Source of the DNA: an uncultured Sphingomonadaceae bacterium
GTDB lineage: Bacteria > Pseudomonadota > Alphaproteobacteria > Sphingomonadales > Sphingomonadaceae
NCBI GenBank assembly: GCA_947499255.1
Contig: CANMNF010000002.1
Coordinates: forward strand, 880,430-944,429
Direction of reading: 5' to 3'
Length of the DNA stretch: 64,000 nt
Position 1 is the first letter of the stretch, and every line of letters begins with the position of its first letter. Below the pieces are notes generated by a model that was given only the letters and a program-made list of their open reading frames with translations, searched no databases and had not been told where the DNA came from. Below, in pieces: positions 1-64,000 of this stretch. The position numbers were made by a program, and so were the translations under genes.

Positions 1-2
1 TG

Positions 3-269
3 GACACCAATGACATGAAATACGTCGCTCTCAATGGCTTTCCCGATGGCGATTCCTTCTATCGCTATTTGCGCGACAATTTCGAGATGCTGCGCGCGGA
101 AGGCGGGCGGATGATGTCGGTTGGTCTGCATGGCCGCGTTGCTGGAAGGCCCGCGCGCGCTGCCGCGCTTGCCCGGTTTGTCGATCATGTCTTGGAAAGC
201 GGCGTGGCATGGACAGCGCGGCGGATCGACATTGCGCGGCACTGGCAAAAAGAGCATCCAGCGCCATGA
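3..269 (+). CDS. puuE: Allantoinase, polysaccharide-deacetylase type (C-terminal fragment)
   Basis: The reading frame is open from the left edge and ends at TGA 267-269, so only the last ~88 codons are visible and the ATG at 15 is internal (DTND precedes it). The tail, with NGFPDGDSFYRYLRD and MSVGLHGRVAGRPAR, resembles the C-terminus of PuuE, the cofactor-light allantoinase of the NodB/polysaccharide deacetylase fold. That enzyme hydrolyses allantoin to allantoate in the cytoplasm. The identification is supported by its place as first visible gene of a purine/urate operon. Its stop overlaps the next start (ATGA), indicating translational coupling. The 5' part and the operon promoter lie outside the window. 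Confidence 0.8.
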   Translation, partial: DTNDMKYVALNGFPDGDSFYRYLRDNFEMLRAEGGRMMSVGLHGRVAGRPARAAALARFVDHVLESGVAWTARRIDIARHWQKEHPAP

Positions 270-649
270 TACCGATCAACGAACCTGCCATCCTTGCCGA
301 AGTCACCGCCGCGTTTCACGAATATGAGCGCGCACTGATGGCAGACGACATCGCCGCCATGGATCGACTGTTTCACGAAGCGCCGACCACGGTGCGGTAT
401 GGCATTGGCGAAGTTTTGTATGGGATCGAAGAAATCCGCGATTTTCGCAAAGGGCGTGGCGGATCGCCGCAGCGCAGGCTTGGCTGGGTCGCCATCGCAA
501 CCTTTGGTAAGGATATGGCTACCGCCAATGCCGAATTTTTCCGCGAGGGGTCGGACCAGCGCGGTCGCCAAAGCCAGACCTGGCTACGCTTTGCTGATGG
601 CTGGAAAATCGTTGCCGCGCATGTCTCTGTGGAAGGCAGCACATCATGA
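266..649 (+). CDS. hpxZ: HpxZ/AtzH-like SnoaL-fold protein of oxalurate/purine catabolism
   Basis: A 127-residue protein with a small NTF2/SnoaL-like fold signature: an N-terminal helical stretch (AAFHEYERALMADD), DRLFHEAPTTVRYGIGE, and the strand motif GKDMATANAEFFREG. This resembles the DUF3225/AtzH-like family, which includes HpxZ of the hpx oxalurate cluster. The ORF track begins at 209, but the ATG at 266 overlaps the puuE stop (ATGA) and gives the usual family length, so 266 is chosen. The stop overlaps uraD by ATGA. The biochemical role of HpxZ is not firmly established. I see no hpxW or hpxY partner here, so it is probably an accessory enzyme or ligand-binding protein downstream of allantoin. 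Function is inferred from family and context. Confidence 0.75.
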   Translation: MIPINEPAILAEVTAAFHEYERALMADDIAAMDRLFHEAPTTVRYGIGEVLYGIEEIRDFRKGRGGSPQRRLGWVAIATFGKDMATANAEFFREGSDQRGRQSQTWLRFADGWKIVAAHVSVEGSTS

Positions 650-1140
650 ACGGGCCAGATTACAACGCCATATCAAAGGCCGAATTCATTGCCCGCTTCG
701 GCCATGTGTTTGAGCATTCGCCCTGGGTTGTAGAGCGCACCGCCGCGCACCGTCCGGTGCGGCACCTGCATTCTGCCATGATGGCGGTACTTGAAGAATC
801 CACCCGGGAGGAGCGCCTTGCCTTGATCAAAGCGCACCCCGAGCTTGCTGGAAAGGCGGCTATTGCCGGAGATCTCACTCCCAGTTCTGCCGCCGAACAA
901 TCCTCGGCTGCGCTTGATCGGCTCTCGCCAGAGGAATACGCTCTGTTTCACGAACGCAATGCAGCTTACCGTGAAAAATTTGGCTTTCCTTTCGTCATCT
1001 GCGTGAAACTCACTGACAAGCAGGGAATTCTAGACGCGATGCAGCGCAGGCTCGGCAATGAACCGGAGGAAGAAATCGCCGCCGCTATCGAGGAAATCGG
1101 CCAAATTGCGCGGCTAAGGTTGGAGGAACAGGCCCTGTGA
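646..1140 (+). CDS. uraD: 2-oxo-4-hydroxy-4-carboxy-5-ureidoimidazoline decarboxylase
   Basis: A 164-residue OHCU decarboxylase. It performs the last step from urate to S-allantoin, decarboxylating OHCU in the cytoplasm. Family features visible are the N-terminal helical FIARFGHVFEHSPWVVERT, the LIKAHPELAGKAA motif bearing the conserved HPxL segment, LSPEEYALFHERNAAYREKFGFPF and the FVICV strand. Length is typical of stand-alone bacterial UraD. The ATG at 646 overlaps the hpxZ stop, and its own TGA overlaps the GTG of uraH (GTGA), so the genes are translationally coupled. No unusual features. Confidence is high from motif content and from sitting directly before UraH. Confidence 0.95.
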   Translation: MNGPDYNAISKAEFIARFGHVFEHSPWVVERTAAHRPVRHLHSAMMAVLEESTREERLALIKAHPELAGKAAIAGDLTPSSAAEQSSAALDRLSPEEYALFHERNAAYREKFGFPFVICVKLTDKQGILDAMQRRLGNEPEEEIAAAIEEIGQIARLRLEEQAL

Positions 1141-1466
1141 GCACACTTTCAACTCATGTTCTGGATACGATGCACGGCTGCCCCGCTGCTGGCATGGCTT
1201 TGCGCCTTACCGATGCGACTGGCTCTGTGCTGTTTACCGGTGTGACAAATGATGACGGGCGTTGCCCCGATCTGCCTTCGCCGAGTGCCGGACAATATTG
1301 CCTCCATTTCGAAGTCGCCGCTTATTTCCGCAAGCTTGGCGTGACGATGTCAGAGCCGCCGTTTCTGGACGTCGTGCCGATTGCTTTTGGCATGACCGAT
1401 GACGGGCATTATCATGTCCCGCTGCTCGCCTCGCCGTACTCCTTTTCAAGTTACCGGGGGAGCTGA
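1137..1466 (+). CDS. uraH: 5-hydroxyisourate hydrolase (transthyretin-like)
   Basis: A 109-residue transthyretin-related protein that hydrolyses 5-hydroxyisourate to OHCU, the step before UraD. It begins LSTHVLDTMHGCPAAGM, with the family-typical THVLDT and G-x-PA. It contains FTGVTNDDGRCPDL and ends in YRGS, the characteristic C-terminal tetrapeptide that contributes to the active site. It starts with GTG at 1137, overlapping the uraD stop by GTGA. There is no signal peptide, so it is cytoplasmic. Four bases separate it from the GTG start of puuD. All hallmark residues seem intact. Confidence 0.95.
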   Translation: MSTLSTHVLDTMHGCPAAGMALRLTDATGSVLFTGVTNDDGRCPDLPSPSAGQYCLHFEVAAYFRKLGVTMSEPPFLDVVPIAFGMTDDGHYHVPLLASPYSFSSYRGS

Positions 1467-1470
1467 GCGC

Positions 1471-2655
1471 GTGGAATACGTCACCGAATGGCTTGAGCTG
1501 GGGCTGCGCTGGTTGCATCTGATCACCGGGATTGCGTGGATCGGATCGTCATTCTATTTTGTCTGGCTCGACAACAATTTGAAGCCCCCTGTCCAGGGCG
1601 AGGCGTCTGGTGAATTGTGGTCCGTCCATGGCGGCGGTTTTTATCATAATCAGAAATATGCCGTTGCCCCGCAATCAATGCCGGACGATCTGCACTGGTT
1701 CAAATGGGAGGCTTATTTCACTTGGATCAGCGGCATCAGCCTTCTTGCGCTGGTCTATTATATCGGTGCAGAAACCTATTTGATTGACCCGGCCAAAGCC
1801 GACCTTTCCCCCATCACCGCAAGCGCCATAGGACTGGCCGCCATTGCGGCTGGCTGGTTGTTTTATGATCTTTTGTGCCGCTCTGCGATTGGCCGGAGCA
1901 ATCAGGCTGTCGGGATCATCTGGTTTGGGGCCATGACTTTTGCCGCATGGGCGCTGAGTTTGATCTTCAATGACCGGGCAGCTTATATCCATGTCGGCGC
2001 GATTGTTGGCTCGGTTATGGTCGGCAATGTCTTTTTCATCATCATCCCCAATCAGCGCAAAGCTGTAAAAGCGCTTCTGGCTGGCGAAGCGCCTGATCCT
2101 TCGCTCGGACAGGCAGGCAAACGGCGTAGCCTGCACAACAATTACATGACTTTGCCGGTGCTGTTCATCATGATCAGCAATCATTATCCGATCACTTACG
2201 GCGCAGATCGGCCTTGGCTGGTGCTGGCGCTGATTTCAGCGACGGGCATTGCCATTCGCCATATTTTCAACCTGCGCCACAGGGCCATGAAGACCGAAGC
2301 CACTGCAGCGGTTGCAGGCATGTTGGCTGCGGCCACAATGATTTATGTCGCGATGGAGAAAGTAGATATGCAGTCCTCGGCTGCAGCTGCGCCTGCGGTT
2401 ACTTTTGCCAGTGTCGAGCCGATCATCGCCACCCATTGTTCCACCTGCCACCATTCTGATCCCACATATCCCGGTTTTGCGCAGGCACCGCTGGGGATCA
2501 TGTTTGATGATTACGCCAAGGTCGTCGCTCACGCTGGGCAAATTAAGACTGTCGCAGTGGATTCCGATATTATGCCGATGGGCAATAAAACGCGCATGAC
2601 TCAGGAAGAGCGCGATCTGCTTGGTAACTGGATTGCGCAAGGAGCGCCGCGATGA
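1471..2655 (+). CDS. puuD: Membrane-bound urate oxidase (urate hydroxylase PuuD) with C-terminal cytochrome c
   Basis: The 394-residue product oxidises urate to 5-hydroxyisourate at the cytoplasmic membrane. The N-terminal ~310 residues contain several hydrophobic segments (WLHLITGIAWIGSSFYFVWL, ALVYYIGAETYL, GLAAIAAGWLFYDLL, VGAIVGSVMVGNVFFIII and more), as in the PuuD membrane domain. A cytochrome c domain follows, with a CSTCH heme site at about residue 323 and a distal Met region (DIMPMGNKTRM). The track starts at 1399 inside uraH. The GTG at 1471, four bases after the uraH stop and preceded by GGGGGAG, is the better start. The stop overlaps xdhA (ATGA). Electrons probably go to the respiratory chain rather than directly to oxygen. 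Confidence 0.92.
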   Translation: MEYVTEWLELGLRWLHLITGIAWIGSSFYFVWLDNNLKPPVQGEASGELWSVHGGGFYHNQKYAVAPQSMPDDLHWFKWEAYFTWISGISLLALVYYIGAETYLIDPAKADLSPITASAIGLAAIAAGWLFYDLLCRSAIGRSNQAVGIIWFGAMTFAAWALSLIFNDRAAYIHVGAIVGSVMVGNVFFIIIPNQRKAVKALLAGEAPDPSLGQAGKRRSLHNNYMTLPVLFIMISNHYPITYGADRPWLVLALISATGIAIRHIFNLRHRAMKTEATAAVAGMLAAATMIYVAMEKVDMQSSAAAAPAVTFASVEPIIATHCSTCHHSDPTYPGFAQAPLGIMFDDYAKVVAHAGQIKTVAVDSDIMPMGNKTRMTQEERDLLGNWIAQGAPR

Positions 2656-4112
2656 GTATCCGCTTTGTCCTTGATGGCGAAATCGTCAGTTATGACTGCA
2701 CCGATCCGACCGAGACTTTGCTCGAAATGCTGCGTTATCGCTTGTGCCGTACCGGGACCAAAGAAGGCTGCGCGGAAGGCGATTGCGGAGCTTGCACGGT
2801 TCTATTGGGCGAACTTAATGACGCGGGGACTGCGATTGCGTGGCGCGCGGTCAATGCGTGCATTCTGTTTGTGCCCATGCTTGACGGGCGCGCATTGATG
2901 ACTGTTGAGAGTTTGGCCAAAGACGGCGCTTTGCATCCAGTGCAACAATCCCTGGTTGACCTGCACGGCTCTCAATGCGGGTTTTGCACGCCGGGCTTTG
3001 TCATGTCGCTTTATGGGCGCGCCATCGGGGCTTGCGGCACGAAAGATGCGCCTGTTAGCGAAGTTATCTCGGGCAATTTGTGCCGTTGCACCGGTTATGG
3101 CCCGATCATTGCAGCGGGCAAAGACAATCCACCTTCGCCGCAAGATGATACGCCAACCATCACGCTGCTTAAGCAAATCGGGCGCACAGAGCCGCTGCTG
3201 ATCGACGGCGCGGACAAAGTTACCGGCACCGCTCGAAGCTGGTTTGCTCCGCATACGGTTGCGCAAATGGCCGATCGATTGCAACAGCGGCCAGAGGCGC
3301 AAGTTCTCGCCGGAGCCACCGATGTGGGCCTGTGGGTGACCAAACAATTGCGCGAATTGCCAGATATCGTGTGGCTTGGGGAAGTCGCCGAGCTGCACAC
3401 TATGCAAGAGGATGACGCGGGGCTTACATTGGGCGCCGGTGTCAGCTTTACCATGGCGCAAAAGGCGCTCGCGCGGTTGCATCCCCAGCTTGGTTCTTTG
3501 GTTAGCCGGATTGCCGGTGTGCAGGTGCGCAATACCGGGACGATCGGCGGCAATATTGCTAATGGCTCGCCCATCGGAGATATGCCGCCAGCGCTGATTG
3601 CACTTGGCGCGACGCTGACTTTGCGCAAAGGGGCAGAGCGTCGGCAAATGCCTCTGGAGGAATTCTTTCTCAGCTATGGCAAGCAGGATCGCACAACTGG
3701 CGAATTTGTAGAACAGGTCAATGTGCCACGCCCGCACCCTGACGCACTGATCCGGATTGCCAAATTCTCCAAGCGTTTCACCAGTGATATTTCGGCGGTA
3801 TTGGGTGCCTTTCACTTGACCTTTGAAGGCGATAAGGTGGCCAGCGCAAGGATCGCTTTTGGCGGTATGGCGGGAACTCCGCAACGTGCCATTGCAACCG
3901 AAGAAACGCTGATCGGTCATGAGTGGTGTGAAGCGACCATCGAAAACGCTGCAAAGGCGCTGGCGCAGGACTATTCGCCGCTTTCCGATTTGCGCGGCTC
4001 GGCGGAGTACCGGCTTACAGTAGCGGCCAATTTGCTTAGGCGGATTTGGCACGAGAGACAAAACCCTGATGTCGCTCCGTCTCTGCATGATGTGGAGCCA
4101 AGCCATGGCTGA
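2652..4112 (+). CDS. xdhA: Xanthine dehydrogenase small subunit (2Fe-2S and FAD)
   Basis: The 486-residue small subunit of a two-subunit xanthine dehydrogenase. The plant-type ferredoxin domain carries Cys40, Cys45 and Cys48 (GCAEGDCGAC). The helical second cluster domain shows QCGFCTPGF near residue 108 and NLCRCTGYG. The FAD-binding CO-dehydrogenase-flavoprotein-like domain follows, with LAGATDVGLWVTK and IGGNIANGSPIGDMPPALIALGA. It passes electrons from the molybdenum site to FAD and NAD+ during hypoxanthine and xanthine oxidation in the cytoplasm. ATG at 2652 overlaps the puuD stop. The last eight bases overlap the start of xdhB. All metal-ligand motifs are intact. Confidence 0.96.
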   Translation: MSIRFVLDGEIVSYDCTDPTETLLEMLRYRLCRTGTKEGCAEGDCGACTVLLGELNDAGTAIAWRAVNACILFVPMLDGRALMTVESLAKDGALHPVQQSLVDLHGSQCGFCTPGFVMSLYGRAIGACGTKDAPVSEVISGNLCRCTGYGPIIAAGKDNPPSPQDDTPTITLLKQIGRTEPLLIDGADKVTGTARSWFAPHTVAQMADRLQQRPEAQVLAGATDVGLWVTKQLRELPDIVWLGEVAELHTMQEDDAGLTLGAGVSFTMAQKALARLHPQLGSLVSRIAGVQVRNTGTIGGNIANGSPIGDMPPALIALGATLTLRKGAERRQMPLEEFFLSYGKQDRTTGEFVEQVNVPRPHPDALIRIAKFSKRFTSDISAVLGAFHLTFEGDKVASARIAFGGMAGTPQRAIATEETLIGHEWCEATIENAAKALAQDYSPLSDLRGSAEYRLTVAANLLRRIWHERQNPDVAPSLHDVEPSHG

Positions 4113-6420
4113 AGCCGATCCTGACATCCGGCAAGCGGTTGGCCGCCCCGTCCCGCATGATAGCGCAGTTGGCCATGTCAGCGGCGCGGCGATCTATGCG
4201 GACGATCTGCCCCAGCCACCAGGCTTGCTGCATCTCGCTTTTGGTCAAAGCGCGCGCGCTCATGCCCGTATCGTGTCGCTCGATCTTGCCAAGGTCCGCG
4301 AGGCCCCGGGCGTGGTTGCTGTGTATATTGCAGATGATATTCCCGGCAGAAACAGTGTGGGCCCGGTGGCAGCTGATGATTTGATGCTGGCCGATGGCGA
4401 AGTGTACTTCGTTGGGCAGCCCATTTTCCTTGTGGCAGCGACAAGCCCACGCGCAGCGCGCATGGCAGCCAAAATGGGCGAGGTTTCCTACAAGGATTTG
4501 CCTCATGTCATAACCGTCGCCGATGCATTGGCAGCAGGATCGAAGGTAGAGGACAGCCAGGTAATGGCGCGCGGCGACGCCACGTCCGCGCTGGCCGACG
4601 CGACACATCGCCTTACCGGTTCGCTGGAAATCGGCGGGCAGGAACATTTCTATCTCGAAGGGCAAGTGGCCCAGACCTTGCCGGGTGAGGGGGATGCGAT
4701 GCATGTCATTTCCTCGACCCAGCATCCCAGCGAGGTCCAGCATCTGATCGCGCATCTTCTTGGTGTTGGCAGCGCAGATATTACCGTGGAGCTGCGCCGG
4801 ATGGGCGGCGGCTTTGGCGGCAAGGAAACGCAGGCCGCGCTGTTTGCCGGTGCTTGCGCCCTGACAACGTGGGCAACCGGCCGTCCAGCACGGTTTTGTG
4901 CAGACCGTGACGACGATATGGTGCTGACCGGCAAACGGCACGATTTCACCATTTCCTATGATGTCGGGTTCGATGACAATGGAATGATCGAAGGAATAAA
5001 CATCGAGTTGGCCTCACGCTGCGGCGCGACGCTTGATTTGTCATCGGCGATTAATGACCGGGCGATGTTTCATGCCGACAATTGCTATTATCTGCCGGCC
5101 GTCGGAATTGTTTCGCACCGTCTTCGGACAAACACTGTATCGAATACCGCTTTTCGCGGTTTTGGCGGCCCACAAGGCATGATCGCCATTGAGCGTGTAA
5201 TCGATGAGATTGCGGCGCATCTTCGCCTCGATCCGCTCACTGTCCGACAAGCCAATCTTTATGGGCCGGGCCGCGACATCACGCCATACCATATGCAGGT
5301 GGAAGACAATGTCGCTCCTGCCATCATGGAAGAACTTGCCCAATCAGCCAATTACACCGCCCGGCGCGAAGCGATCGCTGCATTCAATGCACAAAACCCG
5401 ATCATCAAGAAAGGCATCGCGCTAACCCCTGTAAAGTTTGGCATTTCTTTCACCACAAAGCACCTCAATCAGGCCGGTGCACTGATCAATCTTTATGCCG
5501 ATGGCACCATATTGGTGAACCACGGCGGCACGGAGATGGGTCAAGGCTTGATGATCAAGGTGGCGCAAGTGGTGGCTGAAGTGTTCGGTATTTCGGCACA
5601 ATCTGTCAGGATCAGCGCAACACGCACCGACAAAGTGCCCAACACTTCGGCCACGGCAGCATCCTCTGGTTCCGATCTCAACGGCATGGCCGCGCGCGAG
5701 GCTGCGTTGACAATCAAGGCTCGGCTCATCGCGATGTTGGCCGAGCAATTTGATATTGATCCCGATCGTGTCCATTTCAGCCCAGATGGAATTGTTGCTG
5801 GCGAAGCCCGGCTCGACCTCGCAGCAGTCGCGCGCATGGCTCACATTGCCCGCATCTCGCTGTCGGCGACGGGCTTTTATGCGACGCCGAAGCTAAAGTA
5901 TGAGCGCAGCCGACATGCAGGACGCCCGTTCTACTATTTCGCCTATGGCGCAGCGGTCAGCGAGGTAGCGGTCGATACGCTTACCGGAGAGCATAAAGTG
6001 CTTGCGGTCGATATCCTGCACGATGTTGGCAAATCGCTCAATCCGGCTATTGATCTAGGGCAAATCGAAGGCGGATTCATCCAAGGGATGGGTTGGCTAA
6101 CCACAGAAGAACTGGTCTTTGCGCCGGATGGCCGTTTGCTGACCCACGCCCCGGCGACATACAAGATACCGGTGGCTGATGATCGGCCCGGGCACATGAC
6201 GATGGCTTTGTGGTCCGGTGGACGCAATGTCGAAGAAACTGTGCACCGCTCTAAAGCTGTGGGTGAGCCGCCATTCATGCTGGCGATCTCGGTTTTTTCC
6301 GCGTTGTCCGAAGCCATTCGCGCCGCTGTTCCTTATGCGCGCAGCCATACGCTTGATGCTCCGGCAACGCCTGAACGCGTGCTCGCCGCGCTGGCGAAAC
6401 TGCGCAGCACCGATGCTTGA
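4105..6420 (+). CDS. xdhB: Xanthine dehydrogenase molybdopterin-binding subunit
   Basis: A 771-residue catalytic subunit binding the molybdenum cofactor. It has an N-terminal a/b hammerhead domain (VPHDSAVGHVSGAAIYADDL), then molybdopterin-binding motifs RMGGGFGGKETQA near residue 232, FRGFGGPQG, GGTEMGQGL, and VGEPPFMLAISVFSAL near 720, which carries the catalytic glutamate. It hydroxylates hypoxanthine to xanthine to urate. The track's start at 4069 lies deep inside xdhA. ATG 4105, overlapping the xdhA stop by eight bases, gives the normal N-terminus (MAEADPDIRQ). The gene ends in an 8-base overlap with xdhC. Confidence 0.95.
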   Translation: MAEADPDIRQAVGRPVPHDSAVGHVSGAAIYADDLPQPPGLLHLAFGQSARAHARIVSLDLAKVREAPGVVAVYIADDIPGRNSVGPVAADDLMLADGEVYFVGQPIFLVAATSPRAARMAAKMGEVSYKDLPHVITVADALAAGSKVEDSQVMARGDATSALADATHRLTGSLEIGGQEHFYLEGQVAQTLPGEGDAMHVISSTQHPSEVQHLIAHLLGVGSADITVELRRMGGGFGGKETQAALFAGACALTTWATGRPARFCADRDDDMVLTGKRHDFTISYDVGFDDNGMIEGINIELASRCGATLDLSSAINDRAMFHADNCYYLPAVGIVSHRLRTNTVSNTAFRGFGGPQGMIAIERVIDEIAAHLRLDPLTVRQANLYGPGRDITPYHMQVEDNVAPAIMEELAQSANYTARREAIAAFNAQNPIIKKGIALTPVKFGISFTTKHLNQAGALINLYADGTILVNHGGTEMGQGLMIKVAQVVAEVFGISAQSVRISATRTDKVPNTSATAASSGSDLNGMAAREAALTIKARLIAMLAEQFDIDPDRVHFSPDGIVAGEARLDLAAVARMAHIARISLSATGFYATPKLKYERSRHAGRPFYYFAYGAAVSEVAVDTLTGEHKVLAVDILHDVGKSLNPAIDLGQIEGGFIQGMGWLTTEELVFAPDGRLLTHAPATYKIPVADDRPGHMTMALWSGGRNVEETVHRSKAVGEPPFMLAISVFSALSEAIRAAVPYARSHTLDAPATPERVLAALAKLRSTDA

Positions 6421-7321
6421 TTGGGCGCAAGCGGCAAGGACTGCGCTGGCATCCGGACCTGCGGCGATGATTACGATCGTTGAGAAAAAGGGTTCAGCCC
6501 CGCGCGAAGTGGGCACACGCATGATTGTGACGCGTGATCAGATGCACGGCACCATCGGGGGTGGCCAGTTGGAATTTGTTGCTCTGGAACAGGCTCGTAA
6601 AGCGCTCGATCTGGTGCCGGGCAGTTGGCGTGTGCAAGACTATCCGCTCGGCCCGCTATTGGGCCAATGCTGCGGTGGGCGGGTTAAATTGCTGATCGAG
6701 CGGCTCGATCCAGCCTCGTCAGTCTGGCTGAACGAAATTGCGCCGGACAAAATGCTGGAGACTGACTTGACCGCAGACGTAACGCAACGCAGCGTGCGAG
6801 CAGCAAACAGCGATGCAACACCGCACGGCGATCATGATGCAGTGCAGCCAGGCTGGTTGCGTGAACGCCTTCCCGCAGCCCCGCGTCCTGTTGTGATGTT
6901 TGGTGCAGGCCATGTCGGCAAAGCGATAGCAGATGCTGCGCAAGGCCTGCCATTGTCCTTTACTTGTTTCGACACGCGGCCTGAATTTTCTAATGAAGAC
7001 CGGTTTGTCCTGGTTGGGGAAGATGCGGCGATCCAAAGCGCGGGCGCTGCAGGGCCGGAAGCCGCAATTGTAATTCTCACTCACGATCATGGTCTGGATT
7101 ATCGCCTGACAGCTGCCGCGCTTGCAAGCCAGGCTTGTTTTGTAGGGCTTATTGGCAGTGCCACCAAGCGCGCACGCTTTATCTCGCGGTTGCGCAAGGA
7201 TGGCATTGATGCTGCACGCCTCACGTGTCCCATCGGGCTCCCCGAGATACCGGGCAAGTCACCGCAAGTCATAGCGATTGCAGTGCTTGCGCAACTGCTT
7301 GCGCTTGAGCAACCCGCGTGA
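6413..7321 (+). CDS. xdhC: Xanthine dehydrogenase accessory protein XdhC
   Basis: A 302-residue XdhC/CoxI family chaperone that binds, sulfurates or delivers molybdenum cofactor to XdhB. The N-terminal XdhC domain shows KGSAPREVGTRMIV and GGGQLEFVALEQA, with GQCCGGRVKLL. The C-terminal Rossmann domain has VVMFGAGHVGKAIADAA near residue 163, ILTHDHGLDYRLTAAAL and FVGLIGSATKRARF. The long track ORF starting at 6218 is in the wrong context; ATG 6413 overlaps the xdhB stop and matches family length. The stop overlaps the GTG of guaD (GTGA). Cytoplasmic. Confidence 0.95.
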   Translation: MLDWAQAARTALASGPAAMITIVEKKGSAPREVGTRMIVTRDQMHGTIGGGQLEFVALEQARKALDLVPGSWRVQDYPLGPLLGQCCGGRVKLLIERLDPASSVWLNEIAPDKMLETDLTADVTQRSVRAANSDATPHGDHDAVQPGWLRERLPAAPRPVVMFGAGHVGKAIADAAQGLPLSFTCFDTRPEFSNEDRFVLVGEDAAIQSAGAAGPEAAIVILTHDHGLDYRLTAAALASQACFVGLIGSATKRARFISRLRKDGIDAARLTCPIGLPEIPGKSPQVIAIAVLAQLLALEQPA

Positions 7322-8646
7322 GCCTGCGTGGCTTTCGGGCGCAGATACTGTCGGTTGCACAAGATCCGCGTGTGCATGGTCCGCAGGCCTTGCGCTACGA
7401 GGAAGATGGCCTGCTGATTGTCGATGGCGGGATCGTTACAGCGCGCGGGAGCTACGCCCAGCTTGCGCCAAAGTTTACCGGTGTGCCGATTGAGACTTTC
7501 CCGGATAAGCTCATCGTGCCCGGCTTCGTCGATACCCATGTCCATTTTCCGCAAATCGATAGTATCGCTGCTTATGGCGAGCAATTGCTCGAATGGCTTC
7601 AGAAACATATCTTCCCGGCGGAAATGCGTTATTCAGATGAGGGGTTTGCTGCACAGTCCGCGGCATTCTTCTGTGACGAATTGCTGCGCAATGGAACCAC
7701 CAGCGCGCTGGTCTTTCCAACCGTTCATCCGCAATCAGTCGATGCTTTCTTTGCTGAAGCAAACGCGCGCAATCTGCGCATGATCTGTGGCAAAGTGCTG
7801 ATGGATCTGGGGCCAGAGGGTCTGCGCGACACGCCTGAGACCGGCTATTCACAAAGTGCTGCGCTGATTAAGCGGTGGCATGGCACAGGCCGTCTTGGCT
7901 ATGCCGCAACGCCGCGCTTTGCCGTGACGTCCTCGCCCGAACAATTGCAGGCTGCCGGGGCATTGGTGAAGAGCCATCCCGATGTGCTGATGCATACCCA
8001 TTTGTCTGAAAATCATTCCGAGATTGCTCAAGTTGCGCGGCAATTTCCATCCGCGCTCGATTACACCGATGTCTATGGCAGTCATGGCCTTGTCGGCGCA
8101 AATTCGGTGTTTGCACACGGTATCCATCTCTCGGATCGCGAATGCGGAGAACTGTCGCAAGCAGGTTCTACGGTGGCATTCTGCCCCACTTCAAACCTGT
8201 TTCTTGGCTCGGGCCTGCTCGATCTTCAGCGGCTTTTCGATGTTGGAGTTCACGTAGCGCTGGGCAGTGATGTCGGTGCAGGAACCAGCCTGTCGATGTT
8301 GCAAACTCAAGGTACTGCTTATCAAGTGGCGCAGATGCGGGGCCTAGCACTTGATCCCTTTCGCTCGCTTTATCTGGCTACCACGGCAGGGGCGATGGCT
8401 TTGGGCGTAGAGGACAAAATCGGCAGCCTCGAAATTGGGCAAGAGGCCGATTTCCTCGTGCTCGACCCTGCCGCTACGCCTTTGTTGGCCCGCCGAACGG
8501 CCAGCGCCGATTTGCGCGATAGGCTTTTTGCCATGCAGATCCTTGGAGATGATCGCTGTATATTTGCCACCTATATCCTTGGCCAATGCGCGCATTGGCG
8601 GGATCCTGGGTATGCGAACCTTCAGGTTCAGAAAGACGTCGCATGA
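7318..8646 (+). CDS. guaD: Guanine deaminase
   Basis: A 442-residue amidohydrolase-superfamily enzyme that converts guanine to xanthine, the substrate of the preceding XdhAB. Metal-binding motifs are in order: PGFVDTHVHFPQ (HxH at about 74-76), MHTHLSENHSEI, HGIHLSDREC, and LGSDVGAGTSLSML, which supplies the aspartate. The VDTHVHFPQ form with downstream GEQLLEWLQKHIFPAE is characteristic of guanine deaminases rather than cytosine or atrazine hydrolases. The GTG start at 7318 overlaps the xdhC stop. The TGA overlaps the ATG of the next transporter gene. Confidence 0.94.
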   Translation: MSLRGFRAQILSVAQDPRVHGPQALRYEEDGLLIVDGGIVTARGSYAQLAPKFTGVPIETFPDKLIVPGFVDTHVHFPQIDSIAAYGEQLLEWLQKHIFPAEMRYSDEGFAAQSAAFFCDELLRNGTTSALVFPTVHPQSVDAFFAEANARNLRMICGKVLMDLGPEGLRDTPETGYSQSAALIKRWHGTGRLGYAATPRFAVTSSPEQLQAAGALVKSHPDVLMHTHLSENHSEIAQVARQFPSALDYTDVYGSHGLVGANSVFAHGIHLSDRECGELSQAGSTVAFCPTSNLFLGSGLLDLQRLFDVGVHVALGSDVGAGTSLSMLQTQGTAYQVAQMRGLALDPFRSLYLATTAGAMALGVEDKIGSLEIGQEADFLVLDPAATPLLARRTASADLRDRLFAMQILGDDRCIFATYILGQCAHWRDPGYANLQVQKDVA

Positions 8647-9620
8647 TTGCCCGTATCAAAGCTCTGATAGATCCCTTTATTCTCACCTTGTTCGGCACGG
8701 TTGTGCTGGCTTCGCTGCTGCCTGCCCGCAACGCTTTTGTGCCGATCGTAGAGTTGGCGGCCGATATCGGTATCGTCGTGCTATTCTTCCTGCATGGCGC
8801 CAAGCTTTCGCGTGAAGCGATTGTTGAAGGGCTCACCAATTGGCGGCTGCATCTGATAGTTCTGGCAGCGACCTATCTGATGTTTCCAATGCTGGGCCTT
8901 GGCGCGAGCCAAATACCTGGAATCTCGCCGCAATTGGCCACCGGAGTGCTGTTTCTCACCCTGCTGCCCTCAACTGTTCAGTCCTCCATCGCTTTTACGG
9001 CAATGGCCAGGGGAAATGTTGCAGCTGCGGTCTGCACAGCATCGTTTTCAAACCTTCTGGGGATATTTGTAACACCGGTTATCGCATTCATTCTCATCGG
9101 CGGAACGGGCATGGAATTTTCCATGACGGTAGTGGGCAAGCTGGCTGGTCAATTGCTGCTGCCTTTTGTCGTTGGACATTTGCTGCGCCCGGTCATTGGT
9201 GGCTGGGTGGCGCGGCGCAAATCAATCGTTGGTCTGGTGGATCGCGGCTCGATCTTGCTGATCGTCTATGTCGCCTTCAGCGCTGCGGTAGTGCAGGGCC
9301 TGTGGGACGAGGTCACTCTTGTCGATCTTGCCCTGGTTATTGCCGCCGCGCTGGCCATACTGGCTGCGGCATTGACCCTTACCTGGGTCGGTGGACGCAC
9401 TTTTGGTCTGGCGCGCGAAGACGCCATTGTGCTGCTGTTTGCAGGCTCTAAGAAGAGCCTTGCCTCAGGGGTACCGATTGCAGGTGTTCTGTTCGCGCCG
9501 GAGGATATCGGGCCAATATTGCTGCCCATTATGCTGTTCCACCAGTTTCAACTCACCGCGTGCGCACTCATCGCGCGCCGCCTTGGAGCCAAAGCGGCAG
9601 CGCAAGAAAGCGCCGCCTGA
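8643..9620 (+). CDS. SBF/bile acid:sodium symporter-family transporter (YfeH type)
   Basis: A 325-residue polytopic inner-membrane protein of the SBF-like family. It has about ten hydrophobic helices, for example ILTLFGTVVLASLLPA, LHLIVLAATYLMFPMLGLG and LLPSTVQSSIAFTAMARGN, the last being the conserved TPSxxSx-like crossover region. The GSKKSLASGVPIAGVLF motif is typical of the YfeH branch. The substrate of this branch is not reliably known. The ATG at 8643 overlaps the guaD stop (ATGA), so the gene is the translationally coupled last member of the purine operon. A purine base, urate, allantoin or degradation product is a reasonable guess. It meets the TetR gene tail to tail with only two bases between stops. 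Confidence 0.85.
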   Translation: MIARIKALIDPFILTLFGTVVLASLLPARNAFVPIVELAADIGIVVLFFLHGAKLSREAIVEGLTNWRLHLIVLAATYLMFPMLGLGASQIPGISPQLATGVLFLTLLPSTVQSSIAFTAMARGNVAAAVCTASFSNLLGIFVTPVIAFILIGGTGMEFSMTVVGKLAGQLLLPFVVGHLLRPVIGGWVARRKSIVGLVDRGSILLIVYVAFSAAVVQGLWDEVTLVDLALVIAAALAILAAALTLTWVGGRTFGLAREDAIVLLFAGSKKSLASGVPIAGVLFAPEDIGPILLPIMLFHQFQLTACALIARRLGAKAAAQESAA

Positions 9621-9622
9621 AA

Positions 9623-10318
9623 TCAGCTTGCTCTGGCCCACTCTGGGGTGGCGAGGTTTTGCGCGGTCACATCGGTGGAAAGCCAAGACCGCAGCAGGGC
9701 CACTGAATGATCAAGCCGCTCTGCCCGCCAATCGGGGCTGCGCAAATTTATATTCAGCAGCGCGCCGAGCGAATAGCTGTTAGCAAGGTGGAACCGGCTG
9801 AGTGCCGCGATGGTGACATAGACCTGTACAGGGTCAACGCCTGGCCGGATCTGGCCCATTTCCTCGCCCCGTTGAAGGATTTCGCGCAATTGCGTGCGCA
9901 AGCGGGCTGCATCTTCGGGTACAGTGGTCGATTGGGCCACAAACTTTCCGCGCATCATGTTCTCTGTGCGCAACAGCCCTTCGAAACACGGATTTTTCTC
10001 AAAATAATCGAAAGTGAAGCGCAACAGCATTTCGAGACAGGCAAGCGGATCGCTGTAGTCATAGTCCAGCTCGCTCTCTTTATTGCGCAAATCTGCATAA
10101 GCGGCTTCAAGAACTGCCAGATACAACGCCTTCTTGTTGCCGAAATAGTGATAGAGCAGACGGATATTGCATTTGGCCGATTTGGCAATCCGCTCGATCC
10201 TGGCGCCGGAAAATCCATGCATGCCGAACTCGCGTGTTGCCGAGTGCAAAATCTTGGCACGCGTTCTATTTGCATCGCGCAACTTGACGGACGACCTGCT
10301 CTTGGACTTCTCGATCAC
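9623..10318 (-). CDS. TetR/AcrR-family transcriptional regulator
   Basis: The 231-residue product has an N-terminal TetR helix-turn-helix (residues ~17-65: TRAKILHSATREFGMHGFSG, IERIAKSAKCNIRLLYHYFGNKKALYLAVLE). Its ligand domain contains LACLEMLLRFTFDYFEKNP, resembling the RutR-like C-terminal domain, whose known member responds to pyrimidines. Start is GTG 10318, preceded at six bases by AGGAG (gatgaggagaaagaa), a strong ribosome site. It is last in the minus-strand purine salvage group, 61 bases after the adenine deaminase gene. It probably controls one or both purine operons in response to a base or its product; the ligand cannot be told from sequence. Confidence 0.9.
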   Translation of the reverse strand: MIEKSKSRSSVKLRDANRTRAKILHSATREFGMHGFSGARIERIAKSAKCNIRLLYHYFGNKKALYLAVLEAAYADLRNKESELDYDYSDPLACLEMLLRFTFDYFEKNPCFEGLLRTENMMRGKFVAQSTTVPEDAARLRTQLREILQRGEEMGQIRPGVDPVQVYVTIAALSRFHLANSYSLGALLNINLRSPDWRAERLDHSVALLRSWLSTDVTAQNLATPEWARAS

Positions 10319-10379
10319 TTCTTTCTCCTCATCCCGACCGCACTTTTAGCCGGGTTTGCCCAAAACGCCAAATTGCGTC

Positions 10380-11396
10380 TCACAAGGATGCCACGGCCAA
10401 GTAGAGGTCGTTTACATGTGCAGCGATAGCTTTGGGGGGCAGGAAGGATCCACTAAAACTGTTCTTGGCAAGCGTTATGAAATCCTCACGATCATAATGG
10501 CCAGTTGCCGCAAGAGCGGCAAAATTGTCATTGATGTAGCCGCCGAAATAGGCCGGATCGTCAGAATTGACCGTCGCCCTTAAACCAGCATTGAGCATCA
10601 CCCGCATGGGATGGTCCGCCATCTCATCCACCACGCACAGTTTCAGATTGGACAGTGGGCACACCGTCAAAGTGATTTGCTCTGCCACGAGGCGAGCCAC
10701 CAATTTATCGTCCTCAAGGGCGCGATTGCCATGGTCGATCCGGTCAATACCGAGCAGATCGAGCGCTTGGCTGACATAGGTAGGCGGCCCCTCTTCACCG
10801 GCATGCGCAACGCGTTTGAGGCCCAGAGCTCCGGCGCGGCGAAACACTTCGGCAAACTTCTCGGGAGGATGGCCCACTTCGGAGGAATCCAGTCCCACCC
10901 CCAGCAGCCGATCGTACCACGGTTCTGCCATTGTCAGCGTCGCCAGCGCAGCCTCTTCGGGCAAATGACGCAAGAAGCACATGATCAGCCCGGAGGTGAT
11001 GCCATGCCTTTGCTGCGCTTGTGCCATCGCTGAAAGCAAGCCTTCAATTACCGCCTCGAACGCGATGCCCCTGTCTGTATGGGTCTGCGGATCGAAGAAT
11101 ATCTCGGCATGGCGTACATTGTCTGCAGCCGCCCGGTCGAAATAGGCGCTGGCCAGATCATGGAAATCTTGCTGGGTGCAAAGTACTTCGGCACCAGCAT
11201 AATAGATATCCAGGAAGTCCTGCAACCGCGTGAAGGAATATGCCTCGCGCAGATCAGCAACGCTGGCAAAAGGGATCGACACCCGATTGCGCTGCGCAAG
11301 GGCAAACATCAGTTCAGGCTCAAGCGTACCTTCGATATGCACATGCAGTTCTGCCTTGGGCAATCGCGCGGCAAATTCGGCCAGGGCAAGGCTCAA
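10380..11396 (-). CDS. Adenine deaminase, adenosine-deaminase-like family
   Basis: A metal-dependent (beta/alpha)8 deaminase of the ADA family. Motifs: LPKAELHVHIEGTLEPE (H18xH20), SSEVGHPPEKFAEVF, HAGEEGPPTYV, RIDHGNRALED and NSDDPAYFGGYINDN. The GHPPxKF segment is typical of the adenine (base) rather than adenosine deaminase branch, so adenine to hypoxanthine is most likely. The track start at 11513 would overlap the upstream gene by 101 bases. A TTG at 11396, preceded by GAGGG with seven-base spacing, begins 16 bases after that gene's stop and gives 338 residues with the family-like N-terminus. I prefer this rare TTG start. No signal peptide; cytoplasmic. Confidence 0.85.
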   Translation of the reverse strand: MSLALAEFAARLPKAELHVHIEGTLEPELMFALAQRNRVSIPFASVADLREAYSFTRLQDFLDIYYAGAEVLCTQQDFHDLASAYFDRAAADNVRHAEIFFDPQTHTDRGIAFEAVIEGLLSAMAQAQQRHGITSGLIMCFLRHLPEEAALATLTMAEPWYDRLLGVGLDSSEVGHPPEKFAEVFRRAGALGLKRVAHAGEEGPPTYVSQALDLLGIDRIDHGNRALEDDKLVARLVAEQITLTVCPLSNLKLCVVDEMADHPMRVMLNAGLRATVNSDDPAYFGGYINDNFAALAATGHYDREDFITLAKNSFSGSFLPPKAIAAHVNDLYLAVASL

Positions 11397-11412
11397 CGCA
11401 TGACCCTCAGCT

Positions 11413-12978
11413 TCAAAACACCCATGTCGAAACAGCTGTTTCAAAGCTGCGGAAAGATTGTTCCAGCCGCCACTGTTCGCGCGCTTTGTCGCTGCTGGCG
11501 AGCAATTGTGCACATGCTCCGGTAACCTTTGTCGATGAAGCGAGGAAGTCTGCCTGACACGCAGTTACAGGAGTGCCAAGCTGACGCCCTGACCACAAGC
11601 TGTTGCCGGGCAGAAAGGAATATTCCAGCGAGGCACGCGAAACTTCCTTCAGATCGCCATAGTCGAACCCATGTTCGGTCACGGCTCGGTGGTACTCATT
11701 GCTCATGTCGATGCGCAAAACGCCTTCATCATCGGTCGACAGCACAATTGGCACCCCTGCTGTGCGGTAAAGGGCCATAGGATGCTCTTCCCCCCTCACA
11801 TCAAGGATCACGTCATTGCTCGACAAGTTGACTTCCACAGCAATGCCTTCGCGTGCCATCTTCGCCAGAGTGTTTACCGCATCGGTTTCATAAGCGATCG
11901 CTGTGCCATGGCCGATGCGCCGCGCGCCGGCCACATTGATGGCTTTGGCGATGTGATCTTCCATATCTGTTGGCGGGACCTGCCCCAAAGCAAATTCCCC
12001 TGCATGCAAGGTCAACAAACCACCGCCGAACTGTTCGCCAAGCCAGCGGAACATGCGCATATGCAGATCATAATCGCGCCGGGCGACAGGTCCATCCTCG
12101 GGCTGCACGATATTGGTGCCGAAATACCGCGGGTCATGCTGCGCCATTGCAAAGCCGAATGCCATGTGACGAAAAACCTGCCGCTGTTCGAATTCTCGCA
12201 GCACCTGCATATTGAACCGCACTGTGATAGCACAGGCTGGCTCGGGCGTTGCTGTATCGCAGCCCAGATCGGCCCTCGCATCGGCCACCATGGCATCGAT
12301 ATCGGCGCTGGCCGCTGCAAGCAGTGCTGGCAATTCGGTACGCAGTCTGGCCAGCTCGGTAGCGAAGTCCGCTCCGTCCATCATCCCGTCTGGCCCCTCG
12401 ATCATCGCTCGGACCAGCGGGAGCGGATTGTGCATCAGTTCCAGATAATGGACATTGTCTTTTGCGGCATAACGCATGGTATATGCCAATACCTTACCCG
12501 GCGCTGCCACTGCGCTGGCGCCAAATTTGTCAAAGGTGGCGAAAAACTGGCCATGTCCGGTGATATCGTTGCGACCAACGCCGCGTTGCCAGGCGCGGGT
12601 GGACATCGCATCGATCATGTCATCGTATAGCGAGGGGTTGCGCGTTCCCAAGTCCAGCGCCTCCATCCCTGGTGCACAGGGCGGTGGCACAATAGCACCG
12701 GCTTCAGCATCGATACACAGCCCGTTTTGCGCCGCCCACTGCAAATAGTGCTCTGAATAGGGCGAGCCGGAGATGTGATTGTGCAAATCGGCACCCTTGG
12801 GCATCGCCTGGACGAAAACACGCAGCCGCGCGGCATTGTCCTTTACTTGCTCGAACACAGAGGCCGCAGTTGCCTCACGCATCGCAGGACCGGTCTCTTT
12901 CGCGAGGAGCGGCGATGCCGTGCCAATGGTGCAAGCCAGAAGTCCAGCGGTGAGCGCCGCACGCTTTGCCCGCAACAT
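11413..12978 (-). CDS. Exported adenosine deaminase (ADGF/CECR1-like)
   Basis: A 521-residue member of the adenosine deaminase superfamily with an N-terminal Sec signal (ALTAGLLACTIGTASPLLAKE), predicting a periplasmic or outer-membrane-facing enzyme. Metal motifs: KGADLHNHISGS (H66, H68), LTLHAGEFALG, RRIGHGTAI and LSTDDEGVLR. Long insertions between motifs resemble secreted ADGF/CECR1-type deaminases rather than compact cytoplasmic ADA. It should convert extracellular adenosine or deoxyadenosine to inosine. ATG at 12978 shares its A with the TGA stop of the nucleoside hydrolase gene upstream (TGATG coupling); the TTG at 12981 in the track is less likely. The next gene begins 16 bases after its stop. 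Confidence 0.85.
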   Translation of the reverse strand: MLRAKRAALTAGLLACTIGTASPLLAKETGPAMREATAASVFEQVKDNAARLRVFVQAMPKGADLHNHISGSPYSEHYLQWAAQNGLCIDAEAGAIVPPPCAPGMEALDLGTRNPSLYDDMIDAMSTRAWQRGVGRNDITGHGQFFATFDKFGASAVAAPGKVLAYTMRYAAKDNVHYLELMHNPLPLVRAMIEGPDGMMDGADFATELARLRTELPALLAAASADIDAMVADARADLGCDTATPEPACAITVRFNMQVLREFEQRQVFRHMAFGFAMAQHDPRYFGTNIVQPEDGPVARRDYDLHMRMFRWLGEQFGGGLLTLHAGEFALGQVPPTDMEDHIAKAINVAGARRIGHGTAIAYETDAVNTLAKMAREGIAVEVNLSSNDVILDVRGEEHPMALYRTAGVPIVLSTDDEGVLRIDMSNEYHRAVTEHGFDYGDLKEVSRASLEYSFLPGNSLWSGRQLGTPVTACQADFLASSTKVTGACAQLLASSDKAREQWRLEQSFRSFETAVSTWVF

Positions 12979-14117
12979 CAATTTGCACCGCGCTTGGCAA
13001 ACAGCTCAACCATCAACGCTTCGAGCGCTTGAGGATCGACCTGCTTGACAATATTGGCCGGTTGTTCGCCAAGCCCGGGAGCATAGGGCGCGAACCACGT
13101 GACCATATCGCCATATCCCGGTCCGAATTCTGTGTTGTAGTCGACCATCAGTTCTTCTTCCTCCGTGATCAATTCCGGCCGCAGCCAGATGCCAGCTGCG
13201 GATTCGTCCCACAGCGGAAAGTTTGGCTCCATCGTGCGCAGCATTTGCGCCACCGCCGGACTGGACACCTGTGCCAGCCGTTCCAGCAATTCAGGCGTCA
13301 GCTGCGTCGATGTGGTCGGATCGATCGGGAGGATGGTGATTTTGCGCCATGGGCTGCGCGATACGATGCTGGCCGCTTCCGGGTCGAAGCGAATGTTAAA
13401 TTCGCGCCGCGGCGTATTTACGAATTCGCGAGCAAATTCCGCTGCCGGTTCGTTGTCCAATGTTTGACGCGGGCTAAGGCTTCCGCCCATATAGACCAGT
13501 TCTTTCGCAAGCGAGGCAAACTGTGGATCGAGCCTTTGGGCAAGTGCCAGATTGGTCATCGGACCAGCGGCGAAGATGGTCACCTCGCCGGGATGCGCGC
13601 GCACCATGCGGATCATGAAATTGGCGGCAATTTCATCCTGTTTGGTGATCGTCGGATTGCCATTGGGCAGTTCGACCGGATCATTCGGGCCAAAATAGGG
13701 CGGGGCCGACTGGAGAGTTGGCTCTACCCATTCTTTCATCCATGCGCCTTTCCATGTCAGCTTGCCATGAAGCGCTTCCCACCGCTCGGTCAACGCTTCG
13801 GAATTGAGCAGCGGATACGTCGCGCCTTCATAGACCGGCACATGCGTTTGATCGGCAATTTCTAGCCCACGCAGGGTCTGCGCTGTCAGGCGATTGACCC
13901 AGGCATTGCCGCTAACCGTGGTAATGCCGAGAATCTCAATCTCGTCGGTAGCATTGAGCAGCATAAGATGCATCAACCCAAAGCCATCATCATCAATAAT
14001 GACCCGGCGCTTGGCATCATGCTCATGCGCCAAGGTGGGGGCGGGCACCAGAGCCATCGCGAGGATAGCCGATAGAGCGGCAAACAAAAGTCGTCGCGCA
14101 GCGTTTAAGATGAGCAT
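12978..14117 (-). CDS. Exported nucleoside hydrolase-like protein with altered active-site motif
   Basis: A 379-residue IUNH-superfamily protein with an N-terminal signal peptide (LLFAALSAILAMALVPAPTLA), so probably periplasmic. Recognisable family features are GITTVSGN, FAAGPMTNLALAQRL, VYMGGSL and the late PLWDESAAGIW. The usual N-terminal DxDPGxDD calcium motif reads IIDDDGFGLMHLML, and the active-site His of the PLHD-like segment is Trp. Ordinary inosine or uridine hydrolase activity is therefore uncertain. ATG 14117 (track start 14186 is too early) has caggag 11 bases upstream and starts the signal peptide. It precedes exported adenosine deaminase, which suggests inosine or another purine nucleoside as substrate. 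Confidence 0.8.
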   Translation of the reverse strand: MLILNAARRLLFAALSAILAMALVPAPTLAHEHDAKRRVIIDDDGFGLMHLMLLNATDEIEILGITTVSGNAWVNRLTAQTLRGLEIADQTHVPVYEGATYPLLNSEALTERWEALHGKLTWKGAWMKEWVEPTLQSAPPYFGPNDPVELPNGNPTITKQDEIAANFMIRMVRAHPGEVTIFAAGPMTNLALAQRLDPQFASLAKELVYMGGSLSPRQTLDNEPAAEFAREFVNTPRREFNIRFDPEAASIVSRSPWRKITILPIDPTTSTQLTPELLERLAQVSSPAVAQMLRTMEPNFPLWDESAAGIWLRPELITEEEELMVDYNTEFGPGYGDMVTWFAPYAPGLGEQPANIVKQVDPQALEALMVELFAKRGAN

Positions 14118-14206
14118 CGAAGCAAGAATCTCCTGACCGGACCGATAGGTTGACCGCGAGTGTGCTGGAGTTCGAAAAAAATGCAAGAAGTAAAACCATA
14201 CTTACT

Positions 14207-14236
14207 TATATATTTTCGTTTGCCCCAGCGAATCAA
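14207..14236 (-). promoter_or_regulatory. Candidate promoter of the nucleoside hydrolase/deaminase operon
   Basis: On the minus strand a TTGATT (14236-14231) and TATATA (14212-14207) are separated by 18 bases, about 90 bases upstream of the ATG at 14117. The 138-base gap between LysR and this gene is locally AT-rich only here. No operator is obvious. Recognised by eye only. Confidence 0.35.
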
Positions 14237-14255
14237 TCTGCCCGGACAAAAGGCC

Positions 14256-15176
14256 TCACATGGATCTGGGCCAGCCTACGATTGCTTCGAAATCGCGCTC
14301 GATCTCGGTCAGCAGGGCTGCTGCTGCATGGGAAGGGCGTCTTGCGCTGTTGGTGCAAAGGGCAAGTGTCATTGGGTGCAGTATGGGATCGTACAGCGGA
14401 ACAAAGGCCACCAAGCCTGCCTCCAGCTCAGGGATGGCATCAAGCGCCGTAAGCACGCCAACGCCAGCACCCTCCGTGACCAGTGAGACGATCATCTGGA
14501 TATTGTCTGTAGTCACCTTGTGATGCCAGGAAGCGTCGATACTGCCTTCAAGCACGGCAATCTGCTGCGCCACGGCCAAAGGTTCGGCAGGAACAATCAG
14601 GGCTTCGCCAGCACAGTGCGAAAAACGCGCCCGCTTCTGACTGGATAGTGTGTGGCCGGGCGTCACCAGCAGGCCAAGCGGGATCTCCGTAAAAGCGCGG
14701 ACAGACAGATCGCGGAAACTGTGCGGTTCAAAAAGGATGGCAAAATCGACTTCGCCTTCGATCACAGCACGACGCGCTACATCATTTTCAAGCACTCTGA
14801 CATTGGCGGAAATGCCTTCATAGCGATCAAGCAGGCCACCAAGCACACGAGGGAATGCGCCTTTGGCCAGTGCGTCAATCAGCGCAATTTCGACATGGCC
14901 GCGCCTGAGGCCCTGCAGGTCTTCAAAACTGGCGCGCAGCCCGCTGAGCTCATGTTGCCATTTAAGACCGTTTGCCATCAGCATCTCGCCTGCTGCGGTC
15001 GGACGCAATCCTCCGGGAAGCCGTTCAAACAGGGGCAAGCCCAGCTCAGCTTCGGCATTCAGAATTTGCCGATCAATGGCAGAGGGGGAAACGTTCAGCT
15101 GATCGGCAGCGCGGCGGATTGAGCCGGCCTTTCCAACGGCCACAAAGTAGCGCAAGAAGCGGGAGAATGCGGGCAC
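14256..15176 (-). CDS. LysR-family transcriptional regulator
   Basis: A 306-residue LysR-type regulator. The winged HTH is at residues ~5-64 (FLRYFVAVGKAGSIRRAADQLNVSPSAIDRQI, ELGLPLFERLPGGLRPTAAG). The periplasmic-binding-like effector domain follows, with VEIALIDALAKGAFPRVL and VTEGAGVGVLTALDAIPEL. The start is GTG 15176, the most upstream in frame, and I see no good ribosome site before it. It lies immediately upstream of, and in the same direction as, the nucleoside salvage operon, with 138 bases between. It may regulate that operon, though it could belong with the upstream unknown operon, whose last gene ends 82 bases away. Effector unknown. Confidence 0.92.
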   Translation of the reverse strand: MPAFSRFLRYFVAVGKAGSIRRAADQLNVSPSAIDRQILNAEAELGLPLFERLPGGLRPTAAGEMLMANGLKWQHELSGLRASFEDLQGLRRGHVEIALIDALAKGAFPRVLGGLLDRYEGISANVRVLENDVARRAVIEGEVDFAILFEPHSFRDLSVRAFTEIPLGLLVTPGHTLSSQKRARFSHCAGEALIVPAEPLAVAQQIAVLEGSIDASWHHKVTTDNIQMIVSLVTEGAGVGVLTALDAIPELEAGLVAFVPLYDPILHPMTLALCTNSARRPSHAAAALLTEIERDFEAIVGWPRSM

Positions 15177-15258
15177 TGAGCGAAGCTTTCGTTCTCAAAA
15201 ATGCAACGGTTTGGTGGATGCTATTGCACAAATTGGAACGTGGCAAGTTGCGGGCTGT

Positions 15259-16572
15259 TCAGCTTGTCTGGGAAAATACCCGCTCATAGATTTGACGCAC
15301 GCTTGATAGTCCACCCGCGACCATCTGCTCAGGCGTGACGCCGCGCGCATTCGCCAATTGCGGATTGGCTCCGCGCGCTGCCAATACGGACAGCATCGAT
15401 TCCAGGTCTGCAAACTCCCGCCAAACGATGCGATGGAGCGCGGCCTGCCCCTGCGGGTCGGTGAAATTTGCATCAGGTGCCAACGTCAACGCATAGGCCA
15501 GCGCTTTGGCGCTTTCTCCCTCAGCTGCAGCCAGTACGATATTGGTACCGTCCTTGGCTATAAAGGCTGGATCTGCGCCCAGTTCGATAAGTTTCTGCAT
15601 GGCATCCGGCTGCCCTGACTTTGCGGCAAGCAGCAGGGGAGGTGTGGGCGGGACTGGCGGCGGCGGAACGCCAAAATTCGCTTCAGTCACCCAAGTTATG
15701 CGGGCAGCGCCAGTTGTCCCATTGGGATCAGCGCCAAGTTCAACCAATTGCTCCAGCAAAGGGATGGCACCCAATTTCGCCGCGACATGTAGCGGCAATT
15801 CACCGTTGCGATCATGCTTGGCAAGATCAAAGCGCCCGCGCGCGAGCAGCATTTGCGCAGCCGCGATATTTTCCTGATATAATGCCAGTTGCAGCGCGCT
15901 GGTATTTTCAGGACCGCGATGTTCCAGGTTTGCTCCGGCATCGAGCAACATATTTGTCGCCTGTGCGTCTTTGCTTGTTATGGCAAAAAACAATGGCGTG
16001 AACGCAGCCTTGGAAACGCGATTAACTTGCGCTCCGGCATCGATCAGCGCGCGCATCGCCACCAGATTGCCGCTGCTCGCAGCCCACATCAGCGCTGATT
16101 GCCCGCGCGTATCCACGGTATCGACCCGCGCTCCGGCATCAAGCAATCGCAGGACGCTCGTCCCTGTAGAAAAGCGCGCGCACAAAGCAAGCGGTGCAAC
16201 CCCATCAGGCGCTGTGAAATTCACATCTGCGCCAGCATCAAGCAGGGCGAGCACAATGGTTTCATCCCCGCGCTCACACGCCAGCGCAAGTGCCGTTAGG
16301 CCGTTCACATCGGCCAGATCGGGATTAGCCTGCGCTTGCAGCAAGGCTGTTACCATGCCCAAATCCTGCAATTCGATCGCACGCAACAAGGGCCGTTCGC
16401 CGTAAGCGAGCGCAGCATCGGGATCAGCGCCTGCGGCAAGCGCATCAATTACTGCGCCTGTATCTGCCGCTGAAATAGCCCGTACCAGTGCATCATCATC
16501 ACTTTGCGCTGCAGCGCCTGAAGCCAATGCGAGCGCAGCCAATCCGCCCAATCCCATGCGGCACTTAAACAT
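15259..16572 (-). CDS. Exported ankyrin-repeat protein
   Basis: A 437-residue protein with a Sec signal (GLGGLAALALASGAAAQ) followed by about eleven ankyrin-type repeats recognisable by LLDAGADVN, LLDAGARVD, LIDAGAQVN, LLDAGANLE, LVELGADPN and LIELGADPA. There is a proline-rich insertion (FGVPPPPVPPTPP) around the middle. ATG 16572 overlaps the stop of the DUF1552 gene by eight bases (ATGTTTAA), so it is the last gene of a three-gene operon. Ankyrin repeats mediate protein-protein contact; here they would act in the periplasm, probably as a partner of the DUF1592 and DUF1552 proteins. No catalytic motif seen. Confidence 0.88.
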   Translation of the reverse strand: MFKCRMGLGGLAALALASGAAAQSDDDALVRAISAADTGAVIDALAAGADPDAALAYGERPLLRAIELQDLGMVTALLQAQANPDLADVNGLTALALACERGDETIVLALLDAGADVNFTAPDGVAPLALCARFSTGTSVLRLLDAGARVDTVDTRGQSALMWAASSGNLVAMRALIDAGAQVNRVSKAAFTPLFFAITSKDAQATNMLLDAGANLEHRGPENTSALQLALYQENIAAAQMLLARGRFDLAKHDRNGELPLHVAAKLGAIPLLEQLVELGADPNGTTGAARITWVTEANFGVPPPPVPPTPPLLLAAKSGQPDAMQKLIELGADPAFIAKDGTNIVLAAAEGESAKALAYALTLAPDANFTDPQGQAALHRIVWREFADLESMLSVLAARGANPQLANARGVTPEQMVAGGLSSVRQIYERVFSQTS

Positions 16573-17905
16573 CAGCGAACTCCGCAAGCGGTCCGCTGCT
16601 GTCGCCAAAGCTGTCCGTCGCCACCCCAAGCGTCTGCAAGCCGGAGAGCATAAGGTTCGACATGCTGGTGCCGTCAGCTACCTGCAGATGATTGCCGCCC
16701 TTGATCAATCCGCCTGCAACAATAACCGGAAGGTCGTGATGATCGTGCTCATTTGAATCGCCAAAGGCCGCGCCGCGCAGCACCAGCGTGCGATCAAGCA
16801 GATTGCCCTCGCCATCGGGCGTCTCTTTCATACGTTGCAGCATGTAGGCGAAATATTCCATGTGATAGCGATTGATCTGCGCCAGACGCTCCAGCTTTTC
16901 AGGGATGCTGCCATGATGGCTAAGCATGTGATGCGAATCTGGCACGCCGATTTGCGGATAGGTCCGGTTGGACAATTCCCGGCCAATCATGAATGTGCTC
17001 ACCCGCGTAATGTCAGCCTGCATAGCGAGCAGCTGCAAATCGATCATGAGTTTGACATGCTCGCCGAAATCTTCCGGAATGCCGACTGGCTGCTGTAGAT
17101 CTTCGGCCTGCACTACGGGCTCAGAAGTGCTCGCTCGTTCAATGCGTTTTTCGATGGCGCGTGTTGCATCGAAATATTCGTCGAGCTTGCGCCGGTCTTC
17201 CATTCCCAGTTCGCCCGCCAACCGCTGTGCATCCTCAAGCACATAATCGAGGATCGAGGCCTGTTTGCGAAACCGCGCTGCACGGGCCGCTGGATCGAGC
17301 GCTTCGCCATCGCCAAACAGCCGTTCAAACACCGCACGCGGATTGGCTGTCACCGGCAAAGGCACTGTCGGGGTCAACCATGAAATACCGTTGGTATAGG
17401 CGCACGAATAATTGATGTCGCAGCTGCCCAGCAAGCTCGCCTGATCAATGCCCAATTCAAGCGAGGCAAGCTGAGTTGCATCGCCCACATGTTTGGCGAA
17501 CACCTGATCCATGGAAATCCCGCAGCGAATATCGGGCCCTTCCGTCTGGCGCGCTTTGGCTCCGGTGAGGAAAGCAGGGCATGAGCGACCATGACCAGCA
17601 GGTGGATCTCCGGCGGCATCTGCTTTGGGATGGGCAAGGCCGGTAATGACCGAAAAATCTGCCCGGTGCGGCGCTAGCGGCTCCAGGGTTGAAGACAACG
17701 CGTAATCGCGGCCAAAGTTGGCGGGGCGATATTGCTCCATCGTCATGCCGTTGGGTGAATAAAACACCTGCAAACGCTTGGGACGTTCGGCAATATCAGC
17801 GGCTTTGGATGCGCCGGCCATTGCACCCAGAAAGGGCAGAGCCATCCCGGCTCCTGTTCCGCGCAACATGGTTCGACGGGATAATGGCTGACGTATCAAT
17901 CTCAT
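16565..17905 (-). CDS. DUF1552 protein with Tat signal
   Basis: A 446-residue DUF1552-family protein. The N-terminus has a twin-arginine signal (LSRRTMLRGTGAGMALPFLG), so it is exported folded, suggesting a cofactor or metal. Family features include FYSPNGMTMEQYRP, GRSCPAFLTGAK and a LVLRGAAFGDSNEHDHHDLPV segment rich in His and Asp. That segment resembles the metal-binding end of alkaline-phosphatase-like DUF1501/DUF1552 proteins. No experimentally assigned function is known to me. ATG at 17905 shares a base with the DUF1592 stop (TGATG); the GTG at 17908 in the track is an alternative. It sits between DUF1592 and the ankyrin gene with coupled junctions. Confidence 0.88.
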   Translation of the reverse strand: MRLIRQPLSRRTMLRGTGAGMALPFLGAMAGASKAADIAERPKRLQVFYSPNGMTMEQYRPANFGRDYALSSTLEPLAPHRADFSVITGLAHPKADAAGDPPAGHGRSCPAFLTGAKARQTEGPDIRCGISMDQVFAKHVGDATQLASLELGIDQASLLGSCDINYSCAYTNGISWLTPTVPLPVTANPRAVFERLFGDGEALDPAARAARFRKQASILDYVLEDAQRLAGELGMEDRRKLDEYFDATRAIEKRIERASTSEPVVQAEDLQQPVGIPEDFGEHVKLMIDLQLLAMQADITRVSTFMIGRELSNRTYPQIGVPDSHHMLSHHGSIPEKLERLAQINRYHMEYFAYMLQRMKETPDGEGNLLDRTLVLRGAAFGDSNEHDHHDLPVIVAGGLIKGGNHLQVADGTSMSNLMLSGLQTLGVATDSFGDSSGPLAEFADV

Positions 17906-20427
17906 CACTGGTGCGCCTTTTGTTGGACCGAATAGTGGGCTGTCTCAAGCATGCCGGGTACCTTGCGAGTTCGGAAAGCATCGCTGAAGATAATGCCGCG
18001 AATGATCGTCTGGAAGCGATAGTCATCGGCTGCCGATTGCGCAGCAATGTCGCGAACCAGCGGCATGTCATTGGCCTCCAAACCGCGAGCAAGCGCATAG
18101 GTCATCAGCCGCTCGGTCAGAGCTCTTGCGAACTCGTCGCGCCGGTCCATCAGGATGTTTTGCAACCCGTCAATCCCAGCGAAAGGCGTGCCATCTGGCA
18201 GAATAGCTGTGGTGTCGATCGGCTCACCGCCATCTGTGTCGCGCCATGCCCCAACAGCATCGAAGTTTTCCAAAGCATAGCCCAGCGGGTCCATCCGCTT
18301 GTGACACGAGGCGCAGGCTGGATCACTGCTGTGGCGTTCCAATTGTTCGCGCGCTGTAAGCTTTTGGCCATCGACCACTGCCTGCAGGGTAGGAATGTCT
18401 GGTGGGGGCGGAGGTGGCGGCGCGGCGAGAATATTGTCCAGCACCCATTTGCCACGGCGCACCACTGAGGTGTGATTGTTGAACGAGGTTACCGTCAGGA
18501 TGCTGCCTTGCCCCAGCAGGCCGCCGCGCTTCCACTCAGGCACCAGATTGACTTTGCGAAACGCAGTGCCGGTAACACCGGGAATACCATAATGTTGTGC
18601 CAAGCGCTCATTCAAGAATGTGTAGTCTGCGGAGATGAAATCTAGCACAGGCCGGTTAGCACGCAGCACATGATCGAAGAACATTTCCGTCTCGCGCGCC
18701 ATCGCCCGTTGCAGGCGCTTGTCGAAATCGGGGAACACTTCAATATCAGGGCGCTGTTCAGCAAGATTGCGCAGATAGAGCCATTGCCCGGCGAAATTCT
18801 GCGTCAGCGCATCTGCCCTTGGATCATCAATCATCCGGGTGATCTGCGCATCAAGCACGTGCGGACGGGACAATTCGCCTGCATCAGCCAGATCAAGCAG
18901 TTCATCGTCAGGAATGCTGCTCCACAAAAACAGCGCTAGACGTGTTGCCAGTTCATGATCGTTGAGCGTGTAGATCGCGCCGGGAAATGCCTTGTCGGGA
19001 ACCCGCTCAACCGCAAACAGAAATTGTGGCGAAACCAGCAGAGCTTCAACAGCTGCGGAAATGCCATGCCTGAACCCTCGCGCATCACGCTCCCCCTGAT
19101 AGATCGACAGCAGCGGCGCAATATCATCTTGCGTCACAGATCGGCGCCAGGCCTTGCGCGCCAGCCGCATAATGATCGAGGAAGCGCAGCTTGCCTCTTG
19201 TGCCGCGGTTTGCGGATCGCAGCTGAATACCAGCTGTGTGCTTGGCGTATCGGGTTTGCCTTGCGCAGCGAACGGTCCGGTCACATCAATCTGCAAGATG
19301 TCCCGCGGAAAATTCTGCTGCGAATAGCGCGCGTGCATCCGGAAGGACGGGACTTCAATCGTACTCGCTCGGCGTCCATCCACCCAGATGTCGAGCGGCA
19401 AAGAGCGCGGCTCATCAACAGGCAGTGGCACGTAATCGGTCGAATTGCGCAAGGTCTGCACTGTTTCAAGCGGTGCCCGCTCACGGCGGAATGCAAGCCC
19501 GATTTCATGAGCGCCAGCGGTCAGCGGAACCCGCAAGGAAAAACGATCCTCGCGTTCGCGATCGGTCTCATTGTTGGTGTTGGCATTTAGCCAAGTGGCA
19601 ATTTCATATTCGCCATCATGAGGCGCATAATATTGCACCAGCCAACCGCCGCGCGAGGCCAGTGGCAGCAGCGGATGCGCTCGTTCGTTAAAAGCAGGGA
19701 CGCCGGAATTCTGGACTGAACCGTCTTTGGGTACCTGATAAATTGTCGCTACTTCACGCGTGGATGAAAGGCCGGTTGCAATGCGCCCGACTTTGCCAGC
19801 CACCGCCACATACCGTTCCATCAAGGTCGGCGATACGCTGAGAACATCAGCGATATTGTCAAAACCAAAGCCGGAATTGTCACGCGGCAGTTCTTCGCTG
19901 AAATCAATTTCTAGCGCGAGCAGATCGCGCACGGCATTGGCATATTCTGCACGGTTGAGCCGTCGGAACGTGGCTGTACCGGGATCAGGATTGGCTGTAG
20001 TGTAAGCGGCCCGCGCCTGTTCCAGCCAGCTGACGAATTGCGCCCGTTCTGCTGGATCGGGCTGGCGTTTGTCACTGGGCGGCATTTCGCCCGATTCCAT
20101 CCGCCGCAGGATTTTCTCCCATTCCGCAGCGTTTTGTCCGCTGTGCAGATCATCAAGCGTTAGCGCATCAACCGATAGATCCGCCGTCTGATCGAAATCA
20201 TTGTGGCATTGCCAACAATATTTTTCGAGCATCGTAGAGGCTGCGGCAGGCGGCTGCGGGAGCGAGTAATCAGACGCGATCTCAATCAACGGTGTTTGCG
20301 CAGGAGCGCTTATGGGAGATGTTTCATTCGCATAGACTGCCGCTGCAGCACTGAGCGTACCAAACATCAAAATCAGGCTCGACAGCCTTCCCCCGTTAAG
20401 CCTGCGAACAATCGCTACCCGGTCCAT
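17905..20427 (-). CDS. DUF1592/DUF1588/DUF1585/DUF1587 exported protein with two CxxCH motifs
   Basis: An 840-residue exported protein. After a signal peptide (LILMFGTLSAAAAVYA) comes a cytochrome-like segment with CWQCH at ~71-75. Then follow the DUF1587 region (FRRLNRAEYANAVRDLLAL), a central beta-rich region (DUF1595/1592: RLALFLWSSIPDDELL, FAGQWLYLRNL), DUF1588 (RGGLLGQGSILTVTSFNNHTSVVRRG) and DUF1585. A second motif, CASCH, is at ~705-709 near the C-terminus. The order matches the Planctomycete-type DUF1592 architecture, often annotated as c-type-cytochrome-like. The start is uncertain: ATG 20427 gives a proper signal peptide, while 20472 and 20547 add non-signal-like residues. It is first gene of the operon. 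Function unknown; a periplasmic electron-transfer or oxidative role is inferred. Confidence 0.85.
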   Translation of the reverse strand: MDRVAIVRRLNGGRLSSLILMFGTLSAAAAVYANETSPISAPAQTPLIEIASDYSLPQPPAAASTMLEKYCWQCHNDFDQTADLSVDALTLDDLHSGQNAAEWEKILRRMESGEMPPSDKRQPDPAERAQFVSWLEQARAAYTTANPDPGTATFRRLNRAEYANAVRDLLALEIDFSEELPRDNSGFGFDNIADVLSVSPTLMERYVAVAGKVGRIATGLSSTREVATIYQVPKDGSVQNSGVPAFNERAHPLLPLASRGGWLVQYYAPHDGEYEIATWLNANTNNETDREREDRFSLRVPLTAGAHEIGLAFRRERAPLETVQTLRNSTDYVPLPVDEPRSLPLDIWVDGRRASTIEVPSFRMHARYSQQNFPRDILQIDVTGPFAAQGKPDTPSTQLVFSCDPQTAAQEASCASSIIMRLARKAWRRSVTQDDIAPLLSIYQGERDARGFRHGISAAVEALLVSPQFLFAVERVPDKAFPGAIYTLNDHELATRLALFLWSSIPDDELLDLADAGELSRPHVLDAQITRMIDDPRADALTQNFAGQWLYLRNLAEQRPDIEVFPDFDKRLQRAMARETEMFFDHVLRANRPVLDFISADYTFLNERLAQHYGIPGVTGTAFRKVNLVPEWKRGGLLGQGSILTVTSFNNHTSVVRRGKWVLDNILAAPPPPPPPDIPTLQAVVDGQKLTAREQLERHSSDPACASCHKRMDPLGYALENFDAVGAWRDTDGGEPIDTTAILPDGTPFAGIDGLQNILMDRRDEFARALTERLMTYALARGLEANDMPLVRDIAAQSAADDYRFQTIIRGIIFSDAFRTRKVPGMLETAHYSVQQKAHQ

Positions 20428-20895
20428 GCCGCCGCGATCGCGCCGCTCATCGCTTCTGCAAATATTAGCCATGACGATGGAGTATGGTGTGAGGGTGATC
20501 TCGTCTATTGCAAATTTAATGCAAAGGCGTTCGAAAAAACCGCACACAAGCGGAGACGGCTCTTATTAAGCCTATTTTATCGCTTAAATTCAGGCAATTG
20601 CTCAAATATGCCTTCATGGAGGCACTATGAAATTTGCTTAGCCAACCTGGTCAATTCAATAAGGTTTGAATTATCTGCGCCCTTGGTTGCACATTGCCCA
20701 AGTGATTGCTGCGGCCAATTGTCACGGTTGGTCCCTATCGTAAGCTGGCTGACAATATCTCCGCTCTAGATCACGTGGACGTTGGGCCACTTTCGCAAGT
20801 AGCGCCAACGCCCAGCACGATCACATGTTGATAAGCGCGGTGCCGCTCATCGGTTGGTCAAGCTGCGTGCTGATAACAGGGAGGAATGCTCCTGA
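20428..20895. promoter_or_regulatory. Intergenic region upstream of the DUF1592 operon
   Basis: These 468 bases separate the 3' end of the MFS gene from the DUF1592 start, both on the minus strand. I see no supported gene (the plus ORF 20203-20769 mostly shadows DUF1592). The stretch 20500-20620 is AT-rich and probably contains the operon promoter. It includes a palindrome-like site at 20508-20524, with arms TTGCA/TGCAA around a 7-base AT centre. No convincing T-tailed terminator for the MFS gene was seen. Confidence 0.4.
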
Positions 20896-22299
20896 TCAGC
20901 CTTTCATATCCTCAAGTTCCATGCCTTTGGTTTCGCGCACCATAAGCCACACGAATGCCACCGAGATCGCCGCGCTGATCGCGTAAAACCCGTAAGCTCC
21001 GGTAAGGCCAATGCTTGCCAGCATGATGGGGAAAGTCATGGTGATGCCGAAATTGGCGATCCACTGGGAGAAACCGCTCACCGCGAGCCCGCTGCCGCGG
21101 ATCTGGTTGGGGAACATCTCGCCCAGCATTACCCACATAACCGGGCCCCAGCTAAAGTTGAACAGCGCAACATACGCATTGGCAGCGATCAACGCGGTCA
21201 CCCCGGCATTGTCCGACAAGGCCAGTTTGCCATCGACCAGAGAGCCGCTGCTGAACGAAATTGCCATGGTTGCCAGCGTGATCGCCATTCCGATTGAACC
21301 GATCAACAATAGCGGTTTGCGGCCCACGCGATCAATCAATGCGATGGCGGCAACAACCGCAGCGATGGATATCGAACCGCTGAGGATATTGATCTTCAGA
21401 GCATCGCTTTCGCTAAAGCCGACAGCCTGCCAAAGAACGGCGCCGTAATAGAATACAACGTTGATACCAACCAGCTGCTGGAACACGGCAAGCCCGATAC
21501 CGGTCCACACTATTTTGCGAATCTTGCCAGTGTGCTTGTCCATCAGGTCGGATAGGCGCGGCGCGTGATCGGACGCGATCGAGGTTTCGATCTCGGTCAC
21601 TTTGCGCTGTGCGTATCCAGATCCGAACAAACGTTCCAGGACGCTGCGAGCATCCGCTTGGCGTGCCTTGGATACAAGAAAGCGCGGGCTTTCCGGAATA
21701 AAGAACAGCGCAATCAGGAAGATCGAGGCAGGGATCAGTTCCATCCAGAACATCCACCGCCATGCTTCAAAGCCCAACCACAATGGCGTGGTGGACGATC
21801 CGGCGAATTCCGCGAGCAGATAATTGGAGAGAAAAGCCGCTGTCAGGCCGATGATGATCATCACCTGTTGAATGCTGGACAGCCGCCCGCGCAAATTGGC
21901 AGGCGTCACTTCGCTGATGTAAACAGGTGCCAGCACACTTGCCGCGCCCACGGCAAATCCGCCGATGATGCGGTACAGCACGAATTCGATGGAGCTGCCG
22001 GCAACGCCTGATCCAAATGCGCTAATGATGAAAAGGAACGCGGCAATTAACAGCGTTTTCTTGCGGCCGAGGATATCTGCCAGCCGTCCGGCCACAAATG
22101 CGCCAATGGCACAACCCAGCAACATGGAGGCGACATTGAAGCCTGTACCGACATCGTCCGAGCCAAAGGCGATGCGCAATCCATCAACCGTACCGTTGAT
22201 AACCCCGCTATCAAAACCGAACAAGAAGCCACCAAGGGTCGCCACAGCCACAATCGCTGTGATCAGTCCCATATTCGCCTGTTGCGTCTCATCTACCAT
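20896..22299 (-). CDS. MFS sugar porter, probable D-xylose transporter (XylE-like)
   Basis: A 467-residue major facilitator of the sugar porter family with twelve hydrophobic segments. Signatures: GFLFGFDSGVINGT, GRLADILGRKK (loop 2-3), PVYISEVTPANLRGRL (PESPR-type family motif after TM4), IPESPRFLVSKAR after TM6, QQLVGINVVFYYG in TM7, and DRVGRKPLLLIGSIGM. It imports a hexose or pentose with protons. It is divergent from the xylX operon, and the Caulobacter Weimberg locus also has a sugar porter, so D-xylose is the likely substrate. ATG 22299 is chosen because GGGGGAG lies 7-8 bases ahead; ATG 22305 would leave almost no spacing. Confidence 0.88.
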   Translation of the reverse strand: MVDETQQANMGLITAIVAVATLGGFLFGFDSGVINGTVDGLRIAFGSDDVGTGFNVASMLLGCAIGAFVAGRLADILGRKKTLLIAAFLFIISAFGSGVAGSSIEFVLYRIIGGFAVGAASVLAPVYISEVTPANLRGRLSSIQQVMIIIGLTAAFLSNYLLAEFAGSSTTPLWLGFEAWRWMFWMELIPASIFLIALFFIPESPRFLVSKARQADARSVLERLFGSGYAQRKVTEIETSIASDHAPRLSDLMDKHTGKIRKIVWTGIGLAVFQQLVGINVVFYYGAVLWQAVGFSESDALKINILSGSISIAAVVAAIALIDRVGRKPLLLIGSIGMAITLATMAISFSSGSLVDGKLALSDNAGVTALIAANAYVALFNFSWGPVMWVMLGEMFPNQIRGSGLAVSGFSQWIANFGITMTFPIMLASIGLTGAYGFYAISAAISVAFVWLMVRETKGMELEDMKG

Positions 22300-22353
22300 C
22301 AACATTCTCCCCCAAGTCAGATCTGTTGCCCAACTTTATGATAGCGCTTCCCG

Positions 22354-22383
22354 GTGTGTTCACCCGGCGTGTGTTCACCCGGC
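22354..22383. repeat. Perfect 15-bp tandem direct repeat (GTGTGTTCACCCGGC x2)
   Basis: Two adjacent identical copies lie at 22354-22368 and 22369-22383, 55-85 bases upstream of the MFS start on its minus strand. They could be a duplicated regulator half-site or a recent slippage duplication. Confidence 0.8.
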
Positions 22384-22427
22384 AGCCCGAACGCTGTAGG
22401 CACAGTCACGAAGATTGTCTCGCAAAA

Positions 22428-22449
22428 ATGTGAGCGATAATGCTCACAT
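22428..22449. promoter_or_regulatory. 22-bp perfect palindrome, candidate operator
   Basis: Eight-base arms ATGTGAGC and GCTCACAT flank a 6-base GATAAT centre, in the divergent MFS/xylX promoter region. Half-sites resemble those of LacI- or CRP-type operators, but the spacing fits neither consensus. Probably a dimeric regulator site. Confidence 0.5.
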
Positions 22450-22561
22450 GTAAAAAAGGCATGGCGTCCAAACGTAGCTGAACAAATGCTCGTGAGGACA
22501 TGCGAAGCAGCCATCTCCATTGAGTTTGAGCATAAAGCCAATTGCGCCAATCGCCACACTC

Positions 22562-22628
22562 TTTGCGCAAAACCAAGCACATTCGATCAAATCGGCAAAC
22601 GCGCATGATGCGATATGGTGCGATATGA
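22562..22628 (+). promoter_or_regulatory. Weimberg promoter element: TTTGCGCAAA palindrome plus tandem GATATG repeats
   Basis: A 10-bp palindrome TTTGCGCAAA at 22562-22571 is followed 37 bases later by two tandem 10-mers, TGCGATATGG and TGCGATATGA (22609-22628), ending 87 bases before xylX. The same elements recur in the same order upstream of xylD, implying a shared regulator. Confidence 0.5.
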
Positions 22629-22715
22629 CGCCAATTATCAAACCGGCTGAACACCGATGATTGGTCTTGCCCGGTCTTCACCCTCACATTAGGTAGGCGT
22701 ATCGAAAAGGGGTCC

Positions 22716-23843
22716 ATGATGCGTCAGTCAATTGTTGAAGTTTTGCCGGAAGATTTTGCACAAGGTTTGTTTTTGGGTCGCGCGCTGTCGCCGCAGGGGC
22801 CATGTGTCATCGCCATTCGCGCTGGTACGATTTACGATCTGACCGAAAACGTCGCAACCTCATCGGGAGCGGTGGCAAGGCGCAACTTCGCAGGAGGGCG
22901 CGAGCTGGGCCCGGTTGCCGATGGTTTGCCCGAAGGCTGGCGTCTGATCGCGCCAATCGACCTGCAATGTATTAAAGCTGCCGGGGTGACATTTGCGCTG
23001 TCCGCAATCGAACGCGTAATCGAAGAACGCGCGCGCGGCGATGCGTCCAGAGCAGCGGAAATCCGCGGCCAGCTGGAAGAGCTTATGGGCACCGGCATTC
23101 GTTCGGTAAAACCAGGCAGCGAAGAGGCCGAACAGCTGAAAGCGGCTTTGATCGCGGAAGGAATGTGGTCACAATATCTAGAGGTCGCAATCGGCCCCGA
23201 TGCGGAAATTTTCTCCAAGTCGCCCGTGCTGTCATCGGTTGGTGCAGGAGAAGATATTGGCGTCCGATCTGATTCAGACTGGAACAATCCCGAACCCGAA
23301 ATCGTGCTGGTATGTGATGCAGCTGGCGAGATCGTGGGGGCAACGCTTGGCAATGATGTCAATCTGCGCGATTTTGAAGGGCGTTCAGCGCTGCTGTTAT
23401 CCAAAGCCAAGGACAACAATGCCAGCTGTTCGATCGGTCCGTTCATCCGCCTGTTCGATGATGGTTTCACCATCGATGACGTGCGCGAGAGCGAAGTGCA
23501 GCTTACAATCGAGGGTACCGATGGTTACCGTCTGGAAGGAACGAACAGGATGGCGGAAATCAGCCGCGATCCGCTCGATCTGGTCGCACAATGCCTGTCT
23601 GAACATCAGTATCCTGATGGATTTGTGTTGTTTTGCGGGACGTTGTTTGCGCCCACGCAGGATCGCGACACGCCCGGCGCTGGCTTCACGCACAAGATGG
23701 GCGATACGGTTACAATTGCATCGCGCAAGATCGGATCGCTTGAAAACGTGGTCACGACTTCCAAGGAAGCCGATCCGTGGGAAACCGGCATCGGTGATTT
23801 CGTCCGTAACCTTGCCGGACGCGGCCTGATCGAGCGGATCTGA
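22716..23843 (+). CDS. xylX: 2-keto-3-deoxy-D-xylonate dehydratase (FAH family)
   Basis: A 375-residue fumarylacetoacetate hydrolase-fold enzyme that closely resembles, from memory, Caulobacter XylX: PIDLQCIKAAGVTFALS, IERVIEERARGD, LWSQYLEVAIGPDAEIF-like, DSDWNNPEPEIVLV, GNDVNLRDFEGRSALLLSKA and APTQDRDTPGAGFTHK. It dehydrates 2-keto-3-deoxy-xylonate to alpha-ketoglutarate semialdehyde in the Weimberg pathway. Metal-binding acidic residues sit in the PEPE and NDVNLRD motifs. Two ATGs (22716, 22719) follow aaaagggg; the second has better spacing. It is first of the xylX-xylB-xylC operon, with xylB starting six bases downstream. Confidence 0.9.
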   Translation: MMRQSIVEVLPEDFAQGLFLGRALSPQGPCVIAIRAGTIYDLTENVATSSGAVARRNFAGGRELGPVADGLPEGWRLIAPIDLQCIKAAGVTFALSAIERVIEERARGDASRAAEIRGQLEELMGTGIRSVKPGSEEAEQLKAALIAEGMWSQYLEVAIGPDAEIFSKSPVLSSVGAGEDIGVRSDSDWNNPEPEIVLVCDAAGEIVGATLGNDVNLRDFEGRSALLLSKAKDNNASCSIGPFIRLFDDGFTIDDVRESEVQLTIEGTDGYRLEGTNRMAEISRDPLDLVAQCLSEHQYPDGFVLFCGTLFAPTQDRDTPGAGFTHKMGDTVTIASRKIGSLENVVTTSKEADPWETGIGDFVRNLAGRGLIERI

Positions 23844-23849
23844 ACCAGC

Positions 23850-24668
23850 ATGGACAAGACAGCCGCACCATCCGAAAGCTCGGCGCAGTCTGGAGCGCTG
23901 CCTGAAGCGAAGTCAAGAGCGCAATATCCCAGTCTGACGGGCAAACGCGTCATCATTACCGGCGGCGGGTCCGGTATCGGGGAAGGCATCGTCGAAGCCT
24001 TCTGCGCGCAAGGTTCGCGCGTTGCATTCATTGATGTGCATGATCCCTCTTCCGGGGCGCTTGTCGACCGGCTTGCCGATGCGCAGCATAGCCCGATTTA
24101 CAATCGCTGCGATATTACCGATCTGGATACGTTGGCCAAAACTCTCGCCAATCTGCAGAGCGAACTGGGAGGGTGCGATGTTCTGATCAACAATGCCGGG
24201 AATGACGACCGGCACAGTCTTGGTGATGTTACGCCTGCTTATTGGGACGACTGCATGGCGGTCAATCTCAAGCATCAGTTCTTTGCCGCGCAGGCAGTGG
24301 TGCCTGCAATGAAAGAGGCTGGCGCTGGCAGTATAATCAATCTGGGATCTATCAGCTGGCATCTGGGGCTGGAAAATCTTTCAATTTACCAGACCGCGAA
24401 GGCTGCGATTGAAGGGCTAACGCGCAGCCTGGCGCGTGAGCTTGGTCGCGATGGTATCCGCGTTAATGCCATCATTCCCGGCAACGTGCAGACCCCGCGC
24501 CAGATGAAATGGTACACACCCGAAGGCGAAGCGGAAATTGTTGCGGCGCAATGTCTTACGGGCCGTATTCAACCGGCCGATATCGCTGCCATGGCGCTAT
24601 TCCTTGCCAGCGAAGATTCGCGGTTTTGCACCGCGCAAAACTACTGGGTCGATGCAGGATGGCGCTAA
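23850..24668 (+). CDS. xylB: D-xylose 1-dehydrogenase (SDR)
   Basis: A 272-residue classical short-chain dehydrogenase. NAD-binding GGGSGIGEGI near residue 36, NNAGNDDRHSLGDVTPAYWDD, the active-site Ser in SISWHLGLE, and YxxxK (YQTAKAA). Its C-terminus, PGNVQTPRQMKWYTPEGEAE and YWVDAGWR, closely resembles Caulobacter XylB. It oxidises D-xylose to xylonolactone with NAD+. The N-terminal ~25 residues before the Rossmann fold are an unstructured-looking extension. It is coupled to xylC: the xylC ATG overlaps its last ten bases. Confidence 0.9.
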   Translation: MDKTAAPSESSAQSGALPEAKSRAQYPSLTGKRVIITGGGSGIGEGIVEAFCAQGSRVAFIDVHDPSSGALVDRLADAQHSPIYNRCDITDLDTLAKTLANLQSELGGCDVLINNAGNDDRHSLGDVTPAYWDDCMAVNLKHQFFAAQAVVPAMKEAGAGSIINLGSISWHLGLENLSIYQTAKAAIEGLTRSLARELGRDGIRVNAIIPGNVQTPRQMKWYTPEGEAEIVAAQCLTGRIQPADIAAMALFLASEDSRFCTAQNYWVDAGWR

Positions 24669-25546
24669 GCCCCACAATCAGCCGCGTCGTCGATGCGAAA
24701 AGCCTGCTGGGTGAAGGCCCTGTCTGGGATGATGCGCGGCAAGTCTTGTGGTTCGTGGACATCAAGGCGAAACGCTTGTGGCAATACAATCCTGCGACAC
24801 AGGCAAGCTGGCATGCCGATGCGCCGGGCCAGATTGGCTGGGCGCTTCCTGCCAAAGGTGGCAAGCTGCTGTGCGGCTTGCAATCCGGATTGTTCGTGTT
24901 CGATCCCGACAGCCGCAATTTTGAAAAGCTTATGTCTGTATCCGGAGAGCCCGCTGGCAATCGCCTCAATGATGCCTGTACCGATCCGTGGGGCCGGGTG
25001 TGGTTCGGCTCAATGGACGATGCAGAAGACGCGAAATCGGGCCGGTTCTATATGTTTGAGGCTGGGGCGATCAAAGCGCTCGGCCCTTCGCAAATCGCTA
25101 TAACCAACGGTCCGGCGTCCTCGCCTTCCGGGGACCGCATCTACTTTACCGACACGCTGGGCAAGCAGATCATGGTCGCTGCATTAAGCCGAGATGGAAG
25201 CTTGGGCGAAATCCGCCCCTTTGCCGATATCTCAGCAGATTTTCCTGACGCGTTTCCCGATGGTCCGATTGTCGATGCCGAAGAACATGTTTGGACAGGA
25301 TTGTATCTGGGGGCAGCGGCAGCGCGCTATTCGCCGGATGGCAAGCTGGTTGAAAAGGTAGCATTGCCTGCCCGCGATATCACCAAGCTGGCTTTTGGCG
25401 GGGCGGACCTGACGACGATATTTGCAACAACGGCCACCAAGGATCTGGACGACAGTGATATGACAGCCAATTGCGCTGCAGGATCGCTGCTGGCGTTCGA
25501 TCTGGGCATTCGCGGCGCACCTGTGACGCTGGCCCGTCTGGGGTAA
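24659..25546 (+). CDS. xylC: Xylonolactonase (SMP-30/gluconolactonase family)
   Basis: A 295-residue six-bladed propeller lactonase. Motifs: LLGEGPVWDD (metal-ligand Glu), WFVDIKAKRLW, GNRLNDACTDPWGRVWFGSMDD and FPDGPIVDAEEHVWTGLY (metal-ligand Asp). It hydrolyses D-xylono-lactone from XylB to xylonate. The ORF track starts at 24509 inside xylB. ATG 24659 overlaps xylB by ten bases and starts ALSPTISRVVDAKSLLGEG, which fits the family. It is the last gene of the plus-strand operon, convergent with xylD; the 89-base gap shows a repeated CCGATTGGA but no clear terminator. Confidence 0.9.
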   Translation: MALSPTISRVVDAKSLLGEGPVWDDARQVLWFVDIKAKRLWQYNPATQASWHADAPGQIGWALPAKGGKLLCGLQSGLFVFDPDSRNFEKLMSVSGEPAGNRLNDACTDPWGRVWFGSMDDAEDAKSGRFYMFEAGAIKALGPSQIAITNGPASSPSGDRIYFTDTLGKQIMVAALSRDGSLGEIRPFADISADFPDAFPDGPIVDAEEHVWTGLYLGAAAARYSPDGKLVEKVALPARDITKLAFGGADLTTIFATTATKDLDDSDMTANCAAGSLLAFDLGIRGAPVTLARLG

Positions 25547-25635
25547 CCACCCCGATTGGACTGACACTCCGATTGGATTAACAAGCGGCGCTCACCAGAT
25601 ACTGATATTGCCAATGGTTTGGCGCCTATGGTCGA

Positions 25636-27426
25636 TTAATGGTTGTGGCGCGGCAATCCTTTCTTGCTGGTCTGGCGATATTTGAGCGCGAAATCCATGA
25701 CCCCGCCTTCGCCAAGCTGGCCCGTCTTTTCGCGAAAAAGCTCTTCCCAAGGCGTGTTGCTGGCAGGCATGGGCGCGGGCGGATTTTCAATCAGCCGCCG
25801 CGCAATCTCGGCTTCGTCCACCAATGCGTTGCATTCACCTGTATTGAGATCGACGGTAATCGTATCGCCGCTCTGTAACCAGGCCAATCCGCCGCCAGCT
25901 GCGCTTTCCGGGCTGGCGTTCAGGATCGAAGGGCTGTCGCTGGTGCCCGACTGGCGGCCATCGCCCAGCGTTGGCAACCATTGCATACCACTGCGAATGA
26001 GCGCGTCTGGTGGCTGCATATTGACCACCTCGGCGCTGCCTGGCCAACCGATCACCCCCGCACCGCGCACCACCAGAATGCAATCAGCATCTATGGCAAG
26101 GTCTGGATCATTGATGCGGTGGTGGTAATCATCGGCCCCGTCGAACACCACCGCGCGCCCTTCAAAAATACCTTCGGCACCCGGCCGTTGCAAATAGCGT
26201 TCGCGGAAATCATCCGAGATGACCGATGTCTTGAGTATGGCGAAATCAAACAGATTGCCTGAAAGTACCAAGAACCCGGCCTTTTCCTGCAACGGATCGC
26301 CAAAGGGCCGGATCATCTCACGGTCAGGGCTTTGCTTGCCCGATAGATTTTCGCCTATCGTTTGGCCGGTGCAAGTGAGGCTGTCTGCGTGCAGGATGCC
26401 AGCATCAGCCAGTTCCCACATGACAGCAGGTACGCCTCCGGCACGGTGGAACCGTTCACCAAGGTATTTTCCTGCTGGCTGCATGTTCAAAAGCAAAGGA
26501 AGATCGTACCCGTGCTCCTGCCAGATCGCCGGATCGAGCGGTACGCCGGCATGTGCAGCCATCGCCTGAATATGCGGCTGCGCGTTGGAAGATCCGCCGA
26601 TCACGCTGACGGTGGCGATGGCATTTTCGAATGCATCATGCGTCAGGATACGGCTTGGGCGCAGATCTTCCTGCACCATTTCCACGATCCTTTTGCCGGT
26701 CCGATAGGCCATCTGGCCGCGTTCGCGATACGGCGCGGGAATGGCGGCGCACCCTGTCAGGCTCAGTCCTAATGCTTCGGCCACTGCGTTCATGGTGCTG
26801 GCGGTGCCCATGGAATTGCAATGGCCTGCGCTGGGTGCGCTGGATGTAGCCCGGTCGAGAAATTCCTCCTCATTGATTTCCCCTGCGGCCAGTTTGCGGC
26901 GGCTACGCCAGATGACCGTGCCACTGCCAACCAGTTCGCCATCGTGCCAGCCATCCAGCATCGGTCCGCCGGAAAGGACGATGGCAGGTATATCCACGGT
27001 GCTGGCTGCCATGATCTGGCTGGGCGTGGTCTTATCGCAACCGGTGGTGAGGACAACACCGTCAATGGGATAGCCGTTTAGCAGTTCGACCAGACCCAGA
27101 TATAACAGGTTGCGGTCCAGAGCGGCAGTTGGGCGGCGGCAGTTTTCAAAGATCGGATGGACGGGAAATTCAATCGGAATGCCCCCGGCATCGCGAATAC
27201 CGTCACGGGTTCGCGTGGCCAGCGATACGTGGATGCGATTGCACGGCGATAAGTCGCTGCCAGATTGGGCGATGCCGATAATTGGCTTGCCGCTGCGCAA
27301 TTCTTCCGGCGTCACACCATAATTCATGAACCGCTCCAGATAGAGCGCGGTCATGTCCATCCTGTCCGGGTTATCAAACCAGTCGCGGCTGCGCAGGCGC
27401 GGTGGTTGCTTGTCAGAACCGCTCAC
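25636..27426 (-). CDS. xylD: Xylonate dehydratase (IlvD/Edd family)
   Basis: A 596-residue iron-sulfur dehydratase. The start RLRSRDWFDNPDRMDMTALYLERFMNYG is typical of sugar-acid dehydratases (xylonate, arabonate, gluconate). Cluster cysteines are in TTGCDKTTPSQ and SAGHCNSMGTAS, with the IGGSSNAQPHIQAMA motif after them. It converts D-xylonate to 2-keto-3-deoxy-xylonate, the XylX substrate. GTG 27426 is used as the most upstream start and gives the normal N-terminus; the ribosome site is weak. It is transcribed divergently from xylA, with shared GATATG/TTTGCGCAAA elements upstream. L-arabonate dehydratase is an alternative specificity. Confidence 0.9.
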   Translation of the reverse strand: MSGSDKQPPRLRSRDWFDNPDRMDMTALYLERFMNYGVTPEELRSGKPIIGIAQSGSDLSPCNRIHVSLATRTRDGIRDAGGIPIEFPVHPIFENCRRPTAALDRNLLYLGLVELLNGYPIDGVVLTTGCDKTTPSQIMAASTVDIPAIVLSGGPMLDGWHDGELVGSGTVIWRSRRKLAAGEINEEEFLDRATSSAPSAGHCNSMGTASTMNAVAEALGLSLTGCAAIPAPYRERGQMAYRTGKRIVEMVQEDLRPSRILTHDAFENAIATVSVIGGSSNAQPHIQAMAAHAGVPLDPAIWQEHGYDLPLLLNMQPAGKYLGERFHRAGGVPAVMWELADAGILHADSLTCTGQTIGENLSGKQSPDREMIRPFGDPLQEKAGFLVLSGNLFDFAILKTSVISDDFRERYLQRPGAEGIFEGRAVVFDGADDYHHRINDPDLAIDADCILVVRGAGVIGWPGSAEVVNMQPPDALIRSGMQWLPTLGDGRQSGTSDSPSILNASPESAAGGGLAWLQSGDTITVDLNTGECNALVDEAEIARRLIENPPAPMPASNTPWEELFREKTGQLGEGGVMDFALKYRQTSKKGLPRHNH

Positions 27427-27829
27427 GAAGCGATCTCGCGCCGGCTGGCTATATCACGAGGGTTTTGCGTATAGTGCAGGCACCTGCCCAAGATTTGCCA
27501 CATCGTCATATCGTGCACCGTATCCTCCACACTCATATCGCCATATCTTGCCGCGATCGTGTTCATACGATCGGGACGCTGTGGCTTTGCGCAAACCTTA
27601 CTGATTTTGAAAGCCAAAAAGCATTATTTCTGTCGCAATCACCAGGAAGTCATCCCAAATCAGAAACAATCATGTCTGTGCACGGAGCATAGCTGCTGAA
27701 AACCCGTTTTGCTATCCAGCGGGTATGGTGATGAAATCCTCGTTGCCGGTTGCATCGCGGGTGCGTTGTGGTAGCTCGACGGGGAATCGCAAACGCGCCC
27801 ATCATGGCGCATAATTATCGGAGTGATCA
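27427..27829. promoter_or_regulatory. Divergent xylD/xylA control region
   Basis: This 403-base region has no supported gene. Read toward xylD (minus) it contains TTTGCGCAAA (27595-27586), then GATATGG (27547-27541), GCGATATGA (27541-27533) and ACGATATGA (27514-27506), the last ending 79 bases before xylD. It also contains a 20-bp inverted repeat at 27554-27573 (arms CGATCGT/ACGATCG). The xylA ATG at 27830 is preceded by CGGAG with six to seven bases spacing. Confidence 0.5.
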
Positions 27830-29395
27830 ATGTTGATTGACGGTCGTCTTTTTATTGCAGGCCAGAGACGAGGCGGCAGTCCTGGTTTCCGCGCGCTTGA
27901 TGTATCTACGCTGGAAGAACTGGAAGAAACCTTCACCAGTGCCAACGCGCAGGATGTCGAAACAGCGTGTGCAGCCGCTGCTGCAGCGCAAAGCGATTAC
28001 GCCTCGCGCCCGCTTGCCGAACGCGCATCGTTCCTGCGCCTTGTCGCCACTAAAATCGATGCGTTGGGCGATACCCTGACCCAGCGCGCTATGCGCGAAA
28101 GCGGCTTGCCCGAAGCGCGCCTTAATGGTGAGCGCGGACGTACCGTGGGCCAGTTGCGCCTGTTCGCCGACGAAGTTGAAAATGGCGCTTGGCAAGGCGT
28201 CCGGATAGACCATGCCGATGCCGAACGCACACCGCCCAAGCCAGATCTGCGACTGCGCATGATCCCGCTTGGTCCAGTGGCGGTTTTCGGAGCATCGAAT
28301 TTCCCGCTCGCATTTTCTGTAGCTGGCGGGGATACCGCATCTGCGCTGGCGGCTGGTTGCTGCGTCGTTGTGAAAGGCCACCCCGCGCATCCCGGCACTT
28401 CCGAACTGGTCGCAACCGCAATTACCGAAGCGGTTGCAGAAGCTGGAATGCCAGCGGGTGTGTTCTCACTGTTGAACGGCACCGATAATGCGCTTGGTGA
28501 AATGCTGGTGAAAGACCCGCATATCACTGCGGTGGGTTTTACCGGGTCACGCGGGGGCGGCCTGGCTTTGATGCAACATGCTGCAGACCGGCCTGTGCCG
28601 ATCCCCGTCTATGCAGAGATGAGCAGCATCAATCCTGTCGTGTTGTTGCCCAACAAACTTGCCGAGGCGGCAGAAGATCTTGGCCGCGGTTACGTGGGCT
28701 CGCTCACTCTGGGTGCTGGTCAGTTCTGCACCAATCCGGGTGTCGTGATCGCACTTGCTGACGAGGCGCTCGATCGCTTTTTGGCAGAAGCGGCCACTGC
28801 GATGGAAGACGTTGCTGCACAAACGATGCTGACACCGGCAATTGGTGAGACATTTGAGAAATGCGCTTCGAAAATGGCCAGTCATTCCGATGTCGAAGTG
28901 CTGCAATCGGGAAAAACTGCGGAAAAGAAATCCGGGCAGGCGCATCTGTTTGTCGTCTCAGCGGACCGCTTTATCAGCGACGACGATCTTGCCGAGGAAA
29001 TGTTTGGTCCTTCATCACTCGTTGTGAAATGCACCGATACCGCGCAAATCGCGAAAGTGCTTGAAGCCATGGAAGGCCAGCTCACCGCTAGCGTTCACAT
29101 GAATGAAGCCGATTATCCCGCAGCGCGCGAGCTTATGAGCGTACTGGAACAGCGGGCCGGGCGGATCATCGCCAATGGCTGGCCAACCGGGGTCGATGTG
29201 GCACATGCCATGGTCCATGGTGGCCCATTCCCGGCGACATCGGACGGGCGCAGCACCTCTGTCGGATCGCTTGCAATCGACCGGTTTCTACGCCCTGTGT
29301 CCTATCAGGATATGCCCGCTGAACTGCTTCCCGAAATACTTGGCGATGATCAAACGGGCGGGCTTCGCCGGATTGATGGGGAATATCGCGTTTAA
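27830..29395 (+). CDS. xylA: Alpha-ketoglutarate semialdehyde dehydrogenase
   Basis: A 521-residue aldehyde dehydrogenase of the KGSADH group, oxidising 2,5-dioxopentanoate to alpha-ketoglutarate with NAD(P)+, the final Weimberg step. Motifs: FGASNFPLAFSVAGGDTASALAAGC, VVKGHPAHPGTSE, VGFTGSRGGGLAL, the catalytic Glu in VYAEMSSINPV and Cys300 in GAGQFCTNPG. The ASNFPLAFS and KGHPAHPGTS forms are typical of KGSADH rather than generic ALDH. The symbol follows the Caulobacter Weimberg naming and is not xylose isomerase. It is monocistronic, ending in a strong terminator 57 bases downstream. It could also serve L-arabinose or uronate catabolism. Confidence 0.9.
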   Translation: MLIDGRLFIAGQRRGGSPGFRALDVSTLEELEETFTSANAQDVETACAAAAAAQSDYASRPLAERASFLRLVATKIDALGDTLTQRAMRESGLPEARLNGERGRTVGQLRLFADEVENGAWQGVRIDHADAERTPPKPDLRLRMIPLGPVAVFGASNFPLAFSVAGGDTASALAAGCCVVVKGHPAHPGTSELVATAITEAVAEAGMPAGVFSLLNGTDNALGEMLVKDPHITAVGFTGSRGGGLALMQHAADRPVPIPVYAEMSSINPVVLLPNKLAEAAEDLGRGYVGSLTLGAGQFCTNPGVVIALADEALDRFLAEAATAMEDVAAQTMLTPAIGETFEKCASKMASHSDVEVLQSGKTAEKKSGQAHLFVVSADRFISDDDLAEEMFGPSSLVVKCTDTAQIAKVLEAMEGQLTASVHMNEADYPAARELMSVLEQRAGRIIANGWPTGVDVAHAMVHGGPFPATSDGRSTSVGSLAIDRFLRPVSYQDMPAELLPEILGDDQTGGLRRIDGEYRV

Positions 29396-29451
29396 GCCTG
29401 TGATGCAGCGCGCCTCTCAAGATGGGGCGCTGATACAATAATGGCAAATTC

Positions 29452-29500
29452 AGGCCGACTGTTCTTGTGATAACTCACAAGGCAGTCGGCCTTTTTTTCT
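29452..29500 (+). terminator. Rho-independent terminator after xylA
   Basis: Stem AGGCCGACTG/CAGTCGGCCT (10 bp) encloses a second stem CTTGTGA/TCACAAG with a 4-base loop, followed by seven T residues. A very strong plus-strand terminator between convergent xylA and rhaB. Confidence 0.9.
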
Positions 29501-29633
29501 AAAGAAGGCAGGTAGGTGCGACGGAGGGCTTGGCAAGAAGCCTCGCCTTTCATGGCACCCCTCAAGAAAGCCGCAGGGCCTGTTCGTCCACGCCAAGCCG
29601 CAAACGCAGCGCCACGCGTCCTGTTGGGAGGTT

Positions 29634-31034
29634 TTATGCCAGGGCCGCCTGATGTTCGTTCCACATCGCGGCGTAGGACGAGATATCATGGCCGAGCGGT
29701 GCAATCCGTCGCAGATCACCAACCGGGCGCAAAGATGGCTCAACCAACCGCAAGGCGCCGAAACTGACATCGTTATGTGCGTTGGCAACGAATATCTGCA
29801 GATCGGGGCGCAGGCTGGCGAGCGCGCGCACCAAAACCTCAGCTTCGGCAAAGCGGCCCTCAACCAGAAGTTTGTTTTGCGTGCCAACCAGTTCGAGCGC
29901 AGCATTGGCGACAAGCGCTGCGTAAAGGCAGGCACCTGCCCGCCGCTCGTACCAGTCTTCGGGTCTGTTGATCCATCCGCCCTCGCCAGACGGGAAAGGC
30001 CCGTTGCCAGGCGATAAAGTGGGCAGCACCATCGCGTCCGCATCCAGCACCGGACCAACCGCGGCCAGCAGATGTGGCTGGTCAGGTTTGATATCGACCT
30101 GATGTGTATCGATTTGGATTAGCGTTTCAATTTCGCGCCCGCCCATGAACCGAGCCGATGGCACCGGGACACCAAACGGGTCTACATTGACCAGGCAATC
30201 GCGGGCTTCGGGCAGATCGTGCAAGTTCACTGTGCTGCGCGCCAAACGCATGGCGATAAACCATGTGCCGGTAGATAGCACCGTGGCCTCTTCGTCCTCG
30301 ATCTGGGCAAAGCCACGCGCGGCAAGCAGCGCAGCGTTGGAATCATGCAAGCCGGCCAGAATCTGGACTTCTGACGACAGGCCGGTTTCTGCAGCGAGCT
30401 CGGGGCGCAGCGTGCCGATGATATCATCGGCACGGCGCAATGGCGCAAAGCGTTCGTCCCAGCCTTGTTTGCGCGCGAGCGAGGAAAAGCTTTGTTCGCT
30501 CACGCTCCATAAATCGGAATGACAACCCAGCGTCGTTACTTCGCTCGCTGCCACACCAGACAGGAACCAAGCCCAATATTGCGGCCAGGGCAGCAAAGTG
30601 GAGTTGGTAATATGCTCAGGGTATTCGCGATCGCTCCAATACAATTGCTGACCAAGATTAAGCCCGGCGGGCAAAGCGGGTGATCCGGTTTGTGCAAAAG
30701 GCGCGCGCATATCCCGATATGCGGCGACCACATCTGCTGGCGGCTGCGCTTCATAATCGAACGGTGCAAATGCGATCGCATGGTCTGCAATCGTGACGGC
30801 CGCCGCGCCGTGTGCGACAGCTACGATATATTCAACAGGATGGTCGGAAAATTCTTTTAGCGATGTCCGAATGAACTCGGCGATGCCTGCCTCATCAAGC
30901 CGTTCGATCCCGCCTGTGAGGACTTTTTCATTCGCACGAGAATGGTTGCCAAGAAGCGTCCCGTCCCGCGACCACAGCGTCACTTTGCTGCGCGTTTTGC
31001 CAATATCAACTACTATAGCGAAACCAGAATTCAC
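29634..31034 (-). CDS. rhaB: L-rhamnulokinase-like FGGY carbohydrate kinase
   Basis: A 466-residue FGGY-family sugar kinase of the ASKHA fold. The N-terminal phosphate-1 motif VVDIGKTRSKVTLW, VAHGAAAVTI, the LAGLHDSNAALLAARG and STGTWFIAMRL region (adenosine/phosphate loop) and LVEGRFAEAEVLVRALASL are seen. It would phosphorylate L-rhamnulose to rhamnulose-1-phosphate. The start is chosen as GTG 31034, because GGAGG lies 5-6 bases before it, rather than ATG 31067. It is divergent from rhaD with 93 bases between the starts. Assignment to rhamnulose rests on the neighbouring aldolase and isomerase; the kinase sequence itself only supports FGGY membership. Confidence 0.85.
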   Translation of the reverse strand: MNSGFAIVVDIGKTRSKVTLWSRDGTLLGNHSRANEKVLTGGIERLDEAGIAEFIRTSLKEFSDHPVEYIVAVAHGAAAVTIADHAIAFAPFDYEAQPPADVVAAYRDMRAPFAQTGSPALPAGLNLGQQLYWSDREYPEHITNSTLLPWPQYWAWFLSGVAASEVTTLGCHSDLWSVSEQSFSSLARKQGWDERFAPLRRADDIIGTLRPELAAETGLSSEVQILAGLHDSNAALLAARGFAQIEDEEATVLSTGTWFIAMRLARSTVNLHDLPEARDCLVNVDPFGVPVPSARFMGGREIETLIQIDTHQVDIKPDQPHLLAAVGPVLDADAMVLPTLSPGNGPFPSGEGGWINRPEDWYERRAGACLYAALVANAALELVGTQNKLLVEGRFAEAEVLVRALASLRPDLQIFVANAHNDVSFGALRLVEPSLRPVGDLRRIAPLGHDISSYAAMWNEHQAALA

Positions 31035-31092
31035 CCAAACCTCCGAGACGCTATTGCGGTCCAACATCGTGATCGTTGGTTAGCGAAATTGA

Positions 31093-31104
31093 TTGCAATT
31101 GCAA
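31093..31104. promoter_or_regulatory. TTGCAATTGCAA palindrome between rhaB and rhaD
   Basis: A perfect 12-bp palindrome lies in the 93-base divergent rhaB/rhaD promoter region, 23 bases before the rhaD start and 58 bases before the rhaB start. Likely a repressor operator controlling both directions. Confidence 0.45.
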
Positions 31105-31127
31105 ATGCCGGTAGATATGGCGGCGCT

Positions 31128-33239
31128 ATGAATATGCACACGACAAAGGCGGGAAAAGCCGTCTCATTCGCGATCCCTGTCAACCGTTGGGACGAACAAG
31201 AAGCATCCGGCAAGAGCGAGGCGGAATTGCTTCTATACCGCTCCAATCTTCTGGGCGCGGATTTGACTGTCACCAATTTTGGCGGTGGTAACACCTCGGC
31301 CAAAGTTATGGAAACAGACCCGCTGACCGGCGAACAGGTTGAAGTGCTGTGGGTCAAAGGATCAGGCGGCGACATCGGCTCCATGGGGCTGGATGGTTTT
31401 TCGACGCTCTATCAAGAAAAACTTCTTGCGCTTGAATCGCATTATGCAGGCGAAGAGGATGACGACAAGATGGTCGGCTTCCTGCCGCACTGCACGTTCA
31501 ATTTGAACAGCCGTGCAGCCAGTATCGACACGCCGCTGCATTCATTGCTGCCTTACAAACATATCGATCACGTCCATCCCGATGCCATCATCGCTCTGGC
31601 AGCATCCAGTGGCGGAGAAGCCGCTACCAAGGAATTGTGGGGCGAGGATATTGGCTGGTTGCCGTGGAAGCGTCCCGGTTTCACACTCGGTGTTCAGATC
31701 CGCGATTTCGCTCGTGCCAACCCGAAAGCAAAGGGCGCGATGCTGGCAGGCCATGGCATCATCTGCTGGGCCGATACGGCAAAAGATTGCTATGACCAGT
31801 CAGTTCGCCTGATTGCCGAAGCGGCCGATTTCCTGAATGCCAAGCAGGCTGCTGAAGGTGCATTTGGTGGCCCCAAAGTCGAGGTGAAGGAAGATCGCAA
31901 AGCAATAGCTGCTGATCTGATGCCGCGTCTGCGCGGGCTGATGACTGGTGCGCGTCGCAAAGTTGGCCACTTTTCGGATGATGATGCTACGCTTGAATTT
32001 GTATGCGGATCGGATTTTGAGCGGCTTGCCGCGCTTGGCACATCGTGCCCCGATCACTTCCTGCGGACCAAAATCGCGCCGCTGACACTTGATGCCGATC
32101 GTTTGACGGACGACGCTTATCTTGCGCAATCAATTGCTGATTATCGCGAAATGTATGGTGCTTATTATGAACGCTGCAAGCGCGATAATTCTCCGGCTGT
32201 ACGCGATGCTAATCCGGTGGTTGTGCTGGTTCCAGGCGTTGGCCGAATTACTTTTGCCAAAGATAAATCGACTGCGCGTATTGCGGGCGAATTCTATCTC
32301 AATGCAATCAACGTGATGCGCGGTGCCGAAGCGGTCGGTGATTATATCGCGTTGGACGAACAAGAAGCGTTCGATATCGAATACTGGCTGCTCGAAGAAG
32401 CAAAGTTGCAGCGTATGCCGGCTCCCAAGGAAATGGTCGGTAAAGTCGCTTTGGTAACCGGCGGCGCGGGCGGCATTGGTGCTGCCACTGCGCGGCAATT
32501 GCTGTCGCAGGGTGCCTGCGTGATGTTGGCCGATCTCAATGCAGATAGCGTGGAGGAAGTATCGGATGGCTTTGCCAAGTCTTTTGGCAAGGATGTGGTG
32601 CGCTTCGTGGCTTGCGATGTGACGGATGAAAGCCAGGTCGCCAATGCGATTGAGGCATGTGCGGTGGAATTTGGCGGGCTGGATATCGTGGTTGCCAATG
32701 CCGGCATTGCATCTTCTGCTCCCGTTGAAGAAACAACGCTCGCTTTGTGGGACAAGAATTTCGATGTCCTGTCGCAAGGCTATTTCCTGACCGCCAAGCA
32801 TTCCTGGCCATTGCTGAAAGCTATGGCGGAGCAGGGCGGTACGAGCGTGGTTTTCATCGGCTCGAAAAACGCGGTTGCGGCGGCCAAAAACGCTAGCGCT
32901 TATGCCAGCGCCAAAGCGGCAGCCAATCACCTTGGTCGGTGCCTGGCGCTGGAAGGTGCTGATGATGGCATTCGTGTCAACATCGTCAATCCCGATGCGG
33001 TGATCAAAGGCAGCCGGATATGGGATGGCGATTGGCGGCAGGAACGGGCCGGCGCGCACGGGATCAATGCCGGCGAGGAACTGGAAGAGCATTATCGTAA
33101 TCGCTCAATGCTCAAGCGTTCCGTTCTGCCCGAAGATATCGCTGAGGCGGTCTTCTGGCTGGCCAGCGATGCATCCGCCAAATCGACCGGCAATATGATA
33201 AACGTCGATGGCGGCAACGCTCAGGCGTTTACGCGCTAA
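31128..33239 (+). CDS. rhaD: Bifunctional L-rhamnulose-1-phosphate aldolase / L-lactaldehyde dehydrogenase
   Basis: A 703-residue fusion. Residues ~20-430 form a class II aldolase domain (NFGGGNTSAKVM, LWVKGSGGDIG, zinc-binding HIDHVHPDAIIAL, AGHGIICWAD). Residues ~437-703 form a short-chain dehydrogenase (GKVALVTGGAGGIGAATA, VANAGIAS, catalytic YASAKAA, and a C-terminal NVDGGNAQAF). The aldolase splits rhamnulose-1-P to DHAP and L-lactaldehyde, which the second domain oxidises to L-lactate. The fused form is known in rhizobia and Bacillus. The start is ATG 31128 or 31134; the track start 30942 lies in the rhaB coding region. It is followed by rhaI 28 bases downstream. Confidence 0.92.
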   Translation: MNMHTTKAGKAVSFAIPVNRWDEQEASGKSEAELLLYRSNLLGADLTVTNFGGGNTSAKVMETDPLTGEQVEVLWVKGSGGDIGSMGLDGFSTLYQEKLLALESHYAGEEDDDKMVGFLPHCTFNLNSRAASIDTPLHSLLPYKHIDHVHPDAIIALAASSGGEAATKELWGEDIGWLPWKRPGFTLGVQIRDFARANPKAKGAMLAGHGIICWADTAKDCYDQSVRLIAEAADFLNAKQAAEGAFGGPKVEVKEDRKAIAADLMPRLRGLMTGARRKVGHFSDDDATLEFVCGSDFERLAALGTSCPDHFLRTKIAPLTLDADRLTDDAYLAQSIADYREMYGAYYERCKRDNSPAVRDANPVVVLVPGVGRITFAKDKSTARIAGEFYLNAINVMRGAEAVGDYIALDEQEAFDIEYWLLEEAKLQRMPAPKEMVGKVALVTGGAGGIGAATARQLLSQGACVMLADLNADSVEEVSDGFAKSFGKDVVRFVACDVTDESQVANAIEACAVEFGGLDIVVANAGIASSAPVEETTLALWDKNFDVLSQGYFLTAKHSWPLLKAMAEQGGTSVVFIGSKNAVAAAKNASAYASAKAAANHLGRCLALEGADDGIRVNIVNPDAVIKGSRIWDGDWRQERAGAHGINAGEELEEHYRNRSMLKRSVLPEDIAEAVFWLASDASAKSTGNMINVDGGNAQAFTR

Positions 33240-33267
33240 CAGCGCAAAAGCGCGTGCGGAGAGGTTT

Positions 33268-34560
33268 ATGACACAGTTTCCAATTTCCACCGATCTGGTG
33301 GCCGAGCACAATAATGGTGACCGGCCCGCACTAGACGAAGATTATGCAGCGTTGTCTGCACGGCTTGCCCGCAAGGGTATGAATATCGATTCAATCAAGG
33401 ATCAGGTGAAGGATTTCGGCGTCGCCGTGCCAAGCTGGGGGGCAGGGCGCGGCGGAACGCGCTTCGCCAAATTCCCTCTCGCCGGTGAGCCAACCAATAT
33501 TCACGAGAAGCTGGAAGATTGTGCGGTTATCCATCAATTGGGACAAGCGACCCCAAGAGTGAGCCCGCATTTTCCTTGGGATTGCGTGGATGATTACGGT
33601 GCTTTGCGTGAAGAAGCGGCAGATCTGGGTCTGGGTTTTGACGCGGTCAATTCAAATACTTTTCAAGATCAGGTCGGACAGGCGCAAACCTATGCCACCG
33701 GCTCCCTTGCCTCAACGGTGCCGGCCACACGTGAACAGGCTGTTGCGCACAATATCGATTGTATAGAAATCGGTCGGAAGCTGGGGTCTGAATCGCTCAC
33801 CGTGTGGGTGGGTGATGGGACCAATTTTCCAGGCCAGCAAGATCTTGGCAGTTCGTTTGACCGCTATGTCGAAGCGGCGTCGCAAATTTATGCAGCGCTT
33901 CCCGATGACTGGACGATGATGCTTGAACACAAGATGTTCGAACCGGCTTTTTACTCCAGCATCATTTCTGACTGGGGCAGTTCGCTAATGGCCGCGCAAG
34001 AGCTGGGCGAAAAAGCCAAATGTCTGGTTGATCTGGGTCATCATGCGCCAAATGTGAATATTGAGCAGATTGTCGCGCGTCTCAACCGTGCCGGCAAGCT
34101 TGGCGGGTTCCATTTCAACGACAGCAAATATGGCGATGACGATCTGGATAGCGGCAGTATCAATCCTCACCAATTGTTCCTGGTATTCAATGAATTGGTA
34201 GAAGCGGCCAATAAGAGCGATGGTCCGTTCAACCCCTCCTACATGATCGATCAATCGCACAATGTGACCGACCCGATTGAAAGCATGATCTCTTCGTCCG
34301 AGACGATTGCAGGGTGTTATGCCAAGGCACTGCTTGTTGATCGCGATGCGTTGCACGCGGCGCAGCATGATAATGACGTGATGTTGGCGTTTCGCACCCT
34401 GCGCGCCGCTTACAGCACCGATGTTGCACCTATTCTGGCCATGGCACGTGCCGAAAACGGCGGGGCGATTGACTGGCTTGGCGTATATCGCAAGAGCCAG
34501 TATCGTGAGCGCAAAGCGCAAGAACGCAAGGCCGTGGGTTTGGGCGCAGGTATCGTCTGA
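33268..34560 (+). CDS. rhaI: L-rhamnose isomerase (Rhizobium/Streptomyces type)
   Basis: A 430-residue TIM-barrel isomerase converting L-rhamnose to L-rhamnulose. Features: PRVSPHFPWDCVDDYGALREEAADLGLGFDAVNSNTF-type region, VWVGDGTNFPGQQD, MLEHKMFEPAFYSSI (metal-ligand Glu and Lys), LVDLGHHAPNVNIEQIV and FHFNDSKYGDDDLDSGSI, all typical of the rhaI branch distinct from E. coli RhaA. ATG 33268 follows ggagaggttt; the track start 33208 overlaps rhaD. It forms the rhaD-rhaI operon, and the GH105 gene starts 32 bases further on, so hydrolase and catabolic genes may be co-transcribed. Confidence 0.93.
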   Translation: MTQFPISTDLVAEHNNGDRPALDEDYAALSARLARKGMNIDSIKDQVKDFGVAVPSWGAGRGGTRFAKFPLAGEPTNIHEKLEDCAVIHQLGQATPRVSPHFPWDCVDDYGALREEAADLGLGFDAVNSNTFQDQVGQAQTYATGSLASTVPATREQAVAHNIDCIEIGRKLGSESLTVWVGDGTNFPGQQDLGSSFDRYVEAASQIYAALPDDWTMMLEHKMFEPAFYSSIISDWGSSLMAAQELGEKAKCLVDLGHHAPNVNIEQIVARLNRAGKLGGFHFNDSKYGDDDLDSGSINPHQLFLVFNELVEAANKSDGPFNPSYMIDQSHNVTDPIESMISSSETIAGCYAKALLVDRDALHAAQHDNDVMLAFRTLRAAYSTDVAPILAMARAENGGAIDWLGVYRKSQYRERKAQERKAVGLGAGIV

Positions 34561-34592
34561 GCAAAACGTCCTGCAAAACTGTGGGGATGAGA

Positions 34593-35795
34593 ATGGTTGA
34601 TATGGGACGCGGGTTCCGCATGATGATCGGGGCTTTGTTGCCGGTTGGACTGGCGCTGACTGGTTGCACCGCCACCATGGCGGATCGTCCGGCAACTATG
34701 ACGCAACAAGGCCACTGGTCTCAAGCTGATGCTGCAACTGCGCTTGCGGTGGCCAATAAGGCGGCCAATTGGCAGCTGGCCAATATGGACAATCCCCAGG
34801 AGTGGATAAACTACATTTCTGGCGAAACGGAAAATCCCGTTGGCTGGGTGCAGGCAACCTTTTTGCTCGGCCTTGCTGACTATGCGGCGGCTACCAAGCA
34901 GCCCGGATATGTGGCTTGGCTTGAATCGATTGCCATGCGGGAACGATGGAAGCTGGCGAAGCGGCCGTTTCACGCTGATGACCATTTGATCGGACAGGTA
35001 TATTTCGATCTGGCTGATGCCAATGTGGAAACCGCAAACCTTGTGCCCACACGCACCGGACTTGATTATGTTCTGGCCAACCGCCCGACCAATACGCTTA
35101 TGCATCCGCAAGCCGATGGTGATCCGCGATGCCATGCGCGCTGGTGTTGGGCGGATGCCTTGTTCATGGCACCAGCGACATGGTGGGATGCTGCCAAGGC
35201 TTTCGACGATGATAAATATGCGCAGTTTGCGCATGAGGAATTTGTAGCGTCAGCCGATCTGTTGTTCGACAAGGACGAAGCCTTGTTCTTTCGTGACAGC
35301 CGCTTTTTTGACATGCGCGGAGAAGACGATGAGAAACTGTTCTGGAGCCGTGGCAATGGTTGGGTTTATGGCGGCCTTGTCAATTTGCTGCGCATAATGG
35401 ACGACAGTGATCCGCGTCGACCATATTACCGCGACCTGTTTGTCAAAATGTCCGATCGTCTTGTCGAATTGCAAACCGATAACGGCATGTGGCGCGCTTC
35501 TCTGCTTGCTACAAGCGCTACTCCACCTGAAACCAGCGGAACCGGCTTCTTCACCTATGGTTTGGCCTGGGGATTGAACGAGGGCATTTTGTCCGGGGCG
35601 CAGTATGATCGTGCTGCGAAATCGGGGTGGGATGCCTTGATGCGCAATGTGGACGAGGATGGCCGTTTGGGCTTTGTACAACAGGTCGGTGCGCGCCCTG
35701 CGGGTGTAAAGCAGGAAGACAGCCAGTATTATGGCACAGGAGCGATGCTGTTTGCGGCCTCGCAGGTCATCGAGCTGGGTTCCAACGCTCGCTAA
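34593..35795 (+). CDS. GH105/GH88-like unsaturated uronyl hydrolase (lipoprotein)
   Basis: A 400-residue (alpha/alpha)6-barrel hydrolase. The N-terminus is a lipoprotein signal with lipobox LALTGC, so it is probably anchored in the outer or inner membrane. The catalytic Asp is in RWCWADALFMAPATWW (residue ~188). Other family features are FHADDHLIGQVYFDL, LFFRDSRFFD, FWSRGNGWVYGGL and ETSGTGFFTYGLAWGLN. It removes 4,5-unsaturated uronic acid from lyase-generated oligosaccharides, often next to rhamnose. Several starts are possible (GTG 34581, ATG 34587/34593/34602); 34593 follows GGGG with six bases spacing. It lies 32 bases after rhaI, in line with rhamnose release. Confidence 0.88.
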   Translation: MVDMGRGFRMMIGALLPVGLALTGCTATMADRPATMTQQGHWSQADAATALAVANKAANWQLANMDNPQEWINYISGETENPVGWVQATFLLGLADYAAATKQPGYVAWLESIAMRERWKLAKRPFHADDHLIGQVYFDLADANVETANLVPTRTGLDYVLANRPTNTLMHPQADGDPRCHARWCWADALFMAPATWWDAAKAFDDDKYAQFAHEEFVASADLLFDKDEALFFRDSRFFDMRGEDDEKLFWSRGNGWVYGGLVNLLRIMDDSDPRRPYYRDLFVKMSDRLVELQTDNGMWRASLLATSATPPETSGTGFFTYGLAWGLNEGILSGAQYDRAAKSGWDALMRNVDEDGRLGFVQQVGARPAGVKQEDSQYYGTGAMLFAASQVIELGSNAR

Positions 35796-36209
35796 CTCTT
35801 ACCCATTGGATACGTAGCACGCCGGCCATACTCCATGCGGCTGCGCTTATGCCTGCGCGCAAAAAAGCTTGGGCGTTGTTCGGCGCTCTAGTCGCCATTG
35901 TCGGCTTGCCGGGTGTAGATAGTACGCTGCCTGGTAAGGCGCGGTCTTTCGCGCCATTCCGTCGGAGCTGGTGGACGAACCGTAGCTCGCATTGCGCGCC
36001 GAGGTGAATGTACATGCTTCGTGGCCAGCAATAGCCATGTTTTGGCAAGGACATGCGATGGCTGACAGCAAAGCTCAGCGATGCAGATCAATCCCAGGTT
36101 GGACTAAGCCGCGATATTCCTACTGCACCTGGTAGTGAACGTAAAAGCGGCGGTCGCAGCGTTTGCTACAACCGCCGCAAAGCGAACTGTTTTTTGACTG
36201 ACGCCTGTC
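35796..36209. other. Convergent intergenic region, no gene supported
   Basis: These 414 bases lie between the GH105 stop and the beta-helix gene stop. Overlapping small ORFs lack ribosome sites or family features. The only clear element is the minus-strand terminator at 36143-36178. Confidence 0.6.
36143..36178 (-). terminator. Terminator of the beta-helix gene
   Basis: On the minus strand, stem GCGGCGGT/ACCGCCGC with an inner GTAGC/GCTGC pairing is followed by TTTT. It lies 31 bases after the beta-helix gene stop. Confidence 0.75.
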
Positions 36210-37913
36210 CTATTCGCTCAAGCGCTTCGTCAACTGATAATCGTACAGTGACGGGACTGACCGGACGGGTTCGCCGATCATTTCAGTATATGGTGCAGGC
36301 GTATATTCCAACCGTACCGGACGGTTGCTGTGAATACCCACGATCCTTGCATCGGGACCTTCGCTGCGCCCTTGCAGGACGATAGGCTGGCCTGCTGGCA
36401 CACCGCTATCGACAACAACATTCAGGTTCCAGGTCGTATTGTACCGACCATGGCCGGGCTGCCATTCGGGTGCACCGCCGCCGCGATAAATTTCATCCAT
36501 ATGTGCCCCATCCGACGCCTTGCGATCAGGGATTACGTGTACGGTGACATTGTCAAACAAGTTCTGGTGGTTCGAACCTGCATGCTGGTCGAGCGCAGGA
36601 TCTTTCCAGCCGACAACTTCCTTGAACACCGACCGAGTGGTTGCGGTGTTAAAGCTGAAGGTGTGCTGCGCTTCGTTAAAGGCGTTCACATTCTCGACCA
36701 GTACATTGTGCGACCGGCTGACATGGATTGCGTAATGCGCCCGCAAATTGCCTTCGGTGATGACGTTACGGATCGTCAGGTTCGCAGAATCATCGGACAG
36801 GATGGACGAGTCCGCACCATGCACGCGCACATTTTGCACCCAACCATTGTGGATGGATGTGAGGTACATCGCATTAAAGCCAGCTTCGTTGTGGTGTCCG
36901 AAATACGGGCTTTCCGGAAAGACGAACGCGATATCTTGAATACCGACATTGCTGATGTGGTTCCAGCCTTCGAAATTGGCGGGAATCTCATTCGTAATGG
37001 GGTGCAGCAATGGATCTGCGATGGTTACGGTTCTGCCAGAAATCGCTTCGATGCGGGTGCGTTGTTGCACGACCGGTCGCTCAGGTGTTTCCCAGTGCGC
37101 GGCACCTATACCAACATCGGTATCGCCATACATGGATTTAAGCAGCGGACCATCGGGGCCGGCGCGATTGTACCAGTTGACCCTTACAACATCGCCAACG
37201 CTCAGCTTGGACGTGTCGTCAACGGTCATCGTACGGGTGAACTGCTCGCCCGCCAGGATATTGGCGGTCGGGTTGGGCACAGGATCGAACCGTTCGATAA
37301 ATTCAGCAGGTCGGTTATTGGGCGCGCGGACCCAGATGAAGCCTCCGCTCCAGCTATATTCGGAGAACAGGCGATCAAGGTTAAGTGCCTCGTTTTTAAC
37401 GATCTTTTCGTTGACCACCATATATTCGCGAACTTCGTCGAGCGCGCCGCCATCATCGATCTGGTTGAGCGGGCGAGGCATATATATCTCGGTCCCGCCT
37501 TCACCCATTCCCATGCCGGCAAGCACGATATCGCTGCTGGTGATCCAGAGGATCTCGGTCAGCTGATAGCGACCTTTGCCAAGTTGAACTCTTACCGGGC
37601 CTTCATGCTCACTTGCAGCAGCAATCGCGGCAATCAACGCAGCACTATCATCACGGTTGTCATTGGGAACGGCACCGTAATCAGCGACATCAATAACGGC
37701 TGAGACGTGCGGGATTTCTGCCTGTCCGTATTCGTAACCGGCATAAGAGAAATCGGGCAATACCACCTCGCTCATCACTGCCTTGTCAGAGAGGATGGCG
37801 GGCATTTTGCTGTGTTCATCGGCGCTGGCAGTACCGGGCACCATGGCCATTATGGCCAGACATGCTGCACCGATTAAGCCTTTGGTGGTCAGCGAAGCTT
37901 TGTAGCTATTCAT
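36210..37913 (-). CDS. Exported right-handed beta-helix protein, candidate polysaccharide lyase/hydrolase
   Basis: A 567-residue exported protein (signal GAACLAIMAMVPGTASA). After an N-terminal linker, IDVADYGAVPNDNRDDSAALIAA is the signature start of Pectate_lyase_3/rhamnogalacturonase-epimerase-like beta-helices. Parallel-helix rungs follow (NVGIQDIAFVFP, WVQNVRVHGADSS, LTIRNVITEGN, NVLVENVNAFNEAQHTF). The His-rich DQHAGSNHQNLFDNVTVHVIPDR and DGAHMDEIYRGG segments could hold catalytic residues. I cannot assign a CAZy family. ATG 37913 has GGGAG about ten bases upstream. It is downstream of the Tat-exported GH106 gene on the same strand with 112 bases between, suggesting a joint role in polymer cleavage. 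Confidence 0.8.
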   Translation of the reverse strand: MNSYKASLTTKGLIGAACLAIMAMVPGTASADEHSKMPAILSDKAVMSEVVLPDFSYAGYEYGQAEIPHVSAVIDVADYGAVPNDNRDDSAALIAAIAAASEHEGPVRVQLGKGRYQLTEILWITSSDIVLAGMGMGEGGTEIYMPRPLNQIDDGGALDEVREYMVVNEKIVKNEALNLDRLFSEYSWSGGFIWVRAPNNRPAEFIERFDPVPNPTANILAGEQFTRTMTVDDTSKLSVGDVVRVNWYNRAGPDGPLLKSMYGDTDVGIGAAHWETPERPVVQQRTRIEAISGRTVTIADPLLHPITNEIPANFEGWNHISNVGIQDIAFVFPESPYFGHHNEAGFNAMYLTSIHNGWVQNVRVHGADSSILSDDSANLTIRNVITEGNLRAHYAIHVSRSHNVLVENVNAFNEAQHTFSFNTATTRSVFKEVVGWKDPALDQHAGSNHQNLFDNVTVHVIPDRKASDGAHMDEIYRGGGAPEWQPGHGRYNTTWNLNVVVDSGVPAGQPIVLQGRSEGPDARIVGIHSNRPVRLEYTPAPYTEMIGEPVRSVPSLYDYQLTKRLSE

Positions 37914-38025
37914 ATCGATCATTCTCCCAAAAAATCTGACGTCCCGATTTCGGTAACGGGAAAGATTGTATGTAAACGTAGGCAACCGGAAAGCCCGAAC
38001 GTCCCTGAAAAATTTGCACTATCGC

Positions 38026-41000
38026 TCACGAGACATATTCGCGGATAAGACGCACAGGGCCCATCAACCCCGAAGGTAGCAGAGCTGAGTTTTCATCATA
38101 CGGATTGTAGATAGCCTCAACAGTTTGCGCAGGCTGTTCGGCTTTGTCACCGATCAGGCGATTGACCCACAAATTGGCCACCCGGATTTCGACGGTATTT
38201 TTACCCGGCTTTGCAAAATCAGTAACATCGATGGCAAAGGGGTATGTCCACACGACACCGGCCGTTTTTCCGTTGACCAAAACCTCGGCAATTTCTCTGA
38301 CATCGCCAAGCTCCAGCGACAGCCGCCCGCTGGGCCGCTGTTCAAGCATAAACGCGTTGTGATAGGTCGCAACGCCTGAGAAATATTTGATGTCGGGATC
38401 GCTGTGCTCGGTCCACGAGGTCAGCTCTGCAGGCGATAGGTGTTTGGGTCCGGCAAATGGCAGAGGAAATTCGACGTGCCAACCATCGTCCAAATGTGCG
38501 AGCAATTGCTGCGTTTTCGATGCGGCTGCACGTTGCTGTACCGCCGCGTCTTTGCGAAAAACCACGAACACTGCATCATTGGGAACAAGCGCACGCGCGA
38601 TAATCGTGCGGCCATTTGCGGACCGGAATGGTGCTGGCTCAATACGGCCTGTCTTGGCGCACCATATTTCCGGATCTTTGCCAGCGACCCGGAACGATAG
38701 CTCGACATCCTGCGCCGCGTCTGTCTGGCTGATAACTTGGAAAAGTTCGCCATCCTCCAATACGCGGTGAACGAACCTGATTTCCGCATCGGGAACGTTG
38801 CTTGACCATGAGAATGCCGGTTCGAACATGGTCGGCAAGACTTCTTCCAGCGTAGAATCGATCGCTCCGCCATGATCCCACATTCTCGCTGCAAGCGCGG
38901 CAAATTCGGCATGATCGTCAGCCAGGCTGGGGGTGGAGGCCGGCTTGGGACCGATGACAGGAATACCTGCGTCCAGGAATTGCGCCAATTTGCGCAGCAC
39001 AGGCAGGGTCACACGGGTGACCGAGCTGTCAATCGCTATGGCGCGATAGGCAACTCCAGCAGGCGATGTGACCCGCCCGTTTTCGGCGAACAGCGTGTTG
39101 ACCAAAGCATCGCCGTTTACAAAGTCGTAGGCATAGCCTTCTGGCACTTCGGGGGCGCGGAATTGGAACATCATGGTGATGTTGTCATCCTGACCGTAGA
39201 AATAACCAATATCGGCATTGAAGCGACCTTGTTGCAACAAGTGGCAAGAGCGCGAGAGGTAATCTACCCAAGCGCCCGCCTGCTCCGCCCAGGTTTCCCG
39301 CCGGGTGAACCATTGGCCAAAGCGGGAAAGCCCAAGCCCTGGCCCCGGTCCGAAAGTGGGTTGATGCACAGATGTGTGAACAACGATGCGGTTCAGACCG
39401 CTCGACATCATGCGGTCCGCCACCGGCTTGAGATGGCGCGGCGCGTAATGATAGGCAACCCCGCCCGTCGCCCCAGTGGTCATCGATTCAGCGGCTGTGA
39501 GATTTTGACCGTAAATATGTGCAACGGATGCAGATTCGCGGATATCGGCATCGCGCATTCCCGGTGTTGCATGCAAGAAATCGGAATCGGGCATCCAGGT
39601 TGAGCCCATGGGAATGTCAGCAGACTTTTTGACCTGCATGCCATCGGCGACAATAGCGCGCCGATCCTCATGCCCTTCGCCATAACGGCGCATCCCGCGC
39701 TCATGCAGATAGTCGGTGATTTCGCCGTAATGTTCATCCGCGATCAGATCGCCGATCGTTGCGCGCCAATCCCACAAGAAGCGATCGCTCGCTTCTGCAT
39801 TGCCAACCACATATCCTGCAAGTGCGGGGAAATAGGTTGTCGGATCATAGCCTCTGCGGGATGAAAAGCGCCCGCGCATGCCATCGGTCCAGTTCGTCGC
39901 GCCGGCTTCATAGCTGTCCGTCAACAGGTGACTTAGCCCCTGCTCCCCGATCAAGTCAGGGCCGAGAGCTTCTTCATAAAACGAAAGGTAATCCGTGATG
40001 TATTTGCGGACATGATCCTTGTTGAGCTTGTCCACTTCAAGGCCGGTAGCATCATCGGCGGCAGGGCCGTTTGTCTCGCCAGTCAAGCCATACCCCATCC
40101 GCATCACAAGCCAGCGACCCTCCGGCGCTTGCCAGTCGAGCGTTCCATCCGGCCGCATCTTGTCGGTGATTTCGATAACGGATGCAGGATCGATAACGAC
40201 CGCTGGATCGAGGGGAACCGGCTTTAACGTATGTACGTTTGGCTCGTCCCAGAAAGCCGCTTTGTCCTCGGCATAGTTGATGGTCGGTTTGCCGGACAAT
40301 TCCAGCAGATAGACCTCGTGTTCGGTGCGGTAGTCCCCGATCTTGTCGAACCCGCCCCATTTACGCCCTTCGGGATCGACTGCGATCTGCACCCTGACGC
40401 GCGTGGCGCGCCTTTCCGGCAAGGCAATTGTGCGCGGAATGATATTGGTGCCCGGCAAATTGGCAATGCGTTCAAAATCGCCATCGCCATCGGCCACTTC
40501 GACCCAGCCAACGGAGGGTTCAGATTGTCCATGATGCGAAGTGCCCCCGCTCATATACAATGTTAGCGCGCGGATGGTTTGCGGCTTATCGAAGGCAAAT
40601 TCGATCCAGACCGATTTGTCCTGTAACCGATCATACGGCATTTTAACCCCGGCTCTGAAATTACCGTCGGTTAAAAGTGCACCATCAATTGCGCCGATGC
40701 TGGAGGTAATTTTTGCGCGATCGTTCAATAGTTCAACGTCATGCTTTATGGGAAACGCGATAACATGCTGATCGCGGTAAAAGCTGACAAACGGTTCGCC
40801 ATCGATCTCGAAATGATCATTGTGCCCGCTTTCCATTGCGCCATAAGGCCCCACAACAGTTGGCGGCATGGGTAGCGGTTCGGTGCGCCGCTCACCTGCA
40901 GACATGACGGTTTCGGACCATACCAGTTTCTTGGTTGATTGCTCTGGCCGCACCCATGGCCCACCGGTCTGGCTCCACCCGGGAGACCCGGCAATGGTGA

Positions 41001-41409
41001 ATTCCAAGCCCTTCTCGTCGGCCAGATTTACGGCATGGAGCATCCTGTCCTGCCATGCAGGTGAGCGATAGGGTGCTGGATCATCGACAATCTGCACTCT
41101 GCCAAGCGCCGCATCGAAATTTTGCACGCCGCCGATACCGACCCGTTCCATCCACGCAAAATCGGCATCGATCCCGGCTTTGGAAACATTACCATTTATC
41201 CAATGCCACCAAACACGCGGGCGTGCCGCATTGGGCGGCGTCTTGAAAGCATCCTGCAGGCTTTGCTCGCCCGCAACTTGCGCATAGGATCGCACTGGTA
41301 AAAGAGAAATCGCACCGACAGCCGCTGTCGATGCCTTTAACATTCCGCGGCGGCTGAACCGGCCCAGACCAGCGCCAAATGTCTTACTGCGAGAAGCCAT
41401 TTTGTTCAT
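38026..41409 (-). CDS. GH106-like alpha-L-rhamnosidase, Tat-exported
   Basis: An 1127-residue protein with a twin-arginine signal (FSRRGMLKASTAAVGA). It shows the large GH106/glyco_hydro family layout: RPRVWWHWINGNVSKAGIDADFAWM near the N-terminus, GSPGWSQTGGPWVRPEQSTKKLVW, a DSYEAGATNWTDGM acidic motif, and AAESMTTG. The C-terminal galactose-binding-like sandwich has the ending VAEVLVNGKTAGVVW, INVTDFAKPGKNTVEIRVANLW-like and NRLIGD. It should remove terminal L-rhamnose. It is the most divergent of the four copies and the only Tat-dependent one. ATG 41409 (or 41400) is used; the longer track start adds a Cys-rich non-signal leader. It is divergent from the EF-hand gene. Confidence 0.85.
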   Translation of the reverse strand: MNKMASRSKTFGAGLGRFSRRGMLKASTAAVGAISLLPVRSYAQVAGEQSLQDAFKTPPNAARPRVWWHWINGNVSKAGIDADFAWMERVGIGGVQNFDAALGRVQIVDDPAPYRSPAWQDRMLHAVNLADEKGLEFTIAGSPGWSQTGGPWVRPEQSTKKLVWSETVMSAGERRTEPLPMPPTVVGPYGAMESGHNDHFEIDGEPFVSFYRDQHVIAFPIKHDVELLNDRAKITSSIGAIDGALLTDGNFRAGVKMPYDRLQDKSVWIEFAFDKPQTIRALTLYMSGGTSHHGQSEPSVGWVEVADGDGDFERIANLPGTNIIPRTIALPERRATRVRVQIAVDPEGRKWGGFDKIGDYRTEHEVYLLELSGKPTINYAEDKAAFWDEPNVHTLKPVPLDPAVVIDPASVIEITDKMRPDGTLDWQAPEGRWLVMRMGYGLTGETNGPAADDATGLEVDKLNKDHVRKYITDYLSFYEEALGPDLIGEQGLSHLLTDSYEAGATNWTDGMRGRFSSRRGYDPTTYFPALAGYVVGNAEASDRFLWDWRATIGDLIADEHYGEITDYLHERGMRRYGEGHEDRRAIVADGMQVKKSADIPMGSTWMPDSDFLHATPGMRDADIRESASVAHIYGQNLTAAESMTTGATGGVAYHYAPRHLKPVADRMMSSGLNRIVVHTSVHQPTFGPGPGLGLSRFGQWFTRRETWAEQAGAWVDYLSRSCHLLQQGRFNADIGYFYGQDDNITMMFQFRAPEVPEGYAYDFVNGDALVNTLFAENGRVTSPAGVAYRAIAIDSSVTRVTLPVLRKLAQFLDAGIPVIGPKPASTPSLADDHAEFAALAARMWDHGGAIDSTLEEVLPTMFEPAFSWSSNVPDAEIRFVHRVLEDGELFQVISQTDAAQDVELSFRVAGKDPEIWCAKTGRIEPAPFRSANGRTIIARALVPNDAVFVVFRKDAAVQQRAAASKTQQLLAHLDDGWHVEFPLPFAGPKHLSPAELTSWTEHSDPDIKYFSGVATYHNAFMLEQRPSGRLSLELGDVREIAEVLVNGKTAGVVWTYPFAIDVTDFAKPGKNTVEIRVANLWVNRLIGDKAEQPAQTVEAIYNPYDENSALLPSGLMGPVRLIREYVS

Positions 41410-41790
41410 TACGATGGCTTTACCGCGCGAGGATGGGCCGCGTAGGGCTGGGCCATGTGAAGCTGAATAGCCGAATTGCTCAACGCCATTCCTGACACAG
41501 CACCGTTTGCAGAAATACGGCAAGCTATGTAACCGCGATCAAGCACACAGTTTTCCAGATGATATCGCATGCAATTCTCCCGGCGATCAAAACTTATCAA
41601 ATGTGATCGCTTCTTTGGTTGGGTATATCCGCAGTATTCAGCAAGGAGTCAATTATCTGCTGATATCGCACACACTTGGTTGCAGTGCGGCAAGTTTTCG
41701 ATCTTGACCTGCAGTCAAACCTGCTCAATATCGAGCATCACCGCAGTCTCGGCCATTTGGCCTGATAGGCGCGGATTAACGGAGGATGTT
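41410..41790. promoter_or_regulatory. Divergent control region between GH106 (minus) and the EF-hand/PUL genes (plus)
   Basis: No gene is supported in these 381 bases. Seen are a GCGATCA/TGATCGC inverted repeat (41583-41610) and a possible plus promoter TTGACC-N16-CAATAT (41704-41731). The latter overlaps a TTGAC/GTCAA palindrome (41705-41718 region). The start of the EF-hand gene is preceded by GGAGG. Confidence 0.35.
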
Positions 41791-42186
41791 ATGAAGGTTT
41801 TTGGTAAGGTTGCAGGCGCTGTTGCGTTTGGAATGACATTAGTAGCGGTTCCTGCCAGCGCGCAGAGCTTCAAAGATGGCGTAGATACAAACGGTGATGG
41901 CGGTCTTGATATGGCTGAGTTCGTATCAGCGTTAACTGCTGTTGATCTGGTGCGTTACGATGTGAACGGTGATGGTTCGGTTACCGTCAAGGAATTCGGA
42001 GACAGCAACGCGCGTCCGGCAAAGCGCACAAAAAATCTCGTGCGTCGTTATGACGATAACAAAGATGGCATTTTGCAGGAATCCGAGTTCATGAAGATGA
42101 ACGAGATGTTCTTCGATCAGCGTGACAAGGATGGAAATGGCTCCATCTCGGCCATGGAAGTCAATCCTGAGCTGAAAATGCGTTGA
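41791..42186 (+). CDS. Small exported EF-hand calcium-binding protein
   Basis: A 131-residue protein with a Sec signal (VAGAVAFGMTLVAVPASAQ). Four EF-hand-type loops begin near D32 (DTNGDGGLDMAE), D57 (DVNGDGSVTVKE), D88 (DDNKDGILQESE) and D112 (DKDGNGSISAME). It would bind calcium in the periplasm, as a buffer, sensor or stabiliser of the neighbouring exported glycosidases. The start ATG 41791 follows ggagg by four bases; the track start 41569 is far upstream of the signal. It is followed by a strong terminator, so it is transcribed largely on its own despite its place at the head of the glycosidase genes. Confidence 0.88.
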   Translation: MKVFGKVAGAVAFGMTLVAVPASAQSFKDGVDTNGDGGLDMAEFVSALTAVDLVRYDVNGDGSVTVKEFGDSNARPAKRTKNLVRRYDDNKDGILQESEFMKMNEMFFDQRDKDGNGSISAMEVNPELKMR

Positions 42187-42212
42187 GCGTATTCTGAAGT
42201 TAAGTGAATTAA

Positions 42213-42250
42213 AGCCCGCTGCATGAAAACGCAGCGGGCTTTTGTCTTTT
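42213..42250 (+). terminator. Rho-independent terminator after the EF-hand gene
   Basis: A perfect 10-bp stem AGCCCGCTGC/GCAGCGGGCT with an 8-base loop is followed by tttgtctttt, 27 bases after the stop. Confidence 0.92.
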
Positions 42251-42329
42251 AGACCTTGGGCTTGTCGCGCCCCGCCTGCTTTCCAAGGTAACTGAAGGGG
42301 GCACGACAACCGGTAATTTGGAGTTGCTG

Positions 42330-45300
42330 ATGTCGCCTCGCGTGAAATGGGCTAAAGTGTGCATGGCTGCGATTGCGGCGGTATTGGTGACCGGCAATAC
42401 CGATGCGCCGCTTGCACAGGCGGATATCGCATCAGCTGAGGCACAATCTTCCAACGAAGCCGGGCTCTCGACAGACCTGTTCCTGGATCCGCCGCGCGAA
42501 GCTTATCCGCGGACGTGGTTTCACGCGATGAGTGGAAATATATCCAAGGAAGGCGTGACCAAAGATCTTGAGGCGATGGCAGCTATCGGCCTCAAAGGCT
42601 TCACAATGTTCCATGTTGCCAACGGCATTCCATATGGCGATGTGAAATTCGCGACCGACACCCATTTCGATATTCTTGATCATGTGGCTACCGAATCTGA
42701 ACGGCTGGGCCTCGATTTTGGATTGCACAATGCCGAAGGCTGGTCAGCAAGCGGTGGCCCTTGGGTAACGCCTGAAATGTCGATGAAGGAGATGGTCTGG
42801 ACCGCATCATTGGCTAATGGTGGAGCGATCGATATCGATTTACCGGTGCCGGTCCTGCGCAAGGACTATTTTGAGGATATCGCGGTCATCGCCTATCCGA
42901 CGCTGGCAGCGGAAAAGCGTGATCTCCAGCTCAATCCCGTGATCACCGCGTCTTCGCCCAATTTCAGAACAGATCGCTTGGGCGGGGCCGAGCGGTATGA
43001 AAGGCTTGAGGCGACCTTGGGCCCGATTACTGGGAAAAGAGGCTGGGAGAAACACGGCTGGTTGCAATATGATTTTGGCAAACCGGTAGACATCAAATCG
43101 CTTCGGCTGACATTTAGACGCGGGTCGTTTGAACTTGAACTGCAATCCAGCCTCGATGGTGAAAACTGGACATCGCACGGCAAGCTGCACAAATACCACG
43201 CTGGCAAGCGGGACCGTGTTGCTGACGAAACCTTCGCCGGGGCACCAGCGCGATATTACCGCATCTTGTCGAGCGATGATGTCCAGATTTACGCGCTTTC
43301 TTTCTCGCATATCAATGCCGTCAATGCGGTGGCTGGCCATACGGGCCTCGCCCGCGTGGAGGATTACGAATTACCTGACATTGGCTCGCCTTCTGCCGAT
43401 GCCATAATCGATCCAAAAACCGTGATCGACCTGACCAGCAAGCTGGATGAGAACGGGCGATTGAAAGCAGTTTTGCCCGCTGGCGACTGGACAATCCTGC
43501 GCTTTGGAATGACCACTACGGGCGCTATCAACGAACCGTCTTCGCCCGAAGGCCAAGGCCTGGAAATCGACAAATTTTCCAGTGATGCCGCCGATTTTCA
43601 TTACGATCAGTTTATGGGACGCGTCACGCAAAGCGTGCCCGGCACGCTCGATTACATGATGCTCGATAGTTATGAGATCGGGGGGCAGAACTGGACCAAG
43701 GGTTTCGAAAAGGCTTTCCTTGCCGAACATGGCTATGATCTGGTGCCTTATCTGCCTTTATATGCTGGCCGCTTTGTCCAAAGCGCCAAAACAAGCGAGC
43801 GTGTCTTAAGCGATAGCCGGCGGCTCAACAGCAAATTGACCGTCCAGAACTATTATGCCGCAATGCGAGAGCGTGCATACGATGATGGAATGCTCACCAT
43901 CATTGAGGCATATGGCAACGGTCCGTTCAATTATATTGATGCAGCGGGTATCGCCGATATTCCCATGGGTGAATTCTGGTTGACCCGCGATCTTGGCTCG
44001 GTTGTGGTGCCGCGCTCTGCCGCGAATACTTATGGCCGCGAACTTGTTTCAACCGAAGCGTTTACCGCCCAGCAATCGCTCAACTGGGGTTTTCATCCGG
44101 GCATGGCGCGCTCGCGTGGGGATGAAATGTGGTCGTTGGGAGCGAACGAATTCACCTTCCACCGCTTCGTGCACCAGGCCAATACGCATGTGGCCCCCGG
44201 CCTGCTCATGCATTTCTGGGGTATCAACTTTGACCGCACGCAGCCCTGGTGGGATACGGCTGCCAAAGCGTGGGTGGAATACATCGCGCGCGGACAATAC
44301 ATGCTGCGCCAAGGCGTGCCTGTAAGCGACGTTCTTTACCTCGTCGGCGATGGCGCGCCCACCGACTGCCCGCGCGAGAAAGCGGGGCAGCGCGAACTTG
44401 GTGCAAACATTGCCTATGACTGCCTCAACACTGACAGGTTGTTGGCCGGATTGAGTTTTGCCGATGGTGAAATCACCCTCGCGTCAGGCGCAATCTACGA
44501 TGCCATCGTTATTCCCAAAAGAGCGCGGTTCCTCCCGTCAACGGCGCAGGCTTTGGCGAAACTGGCAGCGCGCGGGGTCCCTATCTTTGGCGAAATGCCT
44601 AGTGAAACGATCGGGATGGCCGCTGTGCATGATGCGCAGTCATATGACATCGCTGTAGCGGCGATCAACGATGCTGCGGTGCCGCTCGCGCAGTTGAAGG
44701 ATGCAGGCTTTAGCGATCTTGTAATAGAAGGGCAGCCCGATCAGCGTAGCGCCCATCGCCGTGCCGGGACCGCCGACATTTATTTCATTCCCAACCGCGA
44801 AACAGTTTCCGGACCGGTTTCGGTCACGGTCAAGGGGGCATGCCGCGTGCCTGAATTGTGGGATGCGGACACAGGCAGCACGACCCGTCTGGCAAGTTAT
44901 ACCTGCGGCGCAGATGCCATGCAAATTCGCTACGATGCACAAGCGCTCCAAGGCACGTTCCTGGTGTTGAGGCAAGCTGCAGGCCAAGGGTATGGTACCA
45001 AGCGCATGCTCGTCATCGATGAAGGGCTAAGCATAATTGCACCTACGCCTGGAACAGCACGGGCGATTGATGGTGCATGGCAGGCAACGTTAACCGGTTG
45101 GAACGTGCCGGAACAAAAGATCACTTTGCCGCAATTGATCGATCTGAAAGATCACCCCGATAGCGCGGTGCATCATCATTCAGGCAGTATCGCATACACC
45201 ACCAATATCGATCTGCCTGCCGATTGGGTGCACTCAGCGGATCGCGTCATGCTTGATCTTGGTCAGGTGGAAGTTGCAGCAACGGTTAGCGTCAATGGCG

Positions 45301-45641
45301 TGGATCTTGGAACCGTCTGGTCTGCGCCTTACCAGCTGGATGTAACAGATGCATTGAAGACTGGCACCAATACCGTGCGTGTGCGCGTTGACAATTCGTG
45401 GGCGAACCGGCTGATCGGTGACGAAGCGTTGCCAGCGACGGACGGATACAAGCATTCAACATCATGGTCACCGCCGTTTGACATGGTCGACTGGTACAAG
45501 GAAAACCGTCCGCCGCCACCTGGTCCGCGCAGTACGTTCACGTCGTATCAATTCGTGGATGCCGATACTGCGTTGCCATCCTCTGGTCTGGTCGGTCCGG
45601 TGCAGCTGATACCTGTCGAACTGCAAGAGGTCAGACCTTAG
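42330..45641 (+). CDS. GH106-like alpha-L-rhamnosidase (copy A)
   Basis: An 1103-residue exported glycosidase with a signal-like N-terminus ([21 protein letters not shown]). GH106-type features: [38 protein letters not shown], a discoidin-like insert, [11 protein letters not shown] with Glu ~449, [10 protein letters not shown] and STEAFTA with Glu ~576. These two Glu positions are candidates for the inverting acid and base. A C-terminal beta-sandwich follows ([28 protein letters not shown]). It removes L-rhamnose from oligosaccharides. ATG 42330 is preceded by tttggag at seven bases; TTG 42318 is rejected. Tandem paralogue of the next gene. Confidence 0.87.
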
Positions 45642-45796
45642 GACTGCAACGGTTATTGCTGTTCGTCCCATTAAAGGCTTTGCGCTTGGGACGACGGCCG
45701 CCCTGCATAGCTGTGGCCCGTTGCCGCAAGATGAGGTCTTCCAATTCCGTCAAAATACGTCTATTTCAAGCAAAATAATGCAATTTGGAGAGAGAG

Positions 45797-48700
45797 ATGC
45801 ACAAAATACTTCCTTTTGGAAAGGCGGCGTTCGCCCTTGGTTTGGGCGTAATCACATGTGCAAATTCTGATGCTCCGAAAATGTCGGCGGCCGCTCAGAA
45901 CGCCGGCAGTGACTTGCCATTGACAGCAGAAACTTTCGCCAATCCACCGCGCGAAACATTCCCGCAAACCTGGTTCCATTCGATGAGCTCGAACATGTCC
46001 AAAGAGGGCATTACCAAGGATCTCGAAGCGATGGCAGCGATTGGCCTTAAAGGCTTTACGCTGTTTCATGTCTCGCAAGGTGTTGCTCACGGCGATGTAA
46101 AGTTCATGACCGAAGAGCATGTCGACATGCTCGAACATCTCGCCAAGGAGGCCGAGCGACTGGATCTGGATTATGCGTTGCATAACGCCGATGGCTGGTC
46201 ATCAAGCGGCGGACCTTGGGTTACGCCGGAAATGTCGATGAAAGAACTGGTGTTCTCTGAAACCTATGTTCCAGGTGGCGCTGTACGGGTAAATTTGCCT
46301 GAGCCGCATTCGCGTGAAGGGTTTTATCGCGATGTGGCGGTTATCGCCTATCCGACACTTGAAGCAGAAAAACTTGATCTGACGCTTGAGCCTGTAATCA
46401 CATCGTCATCCAGAGGATTTGACGGCAGCAAGGTTGGCCAAACGTCAGAATCTGTGCGCTTTCGCACGTCGCTTGGCCGGATTGAAGGTAAGCGTGGATG
46501 GAACGATCATGGCTGGATCCAGTACGATTTCGGCAAGCCTGTTGATATAAAAATGCTGAACATGACTTTCGACAGCAGCCGGACGGTGAGGCTTGAACTC
46601 GAAACGAGCATGGACGGTGAGAACTTCACCTCACAAGGCGCTCTTCCGATAAGCCGTTTGGGCAAGCGGCTGCGCGGGACCGATGTGACAATCGATGCGC
46701 CTGCGGCGCGATATTACCGGGTGAAGTCGAATGTGGCGCTCAGCCTGTACAACGTCACGTTTTCGCAGCTTGCCAAAATCGATAACGTTTATGGCCGAAC
46801 GAGCAATGCGCGGGTGGACGAGCCCAATCTGCGGCCCATCGGCAATCCTTTGGCACAGGAGATTATCGATCCTGCCTCAGTGATCGATTTGACCGGAATG
46901 CTGGATGAATCCGGCCAGCTTGCAGTGACGCTGCCTGACGGTGACTGGACGATTATGCGTTTTGGCATGACCAGCACAGGGGCAGTCAATGATCCTGCTT
47001 CGCCAGAAGGCGTCGGTCTGGAAATCGACAAATTCTCAAAAGAGGCAGCCAAACTGCATTATGACAGTTTCGTCGGCAAGGTCGCGCAACGTACGCCTGG
47101 CAATATGGATTTCATGCAGATCGACAGTTACGAGGTTGGCGGGCAAAGCTGGACCGATGGCTTTGCCGACATGTTTGCGCAGGAAAACGGGTATGAATTG
47201 CTGCCATATCTGCCGCTTTATGCTGGCCGATTTGTAGAAAGTGCAGAAACGGCTGAGCGTGTTTTGAGCGATAAGCGTCGCCTGGTTAGCGATTTGGTCG
47301 TCAAGAATTATTACACGGAAATGCGTGATCTGGCAGCCGAAGACGGTATCCGCACCATCATTGAACCTTATGGTTTTGGCCCTTTTAATTTTGTGGAATC
47401 AGGCGGTGTTGCCGATATTCCGATGGGTGAATTTTGGGTCGGCCGCGATCACGGCGTAATTGCCGCAGCCCGTTCGGCGGCCAACACCTATGGCAAGCCA
47501 ATCGTGGCAACCGAAGCTTTCACTGCGCTGCCTTCGGTAAATTGGGATTTCCACCCCGGCAATGTCAAAATCTATGGCGACAGAATGTGGGCCATCGGGG
47601 TGAACGAATTTACGTTCCACCGCTTTGCCCATCAGGCCAACACCAATGTCGCGCCAGGTATGTTGATGCACCATTGGGGCATCAATTTCGATCGCACGCA
47701 GCCGTGGTGGGATACCGGAGCCAAATCCTGGGTCGAATATATGGCGCGCGGGCAGTATATGCTGCGCCAGGGCAAACCTGTTGGTGATGTGCTGTATGTT
47801 CTTGGCGATGGCGCACCGTTGGTCTGTCCCGAAGAAAAAGCCATTATCAATGAGCTGGATATGGCGTTGGCGTATGATTGCCTGACCAGTGAACGCTTGC
47901 ATGCTGGGATGGCCTATACCGATGGGCAAATTCAGCTTCCGGTCGGATCGGCGTACGATGCGCTGGTTATTCCGGCTAAGGCCAGCTTCCTGCCCGCAAC
48001 GGTTGAAGCGCTGGCAAATCTGGCTGAGCGTGGCGTCCCGATTTATGGTACCCCACCGCAAATGCCTGCCGGGAAAGCGGCACTGGCTCAGGTGGCGCAA
48101 TACCAGTCGGCTGTGGCGCGCATCGCCGCAGTTGCAAAGCCGCTTGCAGCGTTGCCCGGCGATAATCTGCCCGATGTGACGCTCGATGGATATGAGAATG
48201 TGCGCTCGGCGCATCGCCGCACGCCGGATGCGGATATTCACTTCATTCTCAACCCGTCTGAAGATGCACAATCGTTGTTGGCTACCGTCAAGGGCGATTG
48301 CCGCGTACCTGAACTGTGGAACCCTGATACCGGTGTGGTGACCCGCCTTGCCAGTTATTCCTGCGCTGACGGAGCCATGCAATTGCGTTTCGATGCCGAG
48401 GGCAATGAGGGTACCTTCCTGGTGTTGCGCGAAGCGGCAAAACCGGGGAGCGGCACTGCACAGATGCTGATCGCTCATGATGGCAAAGGCGCTGTGGCTG
48501 CTGTGGCCGGCGAAGCGTTGGCCGTTGATGGTGCATGGAGCGCATCTTTGACCGGCTGGAATGTGCCGCAAAAGACCATTTCGATGCCTGAACTGATTGA
48601 CCTGAAGGATCATCCCGACAGTGCAGTCCACCACCATTCGGGCAGCATTCAATACACCACCACCGTTCAGCTTCCCGCCAATTGGGTTCGTACAGCGGAT

Positions 48701-49099
48701 CGTCTGATGCTCGATTTAGGGCAAGTTGAAGTGGCCGCCACGGTTAGCGTGAATGGGCAGGTAATGGATACCTTGTGGACTGCGCCTTATCATCTGGACA
48801 TCACCGATGCAGCAAAGCCGGGTGCCAACGAAATCAGCATTCGGGTAGACAACCAATGGGCCAACCGCCTCATCGGTGACGAAGCTTTGCCAGACACCTC
48901 CGGGTACAATTATGTGCAAGGCTATAGGAGTTCTGGCGATATGGTCGATTGGTATAAGGAAAACCGTCCGCCCCCAGCCACTGAGCGTGTGACCTTTGCG
49001 ACGCACAAATTCCTTGAAGCTGACGATCCATTGCCATCGTCGGGTCTCATCGGGCCTGTGCGTATCGTGCCAATGATGTTCAAAGCGCCGGCAAAATAA
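45797..49099 (+). CDS. GH106-like alpha-L-rhamnosidase (copy B)
   Basis: An 1100-residue paralogue of copy A with the same layout: [87 protein letters not shown] and a C-terminal [12 protein letters not shown] sandwich ending [10 protein letters not shown]. The leader GLGVITCANSDAP contains a Cys after a hydrophobic core, so it could be a lipoprotein, although the lipobox is imperfect. ATG 45797 follows tttggagagag; the track start is a TTG inside the ribosome site. The 155-base gap from copy A holds an 8-bp hairpin (45663-45694) without a T-tract. Synonymous codons differ widely from copy A, so the duplication is old. Confidence 0.87.
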   Translation: MHKILPFGKAAFALGLGVITCANSDAPKMSAAAQNAGSDLPLTAETFANPPRETFPQTWFHSMSSNMSKEGITKDLEAMAAIGLKGFTLFHVSQGVAHGDVKFMTEEHVDMLEHLAKEAERLDLDYALHNADGWSSSGGPWVTPEMSMKELVFSETYVPGGAVRVNLPEPHSREGFYRDVAVIAYPTLEAEKLDLTLEPVITSSSRGFDGSKVGQTSESVRFRTSLGRIEGKRGWNDHGWIQYDFGKPVDIKMLNMTFDSSRTVRLELETSMDGENFTSQGALPISRLGKRLRGTDVTIDAPAARYYRVKSNVALSLYNVTFSQLAKIDNVYGRTSNARVDEPNLRPIGNPLAQEIIDPASVIDLTGMLDESGQLAVTLPDGDWTIMRFGMTSTGAVNDPASPEGVGLEIDKFSKEAAKLHYDSFVGKVAQRTPGNMDFMQIDSYEVGGQSWTDGFADMFAQENGYELLPYLPLYAGRFVESAETAERVLSDKRRLVSDLVVKNYYTEMRDLAAEDGIRTIIEPYGFGPFNFVESGGVADIPMGEFWVGRDHGVIAAARSAANTYGKPIVATEAFTALPSVNWDFHPGNVKIYGDRMWAIGVNEFTFHRFAHQANTNVAPGMLMHHWGINFDRTQPWWDTGAKSWVEYMARGQYMLRQGKPVGDVLYVLGDGAPLVCPEEKAIINELDMALAYDCLTSERLHAGMAYTDGQIQLPVGSAYDALVIPAKASFLPATVEALANLAERGVPIYGTPPQMPAGKAALAQVAQYQSAVARIAAVAKPLAALPGDNLPDVTLDGYENVRSAHRRTPDADIHFILNPSEDAQSLLATVKGDCRVPELWNPDTGVVTRLASYSCADGAMQLRFDAEGNEGTFLVLREAAKPGSGTAQMLIAHDGKGAVAAVAGEALAVDGAWSASLTGWNVPQKTISMPELIDLKDHPDSAVHHHSGSIQYTTTVQLPANWVRTADRLMLDLGQVEVAATVSVNGQVMDTLWTAPYHLDITDAAKPGANEISIRVDNQWANRLIGDEALPDTSGYNYVQGYRSSGDMVDWYKENRPPPATERVTFATHKFLEADDPLPSSGLIGPVRIVPMMFKAPAK

Positions 49100-49211
49100 G
49101 GCCTTAGCAAAACCCGCCGGTCAGGACATCTGTGCTGGGTGCGAGCCGGGGATGACTGACATTTGTGAGCGATAGTTGAATTCGCCGCTGAATATATTTG
49201 GAGAGCTGTCC

Positions 49212-50723
49212 ATGAATTTTCGTATCGCGCAAACCGGGCCGCGCAAACTTCGAGGTTGGCTGCGTACCGGTCTTGCTATTGTCACCTCGGTGCTGGTGGC
49301 ATCTGCTGCATCCGCACAGGATCGGCCAAATGTGGTGTTCATCGCGGTTGATGATCTTCGCACCGCGATCGGTGCCTATGGCGATGATATTGCGGTAACT
49401 CCCAATATGGACAAGTTCGCCAGTGATAGCTTGCTGTTCGAACGCGCCTTTGTGCAAATGGCCACCTGTTCGCCATCGCGCGCCTCGTTAATGTCAGCAA
49501 TGCGTCCAGATACCTTGCAGATCTATTACAGCACGGGCGATGGTGGCAAAGTGCAAGACAGCATCCCGCTGGACCAAACGTTGAACGGGTTTTTCAAAGC
49601 TGGCGGATATGAAACTATCTCCATCGGCAAGATTTACCACCACCCCGATGACAGCAAGGCAGGTTGGTCGCAGCGGCATTTCAATGCCAAGGACGATGAA
49701 AGTCAGCGTCGCCGTGCCCGGACAGCAGGTATCGAATCCTATTTGGCGGCGCTCGATTTCAAAGAGAATAGCGGTTCCAATCGGATGAAGCCCCTATTGT
49801 ATGAAAGTGAAGATGTTGGCGATGAAGCCTATGCTGATGGCACGAACACGCTTTTTGCAATACAGGAACTTGCTCGTCTGTCACGCGGCGACACGCCGTT
49901 CTTTCTAGCGCTTGGGCTGCGCAAGCCACATCTGCCTTTTAATGCGCCGAAGAAATATTGGGATCTGTACGATCCAGAAACAATGCCGCTGCCAAGCCTG
50001 ATGGCTCCGCCCGAAAACGCGCATCCTTACACGCTAAGCAGTTTTGGTGAGATCCGCACATATGCCGGAGCGCCGGGCAGGAACGAGATCACCATCGATT
50101 TCATCCGGAAGATGCGTCATGCCTATTACGCCAATGTTTCTTATGCCGATGCAATGGTCGGGAAAGTTCTCAAAGCGATTGATCACCTTGGCCTTGCAGA
50201 CGATACAATCGTTGTTGTCTGGGGTGATCATGGCTTCAAAGTTGGCGAATATGAATCGTTCAGCAAGCACACCAATTTTGAGATCGACACGCGCGTCCCG
50301 CTGATGATCCGTGTGCCAGGCAAGCAGGCGGGCACACGCACGGCTGCGCTGGTTGAAACGATCGATATCTTTCCCACTCTGGCCGAGCTTACCGGTCAAG
50401 CGCCTCCTCGCGAAAAGGAAGGCCGCAGTTTTGCCACGCTGATCGACAATCCCGAACAACATTTCAGAAATGCCACGTTCCAGCAATTCTATCGCGGGTA
50501 TCGCGGTGATGATTTGATGGGATATGCTGTGCGCAGCGACAATTTCCGCTATGTGGCATGGACGAAAACCGAAGATGGCGAGACAATCGGCGTCGAGCTG
50601 TACGATCACCGCAACGATTCTGGCGAAACCGCCAACATCGCCGATGATCCCGCTTATGCCTCGACGCTGGCTTACATGGAACAGCTAAGGGTTGCGGCAA
50701 AGCATGGGCCGGTAAATAACTGA
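49212..50723 (+). CDS. Exported sulfatase, iduronate-2-sulfatase-like (S1 family)
   Basis: A 503-residue type I sulfatase with a Sec signal (VTSVLVASAASAQD). NVVFIAVDDLRTAIGAYGDD is a metal-binding start typical of iduronate-2-sulfatase-like S1_7 members. The sulfatase signature CSPSR has Cys86, which must be converted to formylglycine. RKPHLPFNAPKKYWDLYD and VVVWGDHGFKVGEYESFSKHTNFE carry further ligands. It removes sulfate from a uronic acid or rhamnose of the polymer. ATG 49212 lies six bases after GGAGAG; the preceding tttggag matches the leaders of copies A and B. No formylglycine-generating enzyme gene is in the window. Confidence 0.9.
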   Translation: MNFRIAQTGPRKLRGWLRTGLAIVTSVLVASAASAQDRPNVVFIAVDDLRTAIGAYGDDIAVTPNMDKFASDSLLFERAFVQMATCSPSRASLMSAMRPDTLQIYYSTGDGGKVQDSIPLDQTLNGFFKAGGYETISIGKIYHHPDDSKAGWSQRHFNAKDDESQRRRARTAGIESYLAALDFKENSGSNRMKPLLYESEDVGDEAYADGTNTLFAIQELARLSRGDTPFFLALGLRKPHLPFNAPKKYWDLYDPETMPLPSLMAPPENAHPYTLSSFGEIRTYAGAPGRNEITIDFIRKMRHAYYANVSYADAMVGKVLKAIDHLGLADDTIVVVWGDHGFKVGEYESFSKHTNFEIDTRVPLMIRVPGKQAGTRTAALVETIDIFPTLAELTGQAPPREKEGRSFATLIDNPEQHFRNATFQQFYRGYRGDDLMGYAVRSDNFRYVAWTKTEDGETIGVELYDHRNDSGETANIADDPAYASTLAYMEQLRVAAKHGPVNN

Positions 50724-50827
50724 AGCAATCGGCGCGCCGCTCTTGTGTCGGCGCGCGAAAGGGGCAAAGATCAAAAGGTCATGCCCGGCGGCAACGTGCC
50801 GCATCGCTGGTTCTAATCAGGAGTGGG

Positions 50828-52072
50828 ATGACAATGATGATAAGGAAACTTACGGCTTGCACATTGGTGGCTTTGCTTTCGGCCACCATGCTTTCTACTC
50901 CTGCTGCGGCAGATGGTCATGCTCATGGAGAGGTGTCGAAACACGTCTCCTGTTCGCAAATCACGCCTGAATGGCGCAGGCCTGCAATGACCGATCCCAA
51001 AGAGGCTTCGGCTGAAGAAATCGGTTGCGCGGTTGCCAGTTGGCAGCTCGCCGCCAAGGAAGATATGGATTATATCGATATCAAGATCCCCCAAAGCTCT
51101 TATGGGCGCGGTTGGGTCAAGGCGACATTCTATATCGGGCTCGACACATTCGCCAGCGCGATGGGAGATGACAATCTGCTTGGCAGAGTGCGCCAGTTTG
51201 CGTTGGAAAATGGGCTCGAACTTGGTGATCGCCCCTGGCATGGCGATGATCAGGCAGTCGCGGCGGTTTATGCCGCTATGGCCATGCGTGAGAACGAACC
51301 GGAATATATGCGCAAATCGCGCGAGCGTTTCGATGAAGTTATGGCGGCCAATTATACGCACAGCCTGGAACTGATCGAGCCGGAGGTTCCCGGTACTGAA
51401 AGCGTGTGTCAAACGCGTTGGTGCTGGGCTGATGCGATTTTCATGGCGCCGCCGGCATGGGCGCTGGCGACAAAGGTTTCGGGCGATCCCAAATATCTCG
51501 ATTACGCAGTCTCGGAAACCCGCGCGACAATCGAATATCTGCAAGACCCGCAAACGGGTCTGTTGTTTCGGGACAGCCGTTATTTTGATCTGAAAACCGA
51601 AAACGGCAAGCCGGTATTTTGGAGCCGTGGCAATGGTTGGGTATTTGCCGGTCTGGCGCGGTTTATCGATGCGATGCCGCAGGATCATCCGGATTTGCCA
51701 TACATGAAACAGACCTATCTCACGCTTGCAGACAGGTTGGTAACCTTGCAGCGCGAAGACGGGTTCTGGCCGACTTCATTGATGGATGCGGAATATCTGA
51801 CCAATCCGGAAGCCAGCGGTACCGGCTTTTTCGGTTATGGTCTGGCATGGGGTATCAATAACGGCATGTTGCAAGGCGAGCAGTATATCAACGCCCGCGA
51901 CAAAGCATGGGATGCGATGCGATTTGCAACCAACAGCGCTGGTAAAGTGGGCTGGGTCCAGCAAATCGGGAAAGATCCGCAAACAACGCAGGCCGAAACC
52001 AGCCAGCTTTATGGCGCGGGCGCAATGCTGTTGTTTGCAAGCGAGATGCTGGACGTTGAAACACAACATTAG
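50828..52072 (+). CDS. GH105-like unsaturated uronyl hydrolase (second copy)
   Basis: A 414-residue exported protein (signal LVALLSATMLSTPAAA) of the GH105/GH88 (alpha/alpha)6 group. Features: GWVKATFYIGLDTFA, RPWHGDDQAVAAVYAAMA, the catalytic-Asp segment RWCWADAIFMAPPAWA (Asp ~202), LLFRDSRYFDLKTENGKPVFWSRGNGWVFAGLARF and ASGTGFFGYGLAWGINNG. Like the first copy at 34.6 kb it cleaves unsaturated uronate from the non-reducing end after lyase action, but it lacks the lipobox and so is probably soluble in the periplasm. ATG 50828 is five bases after AGGAG. Two GH105 copies suggest two uronate linkages or compartments. Confidence 0.9.
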   Translation: MTMMIRKLTACTLVALLSATMLSTPAAADGHAHGEVSKHVSCSQITPEWRRPAMTDPKEASAEEIGCAVASWQLAAKEDMDYIDIKIPQSSYGRGWVKATFYIGLDTFASAMGDDNLLGRVRQFALENGLELGDRPWHGDDQAVAAVYAAMAMRENEPEYMRKSRERFDEVMAANYTHSLELIEPEVPGTESVCQTRWCWADAIFMAPPAWALATKVSGDPKYLDYAVSETRATIEYLQDPQTGLLFRDSRYFDLKTENGKPVFWSRGNGWVFAGLARFIDAMPQDHPDLPYMKQTYLTLADRLVTLQREDGFWPTSLMDAEYLTNPEASGTGFFGYGLAWGINNGMLQGEQYINARDKAWDAMRFATNSAGKVGWVQQIGKDPQTTQAETSQLYGAGAMLLFASEMLDVETQH

Positions 52073-52199
52073 TGCGCCTTTAGATCAGAGGTGGTTTCTC
52101 ACATAAACAGCGCGATCCATCGTTCTTCAAGCAGGCCCAAAACAGGCCCGACACAGGACGGTATCAATTTTTGAATCCGACGGTAAACGGAGTGAAATT

Positions 52200-55100
52200 A
52201 TGAAGTTCAGTCATGGGTCAGCCCGCCGACCATCAAGCAGAGCAATGAAGGCGTCGCCAGCTCGTAAAACTGGTCTGTGGCGCAGCGCTGTGGCAGGTGC
52301 GCTGATGATGTCTGTATCAGGCGGCGCGATGGCGCAATCGATGGAAGAGGATTTTCTCAATCCTCCCGAGCGCGCCAAGCCCAGAACCTGGGTCCACGCG
52401 CTTAATGGCAACATGACCAAAGAGGGCTTTACCAAAGATCTCGAAGCGATGGCGGAGGCGGGGCTGGGCGGGATCATCCTGTTCCACGTCAGTCTGGGAA
52501 TGCCGACTGGCCCTATACGTTTCGATTCGCCTGAACATCACGAAATCGTCACCCATGTTGCAGCCGAGTGTGAACGGCTGGGCCTGTCTTTTGGTATCCA
52601 TAATACAGATGGCTGGACGTCTAGCGGAGGACCATGGATCACGCCTGAAAACTCCATGAAGATGACCACCTGGAGCGAAACGATCGTACAAGGTGGTGGT
52701 GATGTAAATGTCGCGTTGCCGCAGCCGACCAAGCGCGAAGGGTATTACCAAGATGTTGCGGTGATTGCGTATCCCACATTGCAAAGTGAGCTTGTAGATG
52801 CCTCGCTGAAACCAACGATCACATCGTCCCACCCCGATCTTGATATCGCGTTGCTGCAGGATCAGCGCTGGGACGAACAAAGCGCGCTACCAGTGGGTGA
52901 AGACGGCAAAAGCTGGATCCAATTTGCATATGATGAACCACAAACCATCAATGGCGTGTTTCTGGCGATGTTTCGCCCCATCGGGGGGAGCCGCGAATAC
53001 GAAGTTCATACTTCCGATGACGGAATAAACTTCACAAAGATCGACCGCCAGCGCCTGAAGCGCAAAGGCAAGCGGGATTTTGCCATAGATCAGCGACTTG
53101 ACGCGGTGACGGCAAAATACTTTCGGATCGTGCTGGAGCAACGGGCCAATATTTCAGAAGTCGCGCTGACATATCGGCCGCAATATGATCAATATCTGGA
53201 AATGATCTCGCTCTACAAGCGCAATACGCATCAATTCAAGGATTTGGAAGCGGCGGACCCATCGCTAATTATCGATAAGGATCAGGTCATCGATCTGACC
53301 GGCAAAATGGGTATTGATGGCCGATTGCGCGCCTCGCTTCCTGCTGGCGATTGGACGGTCATGCGCTTTGGATACACCTCGACATCCGCGATGAACGGCC
53401 CCGCATCGCCAGAGGGGCGTGGTCTTGAAAACGACAAGATGAACCGCCCATCGTTCAAAATCCACTACGATGCGTATATGGGCAAAGTCATCGAGAATAC
53501 ACGCGAAGTGGCGCCCAACGCTTTGCAATATATGGAGATCGACAGCTTCGAGGTTGGCGGACAAAACTGGACCCACGGCTATCACCAGCTCTTCGAGGAA
53601 AAATTCGGGCATTCGATCAAGCAATATCTGCCGCTTTATGCCGGCCGATTGGTGGGTAGTGTAGATGAGTCATCGCGCATCCTGTGGGAAATGCGCCGCC
53701 TCAGCAGCCAGTTGATCACCGACAATTATTTTGCCTATTTCACCGAGCTGACGAATGAAGACGATCTCATCACCTATGTTGAACCTTATACATTCAACGC
53801 CCCGTTCGATGAGATCGATGCAGGACAACATGCCGACGTACCGATGGGAGAATTCTGGGTAACCTGGCCGCACGAACGCTACGATACTGGCGTCGCGGTT
53901 TCCAGTGCACGCCTATACGGCAAGCCGATCATTTCAGCAGAAGCGTTTACCGCAAGCGCTGTTGACGGCAATTGGCGGCTACATCCCGGTACGCTCAAGA
54001 CAGCGGGCGACAAAGCGTGGGCTTTGGGCATTAATGAGTTCTTTTTCCACCGCTACGCGCATCAGCCCAACACGCATGTGCGCCCCGGTATGACGATGTG
54101 GCAATTCGGCAGCCATATTGATCGCAACCAGACATGGTGGGACACCGCTGGCAAGGAATGGTTTGAGTATATTGCACGTGGTTCGCAAATCCTGCGGCAG
54201 GGTGTGATCAAGTCAGACATGCTTGTCTATAATGGTGAAGGATCGCCCAGTACCGCTGCCAAACGCACCAGCCTTGGCAGACGTATTCCCAACAGCATCA
54301 ATTTCGATACGACGAATACCGATGCTCTGCATAACCGCGTTGCGCCTAAAAATGGGAAACTGGTTCTGCCTGACGGTGGAAGCTACCGGTCACTGGCCTT
54401 GTGGAACACCGAGCTGGTTTCAATCGCTACGCTTGAACGGATCGCGGAATTGGCTGACGCGGGGATCATTATCATAGGCAAACGGCCCGAAGGTCTGCCA
54501 GGATATGGACGAACAGACGCGGAGAAGGCCCGTTTCGAGCAGCTCGTCGATCACATCTGGGCCAAGCCCAAAACCTATGAGAGCCTTGAATACGAAGATA
54601 TTTTTGCAAAGAACGATCTACCGCTCGACCTGTCGGTCGAAGGGAAGAACAACTTCATTTATCAGCACAAGGTCGATGGTGAACGCGACATCTATTACAT
54701 CGCCAATTACGAGAATGAAGATGGTGTTATCGAGTATGATTTCAGCATCACTGGCAAAATCCCCGAGATGTGGGACCCGGTGACCGGAGCGACCACAAAA
54801 CTCGCGCATTTCGAACAGACTGAAACTGGCGTGCGTGTGCCGATCTCGGTTCACAAGGACCAATCGTTCTTCGTCATCTTTAAAGAGCCGATTGTGAGTG
54901 CGCCGATTACCGAGGCTTCACATGGTTCAGCTGAATTGCCGATGTTCACATGGGACGATGATGGCGCCATGTTCATGGAAACAATGGCGAACGGTGAATT
55001 TAACGGAAGCCGAGCCGATGGAAGCCGGTTTGCGATCAGCATAGACGATCTTCCTGAAGACCAGGCAGTTTCGGGTAATTGGTCGATCTCATTCGACGAA

Positions 55101-55634
55101 TCGTTTGGGTATGGAGAGACTCTGGAAGTTGACGAGTTGTTCGATTGGAGCACTGCGGAGGAATTCGACCTGAAGCATTATTCCGGCACTGCGACATACC
55201 AAACCACTTTCTCGGTCGAGCCTGTGTCTTTGCAAACGGGTTACACGACCATGCTGAACCTTGGCGAAGTCAACGTTACGGCAACCGTATATCTCAACGG
55301 AGAAAAGGTAGGAACCGCATGGTCAGCGCCATATGAATTGGACATTTCCGATCAACTGCGCCCCGGCGAGAATGCGCTGCGGATTGAAGTTGCCAATACC
55401 TGGACAAACAGATTGATCGGTGACGAGCATTATCCGCGCACGGACGGATACGAAGCGCGCGGCAACCTGCAAATGCCGGCGTGGTTTTCGGAAAACCGTC
55501 CGATGCCCGAAGGCCAGCGTCAGACATTCAGCGCGTATGATTTTTACGAGGCGACCGATGATCTGATGCCATCCGGGCTTGTCGGGCCGGTGGTGCTTTC
55601 GACCTCGAAGAAAGTCAGATTAGCAGGCAAATGA
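52200..55634 (+). CDS. GH106-like alpha-L-rhamnosidase (copy C)
   Basis: An 1144-residue member with N-terminal signal (AVAGALMMSVSGGAMAQ) preceded by a basic extension. Core motifs are FLNPPERAKPRTWVHALNGN, IHNTDGWTSSGGPWITPE, DSFEVGGQNWTHGY, ADVPMGEFWVTWP, SAEAFTASAV and NTHVRPGMTMWQFGSHIDRN. The C-terminal sandwich has VNVTATVYLNGEKVGTAW and TNRLIGDEHYP. It is clearly related to copies A and B but more distant, with DSF rather than DSY at the acidic motif. ATG 52200 has GGAG eight bases upstream. It is the last gene before a perfect hairpin terminator and the TonB receptor. Likely acts on a different rhamnosyl linkage. Confidence 0.87.
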   Translation: MKFSHGSARRPSSRAMKASPARKTGLWRSAVAGALMMSVSGGAMAQSMEEDFLNPPERAKPRTWVHALNGNMTKEGFTKDLEAMAEAGLGGIILFHVSLGMPTGPIRFDSPEHHEIVTHVAAECERLGLSFGIHNTDGWTSSGGPWITPENSMKMTTWSETIVQGGGDVNVALPQPTKREGYYQDVAVIAYPTLQSELVDASLKPTITSSHPDLDIALLQDQRWDEQSALPVGEDGKSWIQFAYDEPQTINGVFLAMFRPIGGSREYEVHTSDDGINFTKIDRQRLKRKGKRDFAIDQRLDAVTAKYFRIVLEQRANISEVALTYRPQYDQYLEMISLYKRNTHQFKDLEAADPSLIIDKDQVIDLTGKMGIDGRLRASLPAGDWTVMRFGYTSTSAMNGPASPEGRGLENDKMNRPSFKIHYDAYMGKVIENTREVAPNALQYMEIDSFEVGGQNWTHGYHQLFEEKFGHSIKQYLPLYAGRLVGSVDESSRILWEMRRLSSQLITDNYFAYFTELTNEDDLITYVEPYTFNAPFDEIDAGQHADVPMGEFWVTWPHERYDTGVAVSSARLYGKPIISAEAFTASAVDGNWRLHPGTLKTAGDKAWALGINEFFFHRYAHQPNTHVRPGMTMWQFGSHIDRNQTWWDTAGKEWFEYIARGSQILRQGVIKSDMLVYNGEGSPSTAAKRTSLGRRIPNSINFDTTNTDALHNRVAPKNGKLVLPDGGSYRSLALWNTELVSIATLERIAELADAGIIIIGKRPEGLPGYGRTDAEKARFEQLVDHIWAKPKTYESLEYEDIFAKNDLPLDLSVEGKNNFIYQHKVDGERDIYYIANYENEDGVIEYDFSITGKIPEMWDPVTGATTKLAHFEQTETGVRVPISVHKDQSFFVIFKEPIVSAPITEASHGSAELPMFTWDDDGAMFMETMANGEFNGSRADGSRFAISIDDLPEDQAVSGNWSISFDESFGYGETLEVDELFDWSTAEEFDLKHYSGTATYQTTFSVEPVSLQTGYTTMLNLGEVNVTATVYLNGEKVGTAWSAPYELDISDQLRPGENALRIEVANTWTNRLIGDEHYPRTDGYEARGNLQMPAWFSENRPMPEGQRQTFSAYDFYEATDDLMPSGLVGPVVLSTSKKVRLAGK

Positions 55635-56107
55635 AAGCGGCTGGATATTAGCTCCAATGTGCGTGAAGCAGCCAAACGCGGCGGCCAAAGCACGAGCATT
55701 GTGGATGCGGATTGAACGATCAGAAAGCACAGCCCGATTCTGTCGGGCTGTGCGATTTATAAAACCGATCAATTATCACATGCTGTATTTTGGCCACGCT
55801 TGCTGTGAAAACGTTAGTAACGACGCCAAAATCAATTATGCAACGGCTTCTAAGTACCGATGCTGCGCTGCACAAATTCATAAAAACCGAGGTATTTAGC
55901 CGAGAAGAGTAATAATATTACCTACAGGCCTATCGAAGTATAATAAAGTTTCGCTAAGTCAAAATAAACGCAAGGTTTGTGGTGGCCGGTCCGCCAAACA
56001 GCCTTGATGCCATTGGTTTTGCATGGAAAGTCTTGACTTAAGCAACTGTGTTCGCGAATGATCAAAAAAAATCAGGCGGTATCGCCAAAATTATGAGGGG
56101 AAGATGT
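55635..56107. promoter_or_regulatory. Control region upstream of the TonB-dependent receptor
   Basis: These 473 bases contain the terminator at 55727-55760 and no supported gene. An exact TATAAT at 55939-55944 has only a weak -35 (tattac, 55916-55921), which overlaps an inverted repeat GTAAT/ATTAC (55909-55921). This would suit regulator-controlled expression. A second TTGACT (56033-56038) has no good -10. The receptor's ribosome site is GAGGGGA. Confidence 0.4.
55727..55760 (+). terminator. Hairpin terminator after GH106 copy C
   Basis: A perfect 11-bp stem GCACAGCCCGA/TCGGGCTGTGC with a 5-base loop is followed by gatttat, 92 bases after the stop. T-tract is short. Confidence 0.75.
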
Positions 56108-59100
56108 ATGTTCGGCATGATCGATGACGATCGTTTCAAAAAACTTCGGCGGACGTTGCAAGTAGGCGCTGCGGTCAGCGCAATGCTGGTGCCGTTGCCG
56201 GTATTGGCGCAGGATGCTGCCACTAGCGTTGACGAAGAAGTCGATGATGACGATGCGATTATCGTGACCGGCCTTCGGGCGAGCCTCGAAGATGCTTTGA
56301 ACATCCGTCGTAACGCTGACGTCGTCCTTGATGGTATCTCCTCGGACGATATCGGTTCAACGCCTGACCTCAACCTTGGCGAGGCTTTGCAGCGTATTCC
56401 CGGTGTGCAAATCAACCGCGAAGCAAGCCGCCGTGACGCATCGATTTCGGTGCGTGGTCTTCCTGGCCGATTCACCAAAACCACTGTGCAGGGCCAAAGC
56501 ATTGCATCGACCGCGCGTGGCACCAATACCGGTAACCCTTTCGGCATTTTCGATGGCTCGATCTTTAACGGCGCGAATGTCATCAAGTCATTCATCGCTG
56601 ATACGCCATCGGGCGGTCTGGCTGCGCAGGTTGATTTGCGTATCCGAAGCGCTCTTGATCAACGCGAAGATATTATTCTGCGTCCCGAGATAAACTACGA
56701 AGAAACATCCGAAGCTTTCAACAAGGCGTTCTTCGGTAAAGTCGTCAGGAAAATCGGTGATCGCTTCGGTATTTACGGTACGGTTGCTTATTCGGAACAG
56801 AATTTCCGCCGCGACAGCTTCCGCATCAACGAGTATGCTGCTTTCAACAACCAGCAGGTTGGTCAGCTTGCAGAAGGCACTTTGGTCTCTGGCAATGGCT
56901 TTACGCTGCGTGATATCGCGGCGGGTCCAAACCCTGCCTTTGATATTGCTGAGGTCGGTGAAAACGGCCTCAACAATACGGTAATTTTCCCGCGGCAGAT
57001 TCGCCAGATTACTGATGATATCCGCGGTGACCGTTTGTCCGGTGCCGCCGGTATCGCGTATGAGATTACTGACAATCTGCAGTTCCGCGTAGACGGCATT
57101 TTCACACGGCGGGATCTTGATCAGGCGGGTGCAGATCTCCTTGTGATCGACGCTCTTAGCAGCACGCGTGCATTGGTTACGCCTTTGTCCGATCCGGTTA
57201 GCGTGGGCACTTTGGACTTCGATCAGAACGATACGCCGGAAAACGTCTTTGTCGTACCGCGCGTCCTTGCCAGTAACGTGCGTACATCGCTCAGCAATCG
57301 TTTCCAGCCTGGTTTTGATGAAGCTTGGGCGGTTTACCCGCAGTTTAATTTTGAGAACGATGATTGGCGTTTCGACGTGATCGGGACCTATTCTGAAGCA
57401 ACCGGCTTTTTCGATCAGACAACGTTCGGTCTTAATGCCAACTCACGCGGAGGCAACGCGACCGATGGTGACCTTGATGGTTTGAATGACCGCGGTGCTG
57501 TAGGTAACTTTGTTCTGTTCGATACCGGTCTTGGTAATTTTGATGACGTTCGCGTCGAACTTAATTTTCCTGACCAATTCATGTTTCAGCCCGAAGATAT
57601 CGATCGTTTCCTAATCAGTTCGAACCTGAACAATATCAGCCTGATCTTCCCTGATGATAGCACTGTTGCGAATGATGGCAGCTTGTTTGAAGACAACATT
57701 GGCGGCGGTCTTGGTGGCTTCATCGAATCGGTCGAACGTGACCTGAAAACCATCGATGTCGATCTTGCTCGCAAGTTTGAAACCGGCTTCATCACCGAAA
57801 TTGGTGTTGGTGGCTTTTACTCGAGTGAAAATTCGGTCAAAGTCCGCGAAGATAACACCATTACCGGGCTCGATATCACGCAACTGAGCAGCGATTTGGT
57901 CATTCAGAACCTGACTGTCCGTGAAGGTGCGACCTTCCTTGGTGGGCAGATCCCCGGGGTTGAATTCGACAACTTCCTGTCTGTGGATATTCCTGCGTTC
58001 CGTGACGCTTTGGGTCCAGTTGTTCGTGAGCCAAACCCGGAAATTGAAGCCGATTTCGATAGCTCACGACGCGTAAATGATCGTATTTCATTCTTCGAAG
58101 AGCTGACGGAGGCGAGTGCTGCCAGCATTACGTATGCAGAAGTTCTGCAGGCCGCTGAGTTCAATCCTACACAGCCGTTTCTCACATCGCGATTCCCGTT
58201 TTCGCGGAACGCCGAGAGCAACTTCAGCTCAAGCAGAGATACACTCGAACTTTACGGCATGGCCAAGTTTGATTTCCTTTATGCTATGGATGTGCCCCTG
58301 CGCGGCAATATCGGTTTGCGTTACGTAAAAACCGATCTTAGCGGTCTGGTCAACGCTGAACGGGCTCGGGGATTCTATGAAAGGCTTGCAGCGGTTCGCG
58401 CCGAAAATGGTGGGCCGGAGCTTGAATTCAGGCCGGACGCCCTGCTTGATGCAGATCCCGCCAGCCGAAGCTTTGAGCAATTCCTTCCATCGGTTAACCT
58501 GATTTATGAAATCACGCCCGAACTGGTAATTCGCGGTGCGTATTACGAAACGTTCGAAGCGTTGGATATTGCCGAATTTGTCCCTGCGCCAACGAGCATT
58601 GTTGAAGTTCAACCGGGCCTGGGTTCTGACGATGACCTGTTTAACGATGACGGGACTATCGATCTTGGCGAAGGTGGTGGGGGCAACGGTCAGCTGCTCG
58701 GCGCAGACGGCCTTCCCATTCCGCGCGCGTTGGTGAATATCAGTTCACTCGATCTGCAACCTCGCCAATCGACGGGTTTCGACCTTGGTATCAGCTGGTA
58801 CAACCGTCCTGGCAGTGTGATTTCGCTAGGCTTCTTCCACAAGACGCTGGAAAACGACATTCAACGTCGGCGCAACGACTGCCCAGCTTCGGGAACGCTG
58901 ACCGTTCTGGGTCGCACTTTCAACGATTTGCGTATTGCCGATCCTAATTCGCTTGATGAAATTGAGCGGGCGTTTGAAGGCAACTGCGTATTTACAAACG
59001 ACCTTGGCGATCCTCAACGGATCCGGATCAATCAGTTTGTGAATGTCGAAGATTCGATCAAAGTCATCGGGTTTGAAGGCCAAATTCAACAGAACTTCGA

Positions 59101-59506
59101 TTTCCTTCCTGGCCCCTTGAAGCATACAGGCATGGTGTTGAACTATACACGTGTGCGCTTTGCTGGGGACAATGACGTTCAATTGTTCAACGTTGCCGAA
59201 GACACGTACAATCTGATCGGTTATTACGATGACAAGTTTTTCCAAGCTCGTCTTGCCTATAACAACCAGTCGGAAATCGAACTTCAAGGCCAAGGTTCAT
59301 TTAGCGGTGGCAACACGCGGGTGGCTTCACGCGGTCAGCTGGATTTCAGCGGGGCTATCAAACCCTCGCGCCATTTCCAGATCCGGTTCGAAGTGTTTAA
59401 CATCACGAAGAGTGGTCGTCGCGAGTTCCTCGTAACCGAAGAGCTGTTCCGTCGTTCCGACTTCGATGGCCGTACCTATTCGGTCTCGACAACGCTGCGG
59501 TTCTGA
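56108..59506 (+). CDS. TonB-dependent outer-membrane receptor
   Basis: An 1132-residue receptor of the large sphingomonad/Caulobacter carbohydrate type. Signal peptide (GAAVSAMLVPLPVLAQ), then acidic linker, TonB-box-like DAIIVTG and the plug domain (NLGEALQRIPGVQINREASRRD, ISVRGLPGRF, NVIKSFIADTPSGGLAAQVDLR). A long 22-strand barrel follows, ending in aromatic RTYSVSTTLRF. It would import oligosaccharides produced outside the cell, energised by TonB-ExbBD. ATG 56108 is seven bases after GAGGGGA; the track start is an upstream GTG. It follows the glycosidase cluster and precedes the autotransporter, so a role as the PUL importer is inferred. Confidence 0.93.
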   Translation: MFGMIDDDRFKKLRRTLQVGAAVSAMLVPLPVLAQDAATSVDEEVDDDDAIIVTGLRASLEDALNIRRNADVVLDGISSDDIGSTPDLNLGEALQRIPGVQINREASRRDASISVRGLPGRFTKTTVQGQSIASTARGTNTGNPFGIFDGSIFNGANVIKSFIADTPSGGLAAQVDLRIRSALDQREDIILRPEINYEETSEAFNKAFFGKVVRKIGDRFGIYGTVAYSEQNFRRDSFRINEYAAFNNQQVGQLAEGTLVSGNGFTLRDIAAGPNPAFDIAEVGENGLNNTVIFPRQIRQITDDIRGDRLSGAAGIAYEITDNLQFRVDGIFTRRDLDQAGADLLVIDALSSTRALVTPLSDPVSVGTLDFDQNDTPENVFVVPRVLASNVRTSLSNRFQPGFDEAWAVYPQFNFENDDWRFDVIGTYSEATGFFDQTTFGLNANSRGGNATDGDLDGLNDRGAVGNFVLFDTGLGNFDDVRVELNFPDQFMFQPEDIDRFLISSNLNNISLIFPDDSTVANDGSLFEDNIGGGLGGFIESVERDLKTIDVDLARKFETGFITEIGVGGFYSSENSVKVREDNTITGLDITQLSSDLVIQNLTVREGATFLGGQIPGVEFDNFLSVDIPAFRDALGPVVREPNPEIEADFDSSRRVNDRISFFEELTEASAASITYAEVLQAAEFNPTQPFLTSRFPFSRNAESNFSSSRDTLELYGMAKFDFLYAMDVPLRGNIGLRYVKTDLSGLVNAERARGFYERLAAVRAENGGPELEFRPDALLDADPASRSFEQFLPSVNLIYEITPELVIRGAYYETFEALDIAEFVPAPTSIVEVQPGLGSDDDLFNDDGTIDLGEGGGGNGQLLGADGLPIPRALVNISSLDLQPRQSTGFDLGISWYNRPGSVISLGFFHKTLENDIQRRRNDCPASGTLTVLGRTFNDLRIADPNSLDEIERAFEGNCVFTNDLGDPQRIRINQFVNVEDSIKVIGFEGQIQQNFDFLPGPLKHTGMVLNYTRVRFAGDNDVQLFNVAEDTYNLIGYYDDKFFQARLAYNNQSEIELQGQGSFSGGNTRVASRGQLDFSGAIKPSRHFQIRFEVFNITKSGRREFLVTEELFRRSDFDGRTYSVSTTLRF

Positions 59507-59544
59507 TCGGCAGGATAATCCTGCGGTCTGATTATGAATATGAT

Positions 59545-59596
59545 CGCATGACAGTCAGCTTTGGGGAGCATTTGGCTTCGGACTGACTGTCATGCG
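59545..59596. repeat. 14-bp inverted repeat with 24-base loop between receptor and autotransporter
   Basis: CGCATGACAGTCAG (59545-59558) and CTGACTGTCATGCG (59583-59596) are perfect complements in the 110-base gap. No T-tract follows. It is either an mRNA-stabilising or attenuating hairpin, or a large operator. Confidence 0.8.
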
Positions 59597-59616
59597 TTAA
59601 AAGGGAGAAATTGAGG

Positions 59617-62600
59617 ATGTTGTTTATCAAAGATGAAGGCGCGCGCTTGGCGCAGCGAGATGGCTCCGTAAAAGCGCTCCTACTCGCATCCAGCGTTCTC
59701 GTATCAGCGATGAGCGGAACTGCTGCGGCGCAGTCGAATATCGTTGTCAGGGATGGCGATGTGCGGACCAGTGCCGCCAATATCGATAATAGTGACACAC
59801 TTACAGTCGAGGAAGGCGGAATTCTCAGCTTCACTCGTGGTACGGCTGTGAACATTGGTTTTGGTAGCAATAACATCAATGTCGAAATCAATAATGATGG
59901 TGTTATCGAATCTCACACGAACAACAATTCACGCGTGGTCAATGGGGGTCGGAACTATACCGGCACTTTCAACCTGACGATCAGAAACGGCACTGGTGCC
60001 CGTATTCAGTCTGGTTTCCAAACTGACCCAACCACCGGCCTTTCGAACCAGGTAAACGGCGCGAGCAACGCAATTCGTTTGCGTGATAACAATAGCGATG
60101 CCCTCGCGACCATTCTTATCGAAAACGATGGTATCATTCGTACGACATCGAGGCGCAGTGACGGCAGCTTCAACACCTTTACCCGTAATATCAATATCGA
60201 TCCGTTTGGAGAGGGTTCAACGATAACCCTGAACAACGGGGAAAACGGGTTCCTTGAAGGTGCTTACGGTTTCTGGTCGCGCATCACTGCCAATATCGAC
60301 AATGCCGGCATTATCAAAGCCATTGACTCTGGAGACAGCACATCGACTTCTGAGGGTATTGACCTTGTAGTCGGTGGTTCGATCATACTGCGCTCAACCA
60401 GTTTAACTTCCGGCAACACGGAAAAACTAACCGGTCCATCTGACTCGATCAATTTTGACGATAATAGTGCGAGAGATGTTAACAGGTTGACGATTGAAGC
60501 TGGGGCCGAAATCATCGGCCGGATCAGCGCTAGCAGCAATGGCCTGTTAGATACGCTTGAACTGACGGTAAGTGATGACAGCGATGAGCCTATGTCAGAC
60601 ACGCTTGGACTGGCAGTCAATTTTGATGAGCTGGTGGTTTCAGGCGGTGACTGGACGATCACCAACGCGTTTGACCTTACTCCACCCGATCCCGTTGTTG
60701 ACGATACTACGGGTGCAACTACTGTTCCTCCCAGCGTTTCAGGCGCAACCATCGATAGCGGTGCTTCGCTAACTTTGGGCGCGGGGGCTTCGATTGTAGG
60801 CACTGTCTCCAACTCCGGCACATTGGGCTTTGGCCAAGGCGGCATGCAAACGCTCGATCCGACTACTGTCATTACAGGTTCTGGTTCGGTTCTTGTGACC
60901 AATGGTACCGAGCTCACAATCAACACCGCCGAAGTTTACACCGGCGATACAGTGGTGGGTGATGGCTCCCTCCAGCTTGACGGTTCTCTTGCAGGAGGTG
61001 TCCAAGTAAGTGAAGGAACTACGCTAACAGGTACCGGTAGTGCGGCCGGTTCTGCGCAAGTTTCCGGCACCATTTCACCTGCCGGCCCTGACGTTGTGGG
61101 CACACTAACCCTGGGCGGGTTGGACCTCACCCCGAGCGCGACCATTCAATATGATGCAGGTGCGCCTGATATCATTGCTGCAAGCGACCGGATCCAGGTC
61201 AACGGCAATGTGACACTCGACGGCGAAATCGATGTAAACGATGTAGGCGGCTTTGGTGAAGGCGTTTACCGGATCATCGATTATACCGGAACTTTGACCG
61301 ACAATGGCTTGGAAATCGGCATGTTGCCGGACACTTTCCTGGCATTCGATACAGAAGTTCAGACGGTCAATGCTGGACAGGTCAATCTTGTAGTCGATCG
61401 TGATGGACGTTTGCAGTTCTTTGACGGTACGGACCTTGTCGCCGATGGCAACGTTGACGGCGGGGCCGGAAGTTTCAACCTGACTACGACGAACTTCACC
61501 AATTTCGACGGTACCAGCAACGCAGCATTTGGTGGCGAAATCGCGGTTTTCCAGAATGCCGGTGGCATCGTCACTGTAGACGATAATATCGCGTTTGAGA
61601 TCTTGCAGTTCACAGACGATGGCTATGATCTGGTGAACGGCACGGGGTCTCTTACCCTCGGCGCTGATCCATCTTCCATTCGCGTTGATGAAGATATCAC
61701 TGCCAGCATTTCTGCCAATATCGGCGGCACTGGCGCGCTGAGCAAAGTTGGCAATGGTACGCTTGAGCTTGGCGGCACAAACACCTTTAGTGGCTCCACC
61801 AATGTAGAGTTTGGGACGCTTAATCTTACTGGTAGCGTCGCCAACGGTGTCGTCGTCAGCGATAACGCGACCCTGGGCGGCGACGGTACGGTGAACGGTG
61901 TCACCACGGTTATGGCAGGCGTAATCGCGCCTGGTGATAATGGTGTAGGCACGTTGACGACCGGCAATCTCATCCTGAACGAAGGTTCCGTGCTGCAATA
62001 CGAATTGGGCACACCCGATGTATTGGCAGCAAGCGATCGAATTCAGGTCAACGGCAATCTGACGCTTGATGGTACGTTCAACGCAACGGATGTCGGCAAT
62101 TTTGGTGATGGTGTGTATCGCTTGATCGATTACACCGGAACTCTGACCGATAATGGTCTTGAAGTTGGCGACTTGCCGGGCGATGTTCTGCCTTCACAGC
62201 GCGCAATTCAGGTTTCCCAAGCTGGCCAAATCAACTTGATCGTGGCGACAGAAGCTCCGGCTATCCAGTTCTTCGATGGTATGGATGTTCTTGGCGATCG
62301 CGTGATTGACGGCGGTGACGGTGTTTGGGATCTGACCACCACCAACTGGACGGATGCCAATGGTGAACTGAACAACGTGTTCGGTGAGAACTTTGCTGTA
62401 TTCACGGGTGCTGCTGGAACAGTAACAGTCGAAGATGACCTTTCGTTCTCGGGTATCCAGTTCATCACTGATGGGTACGTTATCGAAGATGGCGGTGGCA
62501 GTTTGACCATCGTCGATAACTTCAGAGACGATAGCACTGACGTGGATGAGAACACCAATTTCCGTGTCGATCCTTCGGTAACTGCAACGATCAACGCAGA

Positions 62601-64000
62601 AATCCTTGGTACCAACAGCCTCACCAAGCTGGATGCTGGTACGTTGGTTCTCGGCGGCGACAGCACCTATAGCGGCGAAACTTTCGTTGCTGGTGGTACG
62701 TTGCAGGTTAATGGCAGCGTAACCTCTGCGGTTACTGTTCAATCAGGCGGTACGCTTTCCGGCACAGGTTTGTTGGGCGGTTTGACTGTCGATGGTACGC
62801 TTTCAACCGGTGTCGATGGTCTTGGACAGATTACTGTCAATGGCCTCACGACCTTTAACGCAGGTTCGATCTTCGATGTTGAGCTGACATCAGATGGCGA
62901 TGGTGACGTTCTTGGTGTACAAGGCAGCACCGTTATCAATGGCGGCGATGTCGCGATCACCTACGCAGATGGCGATTACGGTAACGCTACGGTTTATACC
63001 ATTTTGGGTGCATCCGCGGTTCAGGGTACATTCGACAGCATCACCGACAATCTCGACAACGTTGACTCGTTCTTGCAATATAACGGCATTCGGGTTGAAG
63101 TTGTCGCCTTGCGCAACGATGTGTTGTTCTCCCAGTTCGGCACGACCGCGAACCAAATTGCCGTTGGCACGATCTTTGATGGCACACCTACCAACGGTGT
63201 TCTGACCCGTGCGCTGCTGTTTGCAGAGCAGGATGAAGCGGTTGCTGTGTTGGATGAGCTATCTGGTGAAGCCTTCGCGGTCACATTGGATCACATCGTA
63301 CGCAGTGCGCACGAGTATCGTCGCCCGTTCGTTGACCGGATGTCCGAACCTGTCGAAGCTGGCGTCGTTGTTTGGGGCGAGCTTGGTGTGGGCAAGGTTG
63401 AGTTCGATGCGCAAACTGGCTTTGCTGGCTACGATGTTGATCGTTCATCCTACGCAAGCGGACTTGAGTTCGGCTTTGGCGAAACCAGCAAAATTGGTGC
63501 TGGCGTCAACTGGGTCGAAGACAATATCGAAATCATCGGTCGCGATGGCGCTGGTACACTCCAGGCCATCACAGCCTTCGGCTATGGTTCGTTCGATTTG
63601 GGTGGCCTGGCGATCAGGCTTGGTGGGGGTTATTCCTTCATCACCAATGAAATCGATCGTTCGCTCGCATTCTTCGGAATTAATGAGCAAGTGTCGAGCG
63701 ACGAAGAAGGTTCGCAAGTTCAGGTTTATGGTGAACTGGCTTACGGCTTTGGCGGGGAAGCATTCCGCGTCGAACCTTTCATCGGTGGTTCTTACTCCAA
63801 GACAGACCTTGACGGCTTCAGCGAAGTTGGTGGACAATTTGCCAGCGTTGCCGCTGCGGGCGTTGATGTAGATCAAACCGTTGGTACCGCAGGTGCTCGT
63901 GCATTCGGTGGTATCGGACCGCACATTTACATCGAAGGTGAAGCGGCAGTCGATAAGTACTTCGGCGATACCCCCGCAACACGACTGCTGAACCTCGGCA
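59617..64000 (+). CDS. Autotransporter (type V) with PATR repeats, 3' end outside window
   Basis: The open frame from ATG 59617 (after ttgagg) runs past the window end, giving at least 1461 residues. No track entry exists because no stop is reached. It has a signal peptide (ALLLASSVLVSAMSGTAAAQS, cleavage near residue 38) and a passenger rich in short Gly/Asn/Thr beta-helix rungs. Passenger-associated-transport-repeat motifs are seen, such as KVGNGTLELGGTNTFSG and KLDAGTLVLGGDSTYSG. The autotransporter beta-barrel begins near residue ~1230 (HEYRRPFVDRMSEP, WGELGVGKVEFDAQTGFAGY). A ~283-residue module is repeated (see findings). No protease or lipase motif was seen in the passenger. It may be an adhesin, or bind the polymer at the cell surface; its function is unknown. 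Confidence 0.9.
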   Translation, partial: MLFIKDEGARLAQRDGSVKALLLASSVLVSAMSGTAAAQSNIVVRDGDVRTSAANIDNSDTLTVEEGGILSFTRGTAVNIGFGSNNINVEINNDGVIESHTNNNSRVVNGGRNYTGTFNLTIRNGTGARIQSGFQTDPTTGLSNQVNGASNAIRLRDNNSDALATILIENDGIIRTTSRRSDGSFNTFTRNINIDPFGEGSTITLNNGENGFLEGAYGFWSRITANIDNAGIIKAIDSGDSTSTSEGIDLVVGGSIILRSTSLTSGNTEKLTGPSDSINFDDNSARDVNRLTIEAGAEIIGRISASSNGLLDTLELTVSDDSDEPMSDTLGLAVNFDELVVSGGDWTITNAFDLTPPDPVVDDTTGATTVPPSVSGATIDSGASLTLGAGASIVGTVSNSGTLGFGQGGMQTLDPTTVITGSGSVLVTNGTELTINTAEVYTGDTVVGDGSLQLDGSLAGGVQVSEGTTLTGTGSAAGSAQVSGTISPAGPDVVGTLTLGGLDLTPSATIQYDAGAPDIIAASDRIQVNGNVTLDGEIDVNDVGGFGEGVYRIIDYTGTLTDNGLEIGMLPDTFLAFDTEVQTVNAGQVNLVVDRDGRLQFFDGTDLVADGNVDGGAGSFNLTTTNFTNFDGTSNAAFGGEIAVFQNAGGIVTVDDNIAFEILQFTDDGYDLVNGTGSLTLGADPSSIRVDEDITASISANIGGTGALSKVGNGTLELGGTNTFSGSTNVEFGTLNLTGSVANGVVVSDNATLGGDGTVNGVTTVMAGVIAPGDNGVGTLTTGNLILNEGSVLQYELGTPDVLAASDRIQVNGNLTLDGTFNATDVGNFGDGVYRLIDYTGTLTDNGLEVGDLPGDVLPSQRAIQVSQAGQINLIVATEAPAIQFFDGMDVLGDRVIDGGDGVWDLTTTNWTDANGELNNVFGENFAVFTGAAGTVTVEDDLSFSGIQFITDGYVIEDGGGSLTIVDNFRDDSTDVDENTNFRVDPSVTATINAEILGTNSLTKLDAGTLVLGGDSTYSGETFVAGGTLQVNGSVTSAVTVQSGGTLSGTGLLGGLTVDGTLSTGVDGLGQITVNGLTTFNAGSIFDVELTSDGDGDVLGVQGSTVINGGDVAITYADGDYGNATVYTILGASAVQGTFDSITDNLDNVDSFLQYNGIRVEVVALRNDVLFSQFGTTANQIAVGTIFDGTPTNGVLTRALLFAEQDEAVAVLDELSGEAFAVTLDHIVRSAHEYRRPFVDRMSEPVEAGVVVWGELGVGKVEFDAQTGFAGYDVDRSSYASGLEFGFGETSKIGAGVNWVEDNIEIIGRDGAGTLQAITAFGYGSFDLGGLAIRLGGGYSFITNEIDRSLAFFGINEQVSSDEEGSQVQVYGELAYGFGGEAFRVEPFIGGSYSKTDLDGFSEVGGQFASVAAAGVDVDQTVGTAGARAFGGIGPHIYIEGEAAVDKYFGDTPATRLLNLG

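Follow-up and report, generated by a model that had tools for sequence, protein, structure and literature searches.

A PL29-related beta-helix protein as a probable unsaturated-uronate-releasing lyase in an ulvan-type locus of an uncultured Sphingomonadaceae bacterium

Polysaccharide lyase family 29 (PL29) is a family known from gut Bacteroides and animal glycosaminoglycans (GAG). Its founder, BT3328 (BtCDH) of Bacteroides thetaiotaomicron, is a surface lyase acting on chondroitin sulfate and hyaluronan, carries an N-terminal spacer of ~300 aa (PMC6994673) and is endo-acting (PMC9067506). For ulvan, whose sugars are rhamnose, xylose and uronate, the only lyases listed on the ulvan plasmid pAlt76 of Alteromonas sp. 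76-1 belong to PL24 and PL25 (Table 2, dbCAN2; PMC6431674). The isomerases of unsaturated uronate (DHU), KduI and DhuI, are isofunctional, and PMC12838403 reports the dhuI-kduD pair (type G cluster) only in Sphingomonadaceae and Erythrobacteraceae; its available text names no lyase that feeds these clusters.

The window analysed here is a stretch of 64,000 nucleotides from an uncultured Sphingomonadaceae bacterium. An uninterrupted ORF on its minus strand (ATG at 37913, stop at 36210-36212) encodes a beta-helix protein of 567 aa, hereafter BH (Table 1). The N-terminus resembles a type I signal peptide (ending in GTASA, followed by DE) without a lipobox Cys, and BH is therefore predicted to be periplasmic or secreted. 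Pfam searches detected PF12708 (Pect-lyase_RHGA_epim) above the cut-off (E 1.7e-7), DUF4955 just under the cut-off and a weak Beta_helix match; the PL6 catalytic domain PF14592 and Glyco_hydro_28 were not found. The AlphaFold2 model is a right-handed beta-helix (pLDDT 83, pTM 0.87), and the BNR_4 beta-propeller of PL24/PL25 was found neither in this model nor by Pfam. The exported Pectate_lyase_3-type beta-helix described in an earlier, sequence-only reading of this DNA was thus borne out. Foldseek searches with the model gave fold-level matches only (best TM about 0.43 by query length), in which lyases were mixed with GH28 and GH110 hydrolases, adhesins and epimerases, including mannuronan C5-epimerases, so that lyase, hydrolase and epimerase cannot be separated by comparing the modelled fold alone. 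Searches of the PDB with phmmer and with profiles gave matches essentially confined to the N-terminal cap in other beta-helix proteins.

BH and the GH106 gene upstream of it are likely to share one transcript, judging from their common strand and the 112-bp gap. The gene set at 20896-29395 would fit xylose oxidation by a Weimberg-type route, and the best reading of the locus is an ulvan-type one that would handle rhamnose and xylose. Pfam scans of the 28 main ORFs of the window matched no known polysaccharide lyase family, in agreement with the earlier reading. Past the right edge of the window lie a second BH copy (about 41% identical), a third GH105 gene and two sulfatase genes. BH had also been described as the only exported protein with a lyase-compatible fold: a second exported, repeat-rich protein starts at 59611, but it does not resemble an enzyme. 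This autotransporter-like protein (from 59611 past the window edge to 64176, about 1520 aa, beta-barrel C-terminus) is encoded beside the TonB-dependent receptor and is a possible adhesin.

Table 1. Coordinates of BH, its segments and motifs, and neighbouring genes (positions in the window)
Feature	Coordinates	Strand	Basis
BH, beta-helix protein, 567 aa, PL29-related	36210..37913	-	ORF, Pfam, AlphaFold2, NCBIfam
BH signal peptide, about residues 1-31, no lipobox Cys	37821..37913	-	sequence; pLDDT <50 there
BH beta-helix N-terminal cap, PF12708, residues 74-137	37503..37694	-	Pfam
BH best stretch against NF058554, residues 281-416 (model 533-671)	36666..37073	-	NCBIfam
GHHNE motif, residues 339-343; HH common to PL29-type proteins	36885..36899	-	alignments
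H393-Y394; H393 common to PL29-type proteins	36732..36737	-	alignments
HTFSFNT, residues 417-423; H417 common to PL29-type proteins	36645..36665	-	alignments
BH C-terminal DUF4955-like segment, residues 425-566	36216..36641	-	Pfam
DQHAGSNHQN, residues 442-451; H444 common to PL29-type proteins, remainder clade-specific	36561..36590	-	alignments
Sugar transporter (MFS), FAH-type hydrolase, SDR, SMP30 lactonase, IlvD/EDD dehydratase, aldehyde dehydrogenase	20896..29395		family matches
Putative rhamnose-type catabolism: FGGY kinase (-), class II aldolase/SDR fusion (+), xylose-isomerase-like isomerase (+)	29634..34560		family matches; pathway predicted from them
GH105-type unsaturated uronyl hydrolase (PF07470)	34581..35795	+	Pfam
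GH106 alpha-L-rhamnosidase, 112 bp upstream of BH	38026..41523	-	Pfam; spacing
GH106 alpha-L-rhamnosidase	42318..45641	+	Pfam
GH106 alpha-L-rhamnosidase	45785..49099	+	Pfam
Sulfatase (PF00884)	49176..50723	+	Pfam
GH105-type unsaturated uronyl hydrolase	50828..52072	+	Pfam
GH106 alpha-L-rhamnosidase	52200..55634	+	Pfam
TonB-dependent receptor	56048..59506	+	Pfam

BH is homologous to the PL29 founder and to DUF4955 proteins. It matched the NCBIfam model NF058554 (BT3328) with E 2.7e-24 and 85.5 bits, and the model was also matched by 49/49 relatives (best E 1e-33), all far under its equivalog cut-off of 1100 bits, a threshold that no genome in a sample of 399 from the phylum passed. All four BH copies of the source genome matched it colinearly. 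With a score of 85 against 1100 bits, BH is to be read as a distant relative of PL29 and not as an equivalent enzyme; the proposal of a new family holds as far as this distance goes, yet the kinship with PL29 speaks against a family without known relatives. BLAST, as an independent line, matched BH to a DUF4955 protein from Flammeovirga (E 8e-28) and to one from Bacteroides finegoldii (E 2e-15); in B. finegoldii the DUF4955 genes adjoin genes for PL29 N-domain proteins and for a chondroitinase. Identity to these Bacteroides/Flammeovirga relatives is about 21-25%. BH shares with PL29 the colinearity with the model and the DUF4955-type C-terminus; unlike BT3328, it lacks the N-terminal spacer and is no lipoprotein, and its neighbourhood consists of GH106/GH105/sulfatase or TRAP/Kdu genes instead of a GAG utilisation locus with PL8 and GH88. 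A Bacteroides DUF4955 protein gave no sequence match in the PDB, and none of the papers searched mentions DUF4955.

In a 15-sequence PL29-plus-BH alignment, H340, H341, W358, H393, H417, H444, L452, W495 and N496 were invariant, and H340, H341, H393, H417, H444, W495 and N496 are common to DUF4955 proteins related to PL29. Between the BH clade and the Bacteroides DUF4955 proteins, the shared histidines are H341, H393, H417 and H444, with H340 conserved nearly always. H393, H417 and H444 are spaced by 24 and 27 residues, about one helix coil each, a spacing that suggests a stack on one face of the beta-helix. The sequence-only reading had singled out the His/Asp-rich segment DQHAGSNHQN; D442, Q443, H444, N448, Q450, N451 and D454 are invariant across 49 BH relatives, a conservation far beyond chance, but only H444 is common to PL29-type proteins and the other shared histidines lie elsewhere. 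There is no Lys that is invariant across the 49 relatives, and the catalytic base is therefore a guess and would differ from that of PL1/PL6.

Among the genome contigs scanned, 43 BH loci were detected, mainly from Erythrobacteraceae and other Sphingomonadales, and also from marine bacteria of Hyphomonadaceae/Robiginitomaculaceae type, Arenicella and Glaciecola; plasmid records added relatives from Alteromonas sp. 76-1, Catenovulum, Niveispirillum and Asticcacaulis. Neighbouring genes were clustered over 49 loci with BH. The most frequent neighbours were an SDR reductase (38 loci), a 265-aa protein (36) and a TonB-dependent receptor (35), followed by DctM and DctP (32 each), LacI (27), an RpiB-type, DhuI-type isomerase (24), KdgK (12), KduI (7), GH105 (6) and PL6 (5). 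KduI (cluster 11) was recognised by sequence and because an annotated kduI occupies the same setting in Catenovulum. The RpiB-type isomerase and KduI never occurred together, and one or the other was present in 31/49 loci; cluster members for GH105, PL6, PL17 and PL25 were absent from the stretch examined in 22 of these 31. A few relatives adjoin rhamnose genes and GH105. In a maximum-likelihood tree (quick, with several long branches), the BH of the window grouped with the other copies of its genome, within a group of Erythrobacteraceae whose loci are mostly TRAP/Kdu-linked, a label that includes every locus not otherwise labelled. From this position, the GH105/rhamnose neighbourhood of the window looks secondary.

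The partner genes point to DHU metabolism. The RpiB-type partner matched S. agalactiae gbs1892 (4u8e; E 2e-80), which we take to be DhuI, and the SDR partner matched a KduD-like 2-deoxy-D-gluconate 3-dehydrogenase (4z9y; E 1e-94). DhuI-type RpiB and KduD-like SDR genes are paired in 24 Sphingomonadales BH loci (e.g. L014:12672-14135), the isomerase-reductase pair of the type G clusters (PMC12838403). The 265-aa (~260) partner is encoded beside TRAP and DHU genes (e.g. L014:11841-12596, +) and gave no Pfam or NCBIfam match where tested. With E-values of 2e-10 to 1e-5, its profile matched 4-oxalocrotonate decarboxylase and 2-keto-4-pentenoate hydratase; the predicted structure (pLDDT 95) matched E. 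coli MhpD (TM 0.78). Invariant K55, E103, E105 and E124 (alignment A3) resemble what we take to be the MhpD active site. This conserved, cytosolic, MhpD-like protein may carry out the hydration or ring opening of unsaturated uronate, possibly a new step in its metabolism; among small ORFs near BH, looked at as KdgF candidates, none was widely conserved. Taken together by gene content, the isomerase and the KduD-like reductase, TRAP transporter and MhpD-like hydratase that usually accompany it would form a pathway for free unsaturated uronate.

Independence from GH105 was also seen at genome level. GH88/105, BNR_4, PL6, PL20 and PL22 were searched in 17 genomes with BH: GH88/GH105 and BNR_4 were both present in the same four genomes and both absent from the other 13, and PL20 and PL22 were absent from all 17. 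The DHU genes beside BH hence need another source of uronate in most carriers, and BH is the obvious candidate. Alginate had come into view as a general substrate through the PL6/PL17 genes near some copies; it was rejected, since PL6 is missing from 6/17 genomes and since the KduI/DhuI step is the one that PMC12838403 describes for pectin- and GAG-derived DHU.

On another contig of the source genome, a large locus carries PL6 and PL17 besides GH105, KduI, a sulfatase, an SDR reductase, a DhuI-type isomerase and a TRAP transporter. It also encodes a PL25 ulvan lyase (match to 5uam, E 5.5e-175) adjoining a BH paralogue that is 64% identical to the BH of the window; the PL6 of this genome is a gene distinct from BH. 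PL24/PL25 ulvan lyases occur in the same loci, or on the same plasmid, as BH relatives and presumably share the polymer substrate with them, but as BNR_4 beta-propellers they are unrelated to BH. A BNR_4 protein of the same genome (L100:16562-18058, +) adjoins GH105 and KduI; its best PDB matches were the 5muk/5mum/4irt group (E 8.5e-40), presumably GH145-type, with weaker likeness to L-rhamnose-alpha-1,4-D-glucuronate lyase (7esk). A DUF4861 protein (L014:1372-2328, -) adjoins a sulfatase in the ulvan/alginate locus of this genome.

The sequence-only reading had proposed that BH is the missing lyase on which GH105 depends. An endo-acting ulvan lyase making the unsaturated ends needed by the neighbouring GH105 would fit the position of BH between GH105 and GH106 genes, the relatives beside rhamnose genes and GH105, the TBDR-GH88-BH gene order in Catenovulum and the endo-action of the PL29 founder (PMC9067506). 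We consider this role unlikely: 13/17 BH genomes have no GH88/105, the genomes with GH105 also carry BNR_4-type proteins, the source genome has its own PL25, and the GH105-linked copies sit in a tree group that is otherwise TRAP/Kdu-linked. The usual partners of BH are DHU/TRAP genes and not GH105, and the idea of a missing GH105 supplier was not supported. The absence of GH105 from most BH genomes also bears on the idea that BH resembles P29_PDnc of Formosa agariphila, an oligosaccharide dehydratase, and would turn a terminal GlcA/IdoA into its unsaturated form and leave the chain uncut. Ulvan loci do contain such enzymes, whose chemistry is believed to be of the lyase type (PMC8511951), as proposed for BH, and GH105 is near BH in some loci; but P29_PDnc acts with GH105, the next enzyme of that route, and requires D, R and K (PMC8511951), whereas the BH family, compared by description, has other catalytic residues and no invariant Lys, which makes a dehydratase highly unlikely.

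That BH is an inverting, GH28-like beta-helix hydrolase releasing saturated uronate or rhamnose is suggested by the RefSeq label of its homologues ('glycosyl hydrolase family 28-related'), by weak matches to a rhamnogalacturonidase model in 8/49 relatives and by the GH28 and GH110 structures among the Foldseek matches. The PL29 model, however, matches all members and more strongly (1e-33 against 3e-6), no Glyco_hydro_28 Pfam match exists in BH, and the partner genes act on unsaturated, not saturated, uronates; a hydrolase is accordingly quite improbable in our judgement. Adhesins and mannuronan C5-epimerases among the Foldseek matches would allow BH to be an epimerase, or to bind uronan without being an enzyme, readings for which we see the slimmest of chances given the invariant polar residues common to BH and the lyase model and the consistent catabolic operon context.

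The NF058554 matches, the DUF4955 segment and the histidines common to DUF4955 proteins encoded beside a chondroitinase gene make BH a likely lyase, as the earlier reading had surmised. BH is probably a periplasmic, PL29-related lyase that acts on oligomers rich in GlcA/IdoA and frees unsaturated uronate from them; its locus here is of ulvan type. Oligosaccharides would enter through the TonB-dependent receptor; BH would bind a uronate, most likely GlcA or IdoA, along the groove of the beta-helix, and the conserved histidine stack would abstract H5 and eliminate the 4-O-linked group. The product would be either an unsaturated uronate or a short oligomer that is likewise unsaturated. The lyase activity, the exo or short-oligomer mode, the ulvan/glucuronan-type substrate and the role of each histidine are what we infer from these comparisons, and substrates may differ between clades. 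Within the window, BH would work beside GH105, GH106 and the sulfatases without being their sole supplier. BH could be the uronate source for the dhuI-kduD clusters of Sphingomonadaceae and Erythrobacteraceae. A wider proposal, more tentative and in our view rather doubtful, is that BH represents a new PL family, sister of PL29, which frees monomeric unsaturated glucuronate/iduronate from green-algal uronan/ulvan oligomers without GH88/GH105 and feeds the dhuI-kduD clusters of marine Sphingomonadales, with the MhpD-like hydratase as an unrecognised ring-opening/hydration step. If true, it would explain the origin of the unsaturated uronate that these clusters use, and a widespread marine clade with the PL29 histidines would extend the PL29 fold and chemistry to algal polysaccharides.

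A relative open to direct assay is encoded on the ulvan plasmid pAlt76: ALT761_RS20535, annotated as a 'glycosyl hydrolase family 28-related protein' and so far uncharacterised, has BNR-4 and sulfatase genes as neighbours; it is 43% identical to BH over 97% of the length and is a true member of the family. A Paraglaciecola locus (L064:4750-11578) holds three ORFs in 7 kb, at least two of them showing, close to the N-terminus, a BH signature of LPDFSYAGY type, which suggests several BH-like paralogues in one locus.
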